From positions 124,001 through 188,000 of the forward strand of contig JAIOPI010000006.1 of NCBI GenBank assembly GCA_021413965.1: a DNA stretch of 64,000 nucleotides, given 5' to 3'. The notes under the pieces are model-generated. The model was not told the DNA's origin, did not search any database, and saw only the letters and a list, made by a program, of their open reading frames with translations. The position numbers and the translations under genes are program-made. Shown piece after piece: positions 1 through 64,000 of this stretch (the stretch's first letter is position 1; every line of letters begins with the position of its first letter). This DNA comes from Lentisphaerota bacterium (GTDB taxonomy: Bacteria > Verrucomicrobiota > Kiritimatiellia > UBA8416 > JAIOPI01).

Positions 1-36
1 ACGCCAGATGCACATCGGGAATGGGATGTAAACGGA

Positions 37-1008
37 TCACGGTGTTGCGTCCAGGGGGTCGATCAGGCGGCTGGCCCAACGCGCGGGCAGCAGGGCGTGG
101 TACAGATCGGCGAGCGTGACCAGGTCGGGGGCGAAGCGGCAGGCCACCGCCAGGGCCTGCCACGCTTGCACACGGCGCTGCAGCGCGGAGCGTGTGGGGT
201 CGCGCAGCGCATCGCGGGCGGCCGCCCGCGCGAAGGGGCTGGCCCACTCCATCAGCGCGCGCCGCGCGTGGCGGCGGGCTCTCGCCGGCACATCGTCCAG
301 CAGCGGCGCATTCTTGCGTTCGATGGCACGCAGCGTGCGCCAGTGTTCGGAGGCTGACGCGGCGGATAGTCCGTGCCGGTGCCGGCGGCGCTCCGCCAGC
401 GGCTCGCGCACGAAGCAGGCGCTCGCGCCCTTGCTGACGCGCAGACGCAGATCGAAATCCTCAAAGATCCGCAACTGGGCGTCATAGCCGCCGGCCGCGC
501 GGCAGCGGCGCACCTCCATCATCTCAAAGCGAAACACATCGCGCCGCGGAAACTGGCGCGCCCACAAGGACAGGAGGAGGTCACCTTCGGGCACCGGCGC
601 CGCGCCGGCCCAGACCTCGCCGCGCTGTCCGTCCTCGCTCACGTTGTAGTAGTCCGAGAAGGCAATCGTCGCACCGGGATGCGCGGCCAGTGCGGCCGCT
701 TCCCGTTCCAGTTTGCGAGGGAGGAACCGGTCGTCGGCGTCCACATACGTGATGAAGTCACAGGCCGCGGCGGTGAGGGCATCATTGCGTGCGGCCGAGA
801 CCCCGCCGTTGCGCGCGCGGAAGATGGGCTTGATCAGACCCGCATGGCGGTGCGCGTAGGCGCGGATCACGTCGGCCGTGCCATCCGTGGACGCATCGTC
901 GACAAGCAGGATTTCGTCAGCGGGCCGCGTCTGATTGAGGACGCTGTCAATCGCCTCGGCCAGGAACGCCGCGGCGTTGTAAGCCGGAATGTAGACGGTG
1001 ATGGTCAC
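37..1008 (-). CDS. Glycosyltransferase family 2 (GT-A fold)
   Basis: A 323-residue cytoplasmic inverting glycosyltransferase expected to transfer a sugar from a nucleotide donor to a growing surface glycan. The N-terminus has the GT2 nucleotide-binding start (IPAYNAAAFLAEAI, residues 7-20), LLVDDAS at about 34-40, and the metal-binding DADD at 90-93. No membrane segments are visible. The start is GTG at 1008, inside a GTGA overlap with the stop of the upstream gene, which indicates translational coupling. It is the last visible gene of the 29-kb minus-strand glycan operon. Donor and acceptor cannot be read from the sequence. Family assignment is firm; specificity is unknown. Confidence 0.9.
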   Translation of the reverse strand: MTITVYIPAYNAAAFLAEAIDSVLNQTRPADEILLVDDASTDGTADVIRAYAHRHAGLIKPIFRARNGGVSAARNDALTAAACDFITYVDADDRFLPRKLEREAAALAAHPGATIAFSDYYNVSEDGQRGEVWAGAAPVPEGDLLLSLWARQFPRRDVFRFEMMEVRRCRAAGGYDAQLRIFEDFDLRLRVSKGASACFVREPLAERRRHRHGLSAASASEHWRTLRAIERKNAPLLDDVPARARRHARRALMEWASPFARAAARDALRDPTRSALQRRVQAWQALAVACRFAPDLVTLADLYHALLPARWASRLIDPLDATP

Positions 1009-2309
1009 GGCAGCCTGGTGGGGGCTGGTGGCGTCGCGGCCTCGACCGCACCCGCCCAGCGCTTACGACAGGCGGGGATGTAGGACTCGTTGAGGCAGAC
1101 GTAGCGCTTGCCCGCCGCCTCCCCGGCCTGCATGAGGGACTCCGTGTTGTCGCCATGCTGGTTGGCATAGTCGACAAAGACGGCGTTGGTCTTCGGAATA
1201 AAATGCGGATGCGCCGCCGCGATGGCAGGCAACAGGTCGGCATGCGCGGCCGCTGGGGCGTATTTCCAGAAGCCCGTGTCCTGCGGCGCCCGGCCATCGA
1301 AGCCCAGCAGGCAGACCCGGTCGGCCAGCGCCGAGGCCAGCGGCAACATGAGCGACGTCAGAATATTCCCCATGGGGTAATAGATCGGCAGGCGGCGAGG
1401 ATCGAATTGGACCGGCAACTTCCCGCTGGGCGCCAGCAGCACACGGCCCCGCAGGTGCGGATGATGCGCCGCGAGGAGCGGGCCGTAGATGTCGCGCGTG
1501 ATGAGTTGCAGGTCGCGGGTGACCAGGGCCTGATCCAGATCGCGCTGAAAGGCCGCGGCGTGCTGATTGAGGCTGAAGTGATAGGCCGCATCGCCCGCGA
1601 CCAGAAAATGCGGCTGGAGATGGTCCAGGAGGGCCGCATTGCCGACAATCATGTTGCAGACGATGCGGTACCCATCCGAGAAGTCACGCTGCCAAGCCTG
1701 CTCGAGCGACGGGCCGGTGCCGAAGACATAGGCGACGGGATAACGCGGCAGGGCGGCGATGCGGGCCTGCAACTGTTGCCGCGAGGCCTCGAGGTCGGCA
1801 TCCCGCTGCAGCGCGGGACGCTGGTCATGCAGGAACGAGGCCCACGTCCACGCCTCCATCGAGCTGCCATGGCGATCGACATTGCGCACGCGTGCGGATT
1901 CGGCCGCCATGGATCCCGCCGGCACGGCGGACCAGTCCAGCACGTACACGAGATCCGCTGCGCGGAGGGCATGCGCCAAGGAGCGGTCGCCGTCCTGCAC
2001 CACGTGCACGTCGGGCCGCGGCACCGGCGGGACGGGCGCGAGATAGTGGGGCACGGGGAATTCGAGCGGGCGATCCAGCGCAAACGAGGGCGTGAAGGCG
2101 ATGGGAATGGTGATCGACGCCGCGCTGCCTGGCGGCATGTAGTACGCCACCTTGTGCCAGAGGTCCAGGAATTCGGCTTCCTGCGCGACCGGCGGGAAGA
2201 ATCGCACGCTCGGCACGGGGTGATCGCCGCGACGGGCCGCCAGCGCCCGTCGCAAGGGCGCCTCGCGGATCCGCCAAACGGCGCGGGCAAGTGTCGGGGG
2301 AAGAGACAT
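1005..2309 (-). CDS. DUF115/MptE-like or GT42-sialyltransferase-like protein
   Basis: A protein of about 434 residues with a distinctive FGTGPSLEQAW motif near residue 197, followed by a CNM-x-VGN stretch and FLVAGDAAYHFS. This resembles the G-x-G-PSL nucleotide-binding start of DUF115 (motility accessory factor/MptE-like) and of GT42 sialyltransferases. The region before it, rich in Ala and Pro, is not recognised. Because it sits downstream of two NeuB and three CMP-sugar synthetase genes, a role in transferring or modifying a CMP-activated nonulosonic acid is an attractive inference, not proven. An in-frame ATG 33 bp upstream (2342) is an alternative start; neither has a convincing ribosome site. 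It overlaps the following GT2 gene by four bases. Confidence 0.7.
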   Translation of the reverse strand: MSLPPTLARAVWRIREAPLRRALAARRGDHPVPSVRFFPPVAQEAEFLDLWHKVAYYMPPGSAASITIPIAFTPSFALDRPLEFPVPHYLAPVPPVPRPDVHVVQDGDRSLAHALRAADLVYVLDWSAVPAGSMAAESARVRNVDRHGSSMEAWTWASFLHDQRPALQRDADLEASRQQLQARIAALPRYPVAYVFGTGPSLEQAWQRDFSDGYRIVCNMIVGNAALLDHLQPHFLVAGDAAYHFSLNQHAAAFQRDLDQALVTRDLQLITRDIYGPLLAAHHPHLRGRVLLAPSGKLPVQFDPRRLPIYYPMGNILTSLMLPLASALADRVCLLGFDGRAPQDTGFWKYAPAAAHADLLPAIAAAHPHFIPKTNAVFVDYANQHGDNTESLMQAGEAAGKRYVCLNESYIPACRKRWAGAVEAATPPAPTRLP

Positions 2310-2362
2310 GGCAATGGTGGCGATGCCGCACGCAACCGGCATCGCCGATGCGGGGACCGGCG

Positions 2363-3322
2363 CTAGTCCAATTCGTCAGCGATCGCGTCGTGCATCGGGG
2401 CTTCCCCGCGCAACACCCGCACGCAATCTTCGGCGGCGCCCAGTTCCATCAGGAAACGGGAAGCGCGGGCCGACGCGCCGATGTGCGCCGTCAGCACCAC
2501 GTTATCCATGCGGGCCAACGGCCCTTCGTAAGGTTCGGACTCGAACACGTCCAGGGCCGCCCCCCCGAGATGGCGCTGGATAAGCGCGTCAGTCAGCGCG
2601 GCTTCGTCAACAACCGGCCCCCGGGCGGTATTGATCAGCAGTACGCCGGTGCGCATGCGGGCCATGCGGTCGCGATTGATGAAGTGGCGGTTGCGGGCGT
2701 TGAGCGGGATATGAACGGTAATCACGTCGGACCGCTGCAGCAGCTCGTCCACCCCGCACCAGCGCACGTTCGGCAACGGCCGGCCAAAGACGGCAGGGTT
2801 GGTGTCCGTGGCCAGGATCGTCGGCTGGAACGGCTGCAGCAGACTGATCACGCGGCTGCCGATGCGCCCCACGCCAATGACGCCGATGGTGACTTCGCGC
2901 ACCAGCCTGCCCATCAACCGGTTCCAGGCCCCTTCGCGCACGGAGTGGTCCGACTCGTGAACGGCCCGGATCAGGTTGATGATGTTGGCGAGGGTCAGTT
3001 CCGCGACGCCGTCAGAAGGGGCTTCGGGCGTATAGGTCACCCGGATCCCGCGGTCGCGGCAGTGGGCGAGATCGACGCTGTCGAGACCAATGCCGACGCG
3101 GGCGATGACCTTCAACTGATCGGCCTGCGCAAGCGTCTCCGCCGTGTAGGGTTCCGTTCCGGCGATCACGCCGTCGACGCCCTGCAGGTGCTTGCCGACT
3201 TCCCCGGTCTTCAGCCGCCGCCCGTAGGGGTTGCGCACGAGCTCCCAGCCCGTGGACTCCAGCAGATCCAGCGGCTGTCGCCCGGTATCACCGAAGGGAT
3301 GAGTCGCGACCAGTATCTTCAT
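2363..3322 (-). CDS. D-isomer-specific 2-hydroxyacid dehydrogenase (phosphoglycerate dehydrogenase-like)
   Basis: A 319-residue NAD-dependent dehydrogenase of the D-2-hydroxyacid family. Rossmann motif GVGRIG is at 150-155. The catalytic triad is visible as Arg234 (NTARG), Glu263 (DVFESEP) and His280 (HIGAS). It lacks the C-terminal ACT/ASB regulatory domains of housekeeping SerA, so it is a short-form enzyme. The ATG at 3322 has GGAAGG about ten bases upstream. It sits next to a CMP-sugar synthetase-like gene in the glycan operon, suggesting it reduces or oxidises a sugar-acid intermediate or supplies a hydroxyacid substituent. That role is inferred from context only; the substrate is unknown. 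Confidence 0.85.
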   Translation of the reverse strand: MKILVATHPFGDTGRQPLDLLESTGWELVRNPYGRRLKTGEVGKHLQGVDGVIAGTEPYTAETLAQADQLKVIARVGIGLDSVDLAHCRDRGIRVTYTPEAPSDGVAELTLANIINLIRAVHESDHSVREGAWNRLMGRLVREVTIGVIGVGRIGSRVISLLQPFQPTILATDTNPAVFGRPLPNVRWCGVDELLQRSDVITVHIPLNARNRHFINRDRMARMRTGVLLINTARGPVVDEAALTDALIQRHLGGAALDVFESEPYEGPLARMDNVVLTAHIGASARASRFLMELGAAEDCVRVLRGEAPMHDAIADELD

Positions 3323-3364
3323 GGGTACACGCCTTCCATCGCGGACAGGCCCCGGACGCTACGC

Positions 3365-4048
3365 TTACCCCTCCCGGCCGGCATACAGGCCCAGCAACTC
3401 GGCCAGGCGGAAGGTGAACTCGTCATCAATATCGATGGATTCGATCTGGGGTGTCGGGAACATGAGCGGCGTCAGGCCGATCCGGCGCTGCTTGCGGGCG
3501 AACGACTCCTTGGTGAACACGTACAGGCAGGAGTTCTCCTCATAGACCGGCTGCAGATCCTGGGTGGGGATCAACACCTCCGGATCGTGATTCACGGGCT
3601 TGCCGTCATGTGTATAGAACCGGCTTTGAAAGCGGTTCACGCTGAAGACCGAATCGTGCTTGTCCTCGGAATCGACGAAGAGGCGCAGGGCCTTGGCGAG
3701 GGTTTCCGAGCGCAGCAGCGGGTTGGTGGCATGCGTCTGCACGTAGATGTCCGCCTGTGTTTGCGCGAGGTCGTACGCGAAGAGGCGGTTCGTGCTGACC
3801 GCGTCGCCCCGCAATTCCGCCGGGCGTTCGATGACACGCACCTTGGGTGACAGCGCGGGCGCTTCGCGGATGACTCGGTCGCTGTCCGTATCGATGACGA
3901 TTTCATCGACGGCATAGGTGCGGTCGAGCGTCTGCACAATGTGCTGGTACAGCGGCTTCCCGCAGAACTCGCGGAAGTTCTTGCCCGGCACCCGGGCGCT
4001 GTGGTCCTTGATCGGCACCAATGCCACCACTTTGCGGCTGTGGATCAT
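3365..4048 (-). CDS. Acylneuraminate cytidylyltransferase-family protein (third NeuA-like)
   Basis: A 227-residue member of the CMP-sugar synthetase family (NeuA/KdsB-like), which activates a keto-sugar acid with CTP. The nucleotide-binding loop is at residues 11-23 (PIKDHSARVPGKN). It is shifted from the usual PAR-GSK-x-PGKN, with a DHSAR segment in place of the glycine-rich part, so the nucleotide or sugar may differ. Later motifs include VQTHATNPLL and a C-terminal IDIDDEF typical of the family. GGGGAG lies about nine bases before the ATG. It is one of three such enzymes in the operon and is paired with a 2-hydroxyacid dehydrogenase and a methyltransferase. Family is confident; substrate is unknown. 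Confidence 0.85.
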   Translation of the reverse strand: MIHSRKVVALVPIKDHSARVPGKNFREFCGKPLYQHIVQTLDRTYAVDEIVIDTDSDRVIREAPALSPKVRVIERPAELRGDAVSTNRLFAYDLAQTQADIYVQTHATNPLLRSETLAKALRLFVDSEDKHDSVFSVNRFQSRFYTHDGKPVNHDPEVLIPTQDLQPVYEENSCLYVFTKESFARKQRRIGLTPLMFPTPQIESIDIDDEFTFRLAELLGLYAGREG

Positions 4049-4087
4049 CGTTGAGTCTCCCCTCGTTGACTATCGGCCTTGCGGCGT

Positions 4088-4948
4088 TCACGTCGCGGTC
4101 GCAGGCGGGCTGGCGGGCGCCGGCGAGGCGGCCGCCATGTATTGTTTGTTGGCCTCGAACAGCGCGGCCCATGTCCACAAGTCCTCGCCGGCCGCCGGTG
4201 CGGGCGCGGGTGAGCCCTGGCGCCGCTTGCTCTGCAGATTCCACCACCAACCGCGCAAGGGCCTTAGCCGATCCAGCTGGTAGTACTTCGGCGGGATATG
4301 GAGGCTGCTGACGTAATCGGCCACTTCGGTGAAGTAATACGTATTGGGTTCTTCAAACGTAAACGAATTCTGCCAGAAGAGATACGTCACGCGGTCACGG
4401 TCGTTCTTTTCGGCCTCCACGTAAGTCAGCGGCACGAAGTACTTCTTCTCCGTATGCAGGAAATGCGGCTTGCCGAGAAAGCGCACGTGGTTGTCCGCCA
4501 TTTCCACCATCCACCGATGATGGCCCTCACCCACCATGCCGTCCAGGCGTCGGGTCTGTTCCCAGAGCCGCGAGGGCGTTTCGATGTAGCCAGCCTTGCC
4601 GATGCGCACGATTTCGGCGCAGACGCGGATCGGATCGCGAATATCCTCCAGCGTGTGGGAGCAAATCACGAAATCGAACATCTTGTCGGGGAAGGGAAAC
4701 GGTTTGGTCGAGCAGATGTCGTGCAGGATCCACGTCTTCTTGGTGAAGCGTTCGCCCTCCTGGGGCGTCGGAAAGACGCGCGAGCGGGGCCACTTGCCAA
4801 TCCCGTGATAGCCGATCTTGCGCGTCTCATACGGGCAGACGTCGACGACGTAGTCGGCGCGGTTGAAGGGGTCGGCCCAGCCGCCGATATCCAGGACCAG
4901 CCCCTGGCCGATCATTTGCTTGATCCGTTCCTCATTTGCAGGCCACAT
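4088..4948 (-). CDS. Class I SAM-dependent methyltransferase-like protein
   Basis: A 286-residue protein with an S-adenosylmethionine-binding-like start (VLDIGGWADPFNRADYVVDV, about residues 18-37) and a motif-IV-like stretch (FDFVICSHTLEDI) typical of Methyltransf_11 enzymes acting on glycans. The motif-I loop is GGWADP rather than GxGxG, which is unusual. I chose ATG 4948 over 4972 because GGAAGGAG lies eight bases upstream of it. The C-terminus ends in an Ala/Pro/Thr-rich tail. It follows, 143 bp downstream, an FkbM methyltransferase gene on the same strand. It probably methylates a sugar of the surface glycan; the acceptor is not known. Confidence 0.75.
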   Translation of the reverse strand: MWPANEERIKQMIGQGLVLDIGGWADPFNRADYVVDVCPYETRKIGYHGIGKWPRSRVFPTPQEGERFTKKTWILHDICSTKPFPFPDKMFDFVICSHTLEDIRDPIRVCAEIVRIGKAGYIETPSRLWEQTRRLDGMVGEGHHRWMVEMADNHVRFLGKPHFLHTEKKYFVPLTYVEAEKNDRDRVTYLFWQNSFTFEEPNTYYFTEVADYVSSLHIPPKYYQLDRLRPLRGWWWNLQSKRRQGSPAPAPAAGEDLWTWAALFEANKQYMAAASPAPASPPATAT

Positions 4949-5091
4949 GCGCTGGTCTCCTTCCCACGTCAAACGGCCGCGGTGCTCTCACGGTGACCGG
5001 TCCGAGCCGGTCCGCGTCGGGCGCGGCGTTGTAAGGCCATTTTGTTTCAAACCGATACCCGTCGTCCATCTTGAAGCGTGACGGCGCGTCG

Positions 5092-5997
5092 TCAGCGGCG
5101 CCCGGCCAGGCGAGCGGCCAGGGCTTCCAGGGTGCGCAGCGGCCATGTCCACCGCCAGCTGCGGCTGGCTTTCAGGAAGCGAACGTCCGCCTCGAGTCCC
5201 GCGATCATCGCCTGCGCCGTGACGGACGGGCGCGCGTTCCCGGCGGAGGGGTCCGGCACCTCCTCCGCGTCCGGGCTGGCCACGGCGCGCGCCACGGCAC
5301 TGGCGAAGCGCATGCCATCCACACCGTCGCGGAAGGCCAGGACATTGCCCCAGGCCTTGGCGTCCTCCAGCGGCGTGGGATAGCGGGCGAAGCGCCGCCA
5401 GGCGTGCCCCCCCCCTCCGCCGTACTGGATGATGGGCTGCCATTCGGAGATCATCAACGTGTAACCACGCTCCATCAGGTACGTCGCCATTTCCGCCAGC
5501 GGCGGGCAGCCCGGCTTCGCCTCGTCGAACTCGCATAGGATGACGGCCGGGCGCAGGCGATCCCAGGGCATGCCGCGCAAGACGGCGGCGTCCTCGCCCT
5601 CGGCGTCAATTTTCAGCAGGTCGATACGGCTCAGCCCCTGTTCCGCCGTGAACGCGTCAAGCGTGGTGATGGCGACGCGCAGCGATTCGCGGTGCGACGC
5701 ATGGAAGGCGCGCAGGCTGGCGATGCCCGCCGAGACTTTGCTCGTGAAAAAGGGCACGCCTTCGGCTGGATGATCGCTGACGGCCAGCGCATGGACCGCC
5801 AAGGCGGGAAACGCCGACGCCAGGGCCTGCAGATCCGCCTTCTTCTCCGGATCCGGCTCGAAGGCGTGCACGCGCCAGCCATCGCGGAGAAAGGGACGCA
5901 AGTGCTGGCCGCGAAAGGCGCCGACATCGACCATCACGGCCCCGGCGGATTCCCCGCGCAGGTACTCGTACAGAACGCGAATTTCATCGATCGTCAT
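5092..5997 (-). CDS. FkbM family methyltransferase
   Basis: A 301-residue SAM-dependent O-methyltransferase of the FkbM family. Visible landmarks are motif I VMVDVGAFRGQH (about 21-32), the acidic HAFEPDP loop (about 44-50) and the family signature LLKIDAEGEDAAVLRG near 127-141. The C-terminal 60 residues look like an added helical tail. FkbM proteins are common in O-antigen and capsule loci, where they methylate sugar hydroxyls, often to cap chains. Start ATG 5997 has only a weak ribosome site. It lies in the minus-strand operon between a GT-B-like protein and another methyltransferase. Confidence 0.88.
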   Translation of the reverse strand: MTIDEIRVLYEYLRGESAGAVMVDVGAFRGQHLRPFLRDGWRVHAFEPDPEKKADLQALASAFPALAVHALAVSDHPAEGVPFFTSKVSAGIASLRAFHASHRESLRVAITTLDAFTAEQGLSRIDLLKIDAEGEDAAVLRGMPWDRLRPAVILCEFDEAKPGCPPLAEMATYLMERGYTLMISEWQPIIQYGGGGGHAWRRFARYPTPLEDAKAWGNVLAFRDGVDGMRFASAVARAVASPDAEEVPDPSAGNARPSVTAQAMIAGLEADVRFLKASRSWRWTWPLRTLEALAARLAGRR

Positions 5998-6036
5998 GCC
6001 CGTGTTCTTTCTGTCTGGCCGGTCGTCCGGATTCCC

Positions 6037-7614
6037 TCATCGTTCCATGTACGGTTCCAAATCGCAGGCCTGGCGTGCCGCCCACGCCGGATCGCCAATT
6101 CCGGGATGCGCCCAGTCCCCCGGCGGCAGAGACCCCGCGCGAGCCTGTTGCGCGTAGGCGACGAGCGCGTCGACCACGCGGCGCGACGACAGGCCATCGC
6201 AGGGATCAATGTGGTCGCGCCGGATTGCCGCCCGACCGTCGGCGTGCCGGGCCGGATCGGCCAGGTAGCCCGACACGGCGCGGTCGAGCGCCGCGAAGGA
6301 GCCGACCATCCATGTGCCGCGCGCCTTCACCAGCGGCCGAAAGTGTTCGTAGGCGTATTCCTGCAGGAACGAATCCCGCGGATCGACCGTCAAGTCGCCA
6401 TCGAAGGCCAGCGAAATGACGGGCGTATCAAAGGCAATGGCGTCAAGCGCGAGCGACCCCCGGCTCTGGATGACGATGCTGGAGTGCTTCATCAGGGCGG
6501 CGAGGCCTTGGACGTCGGCCTGTTCCTCCGGCACATCTGCACCACCGGGGCGGGCGGCAAAATCCGTGGCGCGCTGCACCAGGACATGCGGCGGCGCCGC
6601 CAGGGGGCGGAAGTCGCGAGCCCAGTCGAGATCCTGCGGATGTGTGCGAATCAACAGGGTGGAGCGGCCGTAGCGCCCGGCAAGGAAGTCGGTCGCCAGG
6701 CGGCGGGCGATGGACACCTCGTGTTCTTTCAGGCCCGTCGTATTCGTGCCCAGCGTCACCAGGCGATGCTCCGCCGGGATGCCCAGGCGCTGAAAGAGTG
6801 CGTCGCGCGTCCCCACAAACGCGTTGTCGCGATAGCGATCCATCTGCACCTTGCCGGTCTGGCGGAGGCGCGCCTCCGCCAGACCGTGCAGATCGCGCAT
6901 TTCCTCGACCATGCGCCGGCTTGCCACGATGTATCCGCTCATCCCGCGCGAGGTGGCGCCCTTCGTCGTCGGATGATCCCAACTGGAGACCAGGCCGATC
7001 ATGGGGATGTGGCGCCGACGCAAGGCGCGGGCCCAGTAGGCCGTGTGCTGCCAGTGCAGGCGTCCGAACACGAACACGTCGGGATTGAGTTCGGACAGCC
7101 ACGCCAGATCCTCTGCGCGCGACGGGAGCCGCGGCCACTCCCGGGCCCGATACAGGAGGCTCGCCAGGGCGCGGCTGCGCGGGCAGGGAAACCCGGGGCG
7201 CTCGCCGTGGCGATACTCCATCATAATCTGTCGACGCTCGCGGCCGGCGGGTGTCGAATCACGGCGAATGCGGTAGTGCGACAGATCGTTCGAGGCGATG
7301 AATCGCAGGCTGCAGGCCGGGTACAGATAGTCGCGATCCCACCGCCCCAGCGCCGCGCATATCCGGGCCGCGATCCGGCCGGAACCGCCGGCACCCGCCG
7401 GCGGCGACTGGAGGTACCCCTGCAGGGAACGGGTGGACGGCTTGATATTCGCGACCCCCCGCCGGTTGACCAGTTCCGCCACGGGCGCCGGCAGTCCCAG
7501 CAGGTGGAATTCCGTCTCCGGATGCCGCGCCATTTCCTCCCAGACCGGGGTATGCAGAAAGTCCCGGATGGAGAACAGGTACGGCAGTACGACGGCGATG
7601 CGCAGATCCGGCAT
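6037..7614 (-). CDS. GT-B-fold glycosyl/glycerophosphotransferase-like surface glycan protein
   Basis: A protein of about 525 residues with a UDP-GlcNAc-epimerase/CDP-glycerophosphotransferase-like layout. The N-terminal half opens with RIAVVLPYLFSIRDF. The C-terminal half carries LVTLGTNTTG, LLIRTHPQD (an R-x-HP motif also seen in two other operon proteins) and IQSRGSLALDAIAFDTPVI, typical of nucleotide-binding GT-B domains. The ATG at 7614 is chosen because the longer reading frame to 7728 runs back into the upstream synthase gene, whose stop is at 7626. It is likely to attach a nucleotide-activated unit, perhaps a nonulosonic acid, to the glycan. Exact activity is not established. Confidence 0.7.
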   Translation of the reverse strand: MPDLRIAVVLPYLFSIRDFLHTPVWEEMARHPETEFHLLGLPAPVAELVNRRGVANIKPSTRSLQGYLQSPPAGAGGSGRIAARICAALGRWDRDYLYPACSLRFIASNDLSHYRIRRDSTPAGRERRQIMMEYRHGERPGFPCPRSRALASLLYRAREWPRLPSRAEDLAWLSELNPDVFVFGRLHWQHTAYWARALRRRHIPMIGLVSSWDHPTTKGATSRGMSGYIVASRRMVEEMRDLHGLAEARLRQTGKVQMDRYRDNAFVGTRDALFQRLGIPAEHRLVTLGTNTTGLKEHEVSIARRLATDFLAGRYGRSTLLIRTHPQDLDWARDFRPLAAPPHVLVQRATDFAARPGGADVPEEQADVQGLAALMKHSSIVIQSRGSLALDAIAFDTPVISLAFDGDLTVDPRDSFLQEYAYEHFRPLVKARGTWMVGSFAALDRAVSGYLADPARHADGRAAIRRDHIDPCDGLSSRRVVDALVAYAQQARAGSLPPGDWAHPGIGDPAWAARQACDLEPYMER

Positions 7615-7625
7615 AGGCCCACGGG

Positions 7626-9881
7626 CTACCAGCCCATTTTCTCCAGGCGATCCAGGGCGATCCAGAATCCCTCGCCCTCGTTTTTGTGGCCCTGCCAGAT
7701 CTCCGGAATGAACGAGGCGGCCGGGCACAGGCGGTCCAACTGATCGCGCACGGCGGGCAGGTCGATCTCGCCGTCCCCCACCTGCAGCCCTTCGCCATCC
7801 ACGCCCTTGGCATCAGCGATGTGCAGGTGCGCCGTGTGGGGGCCCACCGCATCGATGAATTCCTTGAACGACCACTTGAAATGCGTGCAGGCCAGTTTCG
7901 AGTGCGAGAGGTCGAAGCACAATCGCAGGCGGTGCTGGGCGCAGAACGCGGCCGTGTCGTGCGGGGCGACGAACAGGTTCAGGAAGAGCTGGCCGCCGAA
8001 GTACCAGGGAAACGGCGGCAGCGTCTGGCCCACGATTTCGACGCCATCGGCTTCCAGCCTGGCGAGACTGTCCGCCATCAAATCATAGCGGCGGCGCACG
8101 GCATCCGGATCGAGCAGGCTGGTGGTGGAGAAGCCGCCCAGGCTGGCGATGATGACGGGTCGCGTGGCACGGCGGAAGTACGGCTTGAGCGCGCGCGTCA
8201 GATCCACCACGCGCTGGAGTTCGGCGACCGACCGGTCACGATGCGTGGCACTTTCGTTGGACAGATCCAGCAGGTGATCGCCCGCAAACGTGTCGGGGCT
8301 GTGCACTTTGAGATCGAGATCCAGCGGCCCGTCAAAGAAGGATTCAAACGGCTCGTCCATGTCCTTGAAACTGAGATGAAACTCGAGGAAGTCCGGATTG
8401 GTCTTGGCCAGGATCTGGCGGTAATCATGCCAGCGCACGGTCACGCCCCAGGGGCGACGGAACTGGTAAGCGCGCGCCCCGACGGTAGCTTCCGACAGAT
8501 CGCTGGGATAGAAGAAGTCGCCGGCGGCGATATCGCGCCGCAGCGTGCGGCCGACCAGCTCCGACCGCCGGTTCGGTTGCAGGCCGCGCCCCGGGCTGCG
8601 CACCATGATCGCATCGTCTGTCACGCGGTCGCCGACCCGCAGCGCGCGCGCGGCGATCAGGCTTTTGGCCAGGTTGGCGCGGTTCATGACCTCGCCCTGG
8701 CTCATGCGTCGCACGCCCTCCTGTCCGAGGGACTCTTCAACCTGCCGGATCATCTCAACCATCTGGCGAAACTCGTCCGGCAGCAGGCTGACCTTGTGGT
8801 CAGATCCCTCGAGCGCGCGATCCAGGGTGATGTGCTTCTCAATGACCTTGGCCCCGCAAGCCAGTGCGGCGAGCGGCACGTGAAATCCGCGTTCATGCCC
8901 CGAGTAGCCCACTTCGCACTGCCCGATTTCCCTGAGCCGATGCAGGTACTTGAGCTGCACCTCCTTGAACGGCGCCGGGTAGGTCGAGTTGCAGTGCAGC
9001 AGCACATACGGCGTGCCGCTGCGGCGGAGCAGGGCCACGGTTTCCACGATTTCCGCGTCCGACGACATGCCCGTCGACACGAGCAACGGCTTGTACGTGC
9101 GGGAGGCCCGCAGGATCAGGTCGTGGTTGGTCAGATCCGCCGACGCGATCTTGTACCCTTCCATGCCATAGTCTTCCAGGGCCGCCAGGCTGTCCGGGTC
9201 CCAGGGCGTACAGAGCACCGTGAGCCCCCTGGCACGGGCATAGTCGAAGAGTTCGAACATCACCGGGGGCGGGAGTTCGAACCGCGTCAGCAGGCTCAGC
9301 GTATACTGCGCCCCCAGGTCCTCGGCCGTGGCGCTGCCGGAGGCGCCGGAGCGATAGAGCGCGTTGAGGTTACGCATCTGAAATTTGACGCAGTCGGCGC
9401 CGGCGGCGACCGCGGCATCCACCAGCTGACGCGCCCGCGCCGGGCTGCCGTTGTGGTTGATTCCGACCTCGGCGATCACGAAGCACGGCGTCTCGGCCCC
9501 GATGGCATGGCCGCCGATCCAGATCACGTCGCCCGGCGTGCGGCGTCGCGCCACGGCCACCACACGCCCGCTGGCGTCGAGCAGCGGCAGCATGCGGATG
9601 ACATCCGAGAGCCGCCCCGCGATCAGGTCCGCCGCATCGGCCATGGCCGCCTGGGCCGGATGCCGGTTGGCCGCCTCGATGACCGGCGCGTCCATGCTCA
9701 CGGAGGAATGCGCCAGCAGCCAGCGCCGGAAGTCCCCGTCGGTCAGCACGCCCTCGAGGAGGCCGCCGTCGTTGACACAGAAGACGAGCCCGCTCTTGTT
9801 GGCGTCGATGCACAGCAGCGCCTCACGCAGCGTGGCGTCCGAGCGGATCAGAAATCCCGCGATGCGGCGTTCAATCAGCAT
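7626..9881 (-). CDS. CBS-NeuB-SAF-TIM barrel fusion: nonulosonic acid synthase
   Basis: A 751-residue multidomain enzyme. Residues 1-115 resemble a pair of CBS modules (GVLTDGDFRRWL). Residues 131-380 are a NeuB synthase: EVGINHNG 138-145, KFQ 166-168, STGMSS near 269, EKHITLD 348-354 and DHK 361-363. Residues 400-462 are a SAF/antifreeze-like domain (LRVGDRVT). Residues 475-751 form an AP-endonuclease-2/xylose-isomerase-like TIM barrel (LEFHLSFKD, HLHIADAKG, EIWQGHKNEG). NeuB enzymes condense a six-carbon sugar with phosphoenolpyruvate to a nine-carbon acid such as sialic, legionaminic or pseudaminic acid. The extra barrel suggests a linked isomerase or epimerase step. It is 1.5-2 times the normal NeuB length. 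Its 5' end overlaps the upstream CMP-sugar synthetase by 7 bp. Confidence 0.88.
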   Translation of the reverse strand: MLIERRIAGFLIRSDATLREALLCIDANKSGLVFCVNDGGLLEGVLTDGDFRRWLLAHSSVSMDAPVIEAANRHPAQAAMADAADLIAGRLSDVIRMLPLLDASGRVVAVARRRTPGDVIWIGGHAIGAETPCFVIAEVGINHNGSPARARQLVDAAVAAGADCVKFQMRNLNALYRSGASGSATAEDLGAQYTLSLLTRFELPPPVMFELFDYARARGLTVLCTPWDPDSLAALEDYGMEGYKIASADLTNHDLILRASRTYKPLLVSTGMSSDAEIVETVALLRRSGTPYVLLHCNSTYPAPFKEVQLKYLHRLREIGQCEVGYSGHERGFHVPLAALACGAKVIEKHITLDRALEGSDHKVSLLPDEFRQMVEMIRQVEESLGQEGVRRMSQGEVMNRANLAKSLIAARALRVGDRVTDDAIMVRSPGRGLQPNRRSELVGRTLRRDIAAGDFFYPSDLSEATVGARAYQFRRPWGVTVRWHDYRQILAKTNPDFLEFHLSFKDMDEPFESFFDGPLDLDLKVHSPDTFAGDHLLDLSNESATHRDRSVAELQRVVDLTRALKPYFRRATRPVIIASLGGFSTTSLLDPDAVRRRYDLMADSLARLEADGVEIVGQTLPPFPWYFGGQLFLNLFVAPHDTAAFCAQHRLRLCFDLSHSKLACTHFKWSFKEFIDAVGPHTAHLHIADAKGVDGEGLQVGDGEIDLPAVRDQLDRLCPAASFIPEIWQGHKNEGEGFWIALDRLEKMGW

Positions 9882-10624
9882 GGTGCCCTCTCCCTGTCCC
9901 TATCCGGCGGCGCCGACGCGCGGCCCGCGCTGGCGCGCAGCGCCTGCTCGGCGCGATGAAACTCCTCGTCCGTATCGATGTCGAAACTTTCGGGCTCCAG
10001 GAACCCGAAGATGGCGGTCCCCGACATGGAGTGCTTCTGCGTGATCACGCTGGTCCGCACGGCATCCACGTTGCCGGTGTGCAGGTACGTCTTGGGCAGG
10101 CGCTGCCGCGGCTCATTCCAGGGCTCGGCGATGCCAGGCAGGTCCAGTAGCGGTTGTAGCCGGCCCGCGTCGTCGCGCCGCCACATTTTGTAGGGCGGGT
10201 GCAGCACCTCCGCGACCGTGCGCACGGCATCGAGTGCGGGATCGCGGATCAGCACCTGCAGCACGTCATCGATCACTCCGTGGCGGCGAACGGGGTGGGT
10301 CGGGCGCAGGTGCAAGCAGATGTCGGGCCGGTAGCCCTCGTGCGCGTCGAGCCACGCCAGCGCGTGTGCGAAGGTTTCGAGATCCGTCGACAGGTCGCCG
10401 GCGATGGCCGCCGGCCGCCGGAAAGGCGTCTCGGCACCGAACTGGCGCGCCAGGTCCGCGTAGCGATCGCTGTCCGTGCTGACCAGGACGCGCGTGACCA
10501 GCCGGGACGCGCGCGCCTGTTCAATGGACCACGCGAGCAGGGGCTTGCCGGCGATCAGGCGGACGTTCTTGTCCACGATGGACTTCGATCCGCTGCGGGC
10601 GGGTATGAGCGCAAGAATCTGCAT
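9875..10624 (-). CDS. CMP-nonulosonic acid synthetase (NeuA-like)
   Basis: A 249-residue cytidylyltransferase that activates a nonulosonic acid with CTP to the CMP-sugar. The signature loop IPARSGSKSIVDKN lies at residues 6-19. It is close to the canonical IPARGGSK form but has VDKN where PGKN is usual. LHLRPTHPVR and the C-terminal FDIDTDEEF motif are present. I use ATG 10624 (MQILALIP) because the reading frame upstream to 10696 overlaps the neighbouring gene. It overlaps the following NeuB fusion by 7 bp, so the two are translationally coupled and very likely consecutive steps of one pathway. The sugar cannot be named from the sequence. Confidence 0.88.
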   Translation of the reverse strand: MQILALIPARSGSKSIVDKNVRLIAGKPLLAWSIEQARASRLVTRVLVSTDSDRYADLARQFGAETPFRRPAAIAGDLSTDLETFAHALAWLDAHEGYRPDICLHLRPTHPVRRHGVIDDVLQVLIRDPALDAVRTVAEVLHPPYKMWRRDDAGRLQPLLDLPGIAEPWNEPRQRLPKTYLHTGNVDAVRTSVITQKHSMSGTAIFGFLEPESFDIDTDEEFHRAEQALRASAGRASAPPDRDRERAPC

Positions 10625-10647
10625 GTGCGTCCGGCGCGGTGCCGCGG

Positions 10648-11856
10648 TCAGGCGCGCGCGGTCCCGGCGTTTTTGGCTGCCGCCTGCGCGACCCACAGCC
10701 AGAGGCGGCCCCAGGCAAAGTTAAAGGCGTTTTCCAGCACCGCGCAGCTGCCGAAGTGCGTCGCGCTTTCCTTGAGGAAACTGTAGTCGCCAAACCGAAA
10801 TTGCTCGAGGCGCTCCTCGACCTGGCGCGCCCAGGCATCGTAGCCGGGGACTTCCTGCCGGTCGGGAATCCACAGCTTGCGCATCCGCCCCATGGCCGCC
10901 TGCTCCGGCACAATCAGCGTGGGGATTTCGTTGGCGAGTGCTTCGAAGACCAGCATGTCCGACAGATTGTGATGGAACGAGACAAAGAAGCGCGTGCGGC
11001 CCAGCATGGCGACGAAGCCCTCGCGGGTGGGCGCCGCCGGCAGCAGGTTGGTGCGAACGGGCGCCAGCAGATCGGCGCCCGGCCCCTGCACGTTCGGCCG
11101 GCCGTAGCCCGCCGTGGAGAGGGCTCGCAGGCTGTCTGCGTAGGGGTCCAGCGCCGTGAACGAGGTCAGGTAGAACTTCAGCGCGCACCCCGCCTTGGCG
11201 CACATGGCGTCGTAGTCGCGCGCGAACTGTTCCAACAGCCCCAGCACCTGGATGTGGCGCGAGGCATCCTCCCAGCGATGGATGTCGACCATGACGACAT
11301 CGCGCGGCTCGGCGGGCGGACCGACTTCTGGCCAGTGGTTGTACTGAACCTTGAGCTGGAACAGATCGGCGATGGCGCTGGGCGACACGTGACGGCAGGC
11401 CAGGGGGCGCCCGCCGAGATGCTGGCGAATCGGCACGAGCCACGGATGATCGGCCTTCGATTTGATATCGAGGATGAGCGGGACCGTGGGCGGAATCCGC
11501 GCCAGGTCGAGGCAGCGCGTCTCGTAGGTCAGATTCTCATCCGGATTGATGAATGGCATCCAGACGGCGGCCGTTCCCGTCCAATCCAGATCCGCCAGGC
11601 GTCCCGGCTCCACGGTCGAGAAGTCGATGCCGTGTGACGTGGCCCAGCGCTTCACGGCATCCACGCGCTGAAAATCCCGGAAGTCCGCAGGCACCTTGCC
11701 GCACACCAGACGCCCCTTCGGAAGTGACGAGAGATCCGGCATGGCCGGCGCCGTGCAAGGCGGTCCGCGTCTTCCCCCGTCGCCGACCTGAGCCAGCCCT
11801 CCCCATTGTTTCAATCGCCGGGCCAGGCGGCGCAGTCGTTCACGATTCAGTGCCAT
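10648..11856 (-). CDS. Unrecognised protein, possible GT-B-like glycosyltransferase
   Basis: A 402-residue soluble protein I do not recognise. The start is secure: AAGGAG lies six bases before ATG 11856. Visible features are a basic N-terminus, a stretch LILDIKSKADHPW near 130, and a C-terminal segment FFVSFHHNLSDMLVFEALANEIPTLIVPEQ. That segment looks like the donor-binding half of GT-B glycosyltransferases (conserved Glu in FEALANEIPTL). Its place directly before a CMP-sugar synthetase gene supports a role as a transferase, but this is inference. No membrane segments or signal peptide are apparent. Confidence 0.6.
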   Translation of the reverse strand: MALNRERLRRLARRLKQWGGLAQVGDGGRRGPPCTAPAMPDLSSLPKGRLVCGKVPADFRDFQRVDAVKRWATSHGIDFSTVEPGRLADLDWTGTAAVWMPFINPDENLTYETRCLDLARIPPTVPLILDIKSKADHPWLVPIRQHLGGRPLACRHVSPSAIADLFQLKVQYNHWPEVGPPAEPRDVVMVDIHRWEDASRHIQVLGLLEQFARDYDAMCAKAGCALKFYLTSFTALDPYADSLRALSTAGYGRPNVQGPGADLLAPVRTNLLPAAPTREGFVAMLGRTRFFVSFHHNLSDMLVFEALANEIPTLIVPEQAAMGRMRKLWIPDRQEVPGYDAWARQVEERLEQFRFGDYSFLKESATHFGSCAVLENAFNFAWGRLWLWVAQAAAKNAGTARA

Positions 11857-11917
11857 GTGTTACTCCTTCTCCACTCCGGCAAAAGCATCCGGTCCGGCCC
11901 CCATTGGGGCACCATCA

Positions 11918-13447
11918 TTAAGCCGCCTGAACGACGACCGAGTGCGACGTGGCGTGCGGCAACCGATACGCGCCGCCGCCGGCATCCATCACCCGCAGCG
12001 CGAGGGGCGTCTCGCCGGCCGTCCGGGCGGCCGCATCCAGCGCACTCAGGATGCGCTGCACATCACGGAGGTCAAAGCGCTTGCTCGTCGCGGCCCACGC
12101 CACCGCGCGCTGCCGGGCCTGCTCATGCCCGCGATACGACCGGCCGATGCCCAACCACTGGCGGATCTGCCGCACCACACGACCGCGACGCGTCGGGTCG
12201 GGCGCATGGTGCGTGCGCGCCTGGCAGTGCGACAGGGACGGTCCCGGCCCCGGTCGCGACAGCACGGAAAGGATGGCGTCGGCAACGCGTTCGTGAGCCT
12301 TGCCGTCGATGCGATAGAACGTGCGTTCCACAACCGAGGCGATCGCCTGCTTCACGCTCCCCGGCATGACAAAGGTTCCCGCCAACACGGCGCCGATCTG
12401 CCGGACCATCTCGGCGGGCGACGCACAGCGCAGGCTGATGGCATCCACGGCAGGCAGCGGCGGGAACGCCGTCAGCCACCCCGGGGTGAAGGCGGGAATT
12501 CCGGCCAGGGTGGCATCGATCGCGGTGGAACTCCCCAGTTGGATAAGCGCCCTGGCCCGCAGCAGCCAGCCGTTTACCGTCCCCTTCTTGACGAGGTGCA
12601 GATTCGGCAAGGCTTTCAGCAGGTTGAGGTATACGTCCTCGCCTTCAAACGGATGCGGGCGATACACGAACGTGGCCTGCGGATACGCCTCCGCCAGCTG
12701 GTTGGCCAATGCGGTGAGGCCCGCCATGCCCTCGCGTTGCGCCGCCATGGCGCGGGCGCCATACTCGGGCGTGTAGCCGAACTCCTTGCAGAGCAGATCC
12801 AGTTCCTTCTCCGGCGTCTGAAACGCTGCATTGGCCAGGGGAAACGTGCTGTTGATCAGCACCAGATTGCGCGCATACCCGGCGGCCTCGGGAACGAGCT
12901 GCAGCGCCGCCGCCGTCCACGGCGCGGCGTACAAGTCCATGCGGGGAACGCCGGTGACGGCCAGGTGCTCCCGGGGAAACCAGGCCTTGTCGGCGGCGCG
13001 CGCCGCAAAGCGCGCCGACCAGGCACAGAACGGATCGACCGTGGCGCGAATCGCCTCATCCTGCAACATGGAAACGGCAAACTCATCGAGGTCCTGATTC
13101 TCGTCGCCGCTCGCCATGCCCGCCTCACTCGCGGCGGGACTGTAGATGCCGCCTTCGGTTTCCAGGACCCCGATGCGAATGCCGGCCGTGACCAGATCCG
13201 ACGCCAGGCTGCCATAGACCCGTCGCACATGGTTCAGCAGGACAAAATCCGGCACCAGCGGCCAGAGTTCCGCGTTGCGCAGGTTCATCGGCACGAGCAG
13301 GCAGCAAACCCCGCGGCGGGCGAGTGCGCGTGCGACTAGCACGATCCCCGGCAGATCCCGGAACGGGTTATCGACGAGCAGCGCGACCCGCGGCGCTTGG
13401 GCATTGGTCTTCACGGTGAACGCGTCCACGGCGAACGCGGCAGTCAC
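11918..13447 (-). CDS. Surface carbohydrate biosynthesis protein, GT-B-like
   Basis: A 509-residue protein with features of surface-carbohydrate biosynthesis proteins. It has an N-terminal Rossmann-like start (RVALLVDNPFRDLPG, about 20-34), VLETEGGIYS, VTGVPRMDLY, then FVYRPHPFEGEDVY and LIQLGSSTAIDATLAGIPAF. The R-P-HP and GSSTAIDA motifs match the nucleotide-binding half seen in CDP-glycerophosphotransferase and UDP-GlcNAc-epimerase-like GT-B enzymes. The start is a GTG only three bases after the upstream stop, with no clear ribosome site. A C-terminal tail of about 100 basic residues is poorly conserved by eye. Probably a transferase for the operon's glycan. Confidence 0.65.
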   Translation of the reverse strand: MTAAFAVDAFTVKTNAQAPRVALLVDNPFRDLPGIVLVARALARRGVCCLLVPMNLRNAELWPLVPDFVLLNHVRRVYGSLASDLVTAGIRIGVLETEGGIYSPAASEAGMASGDENQDLDEFAVSMLQDEAIRATVDPFCAWSARFAARAADKAWFPREHLAVTGVPRMDLYAAPWTAAALQLVPEAAGYARNLVLINSTFPLANAAFQTPEKELDLLCKEFGYTPEYGARAMAAQREGMAGLTALANQLAEAYPQATFVYRPHPFEGEDVYLNLLKALPNLHLVKKGTVNGWLLRARALIQLGSSTAIDATLAGIPAFTPGWLTAFPPLPAVDAISLRCASPAEMVRQIGAVLAGTFVMPGSVKQAIASVVERTFYRIDGKAHERVADAILSVLSRPGPGPSLSHCQARTHHAPDPTRRGRVVRQIRQWLGIGRSYRGHEQARQRAVAWAATSKRFDLRDVQRILSALDAAARTAGETPLALRVMDAGGGAYRLPHATSHSVVVQAA

Positions 13448-13450
13448 GGA

Positions 13451-14677
13451 TCACACGGCGGCAGGACCGGCCGCGGACGCGGCGCGGATACACGCGATAA
13501 CTTTCGCGAGTTGCGCCGGCGTCGCCCCCACCGAGCAGGGCAGGCTGAGCGCATGGCGATAGAGGTGTTCGGCCACCGGGCATGCCGCGCGTTCCGCGCC
13601 CTGGTGGGCGCGAGTCGCATGCAGCGGGCGCCACAGCGGACGGGACTGAATGCCGTTCTCCTGCAGCACCGCCAGCAGCTTCCGGCTGTCCATGCCGAAC
13701 GGCTCCGGGTCGATCACCACGGTGTACATCCAATAGGTGCTGAAGGCCCACGGGGCCTCGCGCATGTGCGTGAGGCCGGGCACGCCGCGCAGGCCCTCCA
13801 CGTAGGTCGCGGCAATGCGGCGCTTCGCCTCGACAAACGCGTCCAGCACTTCGAGCTGCGACACGCCGAGTGCCGCCAGCACATTCGGCAGCCGGTAGTT
13901 GTAGCCGACCGCATGGTGCTCGTACTCCACCGGGTCGTCCTTGGCCTGCGTCGTCAGATACCGAGCCCGCTTGGCCCAGTCGGTGTTGTTGGTCACCAGC
14001 ATGCCGCCGCCACCCGTGGTAATGACCTTGTTGCCATTGAAGCTGAGGCAGCCGACGTCACCGAGCCCGCCGACGGCACGCCCCTTGTAACGCGTGCCAA
14101 GGCTTTCGGCCGCATCCTCGATGACCGCCAGGTGGAACTCCCGGGCCAGGTCCAGGATGGGGTCGAGATCCACGGGGTGTCCGAGTACATGCACCGGCAG
14201 AATCGCGCGCACGCGTCGCCCCGTCACCTTGTTGCGCAACTCGCCCGCCGCCAGGGTGCACCCTTCGCGCAGGAACACGCGGACCTTGTCCACGTCCATC
14301 TGCCAGTACTCGGGATCGGCATCGATAAAGACGGGCCAGGCGCCCGCGTATCGGATGGCGTTGGCGGGGGCGATGAACGTGAGCGTGGACACGAGCACTT
14401 CGTCGTCCGGCTGCACGCCGGCCACGAGCAGGGCGATATGCAACGCGGCCGTGCCGCTCGTGGTGGCTACCGCATGCCGCGTGCCGGCCACCGCGGCAAT
14501 TTCACGTTCAAAGCGATCGACGAACGATCCGACAGAGGACACCCACCCGGTGTCGAGACACTCCTTGATGTACGTCCATGCGTGGCCGCGAATCTCGGGC
14601 ACGCAAAGCGGAATGAAATCGCCACCGGGAATGGCGCCTGGCTCACGGGATGCGGTTGGACGGGAGGCATTCATCAT
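13451..14677 (-). CDS. legC: DegT/DnrJ/EryC1/StrS aminotransferase, LegC-like
   Basis: A PLP-dependent sugar aminotransferase of about 408 residues. Family landmarks are TSGTAALHIALL (PLP phosphate pocket), VIEDAAESLG (Asp binding the pyridine nitrogen) and SFNGNKVITTGGGG, whose Lys forms the internal aldimine. The long insert with LGHPVDLDPI and the FIPLCVPEIRGHAWTYI start resemble the LegC group. That group aminates the 4-keto intermediate in legionaminic acid synthesis (NDP-2-acetamido-4-amino-2,4,6-trideoxyglucose). Two adjacent ATGs (14677, 14674) are the likely starts; the frame extending to 14794 runs into the upstream gene. Context with NeuB, LegG, LegH and PtmE homologues supports this role. 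The symbol is by similarity. Confidence 0.82.
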   Translation of the reverse strand: MMNASRPTASREPGAIPGGDFIPLCVPEIRGHAWTYIKECLDTGWVSSVGSFVDRFEREIAAVAGTRHAVATTSGTAALHIALLVAGVQPDDEVLVSTLTFIAPANAIRYAGAWPVFIDADPEYWQMDVDKVRVFLREGCTLAAGELRNKVTGRRVRAILPVHVLGHPVDLDPILDLAREFHLAVIEDAAESLGTRYKGRAVGGLGDVGCLSFNGNKVITTGGGGMLVTNNTDWAKRARYLTTQAKDDPVEYEHHAVGYNYRLPNVLAALGVSQLEVLDAFVEAKRRIAATYVEGLRGVPGLTHMREAPWAFSTYWMYTVVIDPEPFGMDSRKLLAVLQENGIQSRPLWRPLHATRAHQGAERAACPVAEHLYRHALSLPCSVGATPAQLAKVIACIRAASAAGPAAV

Positions 14678-14754
14678 AATGAGGGACCTGTGACGGTGGC
14701 GGTCGTCGGAACCCACCCCGCCCCCGGGCATGGCCCATTGGTCGTGTTTGTTAC

Positions 14755-15744
14755 TCAGCGTGCAAGCGGTGGTCGCGGGTGCGTGTCGTACCAACTCAGG
14801 GTGCGATCAAGCCCCATGTCGAGCGTTACCCGCGGGCGGATGTTCAGCAGATTGCAGGTGCGGCGCATATCGGGACACCGGCGCTTGATGGGATCGTGAG
14901 GCGCGGGGCGCGCCTCGAGCGAGGCGGACGAACCCGCCCGCCGCAGGATCCGCTGCGCGAGGTCGCCGATGGTAACCTCTTCCTGGTCATTGCCGATATT
15001 CAGCGTCTGCCCGTCCGCCGCCGGATTGGCCATGGCGGCCTGCATCAGGGCAATCGCATCATCGACATGGCAGAAGGCCCGCCGGTGGTCGGTGGCATAC
15101 ACGACGAGCGGGGTCTGCCCCTGCCGCACACGCTCGTGCAATTCGGGGATGACATGTTCGTAGCCCATGCGCGCCCCGTAGACGTTGTGCAGCCGCACAA
15201 TCACAAAAGGAAACGCATGGGCGCGCCCGTACTGCGTCACCGCCAGTTCGCCGAAGATCTTGCTGCCGGCATAACTGCTGCGGGGATTCGCGAGATCCGT
15301 CAGCGCCAGCGGCACCGCTTCCGGCGTCGGCACCGGCAGCGGCAGCACGTGCTGCGTCCAGGCGTAGGCCTCGCTGGTGGACGAGAAGAGGAGCTTGCGC
15401 CCGCCTCCCGCGGCCATCCAGTCCAGCACCCGCAGCGTCGACAGCGCATTCACGCGGATCACATCCTGCGGGCGCTCCATCACGTTGCGCACGCCGATGA
15501 CGGCGGCAAGATGGTAGACCTCGTCAAACCCCTTGCCGGCGGCTTCGAAGGTGGAGACTTCGCACAGGTCGCCTTCGAGCAGGCGGCAGCGGCGATCGGC
15601 GAGCAGCGCCTGCACCTCGTCATCGCGCCTCCCGCGGCGCAGGTTGTCGACAAGGAGAATCTCGACGTCCGGTCCGGCCAGCAGGGCGCGGGCCACGTGC
15701 AAGCCGACAAAGCCGGCGCCGCCCGTAATCAGCACCTTTTTCAT
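14755..15744 (-). CDS. NAD-dependent nucleotide-sugar epimerase/dehydratase (extended SDR)
   Basis: A 329-residue extended short-chain dehydrogenase acting on a nucleotide sugar. The NAD site GGAGFVG is at 8-14. The active site reads SSTSEAY with Y-A-G-S-K downstream (Tyr-x-x-x-Lys). The TSE triad is compatible with GDP-mannose-type 4,6-dehydratases or UDP-glucuronate decarboxylases; a plain 4-epimerase would more often show S-S-x-x-VYG. In this operon it could be the 4,6-dehydratase (LegB role) feeding the aminotransferase, or it could act after the adjacent sugar dehydrogenase. It starts with ATG in an ATGA overlap with the dehydrogenase gene. Family certain, reaction not. Confidence 0.85.
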   Translation of the reverse strand: MKKVLITGGAGFVGLHVARALLAGPDVEILLVDNLRRGRRDDEVQALLADRRCRLLEGDLCEVSTFEAAGKGFDEVYHLAAVIGVRNVMERPQDVIRVNALSTLRVLDWMAAGGGRKLLFSSTSEAYAWTQHVLPLPVPTPEAVPLALTDLANPRSSYAGSKIFGELAVTQYGRAHAFPFVIVRLHNVYGARMGYEHVIPELHERVRQGQTPLVVYATDHRRAFCHVDDAIALMQAAMANPAADGQTLNIGNDQEEVTIGDLAQRILRRAGSSASLEARPAPHDPIKRRCPDMRRTCNLLNIRPRVTLDMGLDRTLSWYDTHPRPPLAR

Positions 15745-17306
15745 GATCCCGCTCGCTCCTGGTAACCGAGCCGCCGCCAGTGGCCTTTGCCGACACCGGC
15801 CAGTCGCATTCCGGCGGCGCGCAAGGAGGCGGCGGTCTGGTCGTTCATCATGTTCTGCGCATCCACAATGGCCGCCAGCTGGGGGGCAAGTCGGCGCAGC
15901 CGCGCGGCGTCCAGTTCACGGTAGGGCTTGTGGGGAACCGCGAGCACCAGCGCTTGCGCGTCAGCCATTGCCGCGGACAGATCCCGCGCAACGGATGCGT
16001 GGCTGCGCTCCGCCCAGCGCGAGACGTAGGGGTCGTGCAGCCGGACCAGAGCCCCCGCCTGCTCCAAGTCCGCGACCAGCATTTCCGTGGGGGTGCTCCG
16101 GGTGTCCCCGACTTCGGGCAGGTAGGAGACCCCGAGCACCGTCACGCGCTTGCCGCGCAGGCTGTCATCCAGCACCTCAGTCAGCAATCCCAGCGTGTGC
16201 CGGGGCATGAAGTAGTTCACGCGCAACGCCTGGAGCGTCATCTCCAGCGTCACATCGGACCCGAGCAGATGCAACCCGCCCCACTGAGCGAGCAGGGCAT
16301 CCTTGGTGAGGCAGTAGCCTCCGACGCCGAAGCCCGGCAGGCGGATGTTGTCATGCGTCCCCTGGCGGACGCGGATGGAATCGATGACGTCGAACAGGTT
16401 CACGCCGACTTGCTCGGCGAGGCGTGTCCACTCGTGGATGAACGCGATGTTGACGGCGCGATAGGAATTCTCCAGCAGCTTGGCCATTTCGGTGGCCGTG
16501 GTTGTCGCGAGACGCCGCAAGGGGAATGTCGCGGTGTCGACAAAAGAGCCCAGGAACGCGCCGGCGGCCTCAGCCGAGGCATCGTCGAGGCCGGAGTACG
16601 AGCGCCAGAAACGGCGAATGGAGGCCATGTACTGCGGGCCGGGCATGACGCGCTCGTACGCGTGGGCCAGTTTCAGGGAGTCGGTGATGCCGCGCCGCGC
16701 ACGTTCTTCGCGCAGCAGGGGGGCGGCGACATGTTCACAGGCGCCGATGGGAACGGTCGTCTCCACCATCACCAGCGCGTGGGGCTGCATATTCCGCCCC
16801 ACGGCACGCAACGCGGACTCAAACGCCGGCAGCCCGATCCGGATGTCCGCCGGCTGGTCGACATGCCGGTTCTCCACATCGAGCCCGACATCCACCACGA
16901 TGACATCGGCCAGTCCGTAGGCCGTCTCGTCGGTCGCCGCACACAGGTTGCGCATGTCCACGACGCCACGGCGGATCAGGCGATCGAATTCCGCGTCGGG
17001 TGACGGGAATGGCACGAGGCCGTCGCGCAGCTTGGCGACTTTCCAGAAGCTGGCGGGTGAGGCGAGGTCCACGCCGATCACGAAGTATCGCGGGTGGCCC
17101 TGTTCGTCGCGTGCATCGGCAATGACGGCCGCCACCGCAGACCCGACAAAGCCGAGGCCCTGTACGACCACAACGCCCTGCCCTTTCTGACGCGCCTGCA
17201 CCGCGCGGGCGAACACGTCGCGCATGCTGGCGGCTTCCGCGGCGGCGTCCGGCAGCGAGTAGGACGCCCCGTCGGGGGCGCAGGATGTTCGGGCGGACGG
17301 GGTCAA
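15741..17306 (-). CDS. UDP-glucose/GDP-mannose dehydrogenase family protein
   Basis: A nucleotide-sugar 6-dehydrogenase (NAD-dependent, alcohol to carboxylate in two steps), making a uronic-acid-type donor. Visible are the Rossmann motif GLGFVG (50-55), VETTVPIGAC near 181-190, the Glu-Asn lysine-helix region EMAKLLENSYRAVNIAF (273-289) and the catalytic cysteine in GFGVGGYCLTKD (Cys332). At 521 residues it is longer than the usual 420-450. The first 27 residues follow a TTG start in a TTGA overlap with the preceding gene, and an in-frame ATG at 17225 would give a more typical N-terminus. The substrate (UDP-GlcNAc, UDP-ManNAc or glucose type) is not determinable here. Confidence 0.88.
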   Translation of the reverse strand: MTPSARTSCAPDGASYSLPDAAAEAASMRDVFARAVQARQKGQGVVVVQGLGFVGSAVAAVIADARDEQGHPRYFVIGVDLASPASFWKVAKLRDGLVPFPSPDAEFDRLIRRGVVDMRNLCAATDETAYGLADVIVVDVGLDVENRHVDQPADIRIGLPAFESALRAVGRNMQPHALVMVETTVPIGACEHVAAPLLREERARRGITDSLKLAHAYERVMPGPQYMASIRRFWRSYSGLDDASAEAAGAFLGSFVDTATFPLRRLATTTATEMAKLLENSYRAVNIAFIHEWTRLAEQVGVNLFDVIDSIRVRQGTHDNIRLPGFGVGGYCLTKDALLAQWGGLHLLGSDVTLEMTLQALRVNYFMPRHTLGLLTEVLDDSLRGKRVTVLGVSYLPEVGDTRSTPTEMLVADLEQAGALVRLHDPYVSRWAERSHASVARDLSAAMADAQALVLAVPHKPYRELDAARLRRLAPQLAAIVDAQNMMNDQTAASLRAAGMRLAGVGKGHWRRLGYQERAGS

Positions 17307-18364
17307 GGCGTGACCCCCTGCTTGAGCTGTTCGCGCTGGCCCACGTCAATCCACTCTTCTTCAACCTCGAAGGCCCCCACGCGCTCGCCGCGCTTCAGGC
17401 ACTCCTCGAACAGCTCGGTGATCAGGTAGTTGCGATACGGGACGCGGCGGAGCAAGGGCGGGTTGATCACGTAGATGCCGGCGTTGATCGAGCGTTCCAG
17501 CACGGGTTTTTCCTCGAGCCGCCGCATGCGCCCGTGCTTGGACTCGACGCAGCCGAAGGGCACCTGGTGGCCATACCGGCGGACCGCCATGGTGGCCACA
17601 TAGCGACCGGTGGCGTGAAACCGCAGCATGGCGGGAATATCCGCCTGGGTGATCAGATCGCCGTTCATGACGATCAGGGGGTCGCGGGGCACCGGCTTCA
17701 ACAGGGACAGGGCGCCGCCCGTGCCGAGCGGAATGCGCTCGCGCACGTAATCGATCTGGCAGCCGAAATGCGCGCCGTCGCCGAAGTGGTTCTCAATGAT
17801 GTGGCCAAGATAGTTCACCGAGATATAGACGCGCCGGACGCCGCAGCTCACGAGGTGCAGCAACACCCGTTCAAGGATCGGCCGGCCGGCCACGCGAATC
17901 ATCGGTTTGGGGATGCTTTCGGTCACGGGCCGCAGGCGCAGGCCACGCCCGCCCGCCATGATCACGGCCACGTTGGGTCGTTCCTCGGCCCCGATGACTT
18001 CGTGCAACAGGTGTAGCCCCACGAGGCGGCCGCGACGGTCCACCACCGGGATCTGGTCAATCAGCCGGGCCCGCATGAGGTCGAGCACATCCGCGCGACC
18101 GGCCTCCGGGGGCACGGCCGAAAACTTGCGCTGCATGATGGTGGCCACGGGCGTGGCCAGCGACGCCCCCTTCAGCAGAACGCGCCGGGCATCGCCATCC
18201 GTGAGCGTGCCGACCAGGCGAGCCCGTGCATCCACGACCAGGGCAATGCCGGCCGCGCCCGCTTCAATGGCACGCAGGGCCTCCAGCAACGTCAGGTCCT
18301 GGCGCACGCGGCAGAGTTCAAAGGTCACGGGGGCGGAGGGGGGACGGGTGGTGGATGTTTTCAT
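17303..18364 (-). CDS. ptmE: CBS-domain nucleotidyltransferase, PtmE-like (glucosamine-1-phosphate guanylyltransferase type)
   Basis: A 353-residue protein with two CBS motifs (about 15-125; GTLTDGDARRVL, RLVGLHLLHEV) followed by a sugar-1-phosphate nucleotidyltransferase domain (131-353) with MAGGRGLRLRPVT at 136-148, the KP lysine at 153 and the VMNGD metal site near 220. The CBS-nucleotidyltransferase order is that of C. jejuni PtmE, which makes GDP-glucosamine at the head of the GDP-sugar route to legionaminic acid. Neighbouring LegC-, LegG-, LegH- and LegI/LegF-like genes support this. The ATG is in an ATGA overlap with the deacetylase gene. Guanylyl specificity is inferred from family and context. 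Confidence 0.83.
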   Translation of the reverse strand: MKTSTTRPPSAPVTFELCRVRQDLTLLEALRAIEAGAAGIALVVDARARLVGTLTDGDARRVLLKGASLATPVATIMQRKFSAVPPEAGRADVLDLMRARLIDQIPVVDRRGRLVGLHLLHEVIGAEERPNVAVIMAGGRGLRLRPVTESIPKPMIRVAGRPILERVLLHLVSCGVRRVYISVNYLGHIIENHFGDGAHFGCQIDYVRERIPLGTGGALSLLKPVPRDPLIVMNGDLITQADIPAMLRFHATGRYVATMAVRRYGHQVPFGCVESKHGRMRRLEEKPVLERSINAGIYVINPPLLRRVPYRNYLITELFEECLKRGERVGAFEVEEEWIDVGQREQLKQGVTP

Positions 18365-19323
18365 AGCGTCCGCAGCAGGTTGACGGGGTCCTCGCGTGCC
18401 AGTTCCAGGGGGCCGGGATTCACGGTCTGACCGACCGGCGGGGTCATGTTGGACCGGAAGCCGCAGAGAAGGCCCAGAGACGTCAGCATCGCCAGGGTCT
18501 CCGGACCGTATGAATTCAGCGGATGCGACATGCTGGTGACGGGCTGAATGCCCAGGCTCTGCAGGTGTCGCGCATTGCGCTCATACTGCGCGCGCTGTTC
18601 GGCCGGCGGCAAGCGCGCCAGCTGATAGGGATGATCGTAGGAGTGGAGGCCCACGCCGTGCCCCTGCCGATGCAACTCCTGAAGCGCCCGGTTGTCCATC
18701 CACAACGTGCGAGCGAGGTCCGGCACCGCGACCCCATGGTCCGCCATCAGTGCATCCATGACCCGCTCAAACGCCGCTGGCGACAGCACGTCGTTGCGCA
18801 TGAAGCGGTAACGCAGATCGTTGTCGGAGTAGAACGGGAACATGGCGCGGGTGGTCTGTGCATAGCGCTCGAAGGCCGTGCCCGTCAAGCGGGACCGCGC
18901 CGCCTCTTCACAGCGCCCGAGAAAGGCATCGCAAAAGGCATCCATGCTTTCAAACCGGCTCGTGGCGAAGTGGCTGTAGATCTCGGACTTCACCAGACCG
19001 CCTTCGTTCACGATCGAGTAGACAAACCAGAAGGCCAGCAGGCCGAGCGACTGGAGCACGGGCAAGGCCACGTCGTACTGGCAGCGGAGCCCATCGTCAA
19101 ACGTCAGGCACAGATCCCGCGATTGCAGGCCGCCGCGCTGCAGGCGGCGCAGCCATTCCGCAGGGGAGAGGATGCGTTCAATCCCGACATGGCGAAGCAG
19201 GCGATCAAAGTCCGCGCGGCTGATGGAGCCCTGGCCGGCAGGCTTGGCGCCATCGGCGTGCAGCCGGTGGAACATGAGCCCGTGCGGGATGTCGGAGCGA
19301 TAAGCGCGACTCGATGCATGCAT
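18361..19323 (-). CDS. Polysaccharide deacetylase (NodB/CE4 homology)
   Basis: A protein of about 320 residues with carbohydrate esterase 4 motifs: motif 1 LTFDDGL (catalytic and metal-binding Asp pair), motif 2 HSYDHPYQL (metal-binding histidines) and a later MSHPLNSYGPETL segment. The family removes N-acetyl groups from amino sugars. No signal peptide is obvious, so it may act in the cytoplasm on a nucleotide-sugar or lipid-linked intermediate. It lies immediately after the amidinotransferase gene, so it might expose the free amine that enzyme needs; this is my inference. ATG 19323 is used because the longer frame to 19485 overlaps the amidinotransferase gene. Confidence 0.82.
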   Translation of the reverse strand: MHASSRAYRSDIPHGLMFHRLHADGAKPAGQGSISRADFDRLLRHVGIERILSPAEWLRRLQRGGLQSRDLCLTFDDGLRCQYDVALPVLQSLGLLAFWFVYSIVNEGGLVKSEIYSHFATSRFESMDAFCDAFLGRCEEAARSRLTGTAFERYAQTTRAMFPFYSDNDLRYRFMRNDVLSPAAFERVMDALMADHGVAVPDLARTLWMDNRALQELHRQGHGVGLHSYDHPYQLARLPPAEQRAQYERNARHLQSLGIQPVTSMSHPLNSYGPETLAMLTSLGLLCGFRSNMTPPVGQTVNPGPLELAREDPVNLLRTL

Positions 19324-19420
19324 GCGACGTGCGCGACGCGGTTGCCTGCCTGGCGTAGGGGCTCCGCTCGCGGAGACCTGTTGCCGGGAACAGGTCCGCG
19401 CAAGCCGGCGGGTCGGACGC

Positions 19421-20638
19421 TTACTTAAAGTAACTTTCCAACTTGCCTTCGCGCACCGTGTCCAGGGTGGCGCAGTGCAGGCCACCGCCCTGGGTGTAGA
19501 TATGCCGCATGCGGATCGGCACCACGGTGAACTTACGTGACTCCAGCAGCTTGATCATGTTGGTCTGGCGCTCGTCGACGATGACCGTCTCCGGATCGAG
19601 CGACAGGAAGTTCATGCCCACCCACGGCGAGGCCATGTCCGCCAGGTTGGTTTCGAAGCCCAGGGCGGCCAACTCCTTGGACAGGCGGTCCCGCACGTCG
19701 CGCTGGAACGTGAGTTCCTGGTCGGTGGTCGGCGCCACGTCGCCGAAGTAGATCTTCTCCCACTGGTCGAACAGCTTCGGGCAGTTTTTCTCGCTGACCC
19801 GCGCGCTGTTCAGCAGCACGAGGCCGGGCTTCAGGCAGAGCACGGTCGAGTCGATATGGCTGGAGCGATAGATATCCTCCGTCGTGTGCACGCGGTACTC
19901 GTCACCCAAAACGCTCTGCAGCCAGCGCGCACCCTTGTAGTTGCCGGACGACGACACCAGGTAGAGCAGGTCGCGCCCCATGCGCACCGTGTTGGCGGCC
20001 TCGAACAGGATTTCCTGCTCGGTCAGCTTGTGCAGCTTCTCCAGGCGCCCGTTGGTGAGCTGCTGGTAGCGCACGTCCTCGGCCGTCAGCTTGCGTTCAT
20101 TCTCGTCGCGATAGTAGGACGACAGGATTTCGCCAACCAGGCGCGGCTTGGGACCGGCAATCCAGCGGAAGCCGGCTTCGAAATAGTCGTACCAGATGGG
20201 GTACAGCGCAGTGGTTTCGAAGTAGCGGCAACGCAGTTGGGAGGGACTTTCCACGACCGTATTGCCCACCACCAGATTCAGGTCCCGGACGTTGTAGATA
20301 TTATTGCTCGTGGAGGACCATTCCGGTGTCGCGTACATCGTCGTCAGGTCATACACGGTAGGGCGGTGCACCTTGGCGCCATACTGCCGGCAGGCATTGG
20401 CGAGCCCCTCGAGATCCTCCCGGATCTCATCCAGGAACCAGCGCGGGAAAGCCTGCTTGGCGAGTTCCGTGGCCTTGACGCGCAGGTCTTCAGGGATCGG
20501 ACCCGGTTTCGTCCAGGTCAGGACCGCCGCCGATCCTTCGGCCGTGCCCACGATGACCTCGCGCAGCGGGTCCCATTCGTTATGGCTGTTGATCTTGCTG
20601 ACCGTCCCCGCCGCTCCCGTTGCCGCCTGACTGCTCAT
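19421..20638 (-). CDS. L-arginine:glycine/inosamine amidinotransferase family protein
   Basis: A 405-residue homologue of arginine:glycine amidinotransferase (AGAT) and streptomycin StrB1. The family moves the amidino group of arginine to an amine through a cysteine thioester. The catalytic set is readable: RMGRDLLYL (Asp223), SSHIDSTVLCLKPGLVLLN (His261, Asp263) and QGGGLHCATLD (Cys389). The length matches the family. ATG 20638 follows AGAGGGG at a good distance. It sits among legionaminic-acid genes, between a NeuD-like acetyltransferase and a CE4 deacetylase. In streptomycin biosynthesis the same family guanidinates an aminocyclitol, so a guanidino-sugar modification of the surface glycan is plausible. 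The acceptor is unproven. Confidence 0.9.
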   Translation of the reverse strand: MSSQAATGAAGTVSKINSHNEWDPLREVIVGTAEGSAAVLTWTKPGPIPEDLRVKATELAKQAFPRWFLDEIREDLEGLANACRQYGAKVHRPTVYDLTTMYATPEWSSTSNNIYNVRDLNLVVGNTVVESPSQLRCRYFETTALYPIWYDYFEAGFRWIAGPKPRLVGEILSSYYRDENERKLTAEDVRYQQLTNGRLEKLHKLTEQEILFEAANTVRMGRDLLYLVSSSGNYKGARWLQSVLGDEYRVHTTEDIYRSSHIDSTVLCLKPGLVLLNSARVSEKNCPKLFDQWEKIYFGDVAPTTDQELTFQRDVRDRLSKELAALGFETNLADMASPWVGMNFLSLDPETVIVDERQTNMIKLLESRKFTVVPIRMRHIYTQGGGLHCATLDTVREGKLESYFK

Positions 20639-20715
20639 GCCGATTCCCCTCTCACTGCGTTAGGTTTTCAGATGACGGACCTTCACACCAAAGCTGACCG
20701 ACGTATGACCACCCA

Positions 20716-21375
20716 TCAGCGTCGCCGCAAGGGCCGGGCCGGCACGCCGGCCACGACGTCGCCGGGCTGCACGTCCTTCACCACCACGGCTCCCGCCGCG
20801 ACCACGGCGCCATCACCAATCATGATGCCCTGGCGTACGACCGCGCCGCCGCCGACGTGCGCCCGCATGCCGACGCGCACGCCGCCGCACAGCACGCTGC
20901 CGCTGGCCAGATGGGCATGCGCCCCCACCTGGCAGTCGTGCTCCACAATTGCGCCTGTATTGACGATGACATCATCCCCGAGGACCACGCCGGTGTTGAC
21001 GATCGAGCCGGGCATGCGCTGCACGCCCCGTCCCACGGTCGCGTCGGGCGAGCAGATGGCCGTGGGGTGCACCACCTCGAGCGGCTGCAACCCATGCGCC
21101 ACCCCCAGCTCAAACAGGCGCTGGCGCAGGCGGTTGTCACCGGTCCCGCCGACCCCGACCGCGAAATGCCGCAATCCGCGCCGTTTCAGCCCGGGCAGGG
21201 ATTCGTCGCCACCGGCCACGCGAACGCCCGCAACCCGCTGTCCGCGGAGGGCAGGATTCGCATCCACCACGGCGACGGGGCGCGCCACGCCCGACAGCCG
21301 CAGACACTCCATGACGACACGCGCATGGCCGCCGCCACCAAACACGATGCAGTCGATTTTCGCCTTACGCGGCAT
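20716..21375 (-). CDS. legH: NeuD/LegH/PglD-family sugar O/N-acetyltransferase
   Basis: A protein of about 219 residues with an N-terminal Rossmann-like sugar-binding segment (CIVFGGGGHARVVMECL) and a C-terminal left-handed beta-helix of hexapeptide repeats (for example GSIVNTGVVLGDDVIVNTGAIVEH split over two coils) ending in VVAGVPARPLRRR. The family uses acetyl-CoA. LegH and PglD acetylate the 4-amine of trideoxy amino sugars, and NeuD acetylates sialic acid. The catalytic His is probably in NTGAIVEHDCQV. Start ATG 21375 is preferred; a GTG at 21423 is possible. The position between the NeuC/LegG gene and the amidinotransferase favours the LegH role. Confidence 0.83.
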   Translation of the reverse strand: MPRKAKIDCIVFGGGGHARVVMECLRLSGVARPVAVVDANPALRGQRVAGVRVAGGDESLPGLKRRGLRHFAVGVGGTGDNRLRQRLFELGVAHGLQPLEVVHPTAICSPDATVGRGVQRMPGSIVNTGVVLGDDVIVNTGAIVEHDCQVGAHAHLASGSVLCGGVRVGMRAHVGGGAVVRQGIMIGDGAVVAAGAVVVKDVQPGDVVAGVPARPLRRR

Positions 21376-21456
21376 GTGCCGAATGCTCTCCACGAACACG
21401 GCTGGTAACGGGCAGTCCCCCACCGCGCGCGTTGGTCGGGGTGGGCGTCTGGTGAA

Positions 21457-22614
21457 TCATGACGGCGCCCACTGGCAGAAGCGTTTGACGAGCAGCGTGT
21501 CGTCGAGCGCGACCGTGCGCAACCGCTCGACAATGCGTTCTGCGGCATGGCCATCGCCATACGGATTCACCAGGTCACCCAGGGACGCGCGGAACGCAGG
21601 CGACGCCGCCTGGCGGATGGCCGCCGCGATCTCGGCGGCGGCGCAGGGCGCATGCAGGACATTCGCCCCATGCTGGCGTCCTTGCTGGCGCGGGCCGATA
21701 TCCACGACGGGGAGCCTGAACGAGGCCGCCTCGATGATGCCGCTGGAGGAGTTCCCCACCATGGCTGAGGCGACCGCCATCAGGCTGAAATAGGCGGCCG
21801 AGCCCAGATTCTCGACATAGCGTGTGTTGGGGCGTCGCGCCGCGAAGCCCGCCATGGCCGCGTGGATGGCGCGGTTGCCCGGATCCATGTTGACGCCGGT
21901 AAACACGATCTGGCCCGGCCAGGCCTCCAGCCCGCGGATCACCTCCGCGATTTGCTGCGCGCTCGACTCCCGCTGGAGCGTGGCTGGGTGGTACGTGACC
22001 AGCAGCGGAGACTCGACCGGCATGCCGATTCGATCGGCGAGCACTCCAGGCGTCAGCCGCGGCAGGCCCACCACATTATCGAGCGACGGGGCGCCGCTGA
22101 GGGTGATGCGCCAGGGCTCCTCGCCCAGTTGCCGCAGGTTCTGCGCATACGCGGACGTGGACGGAAAGTGCAGGTGGCTGAGCTTGGTGATCGCGTGGCG
22201 GATGGATTCATCCATGGCCCCCTCGGTGACCTCTCCGCCATGCAGGTGCGCCACGGGAATACGCAGGGGCAGCGCGGCAACGGCCGCGGGCAGCATGTCA
22301 AAGCGGTCGCCGAGGACCAGGAGCACGTCGGGCCGCGAGCGCGCGAGGGCCTCCGCGAAGCCGGCCACGCCGCGCCCCATGGCCGTGGCAATGGCCGCCG
22401 GGGCATCGCCGTCCAGGTGCAGCGGAATCCGTTCGCGGATCGGGTAGCCGTCGGCTTCGATCTCGCGCACGGTCAGGCCAAAGCGTGCTTCCAGATGCGC
22501 ACCCGTGACGAACAGCCACGTCGCGAGAGCCGGCGTCTGCTGCAGGTGCTTGAGCACCGGCACATAGATGCCGTAATCCGAGCGCGCCACGGTGACGACC
22601 CCGATGGTTCTCAT
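21457..22614 (-). CDS. legG: Hydrolysing NDP-N-acetyl amino sugar 2-epimerase (NeuC/LegG)
   Basis: A 385-residue GT-B-fold epimerase that inverts C2 and releases the free sugar that NeuB-type synthases condense with PEP. The N-terminus VVTVARSDYGIYVPVL, the VLVLGDRFDMLPAA segment and HLHGGEVTEGAMDESIRH followed by KLSHLHF are characteristic of NeuC/LegG. GNSSSGIIEAASF near 290 is the nucleotide-binding loop. ATG 22614 is chosen because the longer frame (to 22677) adds a Pro-rich N-terminus with no homology by eye. It is followed by the NeuD-like gene and preceded by the NeuA-NeuB fusion, the expected pathway neighbours. Confidence 0.9.
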   Translation of the reverse strand: MRTIGVVTVARSDYGIYVPVLKHLQQTPALATWLFVTGAHLEARFGLTVREIEADGYPIRERIPLHLDGDAPAAIATAMGRGVAGFAEALARSRPDVLLVLGDRFDMLPAAVAALPLRIPVAHLHGGEVTEGAMDESIRHAITKLSHLHFPSTSAYAQNLRQLGEEPWRITLSGAPSLDNVVGLPRLTPGVLADRIGMPVESPLLVTYHPATLQRESSAQQIAEVIRGLEAWPGQIVFTGVNMDPGNRAIHAAMAGFAARRPNTRYVENLGSAAYFSLMAVASAMVGNSSSGIIEAASFRLPVVDIGPRQQGRQHGANVLHAPCAAAEIAAAIRQAASPAFRASLGDLVNPYGDGHAAERIVERLRTVALDDTLLVKRFCQWAPS

Positions 22615-22678
22615 GAGATGAAGCGGCACGGGAGGATTCAGCGTCCTCGGTTCAGGCAGGCGAGGGGAAGACGGCACC

Positions 22679-24400
22679 TCACTGGAGCATGTCGAACGTC
22701 AGTGGCGTACCTGCGGGGACGGTCAGACGAGTGGTGCGCCCCAGAACCTCATCCAGACGGCCGGGGGGGATACCGGTGCCGGGGCGCTGAATTACTACCG
22801 CGTCGCGCGTCAGCGTGGCGCCCGCCGGAAGTTCACGGGCGGCGACGAGGCTCTTGCGGGCGACGCGCGCGGTTGCCAGGTCGGCCCGGGTGGGCTGCTT
22901 GACCGGCGAGCCCAGCGCCGCCTCGACGGCCCGCACCGCCTGCACATAGGCCATGAACTCCGCGGGATCGGCGCTCGCCTTGTGGTCGGGTCCGGGAAGC
23001 TGCTTGTCCAGCGTGATGTGCTTCTCCAGGATGCGGGCGCCCAGGCCGACGGCACCGCAGGCCACGGCGTGGCCAACCGTGTGATCGCTGAAGCCAACCT
23101 CCAGGCGGAAAGTCTGCGCCATCGTGTGCATGGCGCGCAGGTTGATGTCGACGGGATTGGCGGGGTAATCGCTGGTGCACTGCAGCAGCGCCAGGTCGCG
23201 CTGGCCCCGCCCCGCCAGGATGTCGACCGCCACAGCCACTTCCACCAGGCTGCTCATGCCGGTTGACAGCAGCATGGGACGCCCCAAGGTGGCGGCGGCA
23301 CGCAGCATCGGGATGTTCGTGATTTCACCGGACGGCAGCTTCACGAAATCCGGATCCAGCTGGTCCAGGATGCCCAGCGACGTCAGGTCGAACACGCTCG
23401 CGGAGAAGAGCATCCCCCGCGCCCGGCACCGGTCGCGCAAGGTCGCCAGATCGCGCGGCGGCAGCTCGTACGACCGCATCAGATCCCGCATGCTCACGGT
23501 CGTGCCGGTGTTGCGCTGCTGATAGTCCGCCTGCGGGGTTGCCGCGGACGCATATTCCTCGGTCTGGAAGATCTGGAACTTGACGGCATCCGCACCGGCA
23601 TCGGCGGCCATATCGACGAGGTCCGCGGCGCGCGCGACGTCGCCGTTGTGATTCACGCCCGCCTCGGCGATGAGCAGAACCCGCGGCCGCCCCCACGGCA
23701 GCGATTGCGTATACAGTGTTTCGTTGAACGCAAGGCCGACTTCATCGTCGATTTCGACGGCGCGCTCGGGCGGGACGACGAAGCCGTGCGTGGTGCCGGG
23801 CTCCAGCCAGTGCGCGTGGTGATCCAGCCACGTCCCCGCGCAGACATACACGCTCGTGGCGAGGCGGTACTCGCGCTGGCGATCCTGCCGTTCCGGCCGC
23901 AGTGCGCGGCTCGTCATGGGCTGCAGCCGCGACCCGTCCAGCGTGAACTGGAAGTCGATTTCGTGTTCGGCCGGCGTCACGGCCACCACCGGGGCGCCCG
24001 CGAGGGTGCGGAACAGCGCGATGCAGCCGAGCACATCGTCGGGCGCGGTCAATGGCGTCGTCGGCTGCAGCAGCACCACTTCGTCAAAGTGCTCGCCGCG
24101 CTCCGCATACCAGGTCAAGGCGTGCTGGACGACTGGCGCGGAAGGGGTCCGGTCGCCCGCCAGTTCCGCGGGCCGCATGAACGGCGTTTCGGCCCCGTAT
24201 GCGCGGGCGGCCTCGGCGATTTCGGCATCGTCCGTGGACACCACCACGCGGCCCTGTCCGCCCAGGCGCGCGAGGCACCGGCAGCCCAGGCGGGCCGCGC
24301 GGCCGATCAGCGGGACGCCGCCGACGGTGCGCAGATTCTTCCGCGGTACGCCCTTGCTGCCCCCGCGGGCCAGCGAGATGAACAGCGTTCGTCTTGTCAT
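22679..24400 (-). CDS. Bifunctional CMP-nonulosonate synthetase / nonulosonate synthase (LegF-LegI fusion)
   Basis: A 573-residue fusion of two consecutive pathway enzymes. Residues 1-232 are a CMP-sugar synthetase (ISLARGGSKGVPRKN at 8-22, LLQPTTPL at 110-117, EIDDEVG at 216-222). Residues 240-495 are a NeuB synthase (EAGVNHNG 246-253, KFQIFQTEEY 274-283, STGMSS 379-384, EKHITLDK 459-466, GPDHKAS 470-476). Residues 512-573 are an SAF domain. The two reactions are sugar + PEP to nonulosonic acid, then CTP activation. With LegG, LegH, LegC and PtmE homologues nearby, the product is most likely CMP-legionaminic acid or a relative. It starts in an ATGA overlap with 24397. NeuA and NeuB are separate proteins in the well-known systems. 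Confidence 0.9.
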   Translation of the reverse strand: MTRRTLFISLARGGSKGVPRKNLRTVGGVPLIGRAARLGCRCLARLGGQGRVVVSTDDAEIAEAARAYGAETPFMRPAELAGDRTPSAPVVQHALTWYAERGEHFDEVVLLQPTTPLTAPDDVLGCIALFRTLAGAPVVAVTPAEHEIDFQFTLDGSRLQPMTSRALRPERQDRQREYRLATSVYVCAGTWLDHHAHWLEPGTTHGFVVPPERAVEIDDEVGLAFNETLYTQSLPWGRPRVLLIAEAGVNHNGDVARAADLVDMAADAGADAVKFQIFQTEEYASAATPQADYQQRNTGTTVSMRDLMRSYELPPRDLATLRDRCRARGMLFSASVFDLTSLGILDQLDPDFVKLPSGEITNIPMLRAAATLGRPMLLSTGMSSLVEVAVAVDILAGRGQRDLALLQCTSDYPANPVDINLRAMHTMAQTFRLEVGFSDHTVGHAVACGAVGLGARILEKHITLDKQLPGPDHKASADPAEFMAYVQAVRAVEAALGSPVKQPTRADLATARVARKSLVAARELPAGATLTRDAVVIQRPGTGIPPGRLDEVLGRTTRLTVPAGTPLTFDMLQ

Positions 24401-25749
24401 GGGGTCACCTGCTCCGCCGCCTGGTCGCCGGGGACCCGAAGCGCGGCGCGGTCGCCCAGTCCCATGGCCGCCAGCGCCCGCCCCAGCGCGCCGTCCGGAT
24501 AGAAGGTGCGCAGGTGAGCCTGATCGGCGGCGACATCGGCGCCGGCGCGCGCGGCGTCAAGATCCGCCACCAGGTTCACGAGCGTGGCGGGCAACGCCTC
24601 CGGGTCCCGGAGATAATGGCGGAAGCCGTCGTACAATTGCGCCATGCGGTCCCACTGATTCACGAGGTCCTGCGTGCTCGTGTGGAGCACGATGGACGGG
24701 ATCCCGGCCATGGACGGCATGAAGAAGACGGTGGAGTAGAGCGACACGACGAGGTCGATGTCGGCCAGCAGTGAGTAGATGGGTTCGTAGGAGATGCGCC
24801 AGTTCGTGATGCCGGCCGCATGCAGGGTCGCGTCCACGGCGCGAAAATTGTTGGACGGGTGCGGCTTCACCACGACTTCGATGGGGACCGGCGCCTGCTG
24901 AACCGCCGTGTGGAGCAGGCGGACATAGCGCATGAACTCATCGTGATCGTACACGTACGCATTGTCACCCGCCGCGCGGGTAGCGCCCGCGGGCAGGAAG
25001 CGCCGGATCACGAAGAGGCACCGGCGCGGCCCCGGGCGACGCGCACGGGGGGTCCCCGGCGGCGGGGTGCCGACCAGGTGTCGCAGCCATTCGTCATCCA
25101 GTCCGGGGTATCCGACATACGTGAACTGGTCGCGCTGGGCGGGTGCGGCCTCCCAGGTGCGCTCGTGGATAAACGGCATCCAGACGGAGCAGAAGGCGGG
25201 CAGGAAGTCGCCCTGCCGGTCAAACGGCGCCAGGGCGACGGGTTCGGCATGGTGCGGCGCGTGCGGCAGCAGGACCACGCGGCAGGTGCCCCCCGCCATG
25301 TAAGCATTGAAGGCGCCCCGCAGCTGCGCGGCGCCGGAAGCGGTATGGTCCAGCAGCACGAGGTCGGGGCGCAGGGCCGGGAGGATGGCATCCAGGCGTG
25401 CGCGACGGCTGAGCCGCCGCTCCCAGGGTTCCGAACCCGCCCCGCGGTGACCGCCGGCGGGCCCGGCCTGATCCGTGTCGCGCTCCGAACGCCGATACAG
25501 GGCGCGCCACAGGGGGTTCGCGAGGCGCTCGGGCATCGGCAGGAAATCGGCGAAATCGTATTCGCGAATGCCGGCGGCGCGAAACAGGGACGAGTAGAAC
25601 TGGCCGCTCCGCAGAAACTGGTGGCGGGTCAGGCGGCAGTACAGCACCGACACGGAGACGTCGGGGCGCACCTGGCGCACCTTCCACAACAGGGGCGCCG
25701 CATAGTCCAGCGCCGCCGTGTTCTTGACCATGATGGCAAGGATGTTCAC
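24397..25749 (-). CDS. GT-B-like surface glycan biosynthesis protein
   Basis: A protein of about 450 residues. A Rossmann-like start (VNILAIMVKNTAALDYAAPL) and a C-terminal half with IEVVVKPHPSNNFRAVD and LVVSLYSTVFFMPSMAGIPSI suggest a GT-B-type nucleotide-sugar enzyme; the K-P-HP motif recurs in two other operon proteins. The start is a GTG at 25749 in a GTGA overlap with the upstream FkbM gene. The frame extending to 25782 is less likely. It is directly upstream of the CMP-sugar synthetase/synthase fusion, so a nonulosonic acid transferase is possible. No membrane segments. Function is inferred from context. Confidence 0.68.
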   Translation of the reverse strand: MNILAIMVKNTAALDYAAPLLWKVRQVRPDVSVSVLYCRLTRHQFLRSGQFYSSLFRAAGIREYDFADFLPMPERLANPLWRALYRRSERDTDQAGPAGGHRGAGSEPWERRLSRRARLDAILPALRPDLVLLDHTASGAAQLRGAFNAYMAGGTCRVVLLPHAPHHAEPVALAPFDRQGDFLPAFCSVWMPFIHERTWEAAPAQRDQFTYVGYPGLDDEWLRHLVGTPPPGTPRARRPGPRRCLFVIRRFLPAGATRAAGDNAYVYDHDEFMRYVRLLHTAVQQAPVPIEVVVKPHPSNNFRAVDATLHAAGITNWRISYEPIYSLLADIDLVVSLYSTVFFMPSMAGIPSIVLHTSTQDLVNQWDRMAQLYDGFRHYLRDPEALPATLVNLVADLDAARAGADVAADQAHLRTFYPDGALGRALAAMGLGDRAALRVPGDQAAEQVTP

Positions 25750-26612
25750 GTGACTGGTCGCGTTGCGGCGTACTCGACGCACCCGTTGCGCAGGGGGTGC
25801 GCGCGAAGGGCAAACCCCAGACGTTTCAGCATCGCCGCGATTTCATCGGGCGTCCGCCCTGCCAGCGGGTGCGCCTCGACGATCATGGCATCGACCTGCT
25901 GCAGGAGATCCGGCGGCGTTTGTTCCAGAATGGCGTACTCGCTGCCTTCGCAATCCATTTTAAGGAGCCGGCAATGCGTGATGGCATGCCGGGCGAAGAC
26001 CGCCGGCAGCGTGACGGTTTCGACTTCAATCGCCTGCACCGGTTTGCAGGCCTTGTTCTTGACGTAGCCGGCCGAAGCCAAGGTGCCCGTGGTGGACGTC
26101 GGGCCCTGAAGGAATCGGTGCGTGCCGGCCGCGCCGCCCACGGCCTGCCCGCACACGATCACGCGGCTGCCATCGAACCCGTTGTCCGCCGCGTTCTGCT
26201 TCAGCAGCGCGGCATTGCGAGGGTCGGGCTCGTAGGCATAGACCGTGAGTCCCGGCACGCGAAACGCCAACGGCACGGCAAAGCTGCCCATGTGGGCGCC
26301 GATGTCAATCACCACGTCGTGCGGCCGCAGGGGCAGCGCGATCTGCTCGAGGTACTGCTCACACGTATAGAGCAGGTCCACCATCGTCCGCCACTGATCG
26401 ATGGCGAAGTTGAGTTTCAGCCCGGAGCGGAACTGCACCTGGTGGCGGGCCGCCGGCAGCTCCGGGTTGGCATGATGGTGCGTGTGGTTGATGGCCGCTT
26501 CGGACACGGCGATCCGCCAACTGGGGAACCAATTGCGGACGGCGCCGCGGGCGGACTGCCACCGCTTCCATTCCGTCCACCGCTGACGCCAGGACATGCC
26601 GTTGGTGGTCAT
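25746..26612 (-). CDS. FkbM family methyltransferase
   Basis: A 288-residue SAM-dependent methyltransferase. Motif I reads VVIDIGAHMGSFAVPL, followed by VYAYEPDPRNAALLKQN and the FkbM signature LLKMDCEGSEYAIL with IVEAHP downstream. The true start is ATG 26612: the much longer frame (to 27104) runs through the 3' end of the ABC ATPase gene in a different frame and is Arg/Pro-rich there. It ends in a GTGA overlap with the next gene. It probably O-methylates a sugar, and in Wzm/Wzt systems such enzymes can cap chains. The specific role is unknown. Confidence 0.88.
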   Translation of the reverse strand: MTTNGMSWRQRWTEWKRWQSARGAVRNWFPSWRIAVSEAAINHTHHHANPELPAARHQVQFRSGLKLNFAIDQWRTMVDLLYTCEQYLEQIALPLRPHDVVIDIGAHMGSFAVPLAFRVPGLTVYAYEPDPRNAALLKQNAADNGFDGSRVIVCGQAVGGAAGTHRFLQGPTSTTGTLASAGYVKNKACKPVQAIEVETVTLPAVFARHAITHCRLLKMDCEGSEYAILEQTPPDLLQQVDAMIVEAHPLAGRTPDEIAAMLKRLGFALRAHPLRNGCVEYAATRPVT

Positions 26613-26677
26613 GCGAGTGTGGGCGATACCAAGGTGTGGAGGCGACGTCCGGCCCGGGCCGGTGCGTCCGGGGCGGT

Positions 26678-28036
26678 CTATTCGGACAGCGGGACCGTCA
26701 CGGCTGGCTTGCCATCCACAAACCAGCGGTGGGGCTGCACCATGGGCGGCAGGCCGCGAATAATGTGCGTCGCGGGCAGATTCGGCAGGCTGCCGCGCAA
26801 ATTGCCGGGTCCCACGACAAAGGTGCTGCGCTCGCGCAAGGGGGTGTACCATTTGACCCCGATGGCGTCGGTGATGGCGCCCTGCACGCCGACCATCAGG
26901 ACGTACGAGCCGGGCGCCAGCCGGGGAGCCGGCAAGCGGCATTCCACGACCCCCTGCGAGGGCAGCGGGTCCAGGTCGATTCCCTGCCAGCGGGTGGCCA
27001 TGGAGCTGAGCAGTTCCTCGCCGGCGCTGCGCTTGATGGTCAGGTAGAAGCTGGGCGCGACGGACGGCTGCAGCACGCGGTAGTGCACACGGAAGCGCAG
27101 GCATTCATTGTAGTCGAAGGTCTGGCGCGGCGACCCGTCGTCCGCCAGGCATTCCGCCCGCTCGATCTGGATGCGTTCCGCGGCGCCGGTTGTCGGGCCG
27201 GCGGCGGGCCCTTCCTGCGGCATCATGCGGCTGCGCGCGAGCATCTTCAATTCGTAGGCCTCGATGAGTCGCGCGGGCGGGCCGGAGTCGACCAGGCGAC
27301 CGCCCTCCAGCCAGAGCGCGCGATCGCAGACCTGTTCCACGGCCACGGTGTTGTGCGAGATGAAGACGACGGTGCCGCCGTTGTTCTTGTACCCGAGCAT
27401 GTGGTTGTAGCACCGCTCGCGGAAGGAGGCATCGCCGACGCTGAGCACCTCGTCGACCAGCATCAGGTCGGGCGCCATGTGGACGGCGACCGCGAAGCCG
27501 AGACGCACGCGCATGCCCGAGGAGTACGTGGCCACGGGCGCGTCCAGGAAATCGCCGATGTCGGCGAACTGGACGATGTTGTCGAAGCGCGAGCGGATGT
27601 AATCGCGGTCCATCCCGAGGATGGCGCCATTCAAGAAGATGTTTTCGCGCCCGGTCATGTGCGGATGGAAGCCGGTGCCGAGGGCGATGAGGGCGCCGAC
27701 CCGCCCGCGCAGGCAGACTTCGCCGCCATCCGGCGGGAAGATGCCGGCGATGATGCGCAGCAGCGTGGACTTGCCCGAGCCGTTGGAGCCGACGATCCCC
27801 AGGAATTCCCCGCGGCGCAGGTCGAAGCTGACATCATCCAGCGCCCAGAACTCCTCGCGGCGCAGGCGCATGGTGTCCTGCCGGCTCCCCATCAGGTTGA
27901 ACGCCAGATCCCGCACGCCATACAGCATGCTGCGGCGCAGATTGCGACAGAACTTCTTGGACACCGAGCGGACGCTGAGAACCGTGTCCGGCGCTATATC
28001 GTGGCTCGGTGCGGCGCGCGTGGTGCGTGGTGTCAT
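26678..28036 (-). CDS. wzt: ABC transporter ATP-binding protein, Wzt type with C-terminal glycan-binding domain
   Basis: A 452-residue ATPase of the polysaccharide exporter. Walker A is GSNGSGKST (about 83-91), the ABC signature is YSSGMRVRLGFA, Walker B is LMLVDEVLSVGD, and the H-loop is ISHN. After residue 270 there is a beta-rich domain of about 170 residues (FRVHYRVLQ, SFYLTIKRSAGEEL, YVLMVGVQG) typical of Wzt proteins that recognise the chain end of their own O-antigen. It energises export of lipid-linked glycan across the inner membrane together with the permease encoded 80 bp upstream. The spacer between the two genes is filled with degenerate ggcgtgcgt-type repeats. Confidence 0.92.
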   Translation of the reverse strand: MTPRTTRAAPSHDIAPDTVLSVRSVSKKFCRNLRRSMLYGVRDLAFNLMGSRQDTMRLRREEFWALDDVSFDLRRGEFLGIVGSNGSGKSTLLRIIAGIFPPDGGEVCLRGRVGALIALGTGFHPHMTGRENIFLNGAILGMDRDYIRSRFDNIVQFADIGDFLDAPVATYSSGMRVRLGFAVAVHMAPDLMLVDEVLSVGDASFRERCYNHMLGYKNNGGTVVFISHNTVAVEQVCDRALWLEGGRLVDSGPPARLIEAYELKMLARSRMMPQEGPAAGPTTGAAERIQIERAECLADDGSPRQTFDYNECLRFRVHYRVLQPSVAPSFYLTIKRSAGEELLSSMATRWQGIDLDPLPSQGVVECRLPAPRLAPGSYVLMVGVQGAITDAIGVKWYTPLRERSTFVVGPGNLRGSLPNLPATHIIRGLPPMVQPHRWFVDGKPAVTVPLSE

Positions 28037-28115
28037 GGTTAGGTGCCTGGTGCGGCGTGCGTGATGCGGCGTGAGACGTCCAAAGGTCCTGGTGCGTGGC
28101 GCGGCGTGCGTTTTC

Positions 28116-29030
28116 TTAAATCATCCGTTCCACGAGTTTGTGTTCGCTGACAAAGAAGAGGCGCAGGCTGATCAGGAATAGCAGCAGGGAGCCGCCGGCA
28201 CAGGCGACGTAGACGCCGACGGCGTCGTTGTAAACGTGACCGTGAATCAGGACGTCGCGGCAGGTGCAGATGAGGTAGGTCAGCGGGTTGTAGTCGTTGA
28301 TGGTTCGCAGCAGCGGGTGCGGCGGGTCGGTGTCGGAGTACAGGATGGGCGCGGTCCACATCAGCAGGCCCATGATGAGCAGGAGGAAGCGATCCAGGTC
28401 GTAGGCCACGACGCGGATCATGGACACAAACAGTCCCATGGCCGCCCCCAGGAAGAACAGCGGCAGCAGCGTGAGCGGAAAGAGCAGCAGGCCCCAGCCG
28501 GGGTAGACGCGATACAGGAGCATGGCCAGCAGCGTCGGGATGAACGAGAGCGAGAAGTTGAAGAGTTCCACGAGCATCTGCTTGATGAACAGCGCCTCGT
28601 GGGGGTACTTGACCTGCTGCACAAGCGCGGTGCCTTGATCGAGCGTGGCGGACGCCCCGGTGAAGAACCCATTGAAGGCGCTCCAGCAGGAACGCCCGAC
28701 CAACAGGTAGACGCCAAGCACGACGGTGGTGGCGCCCGGGTTATAGACGTTCATCTTGGCCGCGATCAGCCAGGGTACGGTCTGCATGATCGGGCCGGTC
28801 AACACCCACAGCGCGCCGATCCGGGATTTCTTGTACTTGGCGAACAAATCACGCTTCAGCAGCTGTTTAATGAGCTCGCTCGACCCGATGATGTTGCGGG
28901 TCATGGTCACACAGACGCCGACCCACGACATTTCGTGTCGCTGGTTGGCGCGGTAGACGGTCACCGGCGGCGGCGTCAGCGGCCTCGGATCGGGGGGGCG
29001 GTTTTTCGGCGTCGCGGTGTCAGGAGTCAT
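28116..29030 (-). CDS. wzm: ABC-2 type polysaccharide export permease, Wzm type
   Basis: A 304-residue inner-membrane permease with about six hydrophobic segments (for example around ALWVLTGPIMQTVPWLIA, LSFIPTLLAMLLY, LLFPLTLLPLFFLGAAMG and YVACAGGSLLLFLISL). The LIKQLLKRDLFAKYKKSRIGALW stretch (two parts of a conserved amphipathic entry) is typical of Wzm/KpsM-family exporters. It pairs with the Wzt-like ATPase immediately downstream. It is the second gene of the operon after the regulator. ATG 29030 has a weak ribosome site, and an internal Met at residue 34 is possible but would remove part of the cytoplasmic N-terminus. Confidence 0.9.
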   Translation of the reverse strand: MTPDTATPKNRPPDPRPLTPPPVTVYRANQRHEMSWVGVCVTMTRNIIGSSELIKQLLKRDLFAKYKKSRIGALWVLTGPIMQTVPWLIAAKMNVYNPGATTVVLGVYLLVGRSCWSAFNGFFTGASATLDQGTALVQQVKYPHEALFIKQMLVELFNFSLSFIPTLLAMLLYRVYPGWGLLLFPLTLLPLFFLGAAMGLFVSMIRVVAYDLDRFLLLIMGLLMWTAPILYSDTDPPHPLLRTINDYNPLTYLICTCRDVLIHGHVYNDAVGVYVACAGGSLLLFLISLRLFFVSEHKLVERMI

Positions 29031-29129
29031 GAGGATGGGCCCCTATCGGATGTCGGGGTATTGGCGTTCGTCGGGCTTCATTCACGTCAGGGGATGCCGG
29101 GGGTGATCCAAGGAGGTCGGGGTTCCGGT

Positions 29130-29639
29130 CTACTTCAGCAGCATCCGCACGATGCGGCTGTTCCAGACCTTTTGGGCCTTGGAGTGAAAATCACGGAGGT
29201 GCTGGATGCGGGTTTCGATGAAGGCGCGGTCACGATCGGGGCTTGTCGTCGCCGGCCCGGCGCCGTTGAGATCGGCTTTAAGTTCCTCCAGCAGCGAGGT
29301 GGCGCCGTTGAGCTTCTTGCCGACCGTGTCCCGCAGGATATTGCGGACGATTTCCCCGAGCCAGTCATTGGCTTCGTAGTAGTCCTTGCGATCACCGCGG
29401 ACCCAGACCTGCCGGACGGCGTTCCACTGCTCCAACTGGCGCACGCCCATGCTGGCGCTGCCCTTGCTGATGCCGAGGGCGGCCTGCATGTCCGCCAGGT
29501 TTCGCGGCTCGGGGCTGAAGTAGAGGTAGGCATAGATTTGTCCGAGCACCCGTCCGATGCCGAACGACTGCGTGGCGTTGCCAGCGTCCTCGATAAATCG
29601 GCGGACGACGGCGGGAAGCTCGGGTGCGGCGGGGGTCAT
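29130..29639 (-). CDS. GbsR/MarR-family winged-helix transcriptional regulator
   Basis: A 169-residue DNA-binding protein. The central part (LADMQAALGISKGSASMGVRQLEQW) is a helix-turn-helix followed by a wing (VRQVWVRGDRKDYYEA), and the ends look helical (dimerisation), as in GbsR/MarR-like regulators. It is the first gene of the 29-kb minus-strand operon and lies next to a perfect GTTCAA-N6-TTGAAC inverted repeat in its own promoter region, so autoregulation and control of the exporter and sugar genes is a reasonable inference. The signal it senses is unknown. Confidence 0.82.
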   Translation of the reverse strand: MTPAAPELPAVVRRFIEDAGNATQSFGIGRVLGQIYAYLYFSPEPRNLADMQAALGISKGSASMGVRQLEQWNAVRQVWVRGDRKDYYEANDWLGEIVRNILRDTVGKKLNGATSLLEELKADLNGAGPATTSPDRDRAFIETRIQHLRDFHSKAQKVWNSRIVRMLLK

Positions 29640-29683
29640 AGAGACGGGCGGCGGCGGCGGGCTCTCACACTCCGTGCCTGTCG

Positions 29684-29711
29684 ATTATGCACGTTCAAAG
29701 TGTATTGAACA
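29684..29711 (-). promoter_or_regulatory. Operator-like inverted repeat with overlapping minus-strand -10
   Basis: GTTCAA (29693-29698) and TTGAAC (29705-29710) form a perfect 6+6 inverted repeat with a 6-bp spacer. A second overlapping one is TGTAT-TGAAC-ATACA (29701-29715). A CATAAT -10-like hexamer lies at 29684-29689 on the minus strand, about 45 bp upstream of the regulator start. No good -35 is visible, which fits a regulated promoter. Binding by the adjacent GbsR-like protein is inferred. Confidence 0.5.
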
Positions 29712-29786
29712 TACAACACCAAGCCGAAAAGGGCAAGGATTTCCGGACGGTTCCGGCATGGTTACGGGGCATCCCGGCAATCTCTT

Positions 29787-29816
29787 TTGCCAAGTTCGGC
29801 GCACCTCTGCTAGGCT
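29787..29816 (+). promoter_or_regulatory. Candidate sigma-70-like promoter for plus-strand genes
   Basis: TTGCCA (29787-29792), an 18-bp spacer and TAGGCT (29811-29816) precede the ATG at 29854 by 38 bp. The -10 is weak, so this is tentative. Confidence 0.3.
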
Positions 29817-29853
29817 GCGGGGCGTCAGGTCGGTGCGGGACGCGCGATCACTC

Positions 29854-30528
29854 ATGAAACAAGCCATCAAGACCCTGCTCAAGGCCACGCCGCTCTATCC
29901 CCTCGTGTGGAAATGGCGGGCGGAGCGGTGGCGCAAGCGGGCCGCCGTCGAGGCCCAGGAGGCCGAAGTCCGCACGTGGGAAAGCCAGGGCTGCCCCGCC
30001 CCGCCCCCCCATATCGTCAAACAGCGCACGCTGCTGCAATTTGCCCGCGACTACCAGCTGAACATCCTCGTCGAGACGGGGACGTACCGCGGCGATACGA
30101 TCGAGGCCATGCGCACGCACTTTGACCGCCTCTACTCGATCGAGCTGAACCCGGAGTTGCACCAGAAGGCCAAGGAACGGTTCCGCGACAAGGGGCGTCA
30201 CATCGTGCTGATCCAGGGCGACAGTGCCCGCGAGCTGGGGCATGTCGTCGCCCAGTTGGAACAGCCCGCACTCTTCTGGCTGGATGGCCACTACTCGGGC
30301 ACTGGCACTGCCCGCGGCGAACAGAACACGCCCATCTTCGAGGAACTTGGCCACATCCTCAGTTCCAAGGTCGCGGGCCACGTCGTGATCATTGATGATG
30401 CCCGCTGTTTCGGCACCTTCCCCGATTACCCCACCCTGGCGCAGCTCGAAGCGTTCATTCGATCCAAACAGGACCACGTCGATATCGCCGTCAAGCACGA
30501 CAGCATCCGGGTCACCCCGCGGCGCTGA
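29854..30528 (+). CDS. Class I SAM-dependent methyltransferase-like protein
   Basis: A 224-residue protein with a SAM-binding-like segment NILVETGTYRGDTIEAM followed by LYSIELNPELHQKAKERF and later ALFWLDGHYSGTGTA and VVIIDDARCFG. This pattern (ETGTY-x-G-x-T, then an acidic E-L-N) is found in FkbM/TylF-like methyltransferases of glycan loci. ATG 29854 is chosen, since the frame upstream crosses the divergent promoter region. It is transcribed away from the regulator and is followed 37 bp later by a DUF268-like gene. Its acceptor is unknown. Confidence 0.75.
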   Translation: MKQAIKTLLKATPLYPLVWKWRAERWRKRAAVEAQEAEVRTWESQGCPAPPPHIVKQRTLLQFARDYQLNILVETGTYRGDTIEAMRTHFDRLYSIELNPELHQKAKERFRDKGRHIVLIQGDSARELGHVVAQLEQPALFWLDGHYSGTGTARGEQNTPIFEELGHILSSKVAGHVVIIDDARCFGTFPDYPTLAQLEAFIRSKQDHVDIAVKHDSIRVTPRR

Positions 30529-30565
30529 CGGGACGTTCCCAGCCGCGCCTCCAGCACAGGCCGCC

Positions 30566-31348
30566 ATGCACAGACTCGTAAAAGGAATCCTCGCCCGCTG
30601 CAGCCAGGATTTGGCGCGCTGCGTCCATGAGCACAATCAGCGCGATCAGGCGCGGGCGCAGTTTGACGACGCGTTCGCCGAGTTCAAGCGCCGGGCCCCG
30701 CCCGTTGCCCCGCGGTTCATCATGGCGCCGGAAGATATTGTCCCCTGCATGGCGGACCAGACGGCGACCACCGCCTTCGAGCCCCACTACCTCTACCATC
30801 CCGCCTGGGCGGCCCGCGTGCTGCGCCAGCTCACCCCCGCCGTCCACGTTGACATCTCCTCGTCCCTGCATTTCTGCACGCTGGTCTCGGCCTTCATCCC
30901 GGTGCGCTTCTACGACTTCCGCCCGGCACGGCTGCATTTGCCCGGGCTGACCTGCGCATCCGCCGATCTGACGCGGCTGGCGTTTCCGGACAACAGCATC
31001 GCCTCCCTCTCCTGCATGCACGTCATCGAGCACATCGGGCTCGGGCGCTATGGGGATCCCTTCGATTACGATGGCGACCTGCGCGCGGCGGCGGAGCTGA
31101 CGCGCGTGCTCGCGCCCGCGGGATCGCTGCTCATGGTCGTGCCGGTCGGGAAGCCGAAGATTGCCTTCAACGCCCACCGCATCTACAGCCACGACATGGT
31201 GCTCAAGATGTTTGCGGGGTTGACGCTCGTCGAGTTCTCGCTCATCCCCGACGACGCCCTCACGGCAGGCATGATGGTCAACGCGACCGCGGCGCAGGCC
31301 GATGCCCAGTCGTTTGGATGCGGCTGCTTCTGGTTCAGGAAGCCCTGA
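30566..31348 (+). CDS. DUF268-like protein, methyltransferase fold
   Basis: A 260-residue protein resembling the DUF268 family. The characteristic runs are HVDISSSLHFCTLVSAFIPV, YDFRPARLHLPGLTCASADL and SCMHVIEHIGLGRYGDPFD, followed by LLMVVPVGKPKIAFNAHRIY. The last two correspond to methyltransferase motifs IV-VI. Proteins of this type are frequent in polysaccharide loci and are presumed SAM-dependent enzymes, but no activity is established to my knowledge. It starts at ATG 30566 and ends 25 bp before the convergent SGNH gene. Confidence 0.78.
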   Translation: MHRLVKGILARCSQDLARCVHEHNQRDQARAQFDDAFAEFKRRAPPVAPRFIMAPEDIVPCMADQTATTAFEPHYLYHPAWAARVLRQLTPAVHVDISSSLHFCTLVSAFIPVRFYDFRPARLHLPGLTCASADLTRLAFPDNSIASLSCMHVIEHIGLGRYGDPFDYDGDLRAAAELTRVLAPAGSLLMVVPVGKPKIAFNAHRIYSHDMVLKMFAGLTLVEFSLIPDDALTAGMMVNATAAQADAQSFGCGCFWFRKP

Positions 31349-31373
31349 CCCACGCCCCGGGCTGCGGTGCCGC

Positions 31374-32435
31374 TCAAGGGGCCGTCGTGTCGCCGCCTTC
31401 AACCCACCCTTCGGCCAGCAGGCGGGCGGCCAGTTGCCGGGTGAACGTCGTGCCGCCGCGCTTGTTCAAGTGATTCCAGTCCAGGAAGTCCGCGTCCGTC
31501 AATCCGCAGTCGCGTGCGCTCTCAAACGCAAGCAGCTCCGTGCCGGGGAGCGCGGCAGCCGCTTGCCGGTACGCCTCGTATTCGCGGGCACGGGTGCGCT
31601 TCAGCTCGGCGACATACGCATCGCGAAAGGGCAGTTGCAGGAGGATGACCCGCTGGTCGCTGGCGGCAGCCCAGCCCAGTATGTCGCGGAGCAGCGCCTC
31701 GCGGGCCGGGCTGAGGGCGAAATCCTTGTACCAGGTTTCTACCAGATTGCCGACGGGGTCCAGGCCGTGCGCCTCGTCAAGCGACAGCGGCTCGCGCTCC
31801 GCCGCCAGGATCAGCCCCGCCGACGGGGGCGCTGGCGCGGCGGTGCCCATCAGGCGGGCCCGGGTGCGCGCCAGGCCATCGGCAGCGAGCGCGCGGTACA
31901 TGGACCCTTTTTGCGCGGTGCGGAAGATGGCGCCGAGCAGGCTGCGCGGCGACCGCTGCAGCCTCCAGCGATCCGCGACGCCGGCAAAGTGATTGAAGCG
32001 CTCACTCATGGGGAAGCCGGCGTTCCACTGGAACCCATCGATGGCATAGATCAGCACGGGGGCGCGGCTCAGGGTCCCCCGGGTGCGCTGGTAGAAGAGG
32101 CGGTTGTCGTAGTGATCGCCCGTCAGAAGCGAGTCGTTCTGCACGCTGCCGGGCGGCCATTGCAGGGCGGCTTCGAGCTGCCCCGCGATCACCCCGCACT
32201 GCGAGCGGGAGTCACCCACGATCACGATGCGCGGGGGCGGGCCGGCGTTGGCGCGGTCAACGGCGCAGAGGAACTCCTTCACGTAGGAGGGGCCCAGCCG
32301 GCGATACGGCCAATCCGCGCGCGACACGCCGAAATCAATGGCGGCAAGCAGGGCCAGGGCCAGCAAGAGACCGCGCGGCCAGCCCGGGCGCAGTTGCAGC
32401 GTATCAAAACTGAAAATAAATGAAAGGTACCGCAT
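31374..32435 (-). CDS. SGNH-hydrolase-like O-acyltransferase partner (AlgJ/AlgX type)
   Basis: A 353-residue protein with an N-terminal signal-anchor helix (LLLALALLAAIDFG) and a periplasmic SGNH-like domain: IVIVGDSRSQCGV carries the candidate nucleophile Ser, and FLDWNHLNKRG near the end carries the Asp/His pair. Such proteins work with MBOAT acyltransferases, taking the acyl group passed across the membrane and placing it on the polysaccharide. The gene overlaps the 3' end of the MBOAT gene by 32 bp, supporting a functional pair. The N-terminal dozen residues are encoded within that overlap. The acyl group (probably acetyl) and sugar are inferred. Confidence 0.8.
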   Translation of the reverse strand: MRYLSFIFSFDTLQLRPGWPRGLLLALALLAAIDFGVSRADWPYRRLGPSYVKEFLCAVDRANAGPPPRIVIVGDSRSQCGVIAGQLEAALQWPPGSVQNDSLLTGDHYDNRLFYQRTRGTLSRAPVLIYAIDGFQWNAGFPMSERFNHFAGVADRWRLQRSPRSLLGAIFRTAQKGSMYRALAADGLARTRARLMGTAAPAPPSAGLILAAEREPLSLDEAHGLDPVGNLVETWYKDFALSPAREALLRDILGWAAASDQRVILLQLPFRDAYVAELKRTRAREYEAYRQAAAALPGTELLAFESARDCGLTDADFLDWNHLNKRGGTTFTRQLAARLLAEGWVEGGDTTAP

Positions 32436-33810
32436 AGCCGGTTCCGCAGACGACGATCAGGAACGTCATACCAGCATAGGCCACACCACGCACGACCCAG
32501 GGCGCACGCAACAGGACGGTGTGATTGCCGGACAGCCGCTGGGGTAAGTCAATGGCGAGGACCAGGGCCCCGAAGAGCGCGGGCGTGGCCAGCTGAAACA
32601 GGTTGAAGCCGCCATGCCAGAAGAAGATTCCGCGCAGATAGTCGAAGGCCACGGCAAAGGTCGGCGCCCGGAAGAAGGTCCAGGTAAACGTCACCAGGTG
32701 GAAGGTGGCGACGATGCCGATCAGCGACCGCCAGCGCGCGGGCGCCTTCTCGGGCGGCGGGCGGCGTTCGCTCAGGAACTTATGCACCGCCAGGTACAGG
32801 CCGTGCAGCGTCCCCCACACCACGAAGGTCCAGTTGGCGCCATGCCACAGGCCGCCGAGGAACATGGTGATCATGAGGTTCCGGTAGGTGCGCCAGCGCC
32901 CGCCCCGGCTGCCCCCAAGCGGGATGTACAGGTAATCGCGCAGCCAGGTGGACAGCGAAATGTGCCACCGCCGCCAGAACTCCGTCATGTTGCGGGAGAG
33001 ATAGGGCTGGTTGAAATTCTCGGGCAATTCGATGCCCAGCAGGCGGCTCGTGCCGCGCGCGATGTCCGTGTAGCCCGCGAAATCGCCGTAGATCTGGAGG
33101 GAGAAGAAATACAGGCCCTTCAGGAGGACGATGGATGAGAAGTCGGACGGATGGCTGAAGTAGCTCTGGACGCAGTGGGAGAGCGAATCGGCGATGACGA
33201 TCTTCTTGAACAGGCCGATGAGGATGAGAGCCCCCCCCGTGCACAGGTGGTCGTTGGTGACAATCCGGCGGCGCAGCAATTGCGGCAACAGGACCTCGGC
33301 CCGGATGATGGGCCCCGCCACCAGGTGCGGGAAGTACGACACGAAGAGCGCATAGGTCAGGAAGTCGCGGGTGGGCTCCAGCTGCCGGCGGTACACGTCG
33401 ATCGTGTAGTTCATGGTCTGGAAGGTGTAGAAGGAGATTCCCGCCGGCAGCAGCACGCGCAGCGTCGGCAGGTGCGGGTCGAAGCCGATCGTCGTGAGAA
33501 GCTGCGCGGCGGAATCGACGAAAAAGTTGAAGTACTTGAAAAAGCCGAGCATGCCGAAATTCACCACCAGGCTCAACCAGAGCAGGTGCTTGCGGCGACG
33601 CTGGCCCTGCGAATGATGGATGGCCAGGGACAGGTGGTAGTCCACGACCGTGGAGATCATCAGCAGGCTGGTGAAGCGCCAGTCCCACCAGCTGTAAAAG
33701 ATATAGCTGGCGACGAGCAGCATGCGGTTCTGCATCCGGGTGCGCAGCAGGTAGTACAGCACCAGCACGCAGGGCAGGAAGATCAGGTACTCAGGCGAAT
33801 TGAACAGCAT
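32404..33810 (-). CDS. MBOAT family membrane O-acyltransferase (AlgI-like)
   Basis: A 468-residue polytopic membrane protein of the membrane-bound O-acyltransferase family. The family signature with the conserved histidine is clear: FLGGLWHGANWTFVVWGTLHG, with the catalytic His in the second half. LVAGPIIRAEVLLPQL and NMTEFWRRWHISLSTWL are also classical AlgI/DltB motifs. It moves an acyl group from a cytoplasmic donor across the membrane for glycan O-acylation. It is paired with the overlapping SGNH gene. A second, similar MBOAT/SGNH pair lies at 53923-56688, and both MBOATs end in YFQF. Confidence 0.93.
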   Translation of the reverse strand: MLFNSPEYLIFLPCVLVLYYLLRTRMQNRMLLVASYIFYSWWDWRFTSLLMISTVVDYHLSLAIHHSQGQRRRKHLLWLSLVVNFGMLGFFKYFNFFVDSAAQLLTTIGFDPHLPTLRVLLPAGISFYTFQTMNYTIDVYRRQLEPTRDFLTYALFVSYFPHLVAGPIIRAEVLLPQLLRRRIVTNDHLCTGGALILIGLFKKIVIADSLSHCVQSYFSHPSDFSSIVLLKGLYFFSLQIYGDFAGYTDIARGTSRLLGIELPENFNQPYLSRNMTEFWRRWHISLSTWLRDYLYIPLGGSRGGRWRTYRNLMITMFLGGLWHGANWTFVVWGTLHGLYLAVHKFLSERRPPPEKAPARWRSLIGIVATFHLVTFTWTFFRAPTFAVAFDYLRGIFFWHGGFNLFQLATPALFGALVLAIDLPQRLSGNHTVLLRAPWVVRGVAYAGMTFLIVVCGTGYAVPFIYFQF

Positions 33811-33812
33811 AC

Positions 33813-35441
33813 CTATTCACTGGGGTTGCGGGGCGGACGCGGGGGCTGGGCGCGTGCGAAACAGCGGAACCCGGGCAGGCCCGCCACCGCGACGGGCTCT
33901 GTGAAGGCCGGGAAGTACCGCGTCCCGCGCCGGAATCCGGCACCGAACTGGCGGGCGTCCCAGCACGCGACGTCGCGGTCGGCCGGCGTGTACCGCGCGC
34001 ACAGCTCCGGGCTGATCGGCACGCGGCCGCCATCGTCACGATCGGCCATGGCGTCGGCGTAGTGGTACAAGTGGCCTTCCGCCAGGACATGCGCAAGGGG
34101 ATAGGTGGGGAAGAAGGCGCTGGGCGTCTGGCCGGAGCGGAGGTAGTCGTAGGCCCGCTGGCAAAGGCCTTCCCGAAGGTCCGGAATTCCATAGCGCAGG
34201 TTCTGCAGCGTCTGCAGCCCCCAGAGGCCGCCCACCAGCCAGACCACGACCGCCAGGCCGGCCAGCAACCCGTGGCGCGCCGGCGCGGGCGCCGCATGGT
34301 CGGCGAAGGCCTTGATCATCTCAACCCACTGGATGACGGCGGCGGCGTAGAGGAAGTAGTGCGTCGGGCTGAGCGAGTTCATCGCCCCGCCCATCTTGAC
34401 CAGGCCCATGAGCGAAAACGGGATCAGCAGCAGCGCCATCATGAGGGCCGGCGCCCACGTACTGGTCCAGACCCAGTCCAAGAACTGACGCCGCGGCAGG
34501 ACGGCGGCGGACACGACGGTATTGCCGACGATCACGACCAGGGCGATCAGGGCCGCGGGGGCGAGTTCGAGGAAGACCTTCAGCAGGTTGAAGGGGATCG
34601 TCCCCAGCCACGGATGATGGCCGGGAATGACCAGCAGGTTCAGCCAGAGGGCGTCAACCGGAAACATGCAGGCACTCAGACCGGCAAGCACGACACCGAT
34701 GACGGCCAGCGCGATGGTCATCTGCAGCGCACGGCGCGGTTGGCGCTGCAGCAGCGGCCAGAGGATCAGGCCGGGCAGGATGGGCAGCATGGTCTGCTTC
34801 GACCAAACGGCCAGGCCCGCGCAGAGGATGCCCAGCGCGAGCGGCCAGCGGCGGGGGGTGCCCGGTCGCCAGCCGGCCTGCGTGGACATGACCGCCAGCA
34901 GCCCGAAACCCAGGGCGGGGGCGTCGGCATGTGGCGAGAAGCAGGCCCAGCGCAGGGACTCCACCTGAGTCGCGATGAAGATGAAGAGGCCCGTGGCGAG
35001 AAACGCCGGAGCGCGGGCGCCGCCAAGCAGCCGCCGGAGGCAGAGCAGCGGGAGCACAAAGTAGAACAGGCACATGACATTGCCGAGCCACAACACCCCG
35101 GTGGGCGTGTGCGCGAGTGCCACCGGCAGATAGGCCAGGACCCATCCGGGCGGATACATGGTGGTTTGAATCGCCCCCTCGTTGAGGCCTGCGTAAATGG
35201 GTATCCCCTTGCTCCACGCCACGCTCACACACAGTCGGGCCGCATCCCAGTCCTCGCAATGCCCCTTGGCGCCCAGCAGGAAGGCCATGGGAATGAGATA
35301 CGCATACAGGGGGATCGCGCCGTGAAGCAGCGCCGACCACAGCCCGCCCGCGCCCGTGCGATGCCAGGACCACGCGCACCATGCCACGGCGACCAGCAGG
35401 GCCAGGCCGCCCGCCCATTCAAGTGCCAGCACCAGATTCAT
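33813..35441 (-). CDS. Multipass membrane glycosyltransferase, GT-C-like
   Basis: A protein of about 542 residues with ten or more hydrophobic helices and a large first extracytoplasmic loop (GHCEDWDAARLCVSVAW, IQTTMYPPGWVLA) that fits GT-C enzymes, which use polyprenyl-phosphate sugars on the periplasmic face. A short soluble C-terminal part follows the last helix. ATG 35441 (MNLVLALEW) is preferred; the frame up to 35516 overlaps repeat-like sequence. It ends two bases before the MBOAT start. Family is judged by topology and the acidic loop; no exact match is recognised. Confidence 0.72.
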   Translation of the reverse strand: MNLVLALEWAGGLALLVAVAWCAWSWHRTGAGGLWSALLHGAIPLYAYLIPMAFLLGAKGHCEDWDAARLCVSVAWSKGIPIYAGLNEGAIQTTMYPPGWVLAYLPVALAHTPTGVLWLGNVMCLFYFVLPLLCLRRLLGGARAPAFLATGLFIFIATQVESLRWACFSPHADAPALGFGLLAVMSTQAGWRPGTPRRWPLALGILCAGLAVWSKQTMLPILPGLILWPLLQRQPRRALQMTIALAVIGVVLAGLSACMFPVDALWLNLLVIPGHHPWLGTIPFNLLKVFLELAPAALIALVVIVGNTVVSAAVLPRRQFLDWVWTSTWAPALMMALLLIPFSLMGLVKMGGAMNSLSPTHYFLYAAAVIQWVEMIKAFADHAAPAPARHGLLAGLAVVVWLVGGLWGLQTLQNLRYGIPDLREGLCQRAYDYLRSGQTPSAFFPTYPLAHVLAEGHLYHYADAMADRDDGGRVPISPELCARYTPADRDVACWDARQFGAGFRRGTRYFPAFTEPVAVAGLPGFRCFARAQPPRPPRNPSE

Positions 35442-35510
35442 CTTGTGTCGCTCTGGATTTCGTTTAACACGATTCCGGAGGGAACCTCCCGCCGCGTTGC
35501 AGAGAACATG

Positions 35511-35560
35511 AACCATTCACCCCGTCACGAACACCGAAGAGGGCGGTTCGTGAAACCATA
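35511..35560. repeat. Degenerate 'cacgaacaccgaag' dispersed-type repeat
   Basis: The stretch around 35511-35560 (…cgtcacgaacaccgaaga…) resembles the 'cacgaagaacacgaag' family of short intergenic repeats common in large environmental bacterial genomes. Only one copy is seen in the window, so repeat status is judged from resemblance. The rest of the 167-bp gap (35442-35608) holds nothing else recognisable. Confidence 0.35.
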
Positions 35561-35608
35561 TCCTGCCGGGCCTCCGCGTCTTTGCGGCTGCCATGCTGGC
35601 CGAATATG

Positions 35609-36649
35609 TCACCCGACAGCTGGACGGGGCGCAGACGCCTGACTCTCGACTCCTGCCCCCTGCCCCCTGCCCCCTGGCGCCGCCCCCTCCCCGCCAAACA
35701 AGGTCCGCAGGCCATCGACGAAGTGGTGATAGTCGCGTTGCGGAATGAAGCCCGCGTTGTTGCGGGCGCCCAGCGTGATAAAGCAGGCCATCAGCGCGAA
35801 CAGGCCAACCTGCAAGAGCACCATGAGCAGGAAGCCGATCCCCAGCCCCGCCCAGCCCCACAAGCCCGCGCCAGTTGCCACCTGCCGGATGATCATGCCG
35901 CCCAGTGCCAGCAGGGTCAGCGTCAGCACCCCGCCGAAACAGATCAGCAGCCGCACGCCGGCCAGATCGGAAAAGACGGAAATGGCGCTGAGGCCGTGTA
36001 CCACGAGCGCGACGAAGTTCATGCGCGACTGGCCGTGGAGTCGCTTGGCACGCTGGGTGGCGATGCCCGCGTGGGGCAGGCGCGCCTTGAATACGGAGGC
36101 CGAGTAATGGTTCCAGAGATCGGACACCACCACCAGGCGGGAGAGGATCGTGCGCGGCACGAGGCTGAAATTGCCGACTTTCACCTCGATGCCGGTCAGC
36201 AGCCAGTGCGCCCCGCGATACAACTGGTAGAAGGCGCGGAAGAAGACGCCTTCCGAACGGCGGGCGCGCTCAGCGAAGATGAGTTTGCCGGCGCCCTCGT
36301 TCTGGTAGCACGCCATCAAGCGGGGAATATCCGAGGGCGCATCCTCGCCGTCGGCGTCCATGACAAGCACGGCGTCGCAGGGAACATGTTCCCACACGTA
36401 GCAGAACCCGATGGCGATGGCACGCTGGTGGCCCAGGTTCCGGCGCAGGGACAGGAGATCCACCCGCTGAATCCCCGCGCAGGGCTGACGCAGCAAATCC
36501 GCAGGCGGGAATTGTGTCGAGCCGTCGTCGATCAGGATGACGCGCTTGTCCCCGGGCAACGAGGCGAGAACCCGATCAAGATCGGGCATGAGCAGGCGCA
36601 CCGACTCCCAGTCGTTGTAGACGGGAATCAAGATAATGAACTCTTGCAT
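35609..36649 (-). CDS. Membrane-anchored GT2 glycosyltransferase (DPM1/GtrB-like)
   Basis: A 346-residue GT2 enzyme: IILIPVYNDWESV at the N-terminus, VILIDDGST near 37-45, LRRNLGHQRAIAIGF and the metal site VMDADGEDAPSDI, followed by two to three C-terminal transmembrane helices (LLICFGGVLTLTLLALGGMII, GFLLMVLLQVGLFALMACF). This architecture transfers a sugar to polyprenyl phosphate, supplying GT-C enzymes such as its neighbours. The last 25 residues are Gly/Ala/Gln-rich and come from a 3x TGCCCCC tandem repeat (35654-35674 on plus), probably a repeat captured by the 3' end rather than ancestral protein. Confidence 0.87.
   Translation of the reverse strand: MQEFIILIPVYNDWESVRLLMPDLDRVLASLPGDKRVILIDDGSTQFPPADLLRQPCAGIQRVDLLSLRRNLGHQRAIAIGFCYVWEHVPCDAVLVMDADGEDAPSDIPRLMACYQNEGAGKLIFAERARRSEGVFFRAFYQLYRGAHWLLTGIEVKVGNFSLVPRTILSRLVVVSDLWNHYSASVFKARLPHAGIATQRAKRLHGQSRMNFVALVVHGLSAISVFSDLAGVRLLICFGGVLTLTLLALGGMIIRQVATGAGLWGWAGLGIGFLLMVLLQVGLFALMACFITLGARNNAGFIPQRDYHHFVDGLRTLFGGEGAAPGGRGQGAGVESQASAPRPAVG
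35654..35674. repeat. Tandem 7-bp repeat TGCCCCC x3
   Basis: Three perfect tgccccc units lie inside the 3' end of the GT2 gene and encode its low-complexity Gly-rich tail. Confidence 0.7.
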
Positions 36650-36721
36650 AGCAACGATTCTGCTATCAAACGGTACCAGAGGCGTGGCGACAGGGCAAGC
36701 GGCAGGACCGTGCAGGGATCG

Positions 36722-37111
36722 CTACTCCACGAAGCGCTCGCGATCCTCGGCCGTCGGGAGACGGCAGGCGGTGCGCCTGCCAAACCAACGATACCGATGA
36801 CGAGCCAACGCGCGGCAAGCGGCATCGCGCAGGGGACGGGGAACCAGAATCAGCCCATATAGCAGAGGCCAGGGCGCTCGCAGGACGCGGGCAATCGCGA
36901 GCACCGCCGTTGAACGCGTGAGCACCTGCGCCCCATCCACGACCACAATGCTTTCCCCAGATTCGACTTCCGCGCCGGCACCGGCCAGCAGGCGCTGCCC
37001 CACTTCGTACTGCTGGGCCGCAAATCGAACACGCCGATGTGGATCTCGGCGGAGAACAAACTGAACCGTGCTGTCGCACAAGTTGCAGTATCCATCGAAT
37101 AGCATGATCAT
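36722..37111 (-). CDS. DCC-family thiol-disulfide oxidoreductase (YuxK-like)
   Basis: A small protein of about 129 residues starting MIMLFDGYCNLCDSTVQFVL, with the D-G-x-C-x-x-C motif that names the DCC family, followed by RFAAQQ and ESIVVVDG, both typical. These proteins have a thioredoxin-like arrangement but their physiological substrate is not established. ATG 37111 has AGGG six bases upstream and gives the usual family length; the frame to 37168 adds an unconserved Cys-rich start. No glycan role is apparent, so it looks like a passenger between glycosyltransferase genes. Confidence 0.87.
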   Translation of the reverse strand: MIMLFDGYCNLCDSTVQFVLRRDPHRRVRFAAQQYEVGQRLLAGAGAEVESGESIVVVDGAQVLTRSTAVLAIARVLRAPWPLLYGLILVPRPLRDAACRALARHRYRWFGRRTACRLPTAEDRERFVE

Positions 37112-37234
37112 GATGCCCTGATGATAGCATATGCAGTCGCGTTCGAGCCAACACTGTCGCGTGACCATACGCGGAACCCTTCCTAGACTAGCGCATGGGG
37201 ATCACGCTTTCCACTGCTGCTGTTTTGCGCTTCA

Positions 37235-38728
37235 ATGTCCCGCATGCTGGTACTCGATACGCTCGCCCCCGTTTCACCGCAACTGAACAGACGCTTGCTT
37301 CTTGCTGTGGGTGGGTTGGCATTGGCGATCCGGTTCCTCGTTGTGGGTTTGCACGTGGCGGCGCCGGACGCGCTCGAGGGGTACGACGCCAATTCCGAGC
37401 TCATCTGGATTGCGCGGAACCTTGCCGCTGGCCACGGCTATGCCTCGCCATTTGATGTGGGGGACGCGCCCTCCGCCTGGCTGGCGCCCTTCGTGCCGGC
37501 CCTGTGGGCGTTGCTGCTGACGGTCCTGGGCGAAGGGCGCCAGTTTCTGGCTGCCGCCCTGGGGCTGAACGCCTTGGCCAGCGCGGCGTCCGTAGTCGTC
37601 TACGTGGCCATGCTGTCCCACGTGTGTCCCCGGGGGCGGGCGCCGTCGTGGCGGGCTCTCGTGGCCGCGGGTGCCATCTTCAGCCTGTGGCCGCCGAGTT
37701 TGCGACTGGTGACGTTGACCTGGTACTACGCCTGGCAGGAACTGACGATGGCCGCGCTCTGCTACAGCTTGCTGCGCTGGCATCAGACAGACTTTGCACG
37801 ACGCTGGGCTGCCGGTTTAGCGCTGACGGGTATCGCAGCGGCTTACGTCAACCCTTCCCCGCTCGTGCTGCTGCCGCCGACATGCCTGTGGCTGTTGTGG
37901 CGAGCAGGATGCTCGAAAATCGAATACCGAAATCCGAAAGACACCCGAAACGCCGAGATCGGAAAACGGCAGACCACGAACAGCCCCACGGGCGAATTCC
38001 GGACGGCCGGCTTGCCGATTTTCCCTCATCGTCTTTTTTCCATGCGTCGGCCAGCCCTCAGCATGGCCTTGATCGCCGCCACCATTTTGACCGCCATGTG
38101 GCCATGGATGGTCCGCTGCCATGCACGGCTGGGCCGCTGGATGCCGATGCGCTCGAGCTTTGGCGTGGAACTGCGGCAAGGCAACAACCCAGACGGCTCG
38201 GTGCACCAGAATGTGGCCTCGCTGCACCCGGCGCTGGTTCCGGCGGAGCGCGCGATTTTCGACGCGGTCGGCGAAGGGCGCTACACGGCGCAGGCCATGG
38301 TGCTGGCGGTCGGGTATATGCAGGATCACCCGCGGCAAACGATGCGGCGGACGGCCTGCCGGGCGTACGTGTTCTGGTGCTCGGACATCCTGGACCAGTG
38401 GCCTTGGCAGCCGCGACCCGCGTGGTGGCAGGGAACACCCATGGCGTGGATGCGCGGCGCCGCCAAGGCGAGTCTGGCATTACTGCCACTCGCCGCGGCA
38501 CTGATCACCGCGCTCGCCGGGTGGTGGCGAAACCTGCGGGGACGCTGGCTGTTCGCCAGCCTGCTGGTCGCTTACCCGATCCCCTATTACCTCACGCACG
38601 TCTCGCCCGAATATGCCTACGCGGTGCATCCCTACCTGCTGCTGTACGCGCTCGCCGCCGTGACCATCCGATTAGCGCCAGGGCTACGACTGGCGCATCC
38701 GCGCTCCAGTGACGCCGCCACCTCGTAG
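37235..38728 (+). CDS. Multipass membrane glycosyltransferase (GT-C, ArnT/PMT-like), with in-frame repeat insertion
   Basis: A 497-residue membrane protein with about ten hydrophobic segments. The first extracytoplasmic loop carries LEGYDANSELIWIARNLAAGHGY, with an acidic pair as expected for GT-C enzymes of the ArnT/mannosyltransferase type that take sugar from polyprenyl phosphate. SSFGVELRQGNNPDGSVH near 300 is another conserved-looking loop. Residues about 227-263 are charged, non-membrane and unlike the rest (SKIEYRNPKDTRNAEIG). They derive from a CGAA-rich repeat at 37915-38023 bounded by 8-bp inverted repeats. The frame stays open across it, but the insertion falls in or next to the membrane core, so activity may be affected. 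Confidence 0.78.
   Translation: MSRMLVLDTLAPVSPQLNRRLLLAVGGLALAIRFLVVGLHVAAPDALEGYDANSELIWIARNLAAGHGYASPFDVGDAPSAWLAPFVPALWALLLTVLGEGRQFLAAALGLNALASAASVVVYVAMLSHVCPRGRAPSWRALVAAGAIFSLWPPSLRLVTLTWYYAWQELTMAALCYSLLRWHQTDFARRWAAGLALTGIAAAYVNPSPLVLLPPTCLWLLWRAGCSKIEYRNPKDTRNAEIGKRQTTNSPTGEFRTAGLPIFPHRLFSMRRPALSMALIAATILTAMWPWMVRCHARLGRWMPMRSSFGVELRQGNNPDGSVHQNVASLHPALVPAERAIFDAVGEGRYTAQAMVLAVGYMQDHPRQTMRRTACRAYVFWCSDILDQWPWQPRPAWWQGTPMAWMRGAAKASLALLPLAAALITALAGWWRNLRGRWLFASLLVAYPIPYYLTHVSPEYAYAVHPYLLLYALAAVTIRLAPGLRLAHPRSSDAATS
37915..38023. repeat. CGAA-rich element with 8-bp terminal inverted repeats inside a gene
   Basis: GAAAATCG (37915-37922) and its exact complement CGATTTTC (38016-38023) bound a 109-bp stretch rich in CGAA at about 7-bp spacing and lower in GC than its surroundings. 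It lies inside the plus-strand GT-C gene without breaking the frame. It looks like a miniature repeat insertion. Confidence 0.55.
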
Positions 38729-38748
38729 CGGTGGCGGTACTCAGGCCG

Positions 38749-38845
38749 TCTCAACCCTGCACCGCGGCTCGCCCCACCTCGAGGCTGCCCTTTCCTTCGC
38801 GTTCGAGGGTGGGGCGAGCCCTACGGGCGAGCCGTTTTGAGTCTG
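38749..38845. repeat. Large imperfect palindrome between convergent genes
   Basis: GGCTCGCCCCACCTCGA (38766-38782) and TCGAGGGTGGGGCGAGCC (38803-38820) pair with one bulged base around a 20-base loop. Outer segments (AGGCCGTCTCAA near 38751 and TTTTGAGTCTGCCT near 38834) extend the symmetry. It sits between the 3' ends of convergent genes and could stop transcription from both sides, but the length and GC suggest a dispersed palindromic repeat. No T-run follows. Confidence 0.6.
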
Positions 38846-38862
38846 CCTCTCCTCGGAGGCCG

Positions 38863-39747
38863 TTACGACGCTGGCCGCGGCAGATCTGGCGATGGCGACC
38901 CCTGCTCGCGCAGGCGCTTGGTCCAACTCGCGACGGGCTTCGCGACGCGCAGGTAGAACTTCTGCTCGTCCGTGAGGTGCGCGGGGTCCATGTACCAGTC
39001 GACATGCTTGAGGGTGTACGGGCGGGCCATGCGCATGGCCGGCTCGATACGCGCGACATCGACGCCGCGGCGGTACATGCCAAAGGTGGTGTCGACCCAC
39101 GCCTCGTAGGCCTCGGCATCCACCGCCGGCGCCTCGGGCGGCCAATAGCGCGACTCCCAGTCCTGGACTTTGGCCTTCAGCGGGTAGTGATCAGGGATAT
39201 CCCGGATTTCGAGCGAAGCGCCCACCTGCGAGAACTGCGGGTAACGTTCCAGCAAGGCGTCCATGCGCCGCAGAATGTCGGACGGCGTGTTGGGGTAAGG
39301 CACGAGATCCGCGTCGGTTACCACGTAGCGACGGAAGGCACCCATCTCCGCGACCGCATCCTTGATGCCCTCCAGGCAGGAGTTGTAGCCCAGCCGCACC
39401 ACCTGCACGTTGGCCACGTCGCGCAAGGTCCGATAATAATCCAGCAGCGGCGGATAGGTGGAGGCGTTATCCAGAATGATGATCGCCTTCTCCCCTTCAA
39501 GCCGCTGCAGCCACGCGACCAGGGTGCGCAGCGAATCGTGCCGGTTGAAGTTATTGATGACAACCGGGATGGCGGTCGGGGCCACGCGGCGCAGGTCGAT
39601 CATGCGATGCAGCGTGGTGAAATGCGCCCGCGACCAGAACGGCCGGCGGTGGATGAGGTTCAGCAGCACCCGCAGCGCGAACTTGCGCAGCTTGCGGTAG
39701 CCCACCAGCACCCGCCAGGGAACCCGAGGTTTGAAGACCAAATCCAT
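38863..39747 (-). CDS. GT2-like glycosyltransferase
   Basis: A protein of about 294 residues with a GT-A-type core: IPVVINNFNRHDSLRTLVAWL, AIIILDNASTYPPLLDYY, then RYVVTDADLVPYP with the D-A-D metal site. Later, WVDTTFGMYRRGVDVARIEP may form the acceptor side. There are no membrane helices. ATG 39747 is used, since the frame up to 39909 overlaps the upstream ATPase gene. It converges on the plus-strand GT-C gene across the large palindrome. Donor and acceptor unknown. Confidence 0.78.
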   Translation of the reverse strand: MDLVFKPRVPWRVLVGYRKLRKFALRVLLNLIHRRPFWSRAHFTTLHRMIDLRRVAPTAIPVVINNFNRHDSLRTLVAWLQRLEGEKAIIILDNASTYPPLLDYYRTLRDVANVQVVRLGYNSCLEGIKDAVAEMGAFRRYVVTDADLVPYPNTPSDILRRMDALLERYPQFSQVGASLEIRDIPDHYPLKAKVQDWESRYWPPEAPAVDAEAYEAWVDTTFGMYRRGVDVARIEPAMRMARPYTLKHVDWYMDPAHLTDEQKFYLRVAKPVASWTKRLREQGSPSPDLPRPAS

Positions 39748-39752
39748 GCGTT

Positions 39753-40982
39753 TCAGAGTTCCTGCCACGGGATCGCCAGCGTCCGTTCGGTTAACTGCTC
39801 CGCCCGAGGCGCCCGGCACACCACAAAACCGCGCCGCGCGCGGGGAGCGTACAGATCCAGGAACGTTTCGACATGCCGCGCATCCGCAGGCCGTGGATTG
39901 TCCGTCCACTTGACTTCAATAGGGACTTCTTCGTTGGGCGCCTGCCAGACGAAGTCGACCTCCGCACCGCTGGTTGTCCGCCAAAACGAGACGCCATATG
40001 TCCGACCGGCATAGCCAGCCCGGTGCATGAGTTCCAACCCGACCCACTGTTCCAAGAGCCCTCCGCCCGTGTCCGGTAACAAGGGCGCCGAGAGCGACAT
40101 GCCCGCCGCAACGTTCCGAACCCCCAAGTCAAAGAACAGGAACCGGGGGGTGGTCAGCAATCGCTTGCGACCGGGATGGGCATAGGGGAGGAGCCAGTAT
40201 CCAACGAAGGTATCGACCAGCAGTTGGTAGTAGGTCCGAATGGTCGAGGCGGGAACCCCGCTTTCCTGCGCCAGCCGGGCCACATTGGTCTGTCGCCCGC
40301 TCTCCGTCGCGGCAAGACGGATGAATTGGCTGAATGGTCCAAGCTGGCGGACCAGCCCCTCCCGTCGGACCTCCTCTTCCAGGTAATTCTCCACGTAGGC
40401 TTCCAACGTGGCAGTCGCCGTGTCCGCGCCTTCCGCAGACACTCCCGGCAGACTCCCCAGCCTCAGCCGGGAGTCCAGATTTCGCACAGGAAAAGCACCC
40501 GAAGTGCCGAAATGTTCATCGTGGAGTCGTCCCCTAAACCCGATTTCCTCTGGTCGCACCACCGGGTAGAGGTGGCAGAGATGACAACGCCCGGGCAGGA
40601 GATTCGCCGAGTGCTGCCACAGCTTGCGCGCGGAACTCCCGGTCAAGTAGAATTCGCGACGTCCGGCATCCCGATCGAAAAGGTATTGAACCTCTTCCAG
40701 CAAAGCCGGAACCTTTTGGATCTCATCCACGGCCACATGCGTGACCTTCGGGTCCAACGCCTCGACCTCCCTGCGGAATGCGGCGGGCTCAGACTCGAAC
40801 CGGCGTCTCAGGCTGGAGTCCAGCAGGTTGAAGATCACACTCGCGTCAGGCGGAAGCACACGGTGCAGGAGCACGGACTTGCCCGTCTGGCGGGCACCGA
40901 AGACCAATTTCACTTTATGGGCAGATCGCGGCGAACCGAGCCGATTTTCAGCCAGCCGATGAAAAGTCCCCTTCGTATCCAT
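39753..40982 (-). CDS. AAA-type ATPase with DUF4143 domain
   Basis: A 409-residue ATP-binding protein. Walker A is FGARQTGKSVLLH (about 28-40), a Walker-B-like region is THVAVDEIQKVP, and a sensor-like stretch is FYLTGSSARKL. The C-terminal half has the DUF4143 pattern: YYQLLVDTFVGYWLLPY, RFLFFDLGVRN, WVGLELMHRAGY, then FWRTTSGAEVDFVW and VPIEVKWTDNP, the nuclease-like E-V-D/E-V-K segment. These proteins are widespread, often near mobile genes, and their function is not settled. TTGTTG and CATAAC with an 18-bp spacer upstream may be its promoter. It is not obviously related to glycan synthesis. Confidence 0.88.
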   Translation of the reverse strand: MDTKGTFHRLAENRLGSPRSAHKVKLVFGARQTGKSVLLHRVLPPDASVIFNLLDSSLRRRFESEPAAFRREVEALDPKVTHVAVDEIQKVPALLEEVQYLFDRDAGRREFYLTGSSARKLWQHSANLLPGRCHLCHLYPVVRPEEIGFRGRLHDEHFGTSGAFPVRNLDSRLRLGSLPGVSAEGADTATATLEAYVENYLEEEVRREGLVRQLGPFSQFIRLAATESGRQTNVARLAQESGVPASTIRTYYQLLVDTFVGYWLLPYAHPGRKRLLTTPRFLFFDLGVRNVAAGMSLSAPLLPDTGGGLLEQWVGLELMHRAGYAGRTYGVSFWRTTSGAEVDFVWQAPNEEVPIEVKWTDNPRPADARHVETFLDLYAPRARRGFVVCRAPRAEQLTERTLAIPWQEL

Positions 40983-41125
40983 TCCGCAAAGTTATGCTTA
41001 TATTCCGGGATAATCAACAACAACGCGCGGATAACCATGCCGGGTCGCGTAAAATTGCGCGTCGGCGAAGCGGTGTGATCGGGCAGATTCAGTCTGGAAC
41101 TCAGCCAACCGGCGGGGTCTCCCCC

Positions 41126-41800
41126 CTACCCCTGACGCCCGCCCGTGGCGGCCAGCAGCGACTCGGCTGTCGCGACGACAAACGCGGCATCGTCCATGGC
41201 GCGCCGCGCCTCCTCCGGCCCGTACTCCTCGGTCGGGACGAAGTCGATGTCGCCGTAAAACGCAAGCTCGCGTTCCTTCCTGAGCCATTTGGAGACCTGT
41301 GTGAGCCGCGGGATCGCCACCCTGACCGATGCCGGGAACCGGCCAGCGTTCTCGACCAGGAAATCGCTGACATCATGCCACTTGGGGGGCTCGATTCCCT
41401 GGCGATCGAAAAGGATGCGCGCATCGTCCATCATGTCGAGCAGGATGGGACTGTGGGCGCGCACTTCTTCCGGGGTCTTGAACAGCGCCGACAGCGAGGT
41501 GTTGACCCCGCGCGCGCGCGCCTGCAGGAGGGCCGGCGCCAGGGTCTCCTCAACCGCCGCAAAATCCGCCACGCGGCGCAGGCGGCCGGCGGGAAGCGGA
41601 TCGGCCACCACGAGCAGATCCATATCGGAGTCCGGCCGCATCGTGCCCCGTCCGACACTGCCGAACACGGCCAATGAAACCAACCGGTCCCCGTAGTGTT
41701 CCGTGGAGGCGTGCGGCAGGGCCTGAACCAGCTCCTCGAAGGCCGCTCGATAGCCGGCAATGGAACCGGGCGCCCCGGCATTGGCTGTTCCGCCTGTCAT
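41126..41800 (-). CDS. Nucleotidyltransferase (MNT) with C-terminal HEPN-like region
   Basis: A 224-residue protein. The N-terminal half has the pol-beta nucleotidyltransferase motif FGSVGRGTMRPDSDMDLLVV (G-S-x-G plus the D-x-D metal site). The C-terminal part is helical with KWLRKERELAFYGDIDF, which recalls HEPN-type partner domains. MNT and HEPN proteins usually occur as separate antitoxin/toxin genes, and here they seem joined. ATG 41800 is chosen; the frame to 41932 gives an unconserved extension. There are about 140-150 bp on both sides without other genes. A stand-alone nucleotidyltransferase with a substrate-binding domain is the alternative. Confidence 0.7.
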   Translation of the reverse strand: MTGGTANAGAPGSIAGYRAAFEELVQALPHASTEHYGDRLVSLAVFGSVGRGTMRPDSDMDLLVVADPLPAGRLRRVADFAAVEETLAPALLQARARGVNTSLSALFKTPEEVRAHSPILLDMMDDARILFDRQGIEPPKWHDVSDFLVENAGRFPASVRVAIPRLTQVSKWLRKERELAFYGDIDFVPTEEYGPEEARRAMDDAAFVVATAESLLAATGGRQG

Positions 41801-41953
41801 GTCGACTAGTGTACAGGCATCGCACGCGGCTGCCACGCCAATTTGTGCAGCGCGGACTCCAAGGACTTGGTGCCCGTCTTGCTTGCTGACGTTTAACGAC
41901 GTAAGGCGACCTCGACACAGCCGACGTGGCAAATCAAAAGCGTAGCCGGGCGC

Positions 41954-43093
41954 TCACGTTGCGAACTGACAAACCGCGGCGATGACCTCGGTTTGTTCCC
42001 CTATTGAAAGATCGTTGAAGAAGGGCAAGCGCAGGATGCGATCCGATACCTGCTCCGTAACCGGGCAGTCCCCTGGTTTGCCCCCAAAGGCCTGCCCCAT
42101 CGGGGAAAGGTGCAAGGGCAGGTAATGGAAGACGGCGAGGATGCCTCGCTCCTTAAGGTGGGCGATCAGTGCCTGTCGCGCCGCCAGCGACGGCAGCAGC
42201 AGGTAGAACATGTGGTACGCCTGATCGCAATCGGGGGGGACAGACGGCAGGCGAACCCCGTTCCCAGTCGCCCACTCGCCCAGTTCGGCATGGTAGCGCT
42301 CCCAGATGGCCTTGCGGTACGCCTGAATGCGATCGCACGCCTCGAGCTGGGCCAGCAGGAAGGCGGCCAGCATGTCTGATGGCAGATAGCTTGACCCCAC
42401 GTCCACCCACGAGTACTTGTCCACCTGCCCGCGAAAGAACCGGCCCCGGTTGGTCCCCTTCTCCCGGAGAATCTCCGCGCGTTCGACGAACCGCTCGTCA
42501 TTGATCAGCAGCGCCCCGCCTTCACCGCACGTGATGTTCTTGGTTTCGTGAAAACTCTGCGTGGCCAACGCGCCAAACGTGCCCAGCCAGCGGCCGCGAT
42601 ACCGGCCGAACAAGCCGTGGGCATTGTCCTCGACCACCACAATCTCATGCCGGGCTGCCATCGCCATGATCGCGTCCATCGCACAACCAACCCCGGCGTA
42701 GTGCACCGGTACGATCGCACGCGTGCGCGCGGTAATCAGGCGCTCCAACTGGGTTTCATCCAGGTTGAGCGTGTCGGGATGAATGTCGATGAAGATCGGG
42801 CGGGCACCTCGCAGCACGAAGGCGTTGGCGGTGGAGACAAAGGTGAACGAAGGCACAATCACGTCATCGCCCGACTGGACGTCCAGAAGCAGGGCGGCCA
42901 TTTCCAGTGCGTGCGTACATGAGGTGGTAAGCAACACCCGTGGCACCCCGAGGCGCGCCTCCAAGCGTTCTCGGCATCGGCGCGTGAAGAGGCCATCGCC
43001 AGAAATCTGACCCGTGGCGATCGACTCGGCGATGTAGGCCTGCTCGTTGCCGGCAAAGCACGGGCGATTGAACGGTATCCGGTATGCGCTAAT
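41954..43093 (-). CDS. wecE: dTDP-4-amino-4,6-dideoxygalactose transaminase (WecE/RffA-like), apparent ATT start
   Basis: A 379-residue PLP aminotransferase closely following WecE: LLTTSCTHALEMAALLLDVQ, PSFTFVSTANAFVLRGARPIF, VEDNAHGLF, the Schiff-base Lys in SFHETKNITCGEGG, and REKGTNRGRFFRGQVDKYSW. It makes dTDP-4-amino-4,6-dideoxy-D-galactose from the 4-keto sugar. The family-conserved N-terminus (YRIPFNRPCFAGNEQAYI and ISGDGLFTRRC) lies upstream of the first conventional start (TTG 42964). In that stretch back to the in-frame stop there is no ATG, GTG or TTG. ATT at 43093 has AGGAG seven bases upstream and shares a T with the upstream TAG, so I take it as the start. The neighbour is the matching WecD-like acyltransferase. 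Confidence 0.85.
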   Translation of the reverse strand: MSAYRIPFNRPCFAGNEQAYIAESIATGQISGDGLFTRRCRERLEARLGVPRVLLTTSCTHALEMAALLLDVQSGDDVIVPSFTFVSTANAFVLRGARPIFIDIHPDTLNLDETQLERLITARTRAIVPVHYAGVGCAMDAIMAMAARHEIVVVEDNAHGLFGRYRGRWLGTFGALATQSFHETKNITCGEGGALLINDERFVERAEILREKGTNRGRFFRGQVDKYSWVDVGSSYLPSDMLAAFLLAQLEACDRIQAYRKAIWERYHAELGEWATGNGVRLPSVPPDCDQAYHMFYLLLPSLAARQALIAHLKERGILAVFHYLPLHLSPMGQAFGGKPGDCPVTEQVSDRILRLPFFNDLSIGEQTEVIAAVCQFAT

Positions 43094-43865
43094 GGGCTTG
43101 CTCCTGGGCCGGATACCATTTGTGGTACCAGAGCTGAAGGTTGCTCGTCAGAAAGCCGCAACGCTGGTACAGGCGCTGCGCGGCACGGTTGCGCCCCTGG
43201 GTAACGACCGTCACCACCCCGACGCCTTGCGCGGCAAACCAGCGCAGCGCGTTGAATACCAGGGCCTGTCCCACGCCGCGCCCCTGCGCCTGCGAACTGA
43301 CGCCCACCAAGCCAATCTCGCCCGCCGACCGAGAGGGATCGACATGGCACGAGATGTAGCCCACGGGGTGGTCGGAAGCGGACGTGCACACCCAAACCGC
43401 TTGCGCCCGCCCCTGGCATTCCAGGGTGATCCAGGTTGCATAGAGGGACTCTGCAAGGTGGCGCGGAAATCCGGTGTCGTAGAAGAAGCGTGTATCCGTG
43501 AAACCCGACCGCGCCTGCGCCTGCAGCTCGCCCAAATCGTCTGGTCGCGCAAGCCGCATGCAACTCGCAGGCTCAGACTTGGGCTGCGCTCCCGCGGCAT
43601 CCGCCAGCCCTTGGCGCTCGAAAGTGACGCGAACATCCACCAACCTGAACCCGTGGTCTTCGGCGGTGCAGGTCGTGACCGGATCGTCGGCTTGGGCTAG
43701 CAAATACAGGCACCGCAGCGCGTTCTGCCGGCTCCACGCGTCCACCTGGTGCGCCAGCGGCATGGTCAACGCGTCGCCCCGCACCCGGCCAATGCGAAAG
43801 CCGAAGAAGGCCGTGTCCCAGGGCAGTAGTTCACACGGTTCCGGCTGGGCCAGCGGCACGCTCAT
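43089..43865 (-). CDS. wecD: dTDP-4-amino-4,6-dideoxygalactose N-acetyltransferase (WecD/RffC-like GNAT)
   Basis: A 258-residue GNAT acetyltransferase. The N-terminus PCELLPWDTAFFGFRIGRV matches the WecD/RffC start, and the acetyl-CoA loop is VSSQAQGRGVGQALV, followed by VVTQGRNRAAQRLYQRCGF, where the Tyr is the usual acid. It would acetylate the amine made by the adjacent WecE-like transaminase, giving dTDP-Fuc4NAc for the surface glycan. ATG 43865 lies in an ATGA overlap with the upstream GT2 gene, and its TAG stop overlaps the apparent ATT start of the wecE-like gene. The frame extending to 44258 is a shadow of the GT2 gene. Confidence 0.88.
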   Translation of the reverse strand: MSVPLAQPEPCELLPWDTAFFGFRIGRVRGDALTMPLAHQVDAWSRQNALRCLYLLAQADDPVTTCTAEDHGFRLVDVRVTFERQGLADAAGAQPKSEPASCMRLARPDDLGELQAQARSGFTDTRFFYDTGFPRHLAESLYATWITLECQGRAQAVWVCTSASDHPVGYISCHVDPSRSAGEIGLVGVSSQAQGRGVGQALVFNALRWFAAQGVGVVTVVTQGRNRAAQRLYQRCGFLTSNLQLWYHKWYPAQEQAH

Positions 43866-44821
43866 ACGCGGCCATGCTCCCCGCCCGGCGTACATTCCCG
43901 CACGGCGTAGCTGGGGCGGTCCATCATCCGGAAGTGCATGCGCGCCAGATACTCGCCGATGATCCCCAGCGCAAACAACTGCGCGCCCGAGAAAATCGCA
44001 ATGATGGAGGCCAGGAAGGGAAACCCCGGCACGCTCCCACCCCGCAGCAGGAAACGCCCGACGACATAGACCAGCACCCCCAGGCCGAACAGCGTAAAGA
44101 CAAAGCCGATGACGCTGGCCAGTTGGAGCGGCAGCACGCTGAACCCCGTCATCATGTTCAACGCGTGGGTCATGAGCTTGCGAAACGTATAGTTGGACAG
44201 CCCCTTGAGCCGCGACGCATGGATCACCGGGACGGCCCGGAAGCGGGTGGTGCCCCACGTCAGCAGCACATCGATGGAGACAAACGGGTTCTGATAGGAG
44301 GCAAAGGCCTCCCGCAGTGTGGTGCGAAAGACGCGAAAGGCACTGACTTGGCGGGCGATCTCGGCCCCCATCGCATCGCGCAGCGCCAGCTTCGTCGCCT
44401 GCGACGCCAGATCCCGCCAGAAGCCGTGCTGCTCCTCCTGGGGCGTGCCATAGACCACATCCACCCCGTCCTCCAACGCGTTCAAAAGGTGCACGATCTC
44501 TGTCGGCGGGTGCTGCAGGTCGTCATCCATGGTGATGATGACCGGGAAACGGGCACGCCGAATGCCGCAAAGCAGCGCGTTGTGCTGCCCAAAATTGCGC
44601 ATCAGCAGCATGCCGTGCAGCCACGCACGGGTCTGGCACAAGTCCTTGATGATCGCCCAACTGCGATCCGGGCTGCCATCACAAACCAGGATGACCTCGA
44701 ATTCGGCGCACAGGCCGGGCAGCACCCGCCCCAACTCGTCCACCAGCGCCGCCAACGTCTCGGCGGCCTTGTAGACCGGGACGACCACGGAACAGGAAGG
44801 CCTGGATGCGGGACTGTTCAT
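43862..44821 (-). CDS. Membrane GT2 glycosyltransferase (ArnC/GtrB/DPM-like)
   Basis: A protein of about 319 residues with a GT2 domain (CSVVVPVYKAAETLAALV, VILVCDGSPDRSW, MRNFGQHNALLCGI, the metal site TMDDDLQHPPTEI) and two C-terminal transmembrane helices (LASVIGFVFTLFGLGVLVYVV, FLASIIAIFSGAQLFALGIIG). The layout is that of enzymes loading undecaprenyl phosphate with one sugar. It begins a three-gene set with WecD- and WecE-like genes, so Fuc4NAc could be its donor, which is inference. ATG 44821 is preferred over a GTG at 44860. The upstream 170 bp hold no recognisable feature. Confidence 0.88.
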   Translation of the reverse strand: MNSPASRPSCSVVVPVYKAAETLAALVDELGRVLPGLCAEFEVILVCDGSPDRSWAIIKDLCQTRAWLHGMLLMRNFGQHNALLCGIRRARFPVIITMDDDLQHPPTEIVHLLNALEDGVDVVYGTPQEEQHGFWRDLASQATKLALRDAMGAEIARQVSAFRVFRTTLREAFASYQNPFVSIDVLLTWGTTRFRAVPVIHASRLKGLSNYTFRKLMTHALNMMTGFSVLPLQLASVIGFVFTLFGLGVLVYVVGRFLLRGGSVPGFPFLASIIAIFSGAQLFALGIIGEYLARMHFRMMDRPSYAVRECTPGGEHGRV

Positions 44822-44993
44822 TGTCTTTGCTGGAACCGGCCAATGCGATTGGTCAAGCACCCCATGTGAGGCACAGCCACCGCCGACTGTATGTCGATAT
44901 CAGCATGCAGGCGGACCGATCAAGCACAGAATCTGTCCCGCTGTCCCGGCGACGAACCGCTAACCCACAGCCATCCACGTAACGGCCGCTCAC

Positions 44994-46706
44994 TCACGGG
45001 GCTGTCGGATGCCTCGGCTCCGCGGGCAAGAGCCCGGCCGCCAACTGGATCATGAACGCGTCCGCGCTTCCCAGTGCATCCGCCCGCGCCACGTGGGTGG
45101 TCAGGCCGTAGGTCTCCAGGTAGTAAGTCTTCAGCAGCGGCAGCTGCGCCTCACCACACTGGAAATACGCGTTCGTGGCGCCGAGCATCAGGGGCATCAT
45201 CTCGTAGCTGTGCGCGACGCCGAGACCCCGCCTGAGTGTGCTGTAGTAGCGCGGTGAAAACGTTGCCCATCCGGTGAAGACCAGATCACATGTCGTTCGA
45301 AGCGGCCGCAGCGGATCGGCGTACTGAAACTGCAAACTCGACGCCTGCACATCGGAGGCCATGCATACCACCGCGAACGCACCCGAATAGTCCCGGTTCA
45401 ACTTCTCCAGCCCGCGCCCGAATGATACGCACTGAACCGCCGCGTCCCAGCGCCACCGCCGCAGGTCCGCCAACTCCCGACCCAGTAGCACGCACAACGC
45501 CAGCGCGACGCTCACACGCGCCAGCTTACTCCTGGAGATCAGCGTTCCGAATTCAGCAGCGAACTGCAAAAGCAAACCCACCGTCTGCATGACCGCAGGG
45601 ATCACGATACGGGCGGGACCATGATAGAACGCACGCAAGAGAACAAGCGTTGCGCATACATACGCAACCGAACCAACGGCGAATACACGCCCCCAGGGCG
45701 ATAGGCGCCAACACGCCGCTAAGGTCCAAACCACCACTAAAGCTTGCAGTCCAAAGTAACCCGGATCTGTTGCCAGATCCGTGACCGCCTTGGAGACGTG
45801 CTGCGTCCATTCCTGCTTGATGCTCTTTCTGTGATGATCACGGAGCCGCTCGAAGGTGTGCTCATTGAACTTGCGCTCATCGGGGAATAGGTAACCTCGT
45901 ACCATCGAGTAGTCGTTGCTGGACCAACCATTCTCCACGAGCAGATGCGGTAAGCGGTCCGCGAGATCAATCTCCACAATGAAGCAACCGGGTGAATGCT
46001 CGATATTCAGGAGCGTTCTGTACGCTCTGGCCTCTTCTGTGCCCCCCTGCAACCTGCACACCCCGTCCGCCGTGGCTGCGATACACAGGGGGACGATAAA
46101 GATCAACCACTGCGTAACCCGCACCTGTCTCGAAAGCGTGTGCGCCACGAGGAATGGGAGCGCAAGCACGGCGACTGCAATGACGGACTGGCACCGTAGG
46201 AAATACGCACATGCAAAGCCGACCCCCAGCCAGGCAGAAGCACGGGACGACTGGCCACTTTTCGTGTGCGTTGCCAGGAATCCCAGCAGGCTGTGCGCCC
46301 CGATCATCATGGCGGTGGTGGTATAGCTCACGGCCAACACGAACCGTGCGTAGAAAGTCAGGTACACCAACGCCAGCAGGAGCCGCCAGACCCGCGGCCA
46401 ATGACTGGCGACCAGAAACCACAGGAACAGGAATACGCTGACGATGTGCAGCAGATACAGGCTTAGCCCGTACCACCCCACGTCCGGTGACAGACACCGA
46501 TACGCCAGACTCAGCAGCCGACCAAAAATAACGCTGACGAATGGAGCCGCGAATCCATCCTGCAGGCACAGCAGAATCCCGATGTCATCGTTAACGAGGT
46601 AATGACGTGGACCGACCACGAGCAGGCCGACCACGTAGGCACAGGCGAGGCCGAACAGCGCGAGCATTTTCAGCGAACTGGACTTGCCCTCGTGACACGC
46701 GCTCAC
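44994..46706 (-). CDS. Polytopic membrane protein of unknown family (NDD-loop, GT-C-like)
   Basis: A protein of about 570 residues with roughly ten hydrophobic helices. After the first helix comes a loop with HYLVNDDIGILLCL, and in the middle WSSNDYSMVRGYLFPDERKFN. Both have counterparts in the partial protein at 62765-64000 (SNDDVAMNM and WSRNDCDMIATWQYLDP), so the two are paralogous. The acidic loop after helix one is what GT-C glycosyltransferases show. The start is a GTG at 46706 in a GTGA overlap with the upstream methyltransferase and is preceded by GAGGGG. Function not established. Confidence 0.75.
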   Translation of the reverse strand: MSACHEGKSSSLKMLALFGLACAYVVGLLVVGPRHYLVNDDIGILLCLQDGFAAPFVSVIFGRLLSLAYRCLSPDVGWYGLSLYLLHIVSVFLFLWFLVASHWPRVWRLLLALVYLTFYARFVLAVSYTTTAMMIGAHSLLGFLATHTKSGQSSRASAWLGVGFACAYFLRCQSVIAVAVLALPFLVAHTLSRQVRVTQWLIFIVPLCIAATADGVCRLQGGTEEARAYRTLLNIEHSPGCFIVEIDLADRLPHLLVENGWSSNDYSMVRGYLFPDERKFNEHTFERLRDHHRKSIKQEWTQHVSKAVTDLATDPGYFGLQALVVVWTLAACWRLSPWGRVFAVGSVAYVCATLVLLRAFYHGPARIVIPAVMQTVGLLLQFAAEFGTLISRSKLARVSVALALCVLLGRELADLRRWRWDAAVQCVSFGRGLEKLNRDYSGAFAVVCMASDVQASSLQFQYADPLRPLRTTCDLVFTGWATFSPRYYSTLRRGLGVAHSYEMMPLMLGATNAYFQCGEAQLPLLKTYYLETYGLTTHVARADALGSADAFMIQLAAGLLPAEPRHPTAP

Positions 46707-47371
46707 CGGGTGCGCCCCTCGCCGGCCCCGAAGCACCCAATCTCGTACACCGGCCCCAGCCACGTGTGCATTTGTTCGACGCGACCCTCGCCAAACGTCG
46801 CCATCGCCGCGGCGGCAATGTCCTTCTCAGTCGAGAAGTGGTGCTCGCGGATGTTGCAGCCCAGACACCAGAACAGGGCCACCATGAGCGGCCGCTCGAC
46901 CGGCGTGCCATAAACCACCTGCCCCTTCGGCTTAAGCACGCGCCGCATTTCCGCGAACGCCCGCGCCAGGTCCGCGGGCTTCAAATGTTCGAGGATGCTG
47001 ATCAGCAGCACCGTGTCAAAGTGCCCATCCGGATAGGGCAGCTCGCAGACGTTGCCATTGCGCAGGAACGTGGTGATGCCCTTGGCGGCAAAGAGTTCCT
47101 GCACGCGCGACACGTCCGCCGTCAAGTCCAGTCCATGGATCTCCTGGTACATGTCGCGCAGGTTCAGAAACGTGCCGCCGCAACCAAACCCCACCTCCAG
47201 CACGCGTTCGCCCCCGTGACAGGCATCCAAACACAGTTCGACCCGCCGCCGATAGAGCTTGCCGAACACCGGCTTGCGGTAGAGGCTGATGGGGTCGAAT
47301 TTCGGATTCCCCGGATACTCGGCCAGCGGCAACAGCTTCAGTGTGTTTCGCGTCTGCTTGCCTTCAGGCAT
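46703..47371 (-). CDS. Class I SAM-dependent methyltransferase
   Basis: A 222-residue methyltransferase (Methyltransf_11 type): motif I VLEVGFGCGGTFLNL, acidic loop IHGLDLTADVS, FDTVLLISILEHLKP (motif IV) and LKPKGQVVYGTPVERP. It is divergent from the phosphoramidate-type operon, sharing the 235-bp region 47372-47606. C. jejuni has two methyltransferases with its phosphoramidate genes while the plus-strand operon here has one, so this could be the second; that is speculative. It is coupled to the membrane protein gene downstream by a GTGA overlap. Confidence 0.85.
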   Translation of the reverse strand: MPEGKQTRNTLKLLPLAEYPGNPKFDPISLYRKPVFGKLYRRRVELCLDACHGGERVLEVGFGCGGTFLNLRDMYQEIHGLDLTADVSRVQELFAAKGITTFLRNGNVCELPYPDGHFDTVLLISILEHLKPADLARAFAEMRRVLKPKGQVVYGTPVERPLMVALFWCLGCNIREHHFSTEKDIAAAAMATFGEGRVEQMHTWLGPVYEIGCFGAGEGRTR

Positions 47372-47504
47372 GCTTCCCCCCCCGCCACCGTTTCTCCAGC
47401 CGCGCCAACAGCCGGGCCGGCGCGCACCGTCCGCCGCATACTATCAGCGCACCCGACCACCGGCAAGCGTACCGCCACACAAATTCGCGAATCTGCAATT
47501 GGTT

Positions 47505-47533
47505 TTGCCACGGAGGCGGAATTGCCCTATATT
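47505..47533 (+). promoter_or_regulatory. Sigma-70-type promoter of the phosphoramidate operon
   Basis: TTGCCA (47505-47510), a 17-bp spacer and TATATT (47528-47533) give a near-consensus promoter. Transcription would begin near 47540, about 67 bases before ATG 47607. A 10-bp palindrome ATTCGCGAAT (47483-47492) just upstream may be a regulator site. No other strong promoter is seen in front of the six-gene operon. Confidence 0.65.
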
Positions 47534-47606
47534 CGTCGGGAATGTCGAGGCGGCGGCATCAGCCCCCATGAAGCGGCCAGTTCGGCCGTCCAAGAGACAC
47601 ATACCG

Positions 47607-50003
47607 ATGGTCGCAAAGACAGGCACCAAAGCCGAGGCACTCGCGAGGATTCGCCCGCTGGTCACCAAGTCGTGTGTGCTCGACTTGGCCTATTTCTCGG
47701 TCGCGGAATACCGCGCCAATCCCACCGCCATTGAAACCCGCATCGGCACCCAGTTTGGCCCCATCCCCCTGGCGGTGCGTAGCAGTGCCCAGAGCGAAGA
47801 CAGTCTCAGGCAATCCATGGCCGGGGTCTTCAAGTCGGTCCTCGGCGTTGATGGCGCCGATGCCCAAGCCCTGCGCAGTGCCATCGAGCGGGTCATCGCC
47901 TCCTATGCCGGCAGCCCGGACGACCAGGTGCTCATTCAGCCGATGCTCTCCAATATAGCGGTCAGTGGCGTCATCATGTCGTCTGAACTCGATCATGGCG
48001 CCCCGTACTACGTGATCAACTACGACGACGAATCGGGCCGCACCGATTCCATCACGGGGGGCACCGGCGTCAACAAGACGGTCCTGGTCTTCCGCCACTG
48101 CAACGACACGTTCATGGATTCCGAGCGCATCCGCCGCTTCGTTGGCATGGCGCGGGAGATCGAAACCCTGTACGGCAGCAACTGCCTCGACATCGAGTTT
48201 GCCATGGATCACGGTGGCCAGTTGTATCTGCTGCAGGTGCGCCCCATCAGTGTCAGTTCCCGCTGGCCGGCAGGGGTGGAGCAGAAGATCCGCAACAGCC
48301 TGCAGTACATTGAGACCTTCGTGCGTGACCGCTCCAACTGCCGGCGCGGGCTCCTGGGGCGCCGGACCATCCTCGGGGAGATGCCGGACTGGAACCCGGC
48401 CGAGATGATCGGCACCACGCCCCGCCCGCTGGCGGCCTCCCTCTACCGCGAACTCATCACGAAGAGCACCTGGCGGCTGGCCCGCGAACGCATGGGCTAT
48501 CGGCGCCTCGCCTCCGAAGAACTCATGGTCATGATCGGCGGCCGGCCCTTCATCGACGTCAGAAACAGCTTCAACTCGTTCCTCCCCGATGGGTTGGATG
48601 ACGAAGTCGGCGAAATCCTGATCAATGCGTGGATTGACCGGCTGGATACCAACCCCCAACTGCACGACAAAGTGGAGTTCGAGGTGGCGCACACCTGTCT
48701 GGATTTCGTCTTCGACACGTGCTTTGCGGCCCGTTACCCGCAGGTGTTGTCGCCAGAAGCCTGCGCCCACTTCAAAGAGCGCTTGCTGGACTTGACCCGG
48801 CGCAACGTAAACATCGGCGCAAACGCCTCCCTGGCGGAAGCCTTGCGCGACGTGGATCTGCTGGCCGAAGAACAGCGGCGGCGCGATCTCCGGTGGGCCA
48901 ACCTCCCCGATAGCCTGGATATCCTGACCCAGGTCCATGACCTCCTCGACCGCTGCACACAGCTGGGAACCCTGCCCTTCTCCGTCATCGCACGCCATGC
49001 CTTCATCGCCGAGGCCCTCCTGCGCTCGGCTATCGCACGCGAGGCGCTGTCAGCGGAACGCGTCCAGGAATTCAAGCGCTCTGTTCACACGATCACCAAC
49101 GACATGATGCGCGACATGCGGGCCGTCTGCCGTGGACGGTCAGATCTGACCACGTTCATGAAGCGTTACGGCCACCTTCGGCCCGGAACCTATGAGATCA
49201 TGTCCTTGCGTTACGCCGATCGCCCCGATCTGTTTAATCAGTCGTTCCTGCCTGATGGCGAGGATGAGCAGAGCGAATTCAACCTCTCGGCACCCGAACA
49301 ACAACGTGTCAACCAGCTGCTGCACGAAGCCCGGCTCTCGCATCTGGATGGCGAGTCACTCCTGGCGTATGCAGGCAAGGCCATCGCCGGACGCGAGTAC
49401 GCGAAGTTCGTCTTTACCCGCAATTTGTCCGACGCCCTCGAGGGACTGGCCGAGTGGGGGGCGCGGCAGGGCTTGGACCGCGAAGACGTCTCGTACATTT
49501 CGCTGTCCAGCATTCTGGATACGACGACGGTCCCGGTGCTTGATGAATCCGGCTCACACTTCAAGGCCATCGTGGAACGCGGGCGTCACGGCGTCGCCGT
49601 GGCCAGCGCGCTTAAGCTAAGCTACATCATCCGCGGCGTCCGCGACGTCTATGTGGTGCCGCTGCACCGCAGCGCCCCCAACTTCATCGGCTCGGGCCGC
49701 GTGGAGGGCCCCGTCGTGCGCCTGGACGCCGGCACGCCCGCCACCGTGAACCTCACGGACCGGATCGCCTGCATCGAGAATGCCGACCCCGGCTACGACT
49801 GGGTGTTTACCAAGGGCATCAAGGGGCTGATCACCAAGTTCGGCGGCGCAAATTCGCACATGGCCATTCGCTGCGCCGAGTTCGGCCTGCCCGCCGCCAT
49901 CGGGTGCGGCGAACAGACGTTCGAACGCCTCGTGGCGGCCGGGGCCGTGGAAATCAACGGCGGCAACAAGATCCTGCGGCCACTCTGCAGCTCGGGAGAC
50001 TAG
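47607..50003 (+). CDS. L-glutamine kinase-like PEP-synthase homologue (Cj1418-type)
   Basis: A 798-residue protein with an N-terminal ATP-grasp/pyruvate-phosphate-dikinase domain (LAVRSSAQSEDSLRQSMAG, VSGVIMSSE, FAMDHGGQLYLLQVRPIS), a long helical middle, and a C-terminal phosphohistidine swivel domain whose His is in KFGGANSHMAIRCAEFG (about His751). It has no PEP-binding TIM barrel, so it is not a true PEP synthase. The layout is that of C. jejuni Cj1418, which phosphorylates the amide nitrogen of L-glutamine, the first step to O-methyl phosphoramidate. Downstream genes match the rest of that pathway. ATG 47607 is chosen; ATG 47568 is possible. Confidence 0.85.
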   Translation: MVAKTGTKAEALARIRPLVTKSCVLDLAYFSVAEYRANPTAIETRIGTQFGPIPLAVRSSAQSEDSLRQSMAGVFKSVLGVDGADAQALRSAIERVIASYAGSPDDQVLIQPMLSNIAVSGVIMSSELDHGAPYYVINYDDESGRTDSITGGTGVNKTVLVFRHCNDTFMDSERIRRFVGMAREIETLYGSNCLDIEFAMDHGGQLYLLQVRPISVSSRWPAGVEQKIRNSLQYIETFVRDRSNCRRGLLGRRTILGEMPDWNPAEMIGTTPRPLAASLYRELITKSTWRLARERMGYRRLASEELMVMIGGRPFIDVRNSFNSFLPDGLDDEVGEILINAWIDRLDTNPQLHDKVEFEVAHTCLDFVFDTCFAARYPQVLSPEACAHFKERLLDLTRRNVNIGANASLAEALRDVDLLAEEQRRRDLRWANLPDSLDILTQVHDLLDRCTQLGTLPFSVIARHAFIAEALLRSAIAREALSAERVQEFKRSVHTITNDMMRDMRAVCRGRSDLTTFMKRYGHLRPGTYEIMSLRYADRPDLFNQSFLPDGEDEQSEFNLSAPEQQRVNQLLHEARLSHLDGESLLAYAGKAIAGREYAKFVFTRNLSDALEGLAEWGARQGLDREDVSYISLSSILDTTTVPVLDESGSHFKAIVERGRHGVAVASALKLSYIIRGVRDVYVVPLHRSAPNFIGSGRVEGPVVRLDAGTPATVNLTDRIACIENADPGYDWVFTKGIKGLITKFGGANSHMAIRCAEFGLPAAIGCGEQTFERLVAAGAVEINGGNKILRPLCSSGD

Positions 50004-50005
50004 CG

Positions 50006-50527
50006 ATGGTCATCTGGTTGGTCGGCAAGTCCGGCGCGGGGAAAACGGAAATCGGCCGCAGGCTCTACCAGCGCTTCAAAGCCGTTCACCCTGGAACCGT
50101 GTTCCTCGACGGCGACATCCTCCGGGAAATCATGGGCAAAGACTTGGGCTACAGCCCGGAGGATCGCCACATCTCGGAAGAGCGCACGAGCCGGCTCTGC
50201 AAGCTGTTGTCCGACCAGGGGCTCCACGTCGTGTGCGCCAAACTGTCGAACAGCCCGCCCGTGCGGGCCTGGAATCGTACCCATATCCCCGACTACCACG
50301 AGGTCTACTTGCGCGTCCCCCCGCACGTGCTTGAGCAACGCGACCCCAAGGGTCTCTATGCCAAATTCCGCAAAGGGGAAATGAGGCAAATGGTTGGCCT
50401 CGACATCCCCTTTCACGAGCCCGAAGGACCAACCTTGGTGATCGACAACCTGGATCGCGATCCGGAGCAACTGGCGGCCGAGATATTCGAGCGTCTGACA
50501 GCCAACAGATCGAGCACACTGACATGA
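50006..50527 (+). CDS. Cytidine diphosphoramidate kinase-like protein (CysC/APS-kinase fold, Cj1415-type)
   Basis: A 173-residue P-loop kinase: Walker A WLVGKSGAGKTEIG, then FLDGDILREIMGKDLGYSPEDR, the adenylylsulfate kinase signature. In sulfate assimilation this fold phosphorylates the 3'-OH of APS. In C. jejuni the relative Cj1415 phosphorylates the 3'-OH of CDP-amidate. No sulfurylase or PAPS reductase gene is nearby, and the flanking genes are the other phosphoramidate steps, so the second role is preferred. GGGAG precedes ATG 50006, two bases after the upstream stop. It overlaps the methyltransferase gene by ATGA. Confidence 0.85.
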   Translation: MVIWLVGKSGAGKTEIGRRLYQRFKAVHPGTVFLDGDILREIMGKDLGYSPEDRHISEERTSRLCKLLSDQGLHVVCAKLSNSPPVRAWNRTHIPDYHEVYLRVPPHVLEQRDPKGLYAKFRKGEMRQMVGLDIPFHEPEGPTLVIDNLDRDPEQLAAEIFERLTANRSSTLT

Positions 50528-51279
50528 AGACAAATTGGGACTACACCCCTCTGGCCGATGCCTACCTGAAGCGACCGGACTACTCGCCCGCGGCCCTTGG
50601 CCAGATGCTGGCACTGGCCAAGGTACGCCCCGGCGATCCCGTGTGTGACGTCGGCGCCGGCGTGGCCCACCTGACCATCCCGCTGGCCTCGCATGGCTTG
50701 CGGGTGTCCGCCGTGGAACCAAACGACGCCATGCGCGCGAATGGGGTGAAACGAACCGCCGGACTGGCCAACGTCTCCTGGACTGAAGGGACGGGCGAGG
50801 CGACTGGTCAACCCGCCAACCATTTCAAACTCGTGACGTTTGGCTCGTCCTTCAACGTCACGGATCGCCCGGCCGCGCTGCGCGAGACGAATCGAATTCT
50901 GCAGCCAGGCGGCTGGTTTGCCTGCATGTGGAATCACCGTGACCTCGAGGATCCCCTGCAGGCTGCCATCGAGTCCACGATCAAGCACCTGATTCCCGCG
51001 TATGCGTATGGAACACGTCGCGAAGACCAGACCGACATCATCAATGCCAGTGGCTTGTTCGACCCCGTTCACGTGCTTTCCGGGACGGTTACCCACCAGC
51101 AGACCTGCGACGAATGCATCGAGGCGTGGCGCTCGCATGCCACGCTGCAGCGCCAGGCCGGAGACCGGTTCGGCGAAGTCGTGGCGGCCATCGCGAAGGT
51201 GCTCGCGGACGGCGGCGCCGCAACGATCACCATTCCTTACACCACGCGCATCTGGATGGCGCGCACCGTGAAAGCTTGA
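50524..51279 (+). CDS. SAM-dependent methyltransferase, candidate phosphoramidate O-methyltransferase
   Basis: A 251-residue class I methyltransferase: DPVCDVGAGVAHLTIPLA (motif I), VSAVEPNDAMRANG (acidic loop), FKLVTFGSSFNV (motif IV) and LQPGGWFACMWNH. The C. jejuni phosphoramidate cluster also carries small methyltransferases of this size (Cj1419/Cj1420) presumed to add the O-methyl group. It is embedded between the kinase and the amidohydrolase genes with an ATGA overlap upstream and a 2-bp gap downstream, so co-translation is likely. The exact acceptor (free or nucleotide-bound phosphoramidate) is not known. Confidence 0.82.
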   Translation: MKTNWDYTPLADAYLKRPDYSPAALGQMLALAKVRPGDPVCDVGAGVAHLTIPLASHGLRVSAVEPNDAMRANGVKRTAGLANVSWTEGTGEATGQPANHFKLVTFGSSFNVTDRPAALRETNRILQPGGWFACMWNHRDLEDPLQAAIESTIKHLIPAYAYGTRREDQTDIINASGLFDPVHVLSGTVTHQQTCDECIEAWRSHATLQRQAGDRFGEVVAAIAKVLADGGAATITIPYTTRIWMARTVKA

Positions 51280-51281
51280 CC

Positions 51282-51956
51282 ATGCCTCGCTGGTTGATCA
51301 CGCAACGGCTCGAGCGCAATCGTCACCAGGATGTGATCGATGTGCTCGAACGCGCCTATCTGGATTTCTTTGCGCCACGCGTAGGCTCCGTCGTCCCGGT
51401 GAGCAATCATGCGGCCGCCTCGCTGCAAGCCCAGGACTATGACGGCCTCATCGTGACCGGAGGCGGTGAGGTCCCGCGTGAATTCATGGAGGGCAACGCG
51501 GGCACGACGCCGGCCGACATGCTGGAGAGCGAAAAATACGCACTTCAGGCGCGCTTCGTGACCGAGGCGCTTCGCGCCGGCAAACCCATCATCGCCATCT
51601 GTTACGGCTTCCAGCTGATGAACGTGCTGCTGGGCGGGCGCGTGACCTGGGGCGTGCATGGCGGCGCGCCGGACCGCCAGCCCGGGCGACCGCATCCGGC
51701 CCTCCTCACCGCGACCCCATGGTTCCGCCCCCAATCGCAGGCCACCGTAAACAGCTATCACAACCAGGGCATCACACCCCTGCAACTGGCGGCAGACTTG
51801 GCTGAAGTGGCGCGTGACGACGCCTACCCCGTCGTCGAGGCGGCCGCGCACCGGTCCAAGCCCGTCTTGTGCCTGCAATGGCACCCGGAACGTCCCGCGC
51901 CCGATCCAAACTTCAATGCGGCGCTGATCGCCGCCTTCCTGAGGAGCATCTCATGA
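51282..51956 (+). CDS. Gamma-glutamyl-CDP-amidate hydrolase-like class I glutamine amidotransferase (Cj1417-type)
   Basis: A 224-residue class I glutamine-amidotransferase-fold hydrolase. The nucleophile is Cys in IIAICYGFQLMNVLLGG, and the His-Glu pair is LCLQWHPERP near the C-terminus. LIVTGGGEVPREFM is the oxyanion-side loop. There is no synthetase partner or fused domain, as in the peptidase-like members. In C. jejuni Cj1417 removes glutamate from CDP-L-glutamine to release cytidine diphosphoramidate. Its position directly before the cytidylyltransferase gene (ATGA overlap) supports that role rather than gamma-glutamyl-GABA hydrolysis. Confidence 0.85.
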   Translation: MPRWLITQRLERNRHQDVIDVLERAYLDFFAPRVGSVVPVSNHAAASLQAQDYDGLIVTGGGEVPREFMEGNAGTTPADMLESEKYALQARFVTEALRAGKPIIAICYGFQLMNVLLGGRVTWGVHGGAPDRQPGRPHPALLTATPWFRPQSQATVNSYHNQGITPLQLAADLAEVARDDAYPVVEAAAHRSKPVLCLQWHPERPAPDPNFNAALIAAFLRSIS

Positions 51957-52738
51957 GAGCGGTCATCCTGGCCGCCGGCGAAGGACGCCGGCTTAAACGC
52001 TACACCGAGAACCTGCCAAAGGGCATGCTGGCCTTTCACGGCAAGCCGCTCATCCGCCACCAGATCGACGCCTACCACGCTCAGGGCATCCGCGACATCA
52101 CCGTCGTGCGCGGCTTCTGTGGCCATGCCATCCCCTACACCGATGTGACCTACGTCGAGAATCCACGCTGGGCCGAAACCAACATGGTCGAATCCCTGCT
52201 TTGCGCGCGCGCTCTCTTCGACGATGACCTGCTCGTGTCCTATGCCGACATTTGCTTCGACGCGCCTCTGCTCCGCGCCATGCGCACCTGCCCTCACCAG
52301 ATCGGCGTGGCCGTCGATCTGAACTGGCAAGCCTACTGGCAGAAACGCTACGGCCGGATCGATTTCGACACGGAGTCGTTGAAGTTCGACGCCCACGGCC
52401 GGATCGTGTCGCTGGGTGTGTCTGACCCACCCCTGGCCGAGATCTCGGGACGCTACATCGGGATGCTGAAATTCTCGGCGCGCGCCCTGCGCGAAGTGGT
52501 CGCCATTTACGAGTCCGCCAAACTCACCCACTGGGAGAAGCCCTGGCAGCAGTCCGGCAAACCGTTCCGTCAGGCCTACATGACCGACCTGCTCCAGGAA
52601 CTGATCGACCGCGGCGAAGCCGTGCAGGCCGTCACGGTCTCGGGCGGCTGGCTGGAGTTCGACACGAACGAGGATTACGAACGACAGCGCGACTGGCCCT
52701 TTGACGAGGGTCTGTCCACGCCCCCCCGCACCGTATGA
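51953..52738 (+). CDS. CTP:phosphoglutamine cytidylyltransferase-like protein (Cj1416-type)
   Basis: A 261-residue nucleotidyltransferase: VILAAGEGRRLKRYTENLPKG at the N-terminus (G-x-G-x-R and the PK lysine), ENPRWAETNMVESLL, VSYADICFDAPLL as the D-x metal region, and GGWLEFDTNEDYE at the end. LicC/choline-phosphate cytidylyltransferases and Cj1416 share this pattern. Cj1416 joins CTP to L-glutamine phosphate, giving CDP-L-glutamine, the substrate of the hydrolase encoded just upstream. GAGGAG precedes the ATG, which overlaps the upstream stop (ATGA). No choline kinase is nearby, so phosphocholine activation is unlikely. Confidence 0.86.
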   Translation: MRAVILAAGEGRRLKRYTENLPKGMLAFHGKPLIRHQIDAYHAQGIRDITVVRGFCGHAIPYTDVTYVENPRWAETNMVESLLCARALFDDDLLVSYADICFDAPLLRAMRTCPHQIGVAVDLNWQAYWQKRYGRIDFDTESLKFDAHGRIVSLGVSDPPLAEISGRYIGMLKFSARALREVVAIYESAKLTHWEKPWQQSGKPFRQAYMTDLLQELIDRGEAVQAVTVSGGWLEFDTNEDYERQRDWPFDEGLSTPPRTV

Positions 52739-53919
52739 GCACCACGCGCCCGATCGTCGAGATCGTGTCCTCCGAAGCGCCCTGCGGCGTGACGTTCCTG
52801 CTCAATGCCCTCGTGGAACTCGACGTGCTCATCTTCGCCGGCGAATTCGATGTCTTCTGGCGGCTCGACGGTCAAGCCGCCCATCCGAATCCGATCCTCC
52901 AGAAGAAGTTCTCGGTTTGGATCCCCAGCCTCAAGGAGCGCGCCGAGTTCCCGGTCCGCGACGATACGGCCTTCTACTGGACGCACGGCTGGCCCTATCC
53001 CCAGGATCCCGCGCGCAAGCGGATTCTCTTCGTGCGCGACCCGCGTGACGCCCTCTACTCGTACTATCGGCGACTTGCACTGAGCACGCCGTTGAACGAA
53101 TTTCTCGAAGCGCCCACGCCCCCGCTCGGCACGCGCCTGCTGGAACGTTGGGCATTGCAGAAGTTGCTTTGGCAAGCGCTGGCCATCCCCGAACAATTCC
53201 TGCTGGTGCGCTTCGAAGATATTAAGGCGCAGCCCTTGGAGGTGATTCGCCGCATCCTGGCCTTCGCCGGCATCCAGCGCGACGACGACCGGATCCTGCA
53301 TGCCGTGGCGCAGTCCCAGACGGATCGGGTCAAGAAACTCCACGACCAGAGCCTGAGCGCCGTCGCAACGAAGCGGACCGAAATTCGCAAGGGGCAATCG
53401 TACGAATGGAAGACGGCCCCAGGCCGCGCAGACTTGCCGCTCTACCGGCGCGGCTACATCCTGCGGGCACTGCACGCCTTCGGCTACGAAGTCGAACCTG
53501 CGGCGACACCAGCGGTTCCGGCCGCCGACACAACCGACGACAAGGCGCAAGGCGCGGCACTGGCCCATTGTTGGTACCGGCGCCTCTATGGCCGCACCCT
53601 CGGCGACAATACCGCCGCGACTGAACGAATCATGCAAACCTTGGTCCAGTGCATCAGCGAAAGCCGAACCAACGCCTGCATCGCTACACAGCTGCAAACC
53701 GGTGCAGGCGGACTGACCGTGCCGACCACCGGCAGGCAGCCCGCCCCGCGCGGCGCACGATGGATATCATACCGCACGCATCTGGTGTGGCGCATGTGGA
53801 TTTTCTGCCGGCTCGTGCGCATCACCACCACCATTCGCGCCCTGTCGCTCAAGCTCTGTCCGGGGCTGGCGCAGTGGATCGACAAGCGCGTCCTGGCCTT
53901 CGAACTGGGACGTGGCTGA
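52735..53919 (+). CDS. Sulfotransferase-fold protein, candidate phosphoramidate transferase
   Basis: A 394-residue protein with a sulfotransferase domain. The 3'-phosphate-binding motif LFVRDPRDALYSYYRR is clear (residues 98-113). The 5'-phosphosulfate loop, normally P-K-S-G-T-T-F-L, reads APCGVTFLLNAL (15-26) and lacks the usual lysine. A C-terminal extension of about 130 residues ends in a hydrophobic/basic segment. It is the last gene of the operon (ATGA overlap) and ends three bases before a convergent gene. The known pathway product, 3'-phospho-CDP-amidate, resembles PAPS, so transfer of phosphoramidate to a glycan hydroxyl is my inference; an ordinary sulfotransferase is the alternative. 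Confidence 0.75.
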   Translation: MSTTRPIVEIVSSEAPCGVTFLLNALVELDVLIFAGEFDVFWRLDGQAAHPNPILQKKFSVWIPSLKERAEFPVRDDTAFYWTHGWPYPQDPARKRILFVRDPRDALYSYYRRLALSTPLNEFLEAPTPPLGTRLLERWALQKLLWQALAIPEQFLLVRFEDIKAQPLEVIRRILAFAGIQRDDDRILHAVAQSQTDRVKKLHDQSLSAVATKRTEIRKGQSYEWKTAPGRADLPLYRRGYILRALHAFGYEVEPAATPAVPAADTTDDKAQGAALAHCWYRRLYGRTLGDNTAATERIMQTLVQCISESRTNACIATQLQTGAGGLTVPTTGRQPAPRGARWISYRTHLVWRMWIFCRLVRITTTIRALSLKLCPGLAQWIDKRVLAFELGRG

Positions 53920-53922
53920 CTG

Positions 53923-55170
53923 TCATTGCGCCAGCCCGGGCTTCGCAGGCAGACGCTCAGCGGGATCGACAAACCGCACCACCAACGCCGCGATTTCTTC
54001 ACACTCTTGGGCATGCGTTTGCGCGTATCTGGCCCGCGCTTGCCGCGTGTCCAGTAGTTGCGCGTCGACCGTTTCTGCCGTTAACCGCAGCCCGAAATCG
54101 GGCGGCACAGACCCATCGCTTTCACGCGCGAAAAGCCTTCCGATGATCATGTCGCCCACCGCTTCCTTGGCATGCGTGCTTTCCCACCAGTACTGCATCC
54201 CGGCGTCCGGCTGTGCACGTGGCGGCACAGACTCCGTGGTGACCGTGTTGTAGCCTGAGAAATCATAGAGATCGAAACCCTCGGCGCACGCAATCCCCGT
54301 TACTTCGCGTTTCCATTGCTCGTAGGTGTCCCATAGCCCTAGCGCCCGGATCAGCTCCTGATCCCGCGCATGCGTTGGCGACAGATAAAGGACCAACTCA
54401 ACCTTGTTGGCCTTCGCGTGTCGGACCATGGCACGAAAGGCCTCCAGCGTGTCATAGCCTGATTCGTCGCGAAATTGGTACCGGCGCCCCGGTGGCGGTC
54501 GCAGAACGCTTTGCACGTAAACCTGCTCGACCTTCTCCATGGAAGCCCGGTGCCCGCCGCTGTCCGTCAGACGCTTCTCAAACCAACGCCAGTTCGCTTG
54601 CCCGGACGTCTCATTGTAATACCGGTCAGCATCCGCCGCCGGCTTGGCCTTCAAGCACTCACCGCTGGCTTTGACCGTCGATAAACTGATGCCGAGTGCC
54701 GCGATTTGAATGACTTGCTGGATGGGAACCCCCTTGCGCGTGCGAAAGAGAGAAGCATCGAAATCCAGAAAGCCCTTCCAGGTCGCGTTGAAGACAAAGA
54801 AGTCGAGCCCCATCAGGCACCGCTCCGCGCCGCTGTTCACGGCATGGTAATAGGCCGAGGTGATCTGCGAAAAGGAACTGGCACGCAACGCGAAGTTGTA
54901 GGTTCCACGCCATGGCACACGTTCCGGGTTCAGCGCAATCTCAGCCCGTGACGTGCCCAGGATGACCGCAGGCGGTCGTCGAAGCAGCACATGCACCGCC
55001 TTGCTGACGGCCTCATATGGATCTGCAAAGCCATGCCCCCGATGGTTCTGACACCATGGCGGGGGCAGCAGAAACGGATTCGCGTACCAGTTGAACACAC
55101 CAACGCCGACCAAGAGGCTCGTGCACGTGGCCAGTAGAATGGAACAATAGGTTCGCGTGGTCATCTGCAT
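53923..55170 (-). CDS. SGNH-hydrolase-like O-acyltransferase partner (second copy)
   Basis: A 415-residue protein with an N-terminal signal-anchor (CSILLATCTSLLVGVGVF) and a periplasmic SGNH-like domain: AVILGTSRAEIAL provides the candidate Ser nucleophile, and QYWWESTHAKEAVGDMII provides the Asp/Glu-x-x-His end. It follows the second MBOAT gene by three bases, repeating the arrangement at 31374-33810, though the two SGNH proteins are not close in sequence by eye. It is predicted to place acyl groups on an extracytoplasmic glycan. Its stop lies three bases from that of the convergent sulfotransferase-like gene. Confidence 0.8.
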   Translation of the reverse strand: MQMTTRTYCSILLATCTSLLVGVGVFNWYANPFLLPPPWCQNHRGHGFADPYEAVSKAVHVLLRRPPAVILGTSRAEIALNPERVPWRGTYNFALRASSFSQITSAYYHAVNSGAERCLMGLDFFVFNATWKGFLDFDASLFRTRKGVPIQQVIQIAALGISLSTVKASGECLKAKPAADADRYYNETSGQANWRWFEKRLTDSGGHRASMEKVEQVYVQSVLRPPPGRRYQFRDESGYDTLEAFRAMVRHAKANKVELVLYLSPTHARDQELIRALGLWDTYEQWKREVTGIACAEGFDLYDFSGYNTVTTESVPPRAQPDAGMQYWWESTHAKEAVGDMIIGRLFARESDGSVPPDFGLRLTAETVDAQLLDTRQARARYAQTHAQECEEIAALVVRFVDPAERLPAKPGLAQ

Positions 55171-55173
55171 GCG

Positions 55174-56688
55174 TCAGAACTGAAAATAGAGAAACTCGGA
55201 GATCTGGTTCAACTGCATGAGCGACACCCCAAGTGCCAGCCCGAAGACTACGGCCCAGCAGATTCTCGGGACGGCCATAGCCGCCGATACGAAGCCACGC
55301 CCAGCGCCCCGCTCGCCCGCCACGAGCGCCTCCGCAACAACATGCGAGGCGGGCACGAACCAGACGAGAAGCGCCCCGGCCACAAACAGCGCTAATTGCC
55401 GAAGCGTCACAAGGTGGTGGCCGAGTCCAAGGCTCACATAGAGAGATGTCGATGTCTTGAATCCCGGATCAAACATTCCGCGGAGAATGCGGCACGCGGT
55501 CTCCAAGTCCGCGGCACGGAAGAAGACCCATGCAATGACAACCAGCACAAACGTGAAGGCTGTGGATGCAATGTGCCCGATCGGCCCCCATCCACTGCTG
55601 CCGGGTGCCGCCTCTTTGGCAAAGGCGCGCCAGCCGTGCGCCACAACCAAGTACAGCCCATGCAACCCACCCCAGGCCACGAACGTCCAGTTGGCACCAT
55701 GCCAGAGGCCGCCAAGCAGCATCGTCACCAGCAAATTCATGTACCGCCGGGTCGGCCCTTTGCGGTTGCCACCCAGTGGAATGTACAGATAGTCCTTGAG
55801 GAATTGCGACAAAGTCATGTGCCAGCGCTTCCAGAAGTCGATCATGTTTGTCGCCTGATACGGCGATTCAAAATTGACGGGCAGCCGCACGCCGAACAGC
55901 CTCGAGAGACCCACTGCCATATCCGAATAGCCGGAGAAATCGAAATATATCTGAAAGGCATAAGCCAGGGCGCCAAGCCAAGCCACCACCAACTGCGGCT
56001 GAGTCCCCTCGTGCGCACTGTTGAATACGGGCACGGCGAACGTGGCAAAACCGTCGGCGAGAACCACCTTCTTGAAAAGCCCCATCGCAAACAGCGTCAA
56101 GCCGAACGCCGAATTGGCGCTGTTGATCCGGACCGCGCGCGGACGCGTAAGCAGGTCCGCGAATTGCGGCATGATCTGCTTGTGATGCAGGACGGGACCG
56201 GCAATCAGGTGAGGGAAATAGGTGACGAATAGCACGTAATCGATGAAGTTGTACTCTTGCCCTCCCAGGCGGCGAACGTCCACCAAGTACGCAATTTGGG
56301 TGAAGGTGAAGAAGGAAATACCAAGGGGGAGCACGATGGCCAGGGCCGCAAACTCACTCCCGGCAAGACCGTTCACCGTGGTGAGGATGAAGTTGGCGTA
56401 CTTGAAATAGCCGAGCAGGGCCAGGTTGGCCGATATGCCGACAACCAGTAGGACCTTCCCGCCGGTCCCGTCTCGGGTCTTGCCGATCCAATAGCCCATC
56501 GCATAGTTGAACGTGATTGACCCCAGCAGGAGCGGCACAAATGCCACGTTCCACCAGCCATAGAAGAACACGGATGCCAACGCCAACCAGAGGTTGGGAA
56601 GCCGCGAACGCGATTGCCCAAGCAGGAAGTACCCGCCAAGAACCACGGGCAGGTACAGCAGGATGAACTCGAAAGAATTGAAGAGCAT
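55174..56688 (-). CDS. MBOAT family membrane O-acyltransferase (AlgI-like, second copy)
   Basis: A 504-residue polytopic membrane acyltransferase. LLGGLWHGANWTFVAWGGLHG carries the conserved His, LIAGPVLHHKQIMPQF and NMIDFWKRWHMTLSQFL are typical, and the protein ends ISEFLYFQF, the same ending as the other MBOAT here. It would export acyl groups for O-acetylation of the glycan together with the SGNH protein encoded downstream. ATG 56688 gives a normal AlgI length. Two distinct MBOAT/SGNH sets in one locus suggest acylation at two sites or with two acyl groups. Confidence 0.93.
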   Translation of the reverse strand: MLFNSFEFILLYLPVVLGGYFLLGQSRSRLPNLWLALASVFFYGWWNVAFVPLLLGSITFNYAMGYWIGKTRDGTGGKVLLVVGISANLALLGYFKYANFILTTVNGLAGSEFAALAIVLPLGISFFTFTQIAYLVDVRRLGGQEYNFIDYVLFVTYFPHLIAGPVLHHKQIMPQFADLLTRPRAVRINSANSAFGLTLFAMGLFKKVVLADGFATFAVPVFNSAHEGTQPQLVVAWLGALAYAFQIYFDFSGYSDMAVGLSRLFGVRLPVNFESPYQATNMIDFWKRWHMTLSQFLKDYLYIPLGGNRKGPTRRYMNLLVTMLLGGLWHGANWTFVAWGGLHGLYLVVAHGWRAFAKEAAPGSSGWGPIGHIASTAFTFVLVVIAWVFFRAADLETACRILRGMFDPGFKTSTSLYVSLGLGHHLVTLRQLALFVAGALLVWFVPASHVVAEALVAGERGAGRGFVSAAMAVPRICWAVVFGLALGVSLMQLNQISEFLYFQF

Positions 56689-56720
56689 GTGTCGTCACTA
56701 ATGGCGACGTGCGTCAACAT

Positions 56721-57551
56721 CTAGGAACTTGAGGTACCCACACCCACCGTTTTGTCACTCGGCGATTCGCGCGCGCCTGCATTCACACGTTCCACCACAA
56801 GCAGCGCAAACAGCGCCAGTGCCGGCATGGCGGGGCCCAACGCGCGCTCCTCCAGAAACCGCCAGGCGCCAAAGCTCCAGGCGGGCTGGAAACTGTAGCG
56901 GGCCAGCCCCCCGGACAGCAGGTACCGGAACGGCATCATCAGGCGGATCGTGCGAATCCGCAGGGCGGGAAACTCGGCTTCGAATCGGGGGCGATCCCGC
57001 TTGAATACCATCCATGGCAACGCGCTGTTGGCCCCCTGCAACCGTCCCGTGACCGGCGTCTCCCACGCCGTCGCGCGCGGTTCAAACGGCTCATGATGCA
57101 GATAGTGCCAGACGAAGCGCGACCAGGGTGTGACCCAGGGCTCGATCATCGCGACCACGCCCCCGGGTCGCAGGCAGCGTGTGGCCTCGGCGAAGAATGC
57201 ACGCGGATCGGGCAGGTGGTGCAGCACGTCAACCATGACAATGCCGCGCAGCGATGCCGGCCCGAATGACAGCGTCGCGGCATCCTCGACGCGATCCACG
57301 CCCTCGCAACGCACAACATCCGAAGTGATCAAGTCGGGCAGATAGTGGCGCAGGAATCCGGGACCGGAGCCCAGTTCCAGCACCGCCCCCTCACCCGCCG
57401 GCACCGCCGCAGCCAGCGCCCGGTACCACTCGTCGTAGATTCGCCGCAGAAAGCCCTTGCGATTAATGAGGTCCCGGTGAAAATCGGTCGTCTCGACGGC
57501 GTCGAGGTTCGCGCACCGTGACGTGCGCCGTACTGAGTCCGTTTTGACCAT
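56721..57551 (-). CDS. Class I SAM-dependent methyltransferase
   Basis: A 276-residue methyltransferase: GAVLELGSGPGFLRHYL (motif I), CEGVDRVEDAATLSFG, then GIVMVDVLHHLPDPRAFF (motif IV) and LRPGGVVAMIEPWVTPWSRF. These are Methyltransf_11/ubiE-like features. A C-terminal hydrophobic patch (MPALALFALLVVERVN) may associate with membrane. It lies 15 bp after the methyltransferase-GT2 fusion gene and is likely co-transcribed. Target unknown. Confidence 0.82.
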   Translation of the reverse strand: MVKTDSVRRTSRCANLDAVETTDFHRDLINRKGFLRRIYDEWYRALAAAVPAGEGAVLELGSGPGFLRHYLPDLITSDVVRCEGVDRVEDAATLSFGPASLRGIVMVDVLHHLPDPRAFFAEATRCLRPGGVVAMIEPWVTPWSRFVWHYLHHEPFEPRATAWETPVTGRLQGANSALPWMVFKRDRPRFEAEFPALRIRTIRLMMPFRYLLSGGLARYSFQPAWSFGAWRFLEERALGPAMPALALFALLVVERVNAGARESPSDKTVGVGTSSS

Positions 57552-57566
57552 GCCGACCCGATTCCC

Positions 57567-59036
57567 TTAGACAAACTTGAGCCGCCGCGCGGCCAGAGCC
57601 ACCATGCGCAGCAATAGCCAGCCATGGCGCCACCGGTGAATCTGCGTGGTGCCATACACGCGTTCACGATACCGGATCGGCAAGTCCACGATCTTGAGGC
57701 CAAGCTTGGCCGCGCCAAAGAGCAGGTCGTAGTCCCCGAAGGGATCCAGCTCGCCGAAGTAGCCGCGGTTGTGCGCGATGCGGCGGTAATCCTCCGCCCA
57801 GAGCACCTTCGTTCCGCAAAGGGTGTCTTTGATGGGCTGCCCCATCAGCCACGTGAAGGCGAACGTGAAGAACTTGTTCCCCAGCAGGTTCATGAACCGC
57901 ATGGCCCGGTCTTCCATCGGGTAGACCAGCCGCACGCCATTGATCATCTCGCCCTTCCCTTCCTGCAGCGCGGCATAGAAGCGGGGCAGGTCTTCCGGCG
58001 CCACCGTCAGGTCCGCGTCCAGAATCATCAGCACCTCTCCGGTCGCCACCTCCATGCCGGCCCGGACCGCATCGCCCTTTCCCACACCGGGTTGCCGCAG
58101 CAGACGGCACCGCCGCTGTGGATTCTGAGCGAGGTGCGCTTCGATCGCCTGGTAGGTCTCGTCGCGCGAATGGCCCTCCACGAATATCAGCTCGGTGCCG
58201 CGGCCCATCTCCGGCACGCGCGCGAAGATCTGGGGCACGTTGCCGGCCTCATTGCGCGCCGGGACGATGACCGACACCACCGCCGGCGCCGCGGCACCCG
58301 TTGGGCGCAGGCGCGCCAGCATGATGTTCGTCAGCGCCAGCATGCGGAACGGCCAAAGGCGCGCGAGCACGCGGTTCAGGAACGCACTCAGCAGTGGCAA
58401 CGGAGCCGGACAAAGGAGTTCCGGCCACGTGCGAATACACTCGAAACCCGCCAAGTAGAGCAGGTTCTGCATGTCCTCCACAGTCAGCCAGTTCTGCGGC
58501 AGGGCTCGGCGTTGCAGGCCGGCCCGCCCCGCCCATCGTAGCGGCCCCTCCCACATGTGACTGTAGAAGTTCAGCACCACGCGCGTGCGCGGCGTCGACA
58601 CTGCACGCAAACACTCCAGTGCCTGCTGGACGTTCTCCAAGTCGTTCACGAGATCGGAAAGGATGATGTAATCGAAGCGCTCGCGAACCGGGAGGTCCTG
58701 CGCGTCGCCCTGCACAAACGTCAGCTCCGGGTGTCGCAGCCGCGCCAACTTGAGCATCTCGTCCGACAAGTCGATGCCCACGCCATGGCTTGGGGCGACG
58801 GCGGCCAGCAGGTCGCCATTCCCGCACCCGACTTCCAGCACCCGCTCACCGCGGGGAATAACGAAACGGTAGATGCGCTGGACCAGGGCATGGTAGTGCC
58901 GCCCGAAGCACGACGGTTCCGGGGAACGGCGCGCCACGTCATCCCAATGCCGCTTTCGCGCTGCCGTGTAACCCGCGGGCGTATAGCCGGATGACTGGGC
59001 CTGGGCGGGCGGCGCGACGTTGCTTTCAGAACTCAT
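57567..59036 (-). CDS. Methyltransferase-GT2 glycosyltransferase fusion
   Basis: A 489-residue two-domain protein. The N-terminal 200 residues are a SAM methyltransferase (ERVLEVGCGNGDLLAAVAP, GVGIDLSDEMLKLA, FDYIILSDLVNDL). After a linker at about 225-255 a GT2 domain follows (VVSVIVPARNEAGNVPQIF, ELIFVEGHSRDETYQ, the metal site MILDADLTVAPEDL, then TLCGTKVLW). The GT2 half resembles polyprenol-phosphate sugar transferases (DPM1-like) but has no obvious membrane anchor. ATG 59036 is the first start after the upstream stops; frames reaching 59159 are unlikely. Joining methylation and transfer suggests both act on one lipid-linked intermediate. Confidence 0.82.
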   Translation of the reverse strand: MSSESNVAPPAQAQSSGYTPAGYTAARKRHWDDVARRSPEPSCFGRHYHALVQRIYRFVIPRGERVLEVGCGNGDLLAAVAPSHGVGIDLSDEMLKLARLRHPELTFVQGDAQDLPVRERFDYIILSDLVNDLENVQQALECLRAVSTPRTRVVLNFYSHMWEGPLRWAGRAGLQRRALPQNWLTVEDMQNLLYLAGFECIRTWPELLCPAPLPLLSAFLNRVLARLWPFRMLALTNIMLARLRPTGAAAPAVVSVIVPARNEAGNVPQIFARVPEMGRGTELIFVEGHSRDETYQAIEAHLAQNPQRRCRLLRQPGVGKGDAVRAGMEVATGEVLMILDADLTVAPEDLPRFYAALQEGKGEMINGVRLVYPMEDRAMRFMNLLGNKFFTFAFTWLMGQPIKDTLCGTKVLWAEDYRRIAHNRGYFGELDPFGDYDLLFGAAKLGLKIVDLPIRYRERVYGTTQIHRWRHGWLLLRMVALAARRLKFV

Positions 59037-59229
59037 GTCGAAATAACCTGCGACACCCGCGCAATCTGTCGCTCGCACAACGCAAACCACGGTCCCGTTG
59101 TGGCCACGGACCCAGCACCCCGCCCCCATCAGCGGAAGGCCATGCCCGTCGCACACCAAAGGCCATGCCCACTGCCATACAAGGATGTAACATTCTCAGC
59201 CGAGTATCAAGACTCAAGGTGCGCTTTGC

Positions 59230-59240
59230 GGTTGCAGAAC
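59230..59240. repeat. Left target-site duplication of the insertion sequence
   Basis: GGTTGCAGAAC directly precedes the left IS end. The identical 11 bp follow the right end at 61115-61125, which fixes both boundaries of the insertion. Confidence 0.85.
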
Positions 59241-61114
59241 CAGGGTCCTCTGTTCTATCGGTGTAAGGCGTTGATGGCACGCGGTTGAAGAAAAGACTTG
59301 CCCGTTCGGCCCCCATTTGCTCTCATCAGGCTGGATGAAAGCGCAAATCGGCAAGAGCCCAGGCGGCCCGCTCACCGTGCGTGAAGCGGGGAAAGCGGAG
59401 TGGCCACGGATCAACGACTTGCTCGCCGAGAAGCATCCGCAGCATGCGCCCAAGCGCGTTGGGCACGATTTGCGCATGGTGGTAGAGCAAGGTGGCGAGT
59501 GGGTTGGGGTTCTGGTGTGGACTTCGGGGTGCCAGCGTTTGCAGGATCGCGACGAGTGGATCGGCTGGACGAACGCCCAACGCGCACAGCGGTTGAAGTT
59601 GATCGTGCAGTTGCGGCGCTACTTGTTGCTGCACGAAGCCGGCACGCGGCCGAACTTGGCCAGCGAGGCCCTGGCCGCGGCGACGCGCGCGTTGCCCGCG
59701 CTGTGGCAGAAGCGTTTCGGCTTTGAGCCCGCATTGCTAGAGAGCTTTAGCGATGTGGAGGCGCACGCCGGCACCTGCTACCGGGCGGCGGGGTGGACCG
59801 CCGTGGGCCTGAGCAAAGGCTTTGCGAAGCACCGGGGCGATCTGTACGAGTTTCACGGCCGACCCAAGAAGTTGTGGGTGCGGCCCTTGGGCAAGCTGGC
59901 CGTGGATGCGCTGCGGGCGCCGCAGTTGCCCGAACGTTACGAAGCGGGGGCCACGGCCAGCGCGCACGGCCAGTTGCCCTTGGCGCCGGGGCAGACGCGA
60001 TCCTTGGCGGCCGCGTTGCGTATGGTCCCGGATCCGCGTGCCGCCAACTGCAAGTTCCCGCTCGGGCCCTTGCTGTGCGTCATCGCCATGGCGCTGTTGA
60101 GTGGCGCACGCGACCTGGCGCAAATCCAGCGCTTCGGCTGGCGGCTACGCCCACAGCAGCGGGCCCACTTGGGGTTCCGGCGGCGGCGGGGCACGGCGGT
60201 CTACCCGGGACCCGGCTACAGCGTCTATCGTGATGTCCTCAAGGGGCTGGACCTGGAGGTCTTTGCCGAGGCGCTGACCGCCTGGCTAGCAGCCAACCGC
60301 GGCAGCCTGCCCAGCGCCCTGGCGTTGGATGGGAAGATGATCCGCGACACGATCGGGGTGCTCAGTCTCGTGGAGGTCGAGACGGGCGTCCCGGTCGCGT
60401 TGCGCATCATGACGCAGAAAGAAGGCGACGGGGCACATTGCGAGAAGTCGGTGGCCCGGCAACTGGTCGCCGACATACCCGACGCGCAAGGGGCGCTGCT
60501 CAGCGGTGACGCCCTGCATACCGACAAGGTCATGGCACAGACGGCGGTGGCCAACGGCGCGGACTACCTGCTGCAAGTCAAAGGCAATCAGCCGACGATC
60601 AAAGCGCGACTGGCGCGCCGGACCGCCAACACCCCCCTTTTGCCGTCATAGCGGCCAAGGGTCACGGGCGCGAGGAAACCTGGCGCATCCGGCGCACGTC
60701 CATCGAACCGCTGGAAGTGGACTTCCCGCATGCGCGTTGCGCCCTGCGCGTGGAACACGCCGGGACACGCAACGGCATGCCCTTCCGGGAAACCCGCTTC
60801 TACATCAGTAACCGACCGGCTGATACCCATGCGCTCGAACAGTGGCTGCAGCATGTGCGCAACCACTGGGCCGGGGTTGAAAACCGTCATCACTGGCGCA
60901 AGGACGCCTGCCTGCGCGAGGACCATACCCGCAGCCGCAACCCCAACGTCGTCGGGGCCTTGGCACTGTTGCGCAGCGCCCTCTTCGCCATCCACCAGCC
61001 CCACCACGAACTCTACGGCGGACTCAACGGCTTCACCGAAGCCGTCGCCGCCGATCCCGCCTTCGCCTATCGCCTGATTACACGCCCCCTATGAGCTCAA
61101 AACAAAAGACCCTG
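59241..61114 (+). mobile_element. ISAs1-family insertion sequence (1874 bp)
   Basis: Left end CAGGGTCCTCTGTTCT (59241-59256) and the complement of the right end, CAGGGTCTTTTGTTTT (61099-61114), match at 13 of 16 bases. Both sides carry the 11-bp direct repeat GGTTGCAGAAC (59230-59240, 61115-61125). One transposase-like gene (59335-61094) fills the element. A CAGGG-type end, a target repeat near 10 bp and the transposase domain agree with ISAs1. The insertion lies downstream of the glycan genes and upstream of a toxin-antitoxin pair, at the border of the accessory end of the window. Confidence 0.85.
59335..61094 (+). pseudogene. DUF4338-ISAs1 transposase, frameshifted
   Basis: The first 438 codons (59335-60651) encode a DUF4338 domain (TVREAGKAEWPRINDLLAEK, VLVWTSGCQRLQDRDEWIGW, GWTAVGLSKGFAKHRGDLYE) and then the start of an ISAs1 transposase (LPSALALDGKMIRDT with the first Asp, LLSGDALHTDKVMAQ with the second, VKGNQPTIK). 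The frame ends at TAG 60649-60651. The rest of the transposase (RFYISNRPADTHALEQWLQH, GVENRHHWRKDACLREDH, NVVGALALLRSALF) continues in the -1 frame to 61094. The switch point is a C6T4 run at 60632-60641. A one-base loss there, or a ribosomal -1 shift, would explain it; I favour a loss. Confidence 0.82.
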
Positions 61115-61125
61115 GGTTGCAGAAC
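61115..61125. repeat. Right target-site duplication of the insertion sequence
   Basis: GGTTGCAGAAC, an exact copy of 59230-59240, directly follows the right IS end. Confidence 0.85.
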
Positions 61126-61236
61126 ACCGCAGAACACCGCCGTGCCTCCGATCCTGAATCCTGTTGCCTGCAGAGGTGTGCCGTCCAACTGGTCCCGTGC
61201 TCACCATGCGAACCCGGCTCGTCGGCGCGAAGGCCT

Positions 61237-61629
61237 CTACCAAAGCGTTTTGACGTGGGGATAATCCAAAATACGGCGATCCGCCGTCACCACCCGCAGA
61301 TCATGAAGGCGAGCCGTCCCGACCAGAATGCGGTCGGCCGGATCGCGGTGAAACGTCTCCGGCAACGAGTAGGCTTCCATCAGGACGGCAAGCGTGATGT
61401 CAAGTACCCGCCATTGGTTGTCGTCGAGACAGCGGTTGAACCAGGTCTTCCAATGCCCCTGGATCGCAATCCGCTTCCGATCCTGAAGGCAGCAAAGCTC
61501 CGCGCAGGAGATTGGAGATACGTACACGGCCGTGTCCCGGGCGCGCAGCACGTTACGCGCCGGTTCGGAAAGGCAATCCGGCTCTGACGCTGACCAGATG
61601 ACGGTACAGGTATCCAGCAACACGTTCAC
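61237..61629 (-). CDS. PIN-domain ribonuclease toxin (VapC-like)
   Basis: A 130-residue PIN-domain protein. The four acidic residues are visible: Asp in VLLDTCTVIW, Glu in SPISCAELCC, Asp in HRDPADRILVGTA and Asp in VVTADRRIL. VapC toxins cleave RNA (often tRNA or rRNA) unless bound by the antitoxin. It starts at GTG 61629 in a GTGA overlap with the antitoxin gene, the usual coupling in such modules. It lies just beyond the right end of the insertion sequence, in the accessory end of the window. Confidence 0.9.
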   Translation of the reverse strand: MNVLLDTCTVIWSASEPDCLSEPARNVLRARDTAVYVSPISCAELCCLQDRKRIAIQGHWKTWFNRCLDDNQWRVLDITLAVLMEAYSLPETFHRDPADRILVGTARLHDLRVVTADRRILDYPHVKTLW

Positions 61630-61865
61630 CCGTGCATCTCCCAATCGCCTGCTTCAATGGCAGGGGAGACGATGTCACCCAGAATGCTTACCGTACCCTG
61701 TGCACTGCCCAACCTGGTCTCGTTCTTCACGGTTTCGGTGGAAATCCGCACAAGGCGGGCCACGCTTTTGTTCCGCTTGCAGATCTGCACGTCCTCCCCC
61801 CGCTCGACTTCCGCCAGGTACTCCCCGAAGTGCGCCCTCAATTCGGCAACGTTCACCGCCTTCAT
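61626..61865 (-). CDS. Phd/YefM-family antitoxin
   Basis: A 79-residue antitoxin. MKAVNVAELRAHFGEYL and VERGEDVQICKRNKSVARLV are the Phd/YefM DNA-binding pattern; the C-terminal third is the likely toxin-binding tail. It is encoded upstream of, and overlapping, the PIN toxin gene. GTGAGG precedes the ATG. Inverted repeats in the promoter region (61877-61910) are probable operator sites for autoregulation by the complex. Confidence 0.88.
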   Translation of the reverse strand: MKAVNVAELRAHFGEYLAEVERGEDVQICKRNKSVARLVRISTETVKNETRLGSAQGTVSILGDIVSPAIEAGDWEMHG

Positions 61866-61876
61866 AGCGCCTCACT

Positions 61877-61924
61877 CATGTACGCATTCATATACATAAC
61901 ATAGTACATGAAACTGTGCATGTA
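61877..61924 (-). promoter_or_regulatory. Toxin-antitoxin promoter/operator with CATGTAC/GTACATG repeats
   Basis: CATGTAC (61877-61883) and GTACATG (61904-61910) form an exact inverted repeat around an AT-rich 20-bp core that can supply a -10 (TATGTT on minus). A third half site CATGTA lies at 61919-61924. It directly precedes the antitoxin start. Confidence 0.6.
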
Positions 61925-62305
61925 AAGGCTTCTCACCACCATTAGGCTTTGCGGCTTTCCCGGCGCGTGCTGGCCATATCGCTGGAAAGTCTGCTCCGGT
62001 AGCGTGCCTCGGCGTGCTGTTCCCTTCGAATGCCGGAGCCGGAGCCTGGCCTACAGATTACGCAGATTTTCGCAGATCGGACCGGACCGAATCTGCGTGG
62101 TCTGTGTCATCTGTAGACACAAGGCCGGAGATCACGGGATCCCGCGAAGAGAGACTGGGGGGGCCTGTTTCTCATGCGGTTCCCAGCCGGAACTTTCTCC
62201 TCGCCAGCCACGGGCCAGGTTTCTACCATCCGGGCATGGCGAAACTCGACCTGACGGCTTTTCATCCCGATGCAGAAGCGCTCTTGCGCGAACTGGATCG
62301 ACGTC
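61925..62305. other. Gap between toxin-antitoxin module and nucleotidyltransferase gene
   Basis: About 380 bp with no convincing gene. It holds the inverted repeat at 62051-62116. A 26-codon frame (62236-62316, starting MAKLDLTAFHPDAEALL) overlaps the next gene and may be the 3' remnant of a lost partner gene, but it is too short to call. Confidence 0.4.
62051..62116. repeat. Dispersed-type inverted repeat ('acagattacgcagat')
   Basis: CTACAGATTACGCAGAT (62051-62067) is mirrored by ATCTGCGT (62091-62098) and ATCTGTAG (62109-62116), with internal direct copies of cgcagat. Sequences of this kind are scattered intergenically in many unrelated bacterial genomes. It is non-coding here. Confidence 0.65.
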
Positions 62306-62635
62306 ATGCGGACTGACGCCGATGTCGACTGGCGGACCGATGTATGCCGCATTCTGACAGAACACGTGCCCGGTCGAGATGTCCGGCTGGTTGGTTCAAG
62401 AGCCCGTGGGGCCGTTAAACCTCATGCGGACATTGACCTGCTCGTTATGGGCGAATGGCCCCTCTCCCCCCTGCAACGCGCCAAATTGAAAATGGCCTTC
62501 GAGGAATCTGACCTGCCCTACCAGGTCGATATTCTGGACTGGGCCGCGCTGCGGCCGGACTTTCGCGACAACCTGCTTGTCGGCAGCCAATCCCTGCTGC
62601 ACCGGTCAACCCGCGGCGCGGAGGCCGCTCCATGA
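62306..62635 (+). CDS. Minimal nucleotidyltransferase (MNT) domain protein
   Basis: A 109-residue protein with the pol-beta nucleotidyltransferase core: VRLVGSRARGAVKPHADIDLLV gives the G-S motif and the D-x-D metal pair, and YQVDILDWAAL provides the third Asp. Small MNT proteins are usually the antitoxin-like half of MNT/HEPN pairs that modify the toxin by nucleotidylation. No complete HEPN gene is adjacent, so its partner seems lost or elsewhere. ATG 62306 is used. The end overlaps the epimerase remnant by ATGA. Confidence 0.83.
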   Translation: MRTDADVDWRTDVCRILTEHVPGRDVRLVGSRARGAVKPHADIDLLVMGEWPLSPLQRAKLKMAFEESDLPYQVDILDWAALRPDFRDNLLVGSQSLLHRSTRGAEAAP

Positions 62636-62724
62636 GCATCGTCATCGTCACCGGATCCGCCGGCCTGATCGGGTCGGAAACGTCGCGCTGGTTTCACGAG
62701 CAGGGCTTCGACATGGTCGGGATC
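62632..62724 (+). pseudogene. 5' fragment of an NAD-dependent epimerase gene
   Basis: The first 31 codons read as the start of an extended SDR nucleotide-sugar epimerase (VIVTGSAGLIGSETSRWFHE, then GFDMVGI), with the GxxGxxG NAD site. After codon 31, where such proteins continue I-D-N-D-M-R, the sequence changes abruptly to unrelated FNSPLAMATPG. It is a truncated remnant left by a rearrangement that brought in the following membrane-protein gene. Confidence 0.65.
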
Positions 62725-62764
62725 GTGTTCAACTCTCCATTGGCCATGGCCACGCCGGGAGCGT

Positions 62765-64000
62765 ATGCTTCGCCCCTGGGAGTATCGCGCCACGGCGCAA
62801 TGCCACGCCATGCAAAGACAACACGGTCCATTTCGCTTGCACCCCGGGACGCTGGCCATATTCCTCGCCCTGGGCAGCGTGGTTCTCTATGGGTGGCTGG
62901 TGGGGTCACCCACGTGGGAGTCCAACGACGATGTCGCCATGAACATGATGGCGGCGGGGGTCTGGACGGCGGACGGGCAACCATCAGCCGATCTGCTTTA
63001 CATGCATCCCGCAATCGGGTGGTGTCTCAGCCGCCTATACCGACTGCATCGCCACACCCCGTGGTATGCCCTCACCTTCCTGGCCGTTCTGGGCACCGGC
63101 TTGGCGACCTGCCTCTTCGCCGTCCTTCGCCTGAAGCGCGACCTTCCGACAATCCTGGTGGCCGCCGGTCTCGCCGCAAATTCGGCGCTGCTGGTGCACC
63201 GCCACCTGCAGTTTACCAGCGTCGCGGGCCTGGCGACCCTCGCGGCAATCATGCTGGCGGTCAGCCAGTTGCTGCGCCCATCGGCCGGCCATGTTCGTCG
63301 TACGGCACAGCTGATCGCCGCCTCGGCGTTCTTCGGCGTCGGACTCCTGATTCGTGGTGACGCGGCCCTCATGATCGTCGCTCTGGCAGTGCCCGGCGTG
63401 GGCCTGCTTGCGCTCCAGGCGGTTCGCCGGTCTCCCGCGGGAACGCGGGCAAAGCCGGTGCAGATCATGGGCACCTTGACCGCCCTGTTCGTCGCGGTGT
63501 TCAGCGGGGTTCAACTTCTGGATCATCACCGCGGCGCACAGGCCCCGGAGTGGCGGCGTTGGCGCGCGCTGAACCGTGCCAAGTCGGAATACACCGACTA
63601 CAAACGGATTCCCGACGATGCCGCGTTCGCGCACCGCCTGCGCACCGTGGGGTGGTCGCGCAATGATTGCGACATGATCGCGACGTGGCAATACCTCGAC
63701 CCTGTGCGCTATGCCCCGGAGAAACTCGATGCGGTGACGCCCCGGGCGGCTCAGGCCAGCCGCGCGCAACTGCAGGCCGCTCTTTCACCCGGCCATCGCG
63801 CCGAAACCATGCACCACATGGTACAGGTCGTGCGTGCCGGCCTGGGCCTTTCTGGCTGGTGGCTTGCCTTGAGCCTGTTCGCGCTGTTGATCACACGCGA
63901 AATGCGGTGGCACAAAGTTGCCGGCGTCGCCGTCCTGGCCGCGGCCCTGGCGGAGATCGCCTACTTGTCCGTGGTTCTCAACCACACACCCCTCCGCGTC
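62765..64000 (+). CDS. Polytopic membrane protein, NDD-loop family (partial, runs off window)
   Basis: An open frame of 412 codons to the window edge with no stop. Helix one (TLAIFLALGSVVLYGWLVG) is followed by PTWESNDDVAMNMMAAG, then YMHPAIGWCLSRLYRLH and several helices. WSRNDCDMIATWQYLDPVRY lies in a large loop near 305. The same landmarks occur in the protein at 44994-46706, so they form one family, perhaps GT-C glycosyltransferases using the acidic pair in the first loop. ATG 62765 has a close GGGAG; ATG 62810 is an alternative. The C-terminus is missing from this window. Confidence 0.75.
   Translation, partial: MLRPWEYRATAQCHAMQRQHGPFRLHPGTLAIFLALGSVVLYGWLVGSPTWESNDDVAMNMMAAGVWTADGQPSADLLYMHPAIGWCLSRLYRLHRHTPWYALTFLAVLGTGLATCLFAVLRLKRDLPTILVAAGLAANSALLVHRHLQFTSVAGLATLAAIMLAVSQLLRPSAGHVRRTAQLIAASAFFGVGLLIRGDAALMIVALAVPGVGLLALQAVRRSPAGTRAKPVQIMGTLTALFVAVFSGVQLLDHHRGAQAPEWRRWRALNRAKSEYTDYKRIPDDAAFAHRLRTVGWSRNDCDMIATWQYLDPVRYAPEKLDAVTPRAAQASRAQLQAALSPGHRAETMHHMVQVVRAGLGLSGWWLALSLFALLITREMRWHKVAGVAVLAAALAEIAYLSVVLNHTPLRV

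Follow-up and report, generated by a model that had tools for sequence, protein, structure and literature searches.

Genes of the operon and their setting

Six intact open reading frames (g1 to g6), all co-directional on the + strand, occupy positions 47607-53919 of the window, by which we mean the whole 64,000-nucleotide stretch of DNA that was analyzed (Table 1). Adjacent frames share ATGA overlaps at 50524, 51953, and 52735 or are separated by 2-bp gaps at 50004-50005 and 51280-51281, and for g4, an alternative TTG start is possible at 51276. The G+C content of the operon was 0.637, against 0.652 for the window. An earlier note on this DNA had described six co-directional genes with such overlaps and gaps, and this arrangement was found to be real. 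Its choice of 47505 as the start was incorrect, because that position marks promoter-like hexamers, 73 bp upstream of the actual beginning of the 798-aa gene at 47607; two promoter-like matches were counted in the region compared with 1.4 expected, a number at the chance level. It named five functions, including a methyltransferase (g3, Methyltransf_11/25), but its reasoning left out the sixth gene, g6, which encodes a sulfotransferase-family protein.

Table 1. Features of the operon and of its surroundings, in window positions.
Feature	Position	Strand	Basis
Stretch including nonulosonate (sialic/legionaminic-type) synthesis genes	7629..24400	-	NeuC, NeuD, LegC over cut-offs; two NeuB-like below
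Polysaccharide-export ABC transporter: Wzt-type ATPase with Wzt_C domain, ABC-2 permease	26681..29030	-	context
Promoter-like hexamers TTGCCA-17-TATATT	47505..47533	+	chance-level match count
g1, glutamine-kinase-family protein, 798 aa	47607..50003	+	NF004508/PRK05849 score; Pfam; conserved columns
g2, CysC-like kinase, 173 aa, predicted CDP-amidate 3'-kinase	50006..50527	+	APS_kinase Pfam; PRK05541; tree
g3, SAM methyltransferase (MT9 family), 251 aa, predicted phosphoramidate O-methylation	50524..51279	+	Methyltransf_11/25; conserved columns
g4, Peptidase_C26/GATase-type hydrolase, 224 aa, divergent	51282..51956	+	Pfam; Cys107, His201, Glu203 kept
g5, LicC-like nucleotidyltransferase, 261 aa, predicted phosphoglutamine cytidylyltransferase	51953..52738	+	NTP_transf_3; 1jyk; conserved columns
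g6, sulfotransferase-family protein, 394 aa, predicted phosphoramidate transferase	52735..53919	+	Sulfotransfer_1; motifs
MBOAT O-acyltransferase	55177..56688	-	context

The other strand of the window also carries glycosyltransferases and MBOAT acyltransferases. Together with the nonulosonate genes and the Wzt_C-containing transporter, these indicate that the setting is a surface-glycan locus, and the glycan would be the target of the phosphoramidate considered below.

Enzymes of the predicted nucleotide pathway

The product of g1 scored 895.5 bits against the NCBIfam model NF004508 (PRK05849; cut-off, 501 bits), indicating that it is a member of this family, and at most 55.6 bits against PEP-synthase models. 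Assignment as a PEP synthase, which the earlier note had also denied, was ruled out by these scores. The model itself is titled "hypothetical protein," and its link to glutamine kinase is through the source names of relatives, "glutamine kinase" being the name given to two relatives of g1 (P0061 and P0070). Only the ATP-binding domain PPDK_N and the swivelling domain PEP-utilizers passed in the Pfam scan, which found no PEP/pyruvate TIM-barrel domain in g1. At all 99 columns in which 64 relatives showed conservation of 95% or more, g1 agreed with them; one of these is H751, which is probably the phosphohistidine. The protein is a likely counterpart of the glutamine kinase with which Campylobacter begins its rare P-N modification of the capsule.

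The product of g2 belongs to the Pfam family APS_kinase and has its P-loop. It passed the cut-off of PRK05541 and scored 125.6 bits against the apsK equivalog TIGR00455, below the cut-off of 138.7. In a tree of 65 CysCs linked to kinases of the g1 family and 23 canonical APS kinases, the latter comprising the CysN-CysC encoded elsewhere in the same genome and the best-scoring unlinked PF01583 matches, a 100/98 branch set apart 61 linked CysCs, g2 among them, from all of the 23 canonical enzymes; also on the canonical side were four linked sequences, one each from L039 and L114 and two from L085. The FISP proline was present in 23 of 23 canonical enzymes but in only 4 of the 65 linked CysCs, g2 being among those without it; of 15 additional linked CysCs (L177, a repeat of L104, being counted), one had it. 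Thus, g2 is not a standard APS kinase, as had been claimed from the sequence earlier, the missed apsK cut-off, the absence of the FISP proline, and the place outside the canonical clade all being against it. In the tree, g2 branched beside the CysCs of formyltransferase-class loci and away from those of loci carrying an MT9-family methyltransferase, a grouping which shows that the operon is a mosaic.

The names given by Pfam to the CysC-like protein and the sulfotransferase, taken alone, resemble PAPS use, and a cassette for sulfation composed of a PEP-synthase-like protein, an APS kinase, a sulfotransferase, and unrelated enzymes could be imagined on that ground. However, no ATP sulfurylase was found by Pfam among the six genes, g2 missed the apsK cut-off, and g1 was not a PEP synthase; in this plain form, such a cassette was therefore rejected. 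Also against it, the best APS_kinase match was at most 121 bits in 6 of 26 genomes with a kinase locus (only 22 in one of them), so that no canonical APS kinase was seen in these genomes, which may be incomplete. We regard sulfation as the function of the whole operon as highly improbable.

For g4, the evidence was less favorable. Against the model of the gamma-glutamyl-CDP-amidate hydrolase (NF045546, Cj1417 type), it scored 35.6 bits, where the cut-off is 250. In each of 48 genomes or records that carry the locus, the best match to this model scored 51.7-136.7 bits, none being over the cut-off, and the best match was the kinase-linked ORF in six plasmid records and G093:C427, for which the positions were compared. 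The catalytic triad (Table 1) was kept in g4, as were 16 of 23 near-invariant hydrolase columns. Among the seven departures, two were at positions invariant in 72 linked hydrolases, namely Tyr108 and Gln133 in place of the Arg and His found in 72 of 72 (R108Y and H133Q), and five were at near-invariant ones; in further linked hydrolases, Arg108 was kept in 18 of 18 and His133 in 17 of 18. The arginine of the HPER motif was kept in g4 and in 72 of 72 linked hydrolases, compared with 2 of 20 unlinked C26 enzymes. When a profile was made from the linked hydrolases with the window left out, g4 scored 106 on it and the unlinked C26 enzymes at most 107, while the linked hydrolases, which trained the profile, scored at least 190; an exception was the unlinked L187, which scored 202 and groups with the linked hydrolases. 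In the hydrolase tree, g4 was unplaced. Taken together, the profile scores, the departures, and the kept triad suggest that the hydrolase step may plausibly take place and that the substrate may differ, and g4 appears to be the weak link of the predicted pathway. The earlier claim that counterparts of every characterized step are present was too strong for this reason, as g4 misses the hydrolase model and has seven departures among the 23 near-invariant columns.

Because the pocket of g4 is changed, the product of the operon could instead be a P-N compound that is related to the expected one without being identical to it; g4 may then act on a gamma-glutamyl substrate of another kind, such as a methylated one, or represent a non-orthologous replacement. 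The departures described above, especially R108Y and H133Q, are in line with this idea, but g4 retains the Cys-His-Glu triad and the HPER arginine characteristic of the linked hydrolases. In addition, the agreement of g1 at 99 of 99 columns indicates that its substrate is probably unchanged. A different compound is improbable in our estimation.

The remaining two enzymes fit the set. The product of g3 agreed with 16 linked relatives at all 29 columns in which these showed conservation of 95% or more, and it may be responsible for O-methylation. That of g5, for which the best solved relative was the CTP:phosphocholine cytidylyltransferase 1jyk, kept 28 of 31 conserved columns and is a LicC-like nucleotidyltransferase linked to the kinase, with phosphoglutamine as its predicted substrate.

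Recurrence of the gene set in other genomes

The distribution of the g1 family is wide and patchy. Among 57 genomes (own and relatives), only that of the window passed the NF004508 cut-off, the next best score being 60.8 bits, and 3 of 387 genomes in the phylum sample, own counted, were over it, as were 17 of 385 in the class of locus L035 (the L035 and L036 genomes counted). In a scan of named genomes, at least 545 of 588 pattern-matched stretches were confirmed, and the best 80 of these included stretches from proteobacteria, Desulfovibrio, Bacteroidota, Verrucomicrobia, Omnitrophota, a Cohnella, and one archaeal genome. None was confirmed in the viral contigs scanned for g1. When another kinase, chosen because its neighbor scored highest on the Cj1417-type model, was used as the query of a homologue search, no C. 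jejuni proteins were recognized among the 120 homologues listed, which were mostly nameless; nor did any C. jejuni sequence appear among the listed relatives of g1 or the stretches listed from the named-genome scan. The description of the operon as lying outside its classic host is correct insofar as the family occurs in many phyla, but the family is not rare, given the number of confirmed stretches.

To describe the neighborhoods, we used 88 loci, several of which are on short contigs and many from metagenome-assembled genomes, consisting of the 80 best from the named-genome scan minus one duplicate, 8 others, and the window. L073, L177, and G1099 were dropped before counting: the first two duplicate the record of L028 and the contig of L104, respectively, and the third is a split match below the cut-off. 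In 73 of the 88 loci (window counted), the kinase had both a hydrolase and a cytidylyltransferase no more than 6.5 kb away, and of the 58 loci with full flanks, 53 had both; a separately called CysC was present in 64 of the 88. In a second set, comprising 15 further genomes of the class sample over the cut-off, or 14 once L177 was removed, the hydrolase and the cytidylyltransferase were present in 14 of 14 and CysC in 12 of 14. Such recurrence is far beyond chance, supporting the contention of the earlier note that the set is not explained by its enzymes taken separately: they recur together as a phosphoramidate-type pathway. Its reading of the operon as such a pathway was accordingly upheld in part, by the identities of g1 and g2, the recurring set, and the surface-glycan region, and was not upheld as to the g4 match; a place outside the classic host is common, and the O-methylation and the glycan target stand as predictions.

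Tailoring genes differed among the loci. An MT9 methyltransferase was found in 19 of the 88 and a formyltransferase-like gene in 36, with both together in none, and the corresponding numbers in the second set were 8, 2, and 0 of 14. Culturable carriers of the MT9-type locus include Oceanibacterium hippocampi CECT 7691 (L041) and Azospirillum lipoferum 4B (L030). Separately, two loci without CysC contained other candidate transferases, a CDP-alcohol phosphotransferase in that of Agrobacterium vitis (L034) and a borderline glycerophosphotransferase match (22.5 bits; cut-off, 22.1) in that of Vibrio alfacsensis (L032); these would be compatible with CDP-amidate being used directly in such loci.

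Fusion proteins tie the kinase to CysC and CysC to the sulfotransferase. A glutamine kinase fused with CysC (APS_kinase) was indicated by precomputed domains in 7 of the 120 listed homologues of the other kinase mentioned above, one of which, P0235, was also rescanned. In a Verrucomicrobia operon (L079), a single ORF (L079:9834-11276) lying between the cytidylyltransferase and the methyltransferase contained both APS_kinase (113.9 bits) and Sulfotransfer_1 (92.3 bits). Its sulfotransferase half matched g6 with an E value of 9e-8 and has the loop LPNSGASAL, without lysine, and its CysC half, which is absent from the rows of the CysC tree, was judged by eye to be without the FISP proline. No CysC-sulfotransferase fusion besides L079 was found in the 386 genomes of its phylum sample (E ≤ 1e-25). 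By eye, L027 also appeared to be a fusion of the kinase with a hydrolase-like C-terminus. A longer protein of A. lipoferum carrying CysC (L030:5629-8166) was not accepted as a fusion; its N-terminal part was sulfotransferase-like by eye, with no Pfam match at E ≤ 0.01.

The sulfotransferase-family protein and the proposed pathway

The most informative gene of the operon is g6. Its product scored 58.7 bits against Sulfotransfer_1 (cut-off, 22), the alignment starting only from profile position 89, and contains the motifs RDPRDALYSYYRR and RKGQSYEW. We take RDPRDALYSYYRR and RKG to be the 3'-phosphate-binding motifs of sulfotransferases, and the first loop of g6, APCGVTFL, presumably stands at the position of the 5'-phosphosulfate loop, the usual home of the catalytic lysine. 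The PAPS lysine is absent from this loop, whereas a canonical, Pfam-supported sulfotransferase of the same genome (L123:14742-15668) has it in FKAGTTWL. Invariant residues in nine rows (g6 and its relatives) included Arg101-Asp-Pro-Arg-Asp-Ala106 (RDPRDA), Arg113, and Trp225. A profile of g6 and eight relatives matched 51 PDB sulfotransferase sequences, the best stretches beginning at position 90 or later, and no match to this profile before position 90 was found among the solved sulfotransferases. In the g6 search, 7 proteins, g6 included, passed of 7997 scored candidates.

By our own profiles, which were partly trained on the same loci, sulfotransferase-like neighbors were present in 20 of the 88 loci (window counted), and they were associated with MT9, being found in 10 of 19 MT9 loci and 10 of 69 others (Fisher p 0.0012; p 0.013 in the 58 full-flank loci). 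The window and 14 others of these 20 loci passed the Pfam cut-off; genes of L055 (one of two scanned), L097, L098, and L111 were below it, and L043 was outside that Pfam scan. Counting only those passing in Pfam, 7 of 19 MT9 loci had a sulfotransferase, L037 barely so (22.1 against 22). In the second set, by our own profiles alone, a sulfotransferase-like gene was found in 6 of 14 loci, including 4 of 8 with MT9. Nine of the 19 MT9 loci yielded no such gene, and 7 of 36 formyltransferase loci had one, indicating that the sulfotransferase is not an obligate partner. Moreover, kinase-linked sulfotransferase-like proteins of L055, L169, L172, and L175 have arginine loops and looked ordinary by eye, and the changed loop therefore marks g6, L079, and L040, not every neighbor. 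The RKG motif was absent from L037. In 297 genomes of the phylum of L037, the g6 profile gave eight weaker matches (53-82 bits), one on a 3.2-kb contig and one adjoining a canonical-type CysC, and none of the eight had a kinase nearby in the flanking DNA fetched.

Because the predicted donor is PAPS-like, the expected partner would be an enzyme of the sulfotransferase type in which the 3'-phosphate site is kept and the 5' loop is changed. CDP-phosphoramidate 3'-phosphate is to cytidine what PAPS is to adenosine, each being a 3'-phosphorylated nucleotide with a transferable group at the 5' phosphate and finished by a CysC-type kinase. We thus propose, with a probability of roughly 0.6, that the operon makes 3'-phospho-CDP-amidate and passes the phosphoramidate, likely O-methylated, to a surface glycan via g6. 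Starting from glutamine, ATP, and CTP, g5 would join the product of the preceding step to CMP, g4 would take off glutamate to give CDP-amidate, and g2 would phosphorylate the ribose of the cytidine at its 3' hydroxyl, in the way that CysC acts on APS, to give a PAPS look-alike. It is conceivable that g6 then recognizes the 3'-phosphate of this donor, in place of PAPS, through its kept sulfotransferase motifs and moves the phosphoramidate onto a sugar hydroxyl, releasing 3'-phospho-CMP, with methylation by g3 either before or after transfer. The genes, the families to which they belong, their repeated linkage, and the fusion proteins were observed directly; the catalytic steps, the acceptor, and the order of methylation are what we infer.

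An alternative is that the nucleotide pathway operates as described, g6 is an ordinary PAPS-dependent sulfotransferase, and a separate, unrecognized enzyme of the Cj1421/Cj1422 kind transfers the phosphoramidate. This would be in keeping with the L181 locus, where an ordinary-looking sulfotransferase lies beside a canonical-type CysC and no kinase, with the CysN-CysC of the genome itself, and with the MT9 loci in which no sulfotransferase-like gene was found. However, g6 is without the lysine loop that the canonical enzyme of its genome has, L079 joins a sulfotransferase to a CysC that by eye is without the FISP proline, and g6 overlaps g5 by ATGA. An ordinary sulfotransferase is accordingly somewhat unlikely, and transfer by g6 is the reading that we prefer. 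In its more general form, for which we consider the chances to be even, a branch of the sulfotransferase superfamily may have switched its donor, transferring phosphoramidate instead of sulfate from 3'-phospho-CDP-amidate made by a CysC paralogue, as part of a glycan decoration spread across many phyla with exchangeable tailoring modules (a methyltransferase here and a formyltransferase elsewhere).

If true, the PAPS-like reading would account for the very presence of a 3'-phosphate in the pathway. Outside Campylobacter, it would also provide a candidate methyltransferase and a candidate family of transferases, the latter testable for the poorly understood transfer step. In C. jejuni, Cj1415-1418 make CDP-phosphoramidate 3'-phosphate, the likely donor, and the same source gives no assignment for Cj1419/Cj1420 (PMC11800397); the decoration reactions are named as future work (PMC11800397 and PMC12409886). 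Orthologues of Cj1416-1418 are reported for 13 of 30 Campylobacter strains (PMC3907429). The presence of the glutamine-kinase family in many phyla contrasts with its description as C. jejuni-specific in a 2022 review (PMC9561416) and suggests that P-N decoration of glycans may be widespread and overlooked. Phosphoramide has been described on the LPS of Shewanella MR-4 and Xanthomonas campestris; the passages on it leave its genes unnamed (PMC3210612 and PMC8042644), and we draw no link to the operon. Among the titles and abstract openings listed in the literature searches, none linked a sulfotransferase with the transfer of phosphoramidate.

Compared with known systems, the operon shares with the MeOPN capsule pathway of Campylobacter (Cj1415-Cj1418, with the transferases Cj1421/Cj1422) a cluster of the same four enzyme types (a kinase of the glutamine-kinase family, a cytidylyltransferase, a C26-type hydrolase, and a CysC-type kinase) in a surface-glycan setting, a likeness that rests on models and names. 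It differs in that its hydrolase is divergent and that genes for a methyltransferase and a sulfotransferase-family protein are part of the operon. With APS kinase (CysC), g2 has the Pfam family and the P-loop in common, while falling below the apsK cut-off and outside the canonical clade and being without the FISP proline. With PAPS-dependent sulfotransferases, g6 shares a score over the Sulfotransfer_1 cut-off and the 3'-phosphate and RKG motifs, whereas the lysine loop is replaced by APCGVTFL.

Tailoring genes beside the kinase

A second class of loci was recognised, in which a formyltransferase-like gene takes the place of the window-type methyltransferase (MT9) in 36 of the 88 glutamine-kinase-family neighbourhoods compared. 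It is accompanied in 28 of these 36 loci by a protein of about 190 residues, whose copy in the fetched stretch L095 gave no match in a Pfam scan. It is possible that such loci make a formylated phosphoramidate or carry out an unknown tailoring step. In several loci, the kinase is directly preceded by a B12-binding radical SAM protein; L058 and L103 encode a protein of the same cluster as the copies in L079 and L099. This protein could conceivably be a P- or C-methyltransferase.

Locations of the features described (coordinates after a colon are within the fetched stretch)
Location	Strand	Feature
L095:8710-10001		Formyl_trans_N (Pfam), formyltransferase-class example
L079:4361-5917		B12-binding radical SAM protein (Pfam-scanned)
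L099:8413-9948		B12-binding radical SAM protein (Pfam-scanned)
L034:11307-13991		Agrobacterium vitis plasmid: three core genes (kinase, C26-type hydrolase, cytidylyltransferase), LysE exporter, CDP-alcohol phosphotransferase
window 7629-24400	-	nonulosonate genes, including two NeuB-like synthases
window 59317-60648	+	transposase-like fusion ORF, DruA domain then DDE_Tnp_1-associated domain

Other features of the window and its genome

Of the two NeuB-like synthases in the window, one carries a fused cytidylyltransferase-like domain, which scores below the cut-off of the PseF model, and the other, as judged by eye, carries fused CBS-like and SAF-like parts. The transposase-like ORF adjoins the window glycan genes. 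Elsewhere in the genome (C14, stretch L123), a canonical sulfotransferase (Pfam) adjoins a very large gene resembling polyketide or fatty-acid synthases by eye.

Phage-filed and plasmid-borne kinases

In MT837632.1 (L027), filed as a bacteriophage from human faeces, the kinase and a hydrolase-like domain form one fusion protein, and thioredoxin-reductase-like and Mur-ligase-like ORFs adjoin its gene, all as judged by eye; the record may be a bacterial fragment. At the plasmid locus L034, CysC, the predicted CDP-amidate 3'-kinase, was not found, and the product is possibly a secreted phosphoramidate compound built directly from CDP-amidate.
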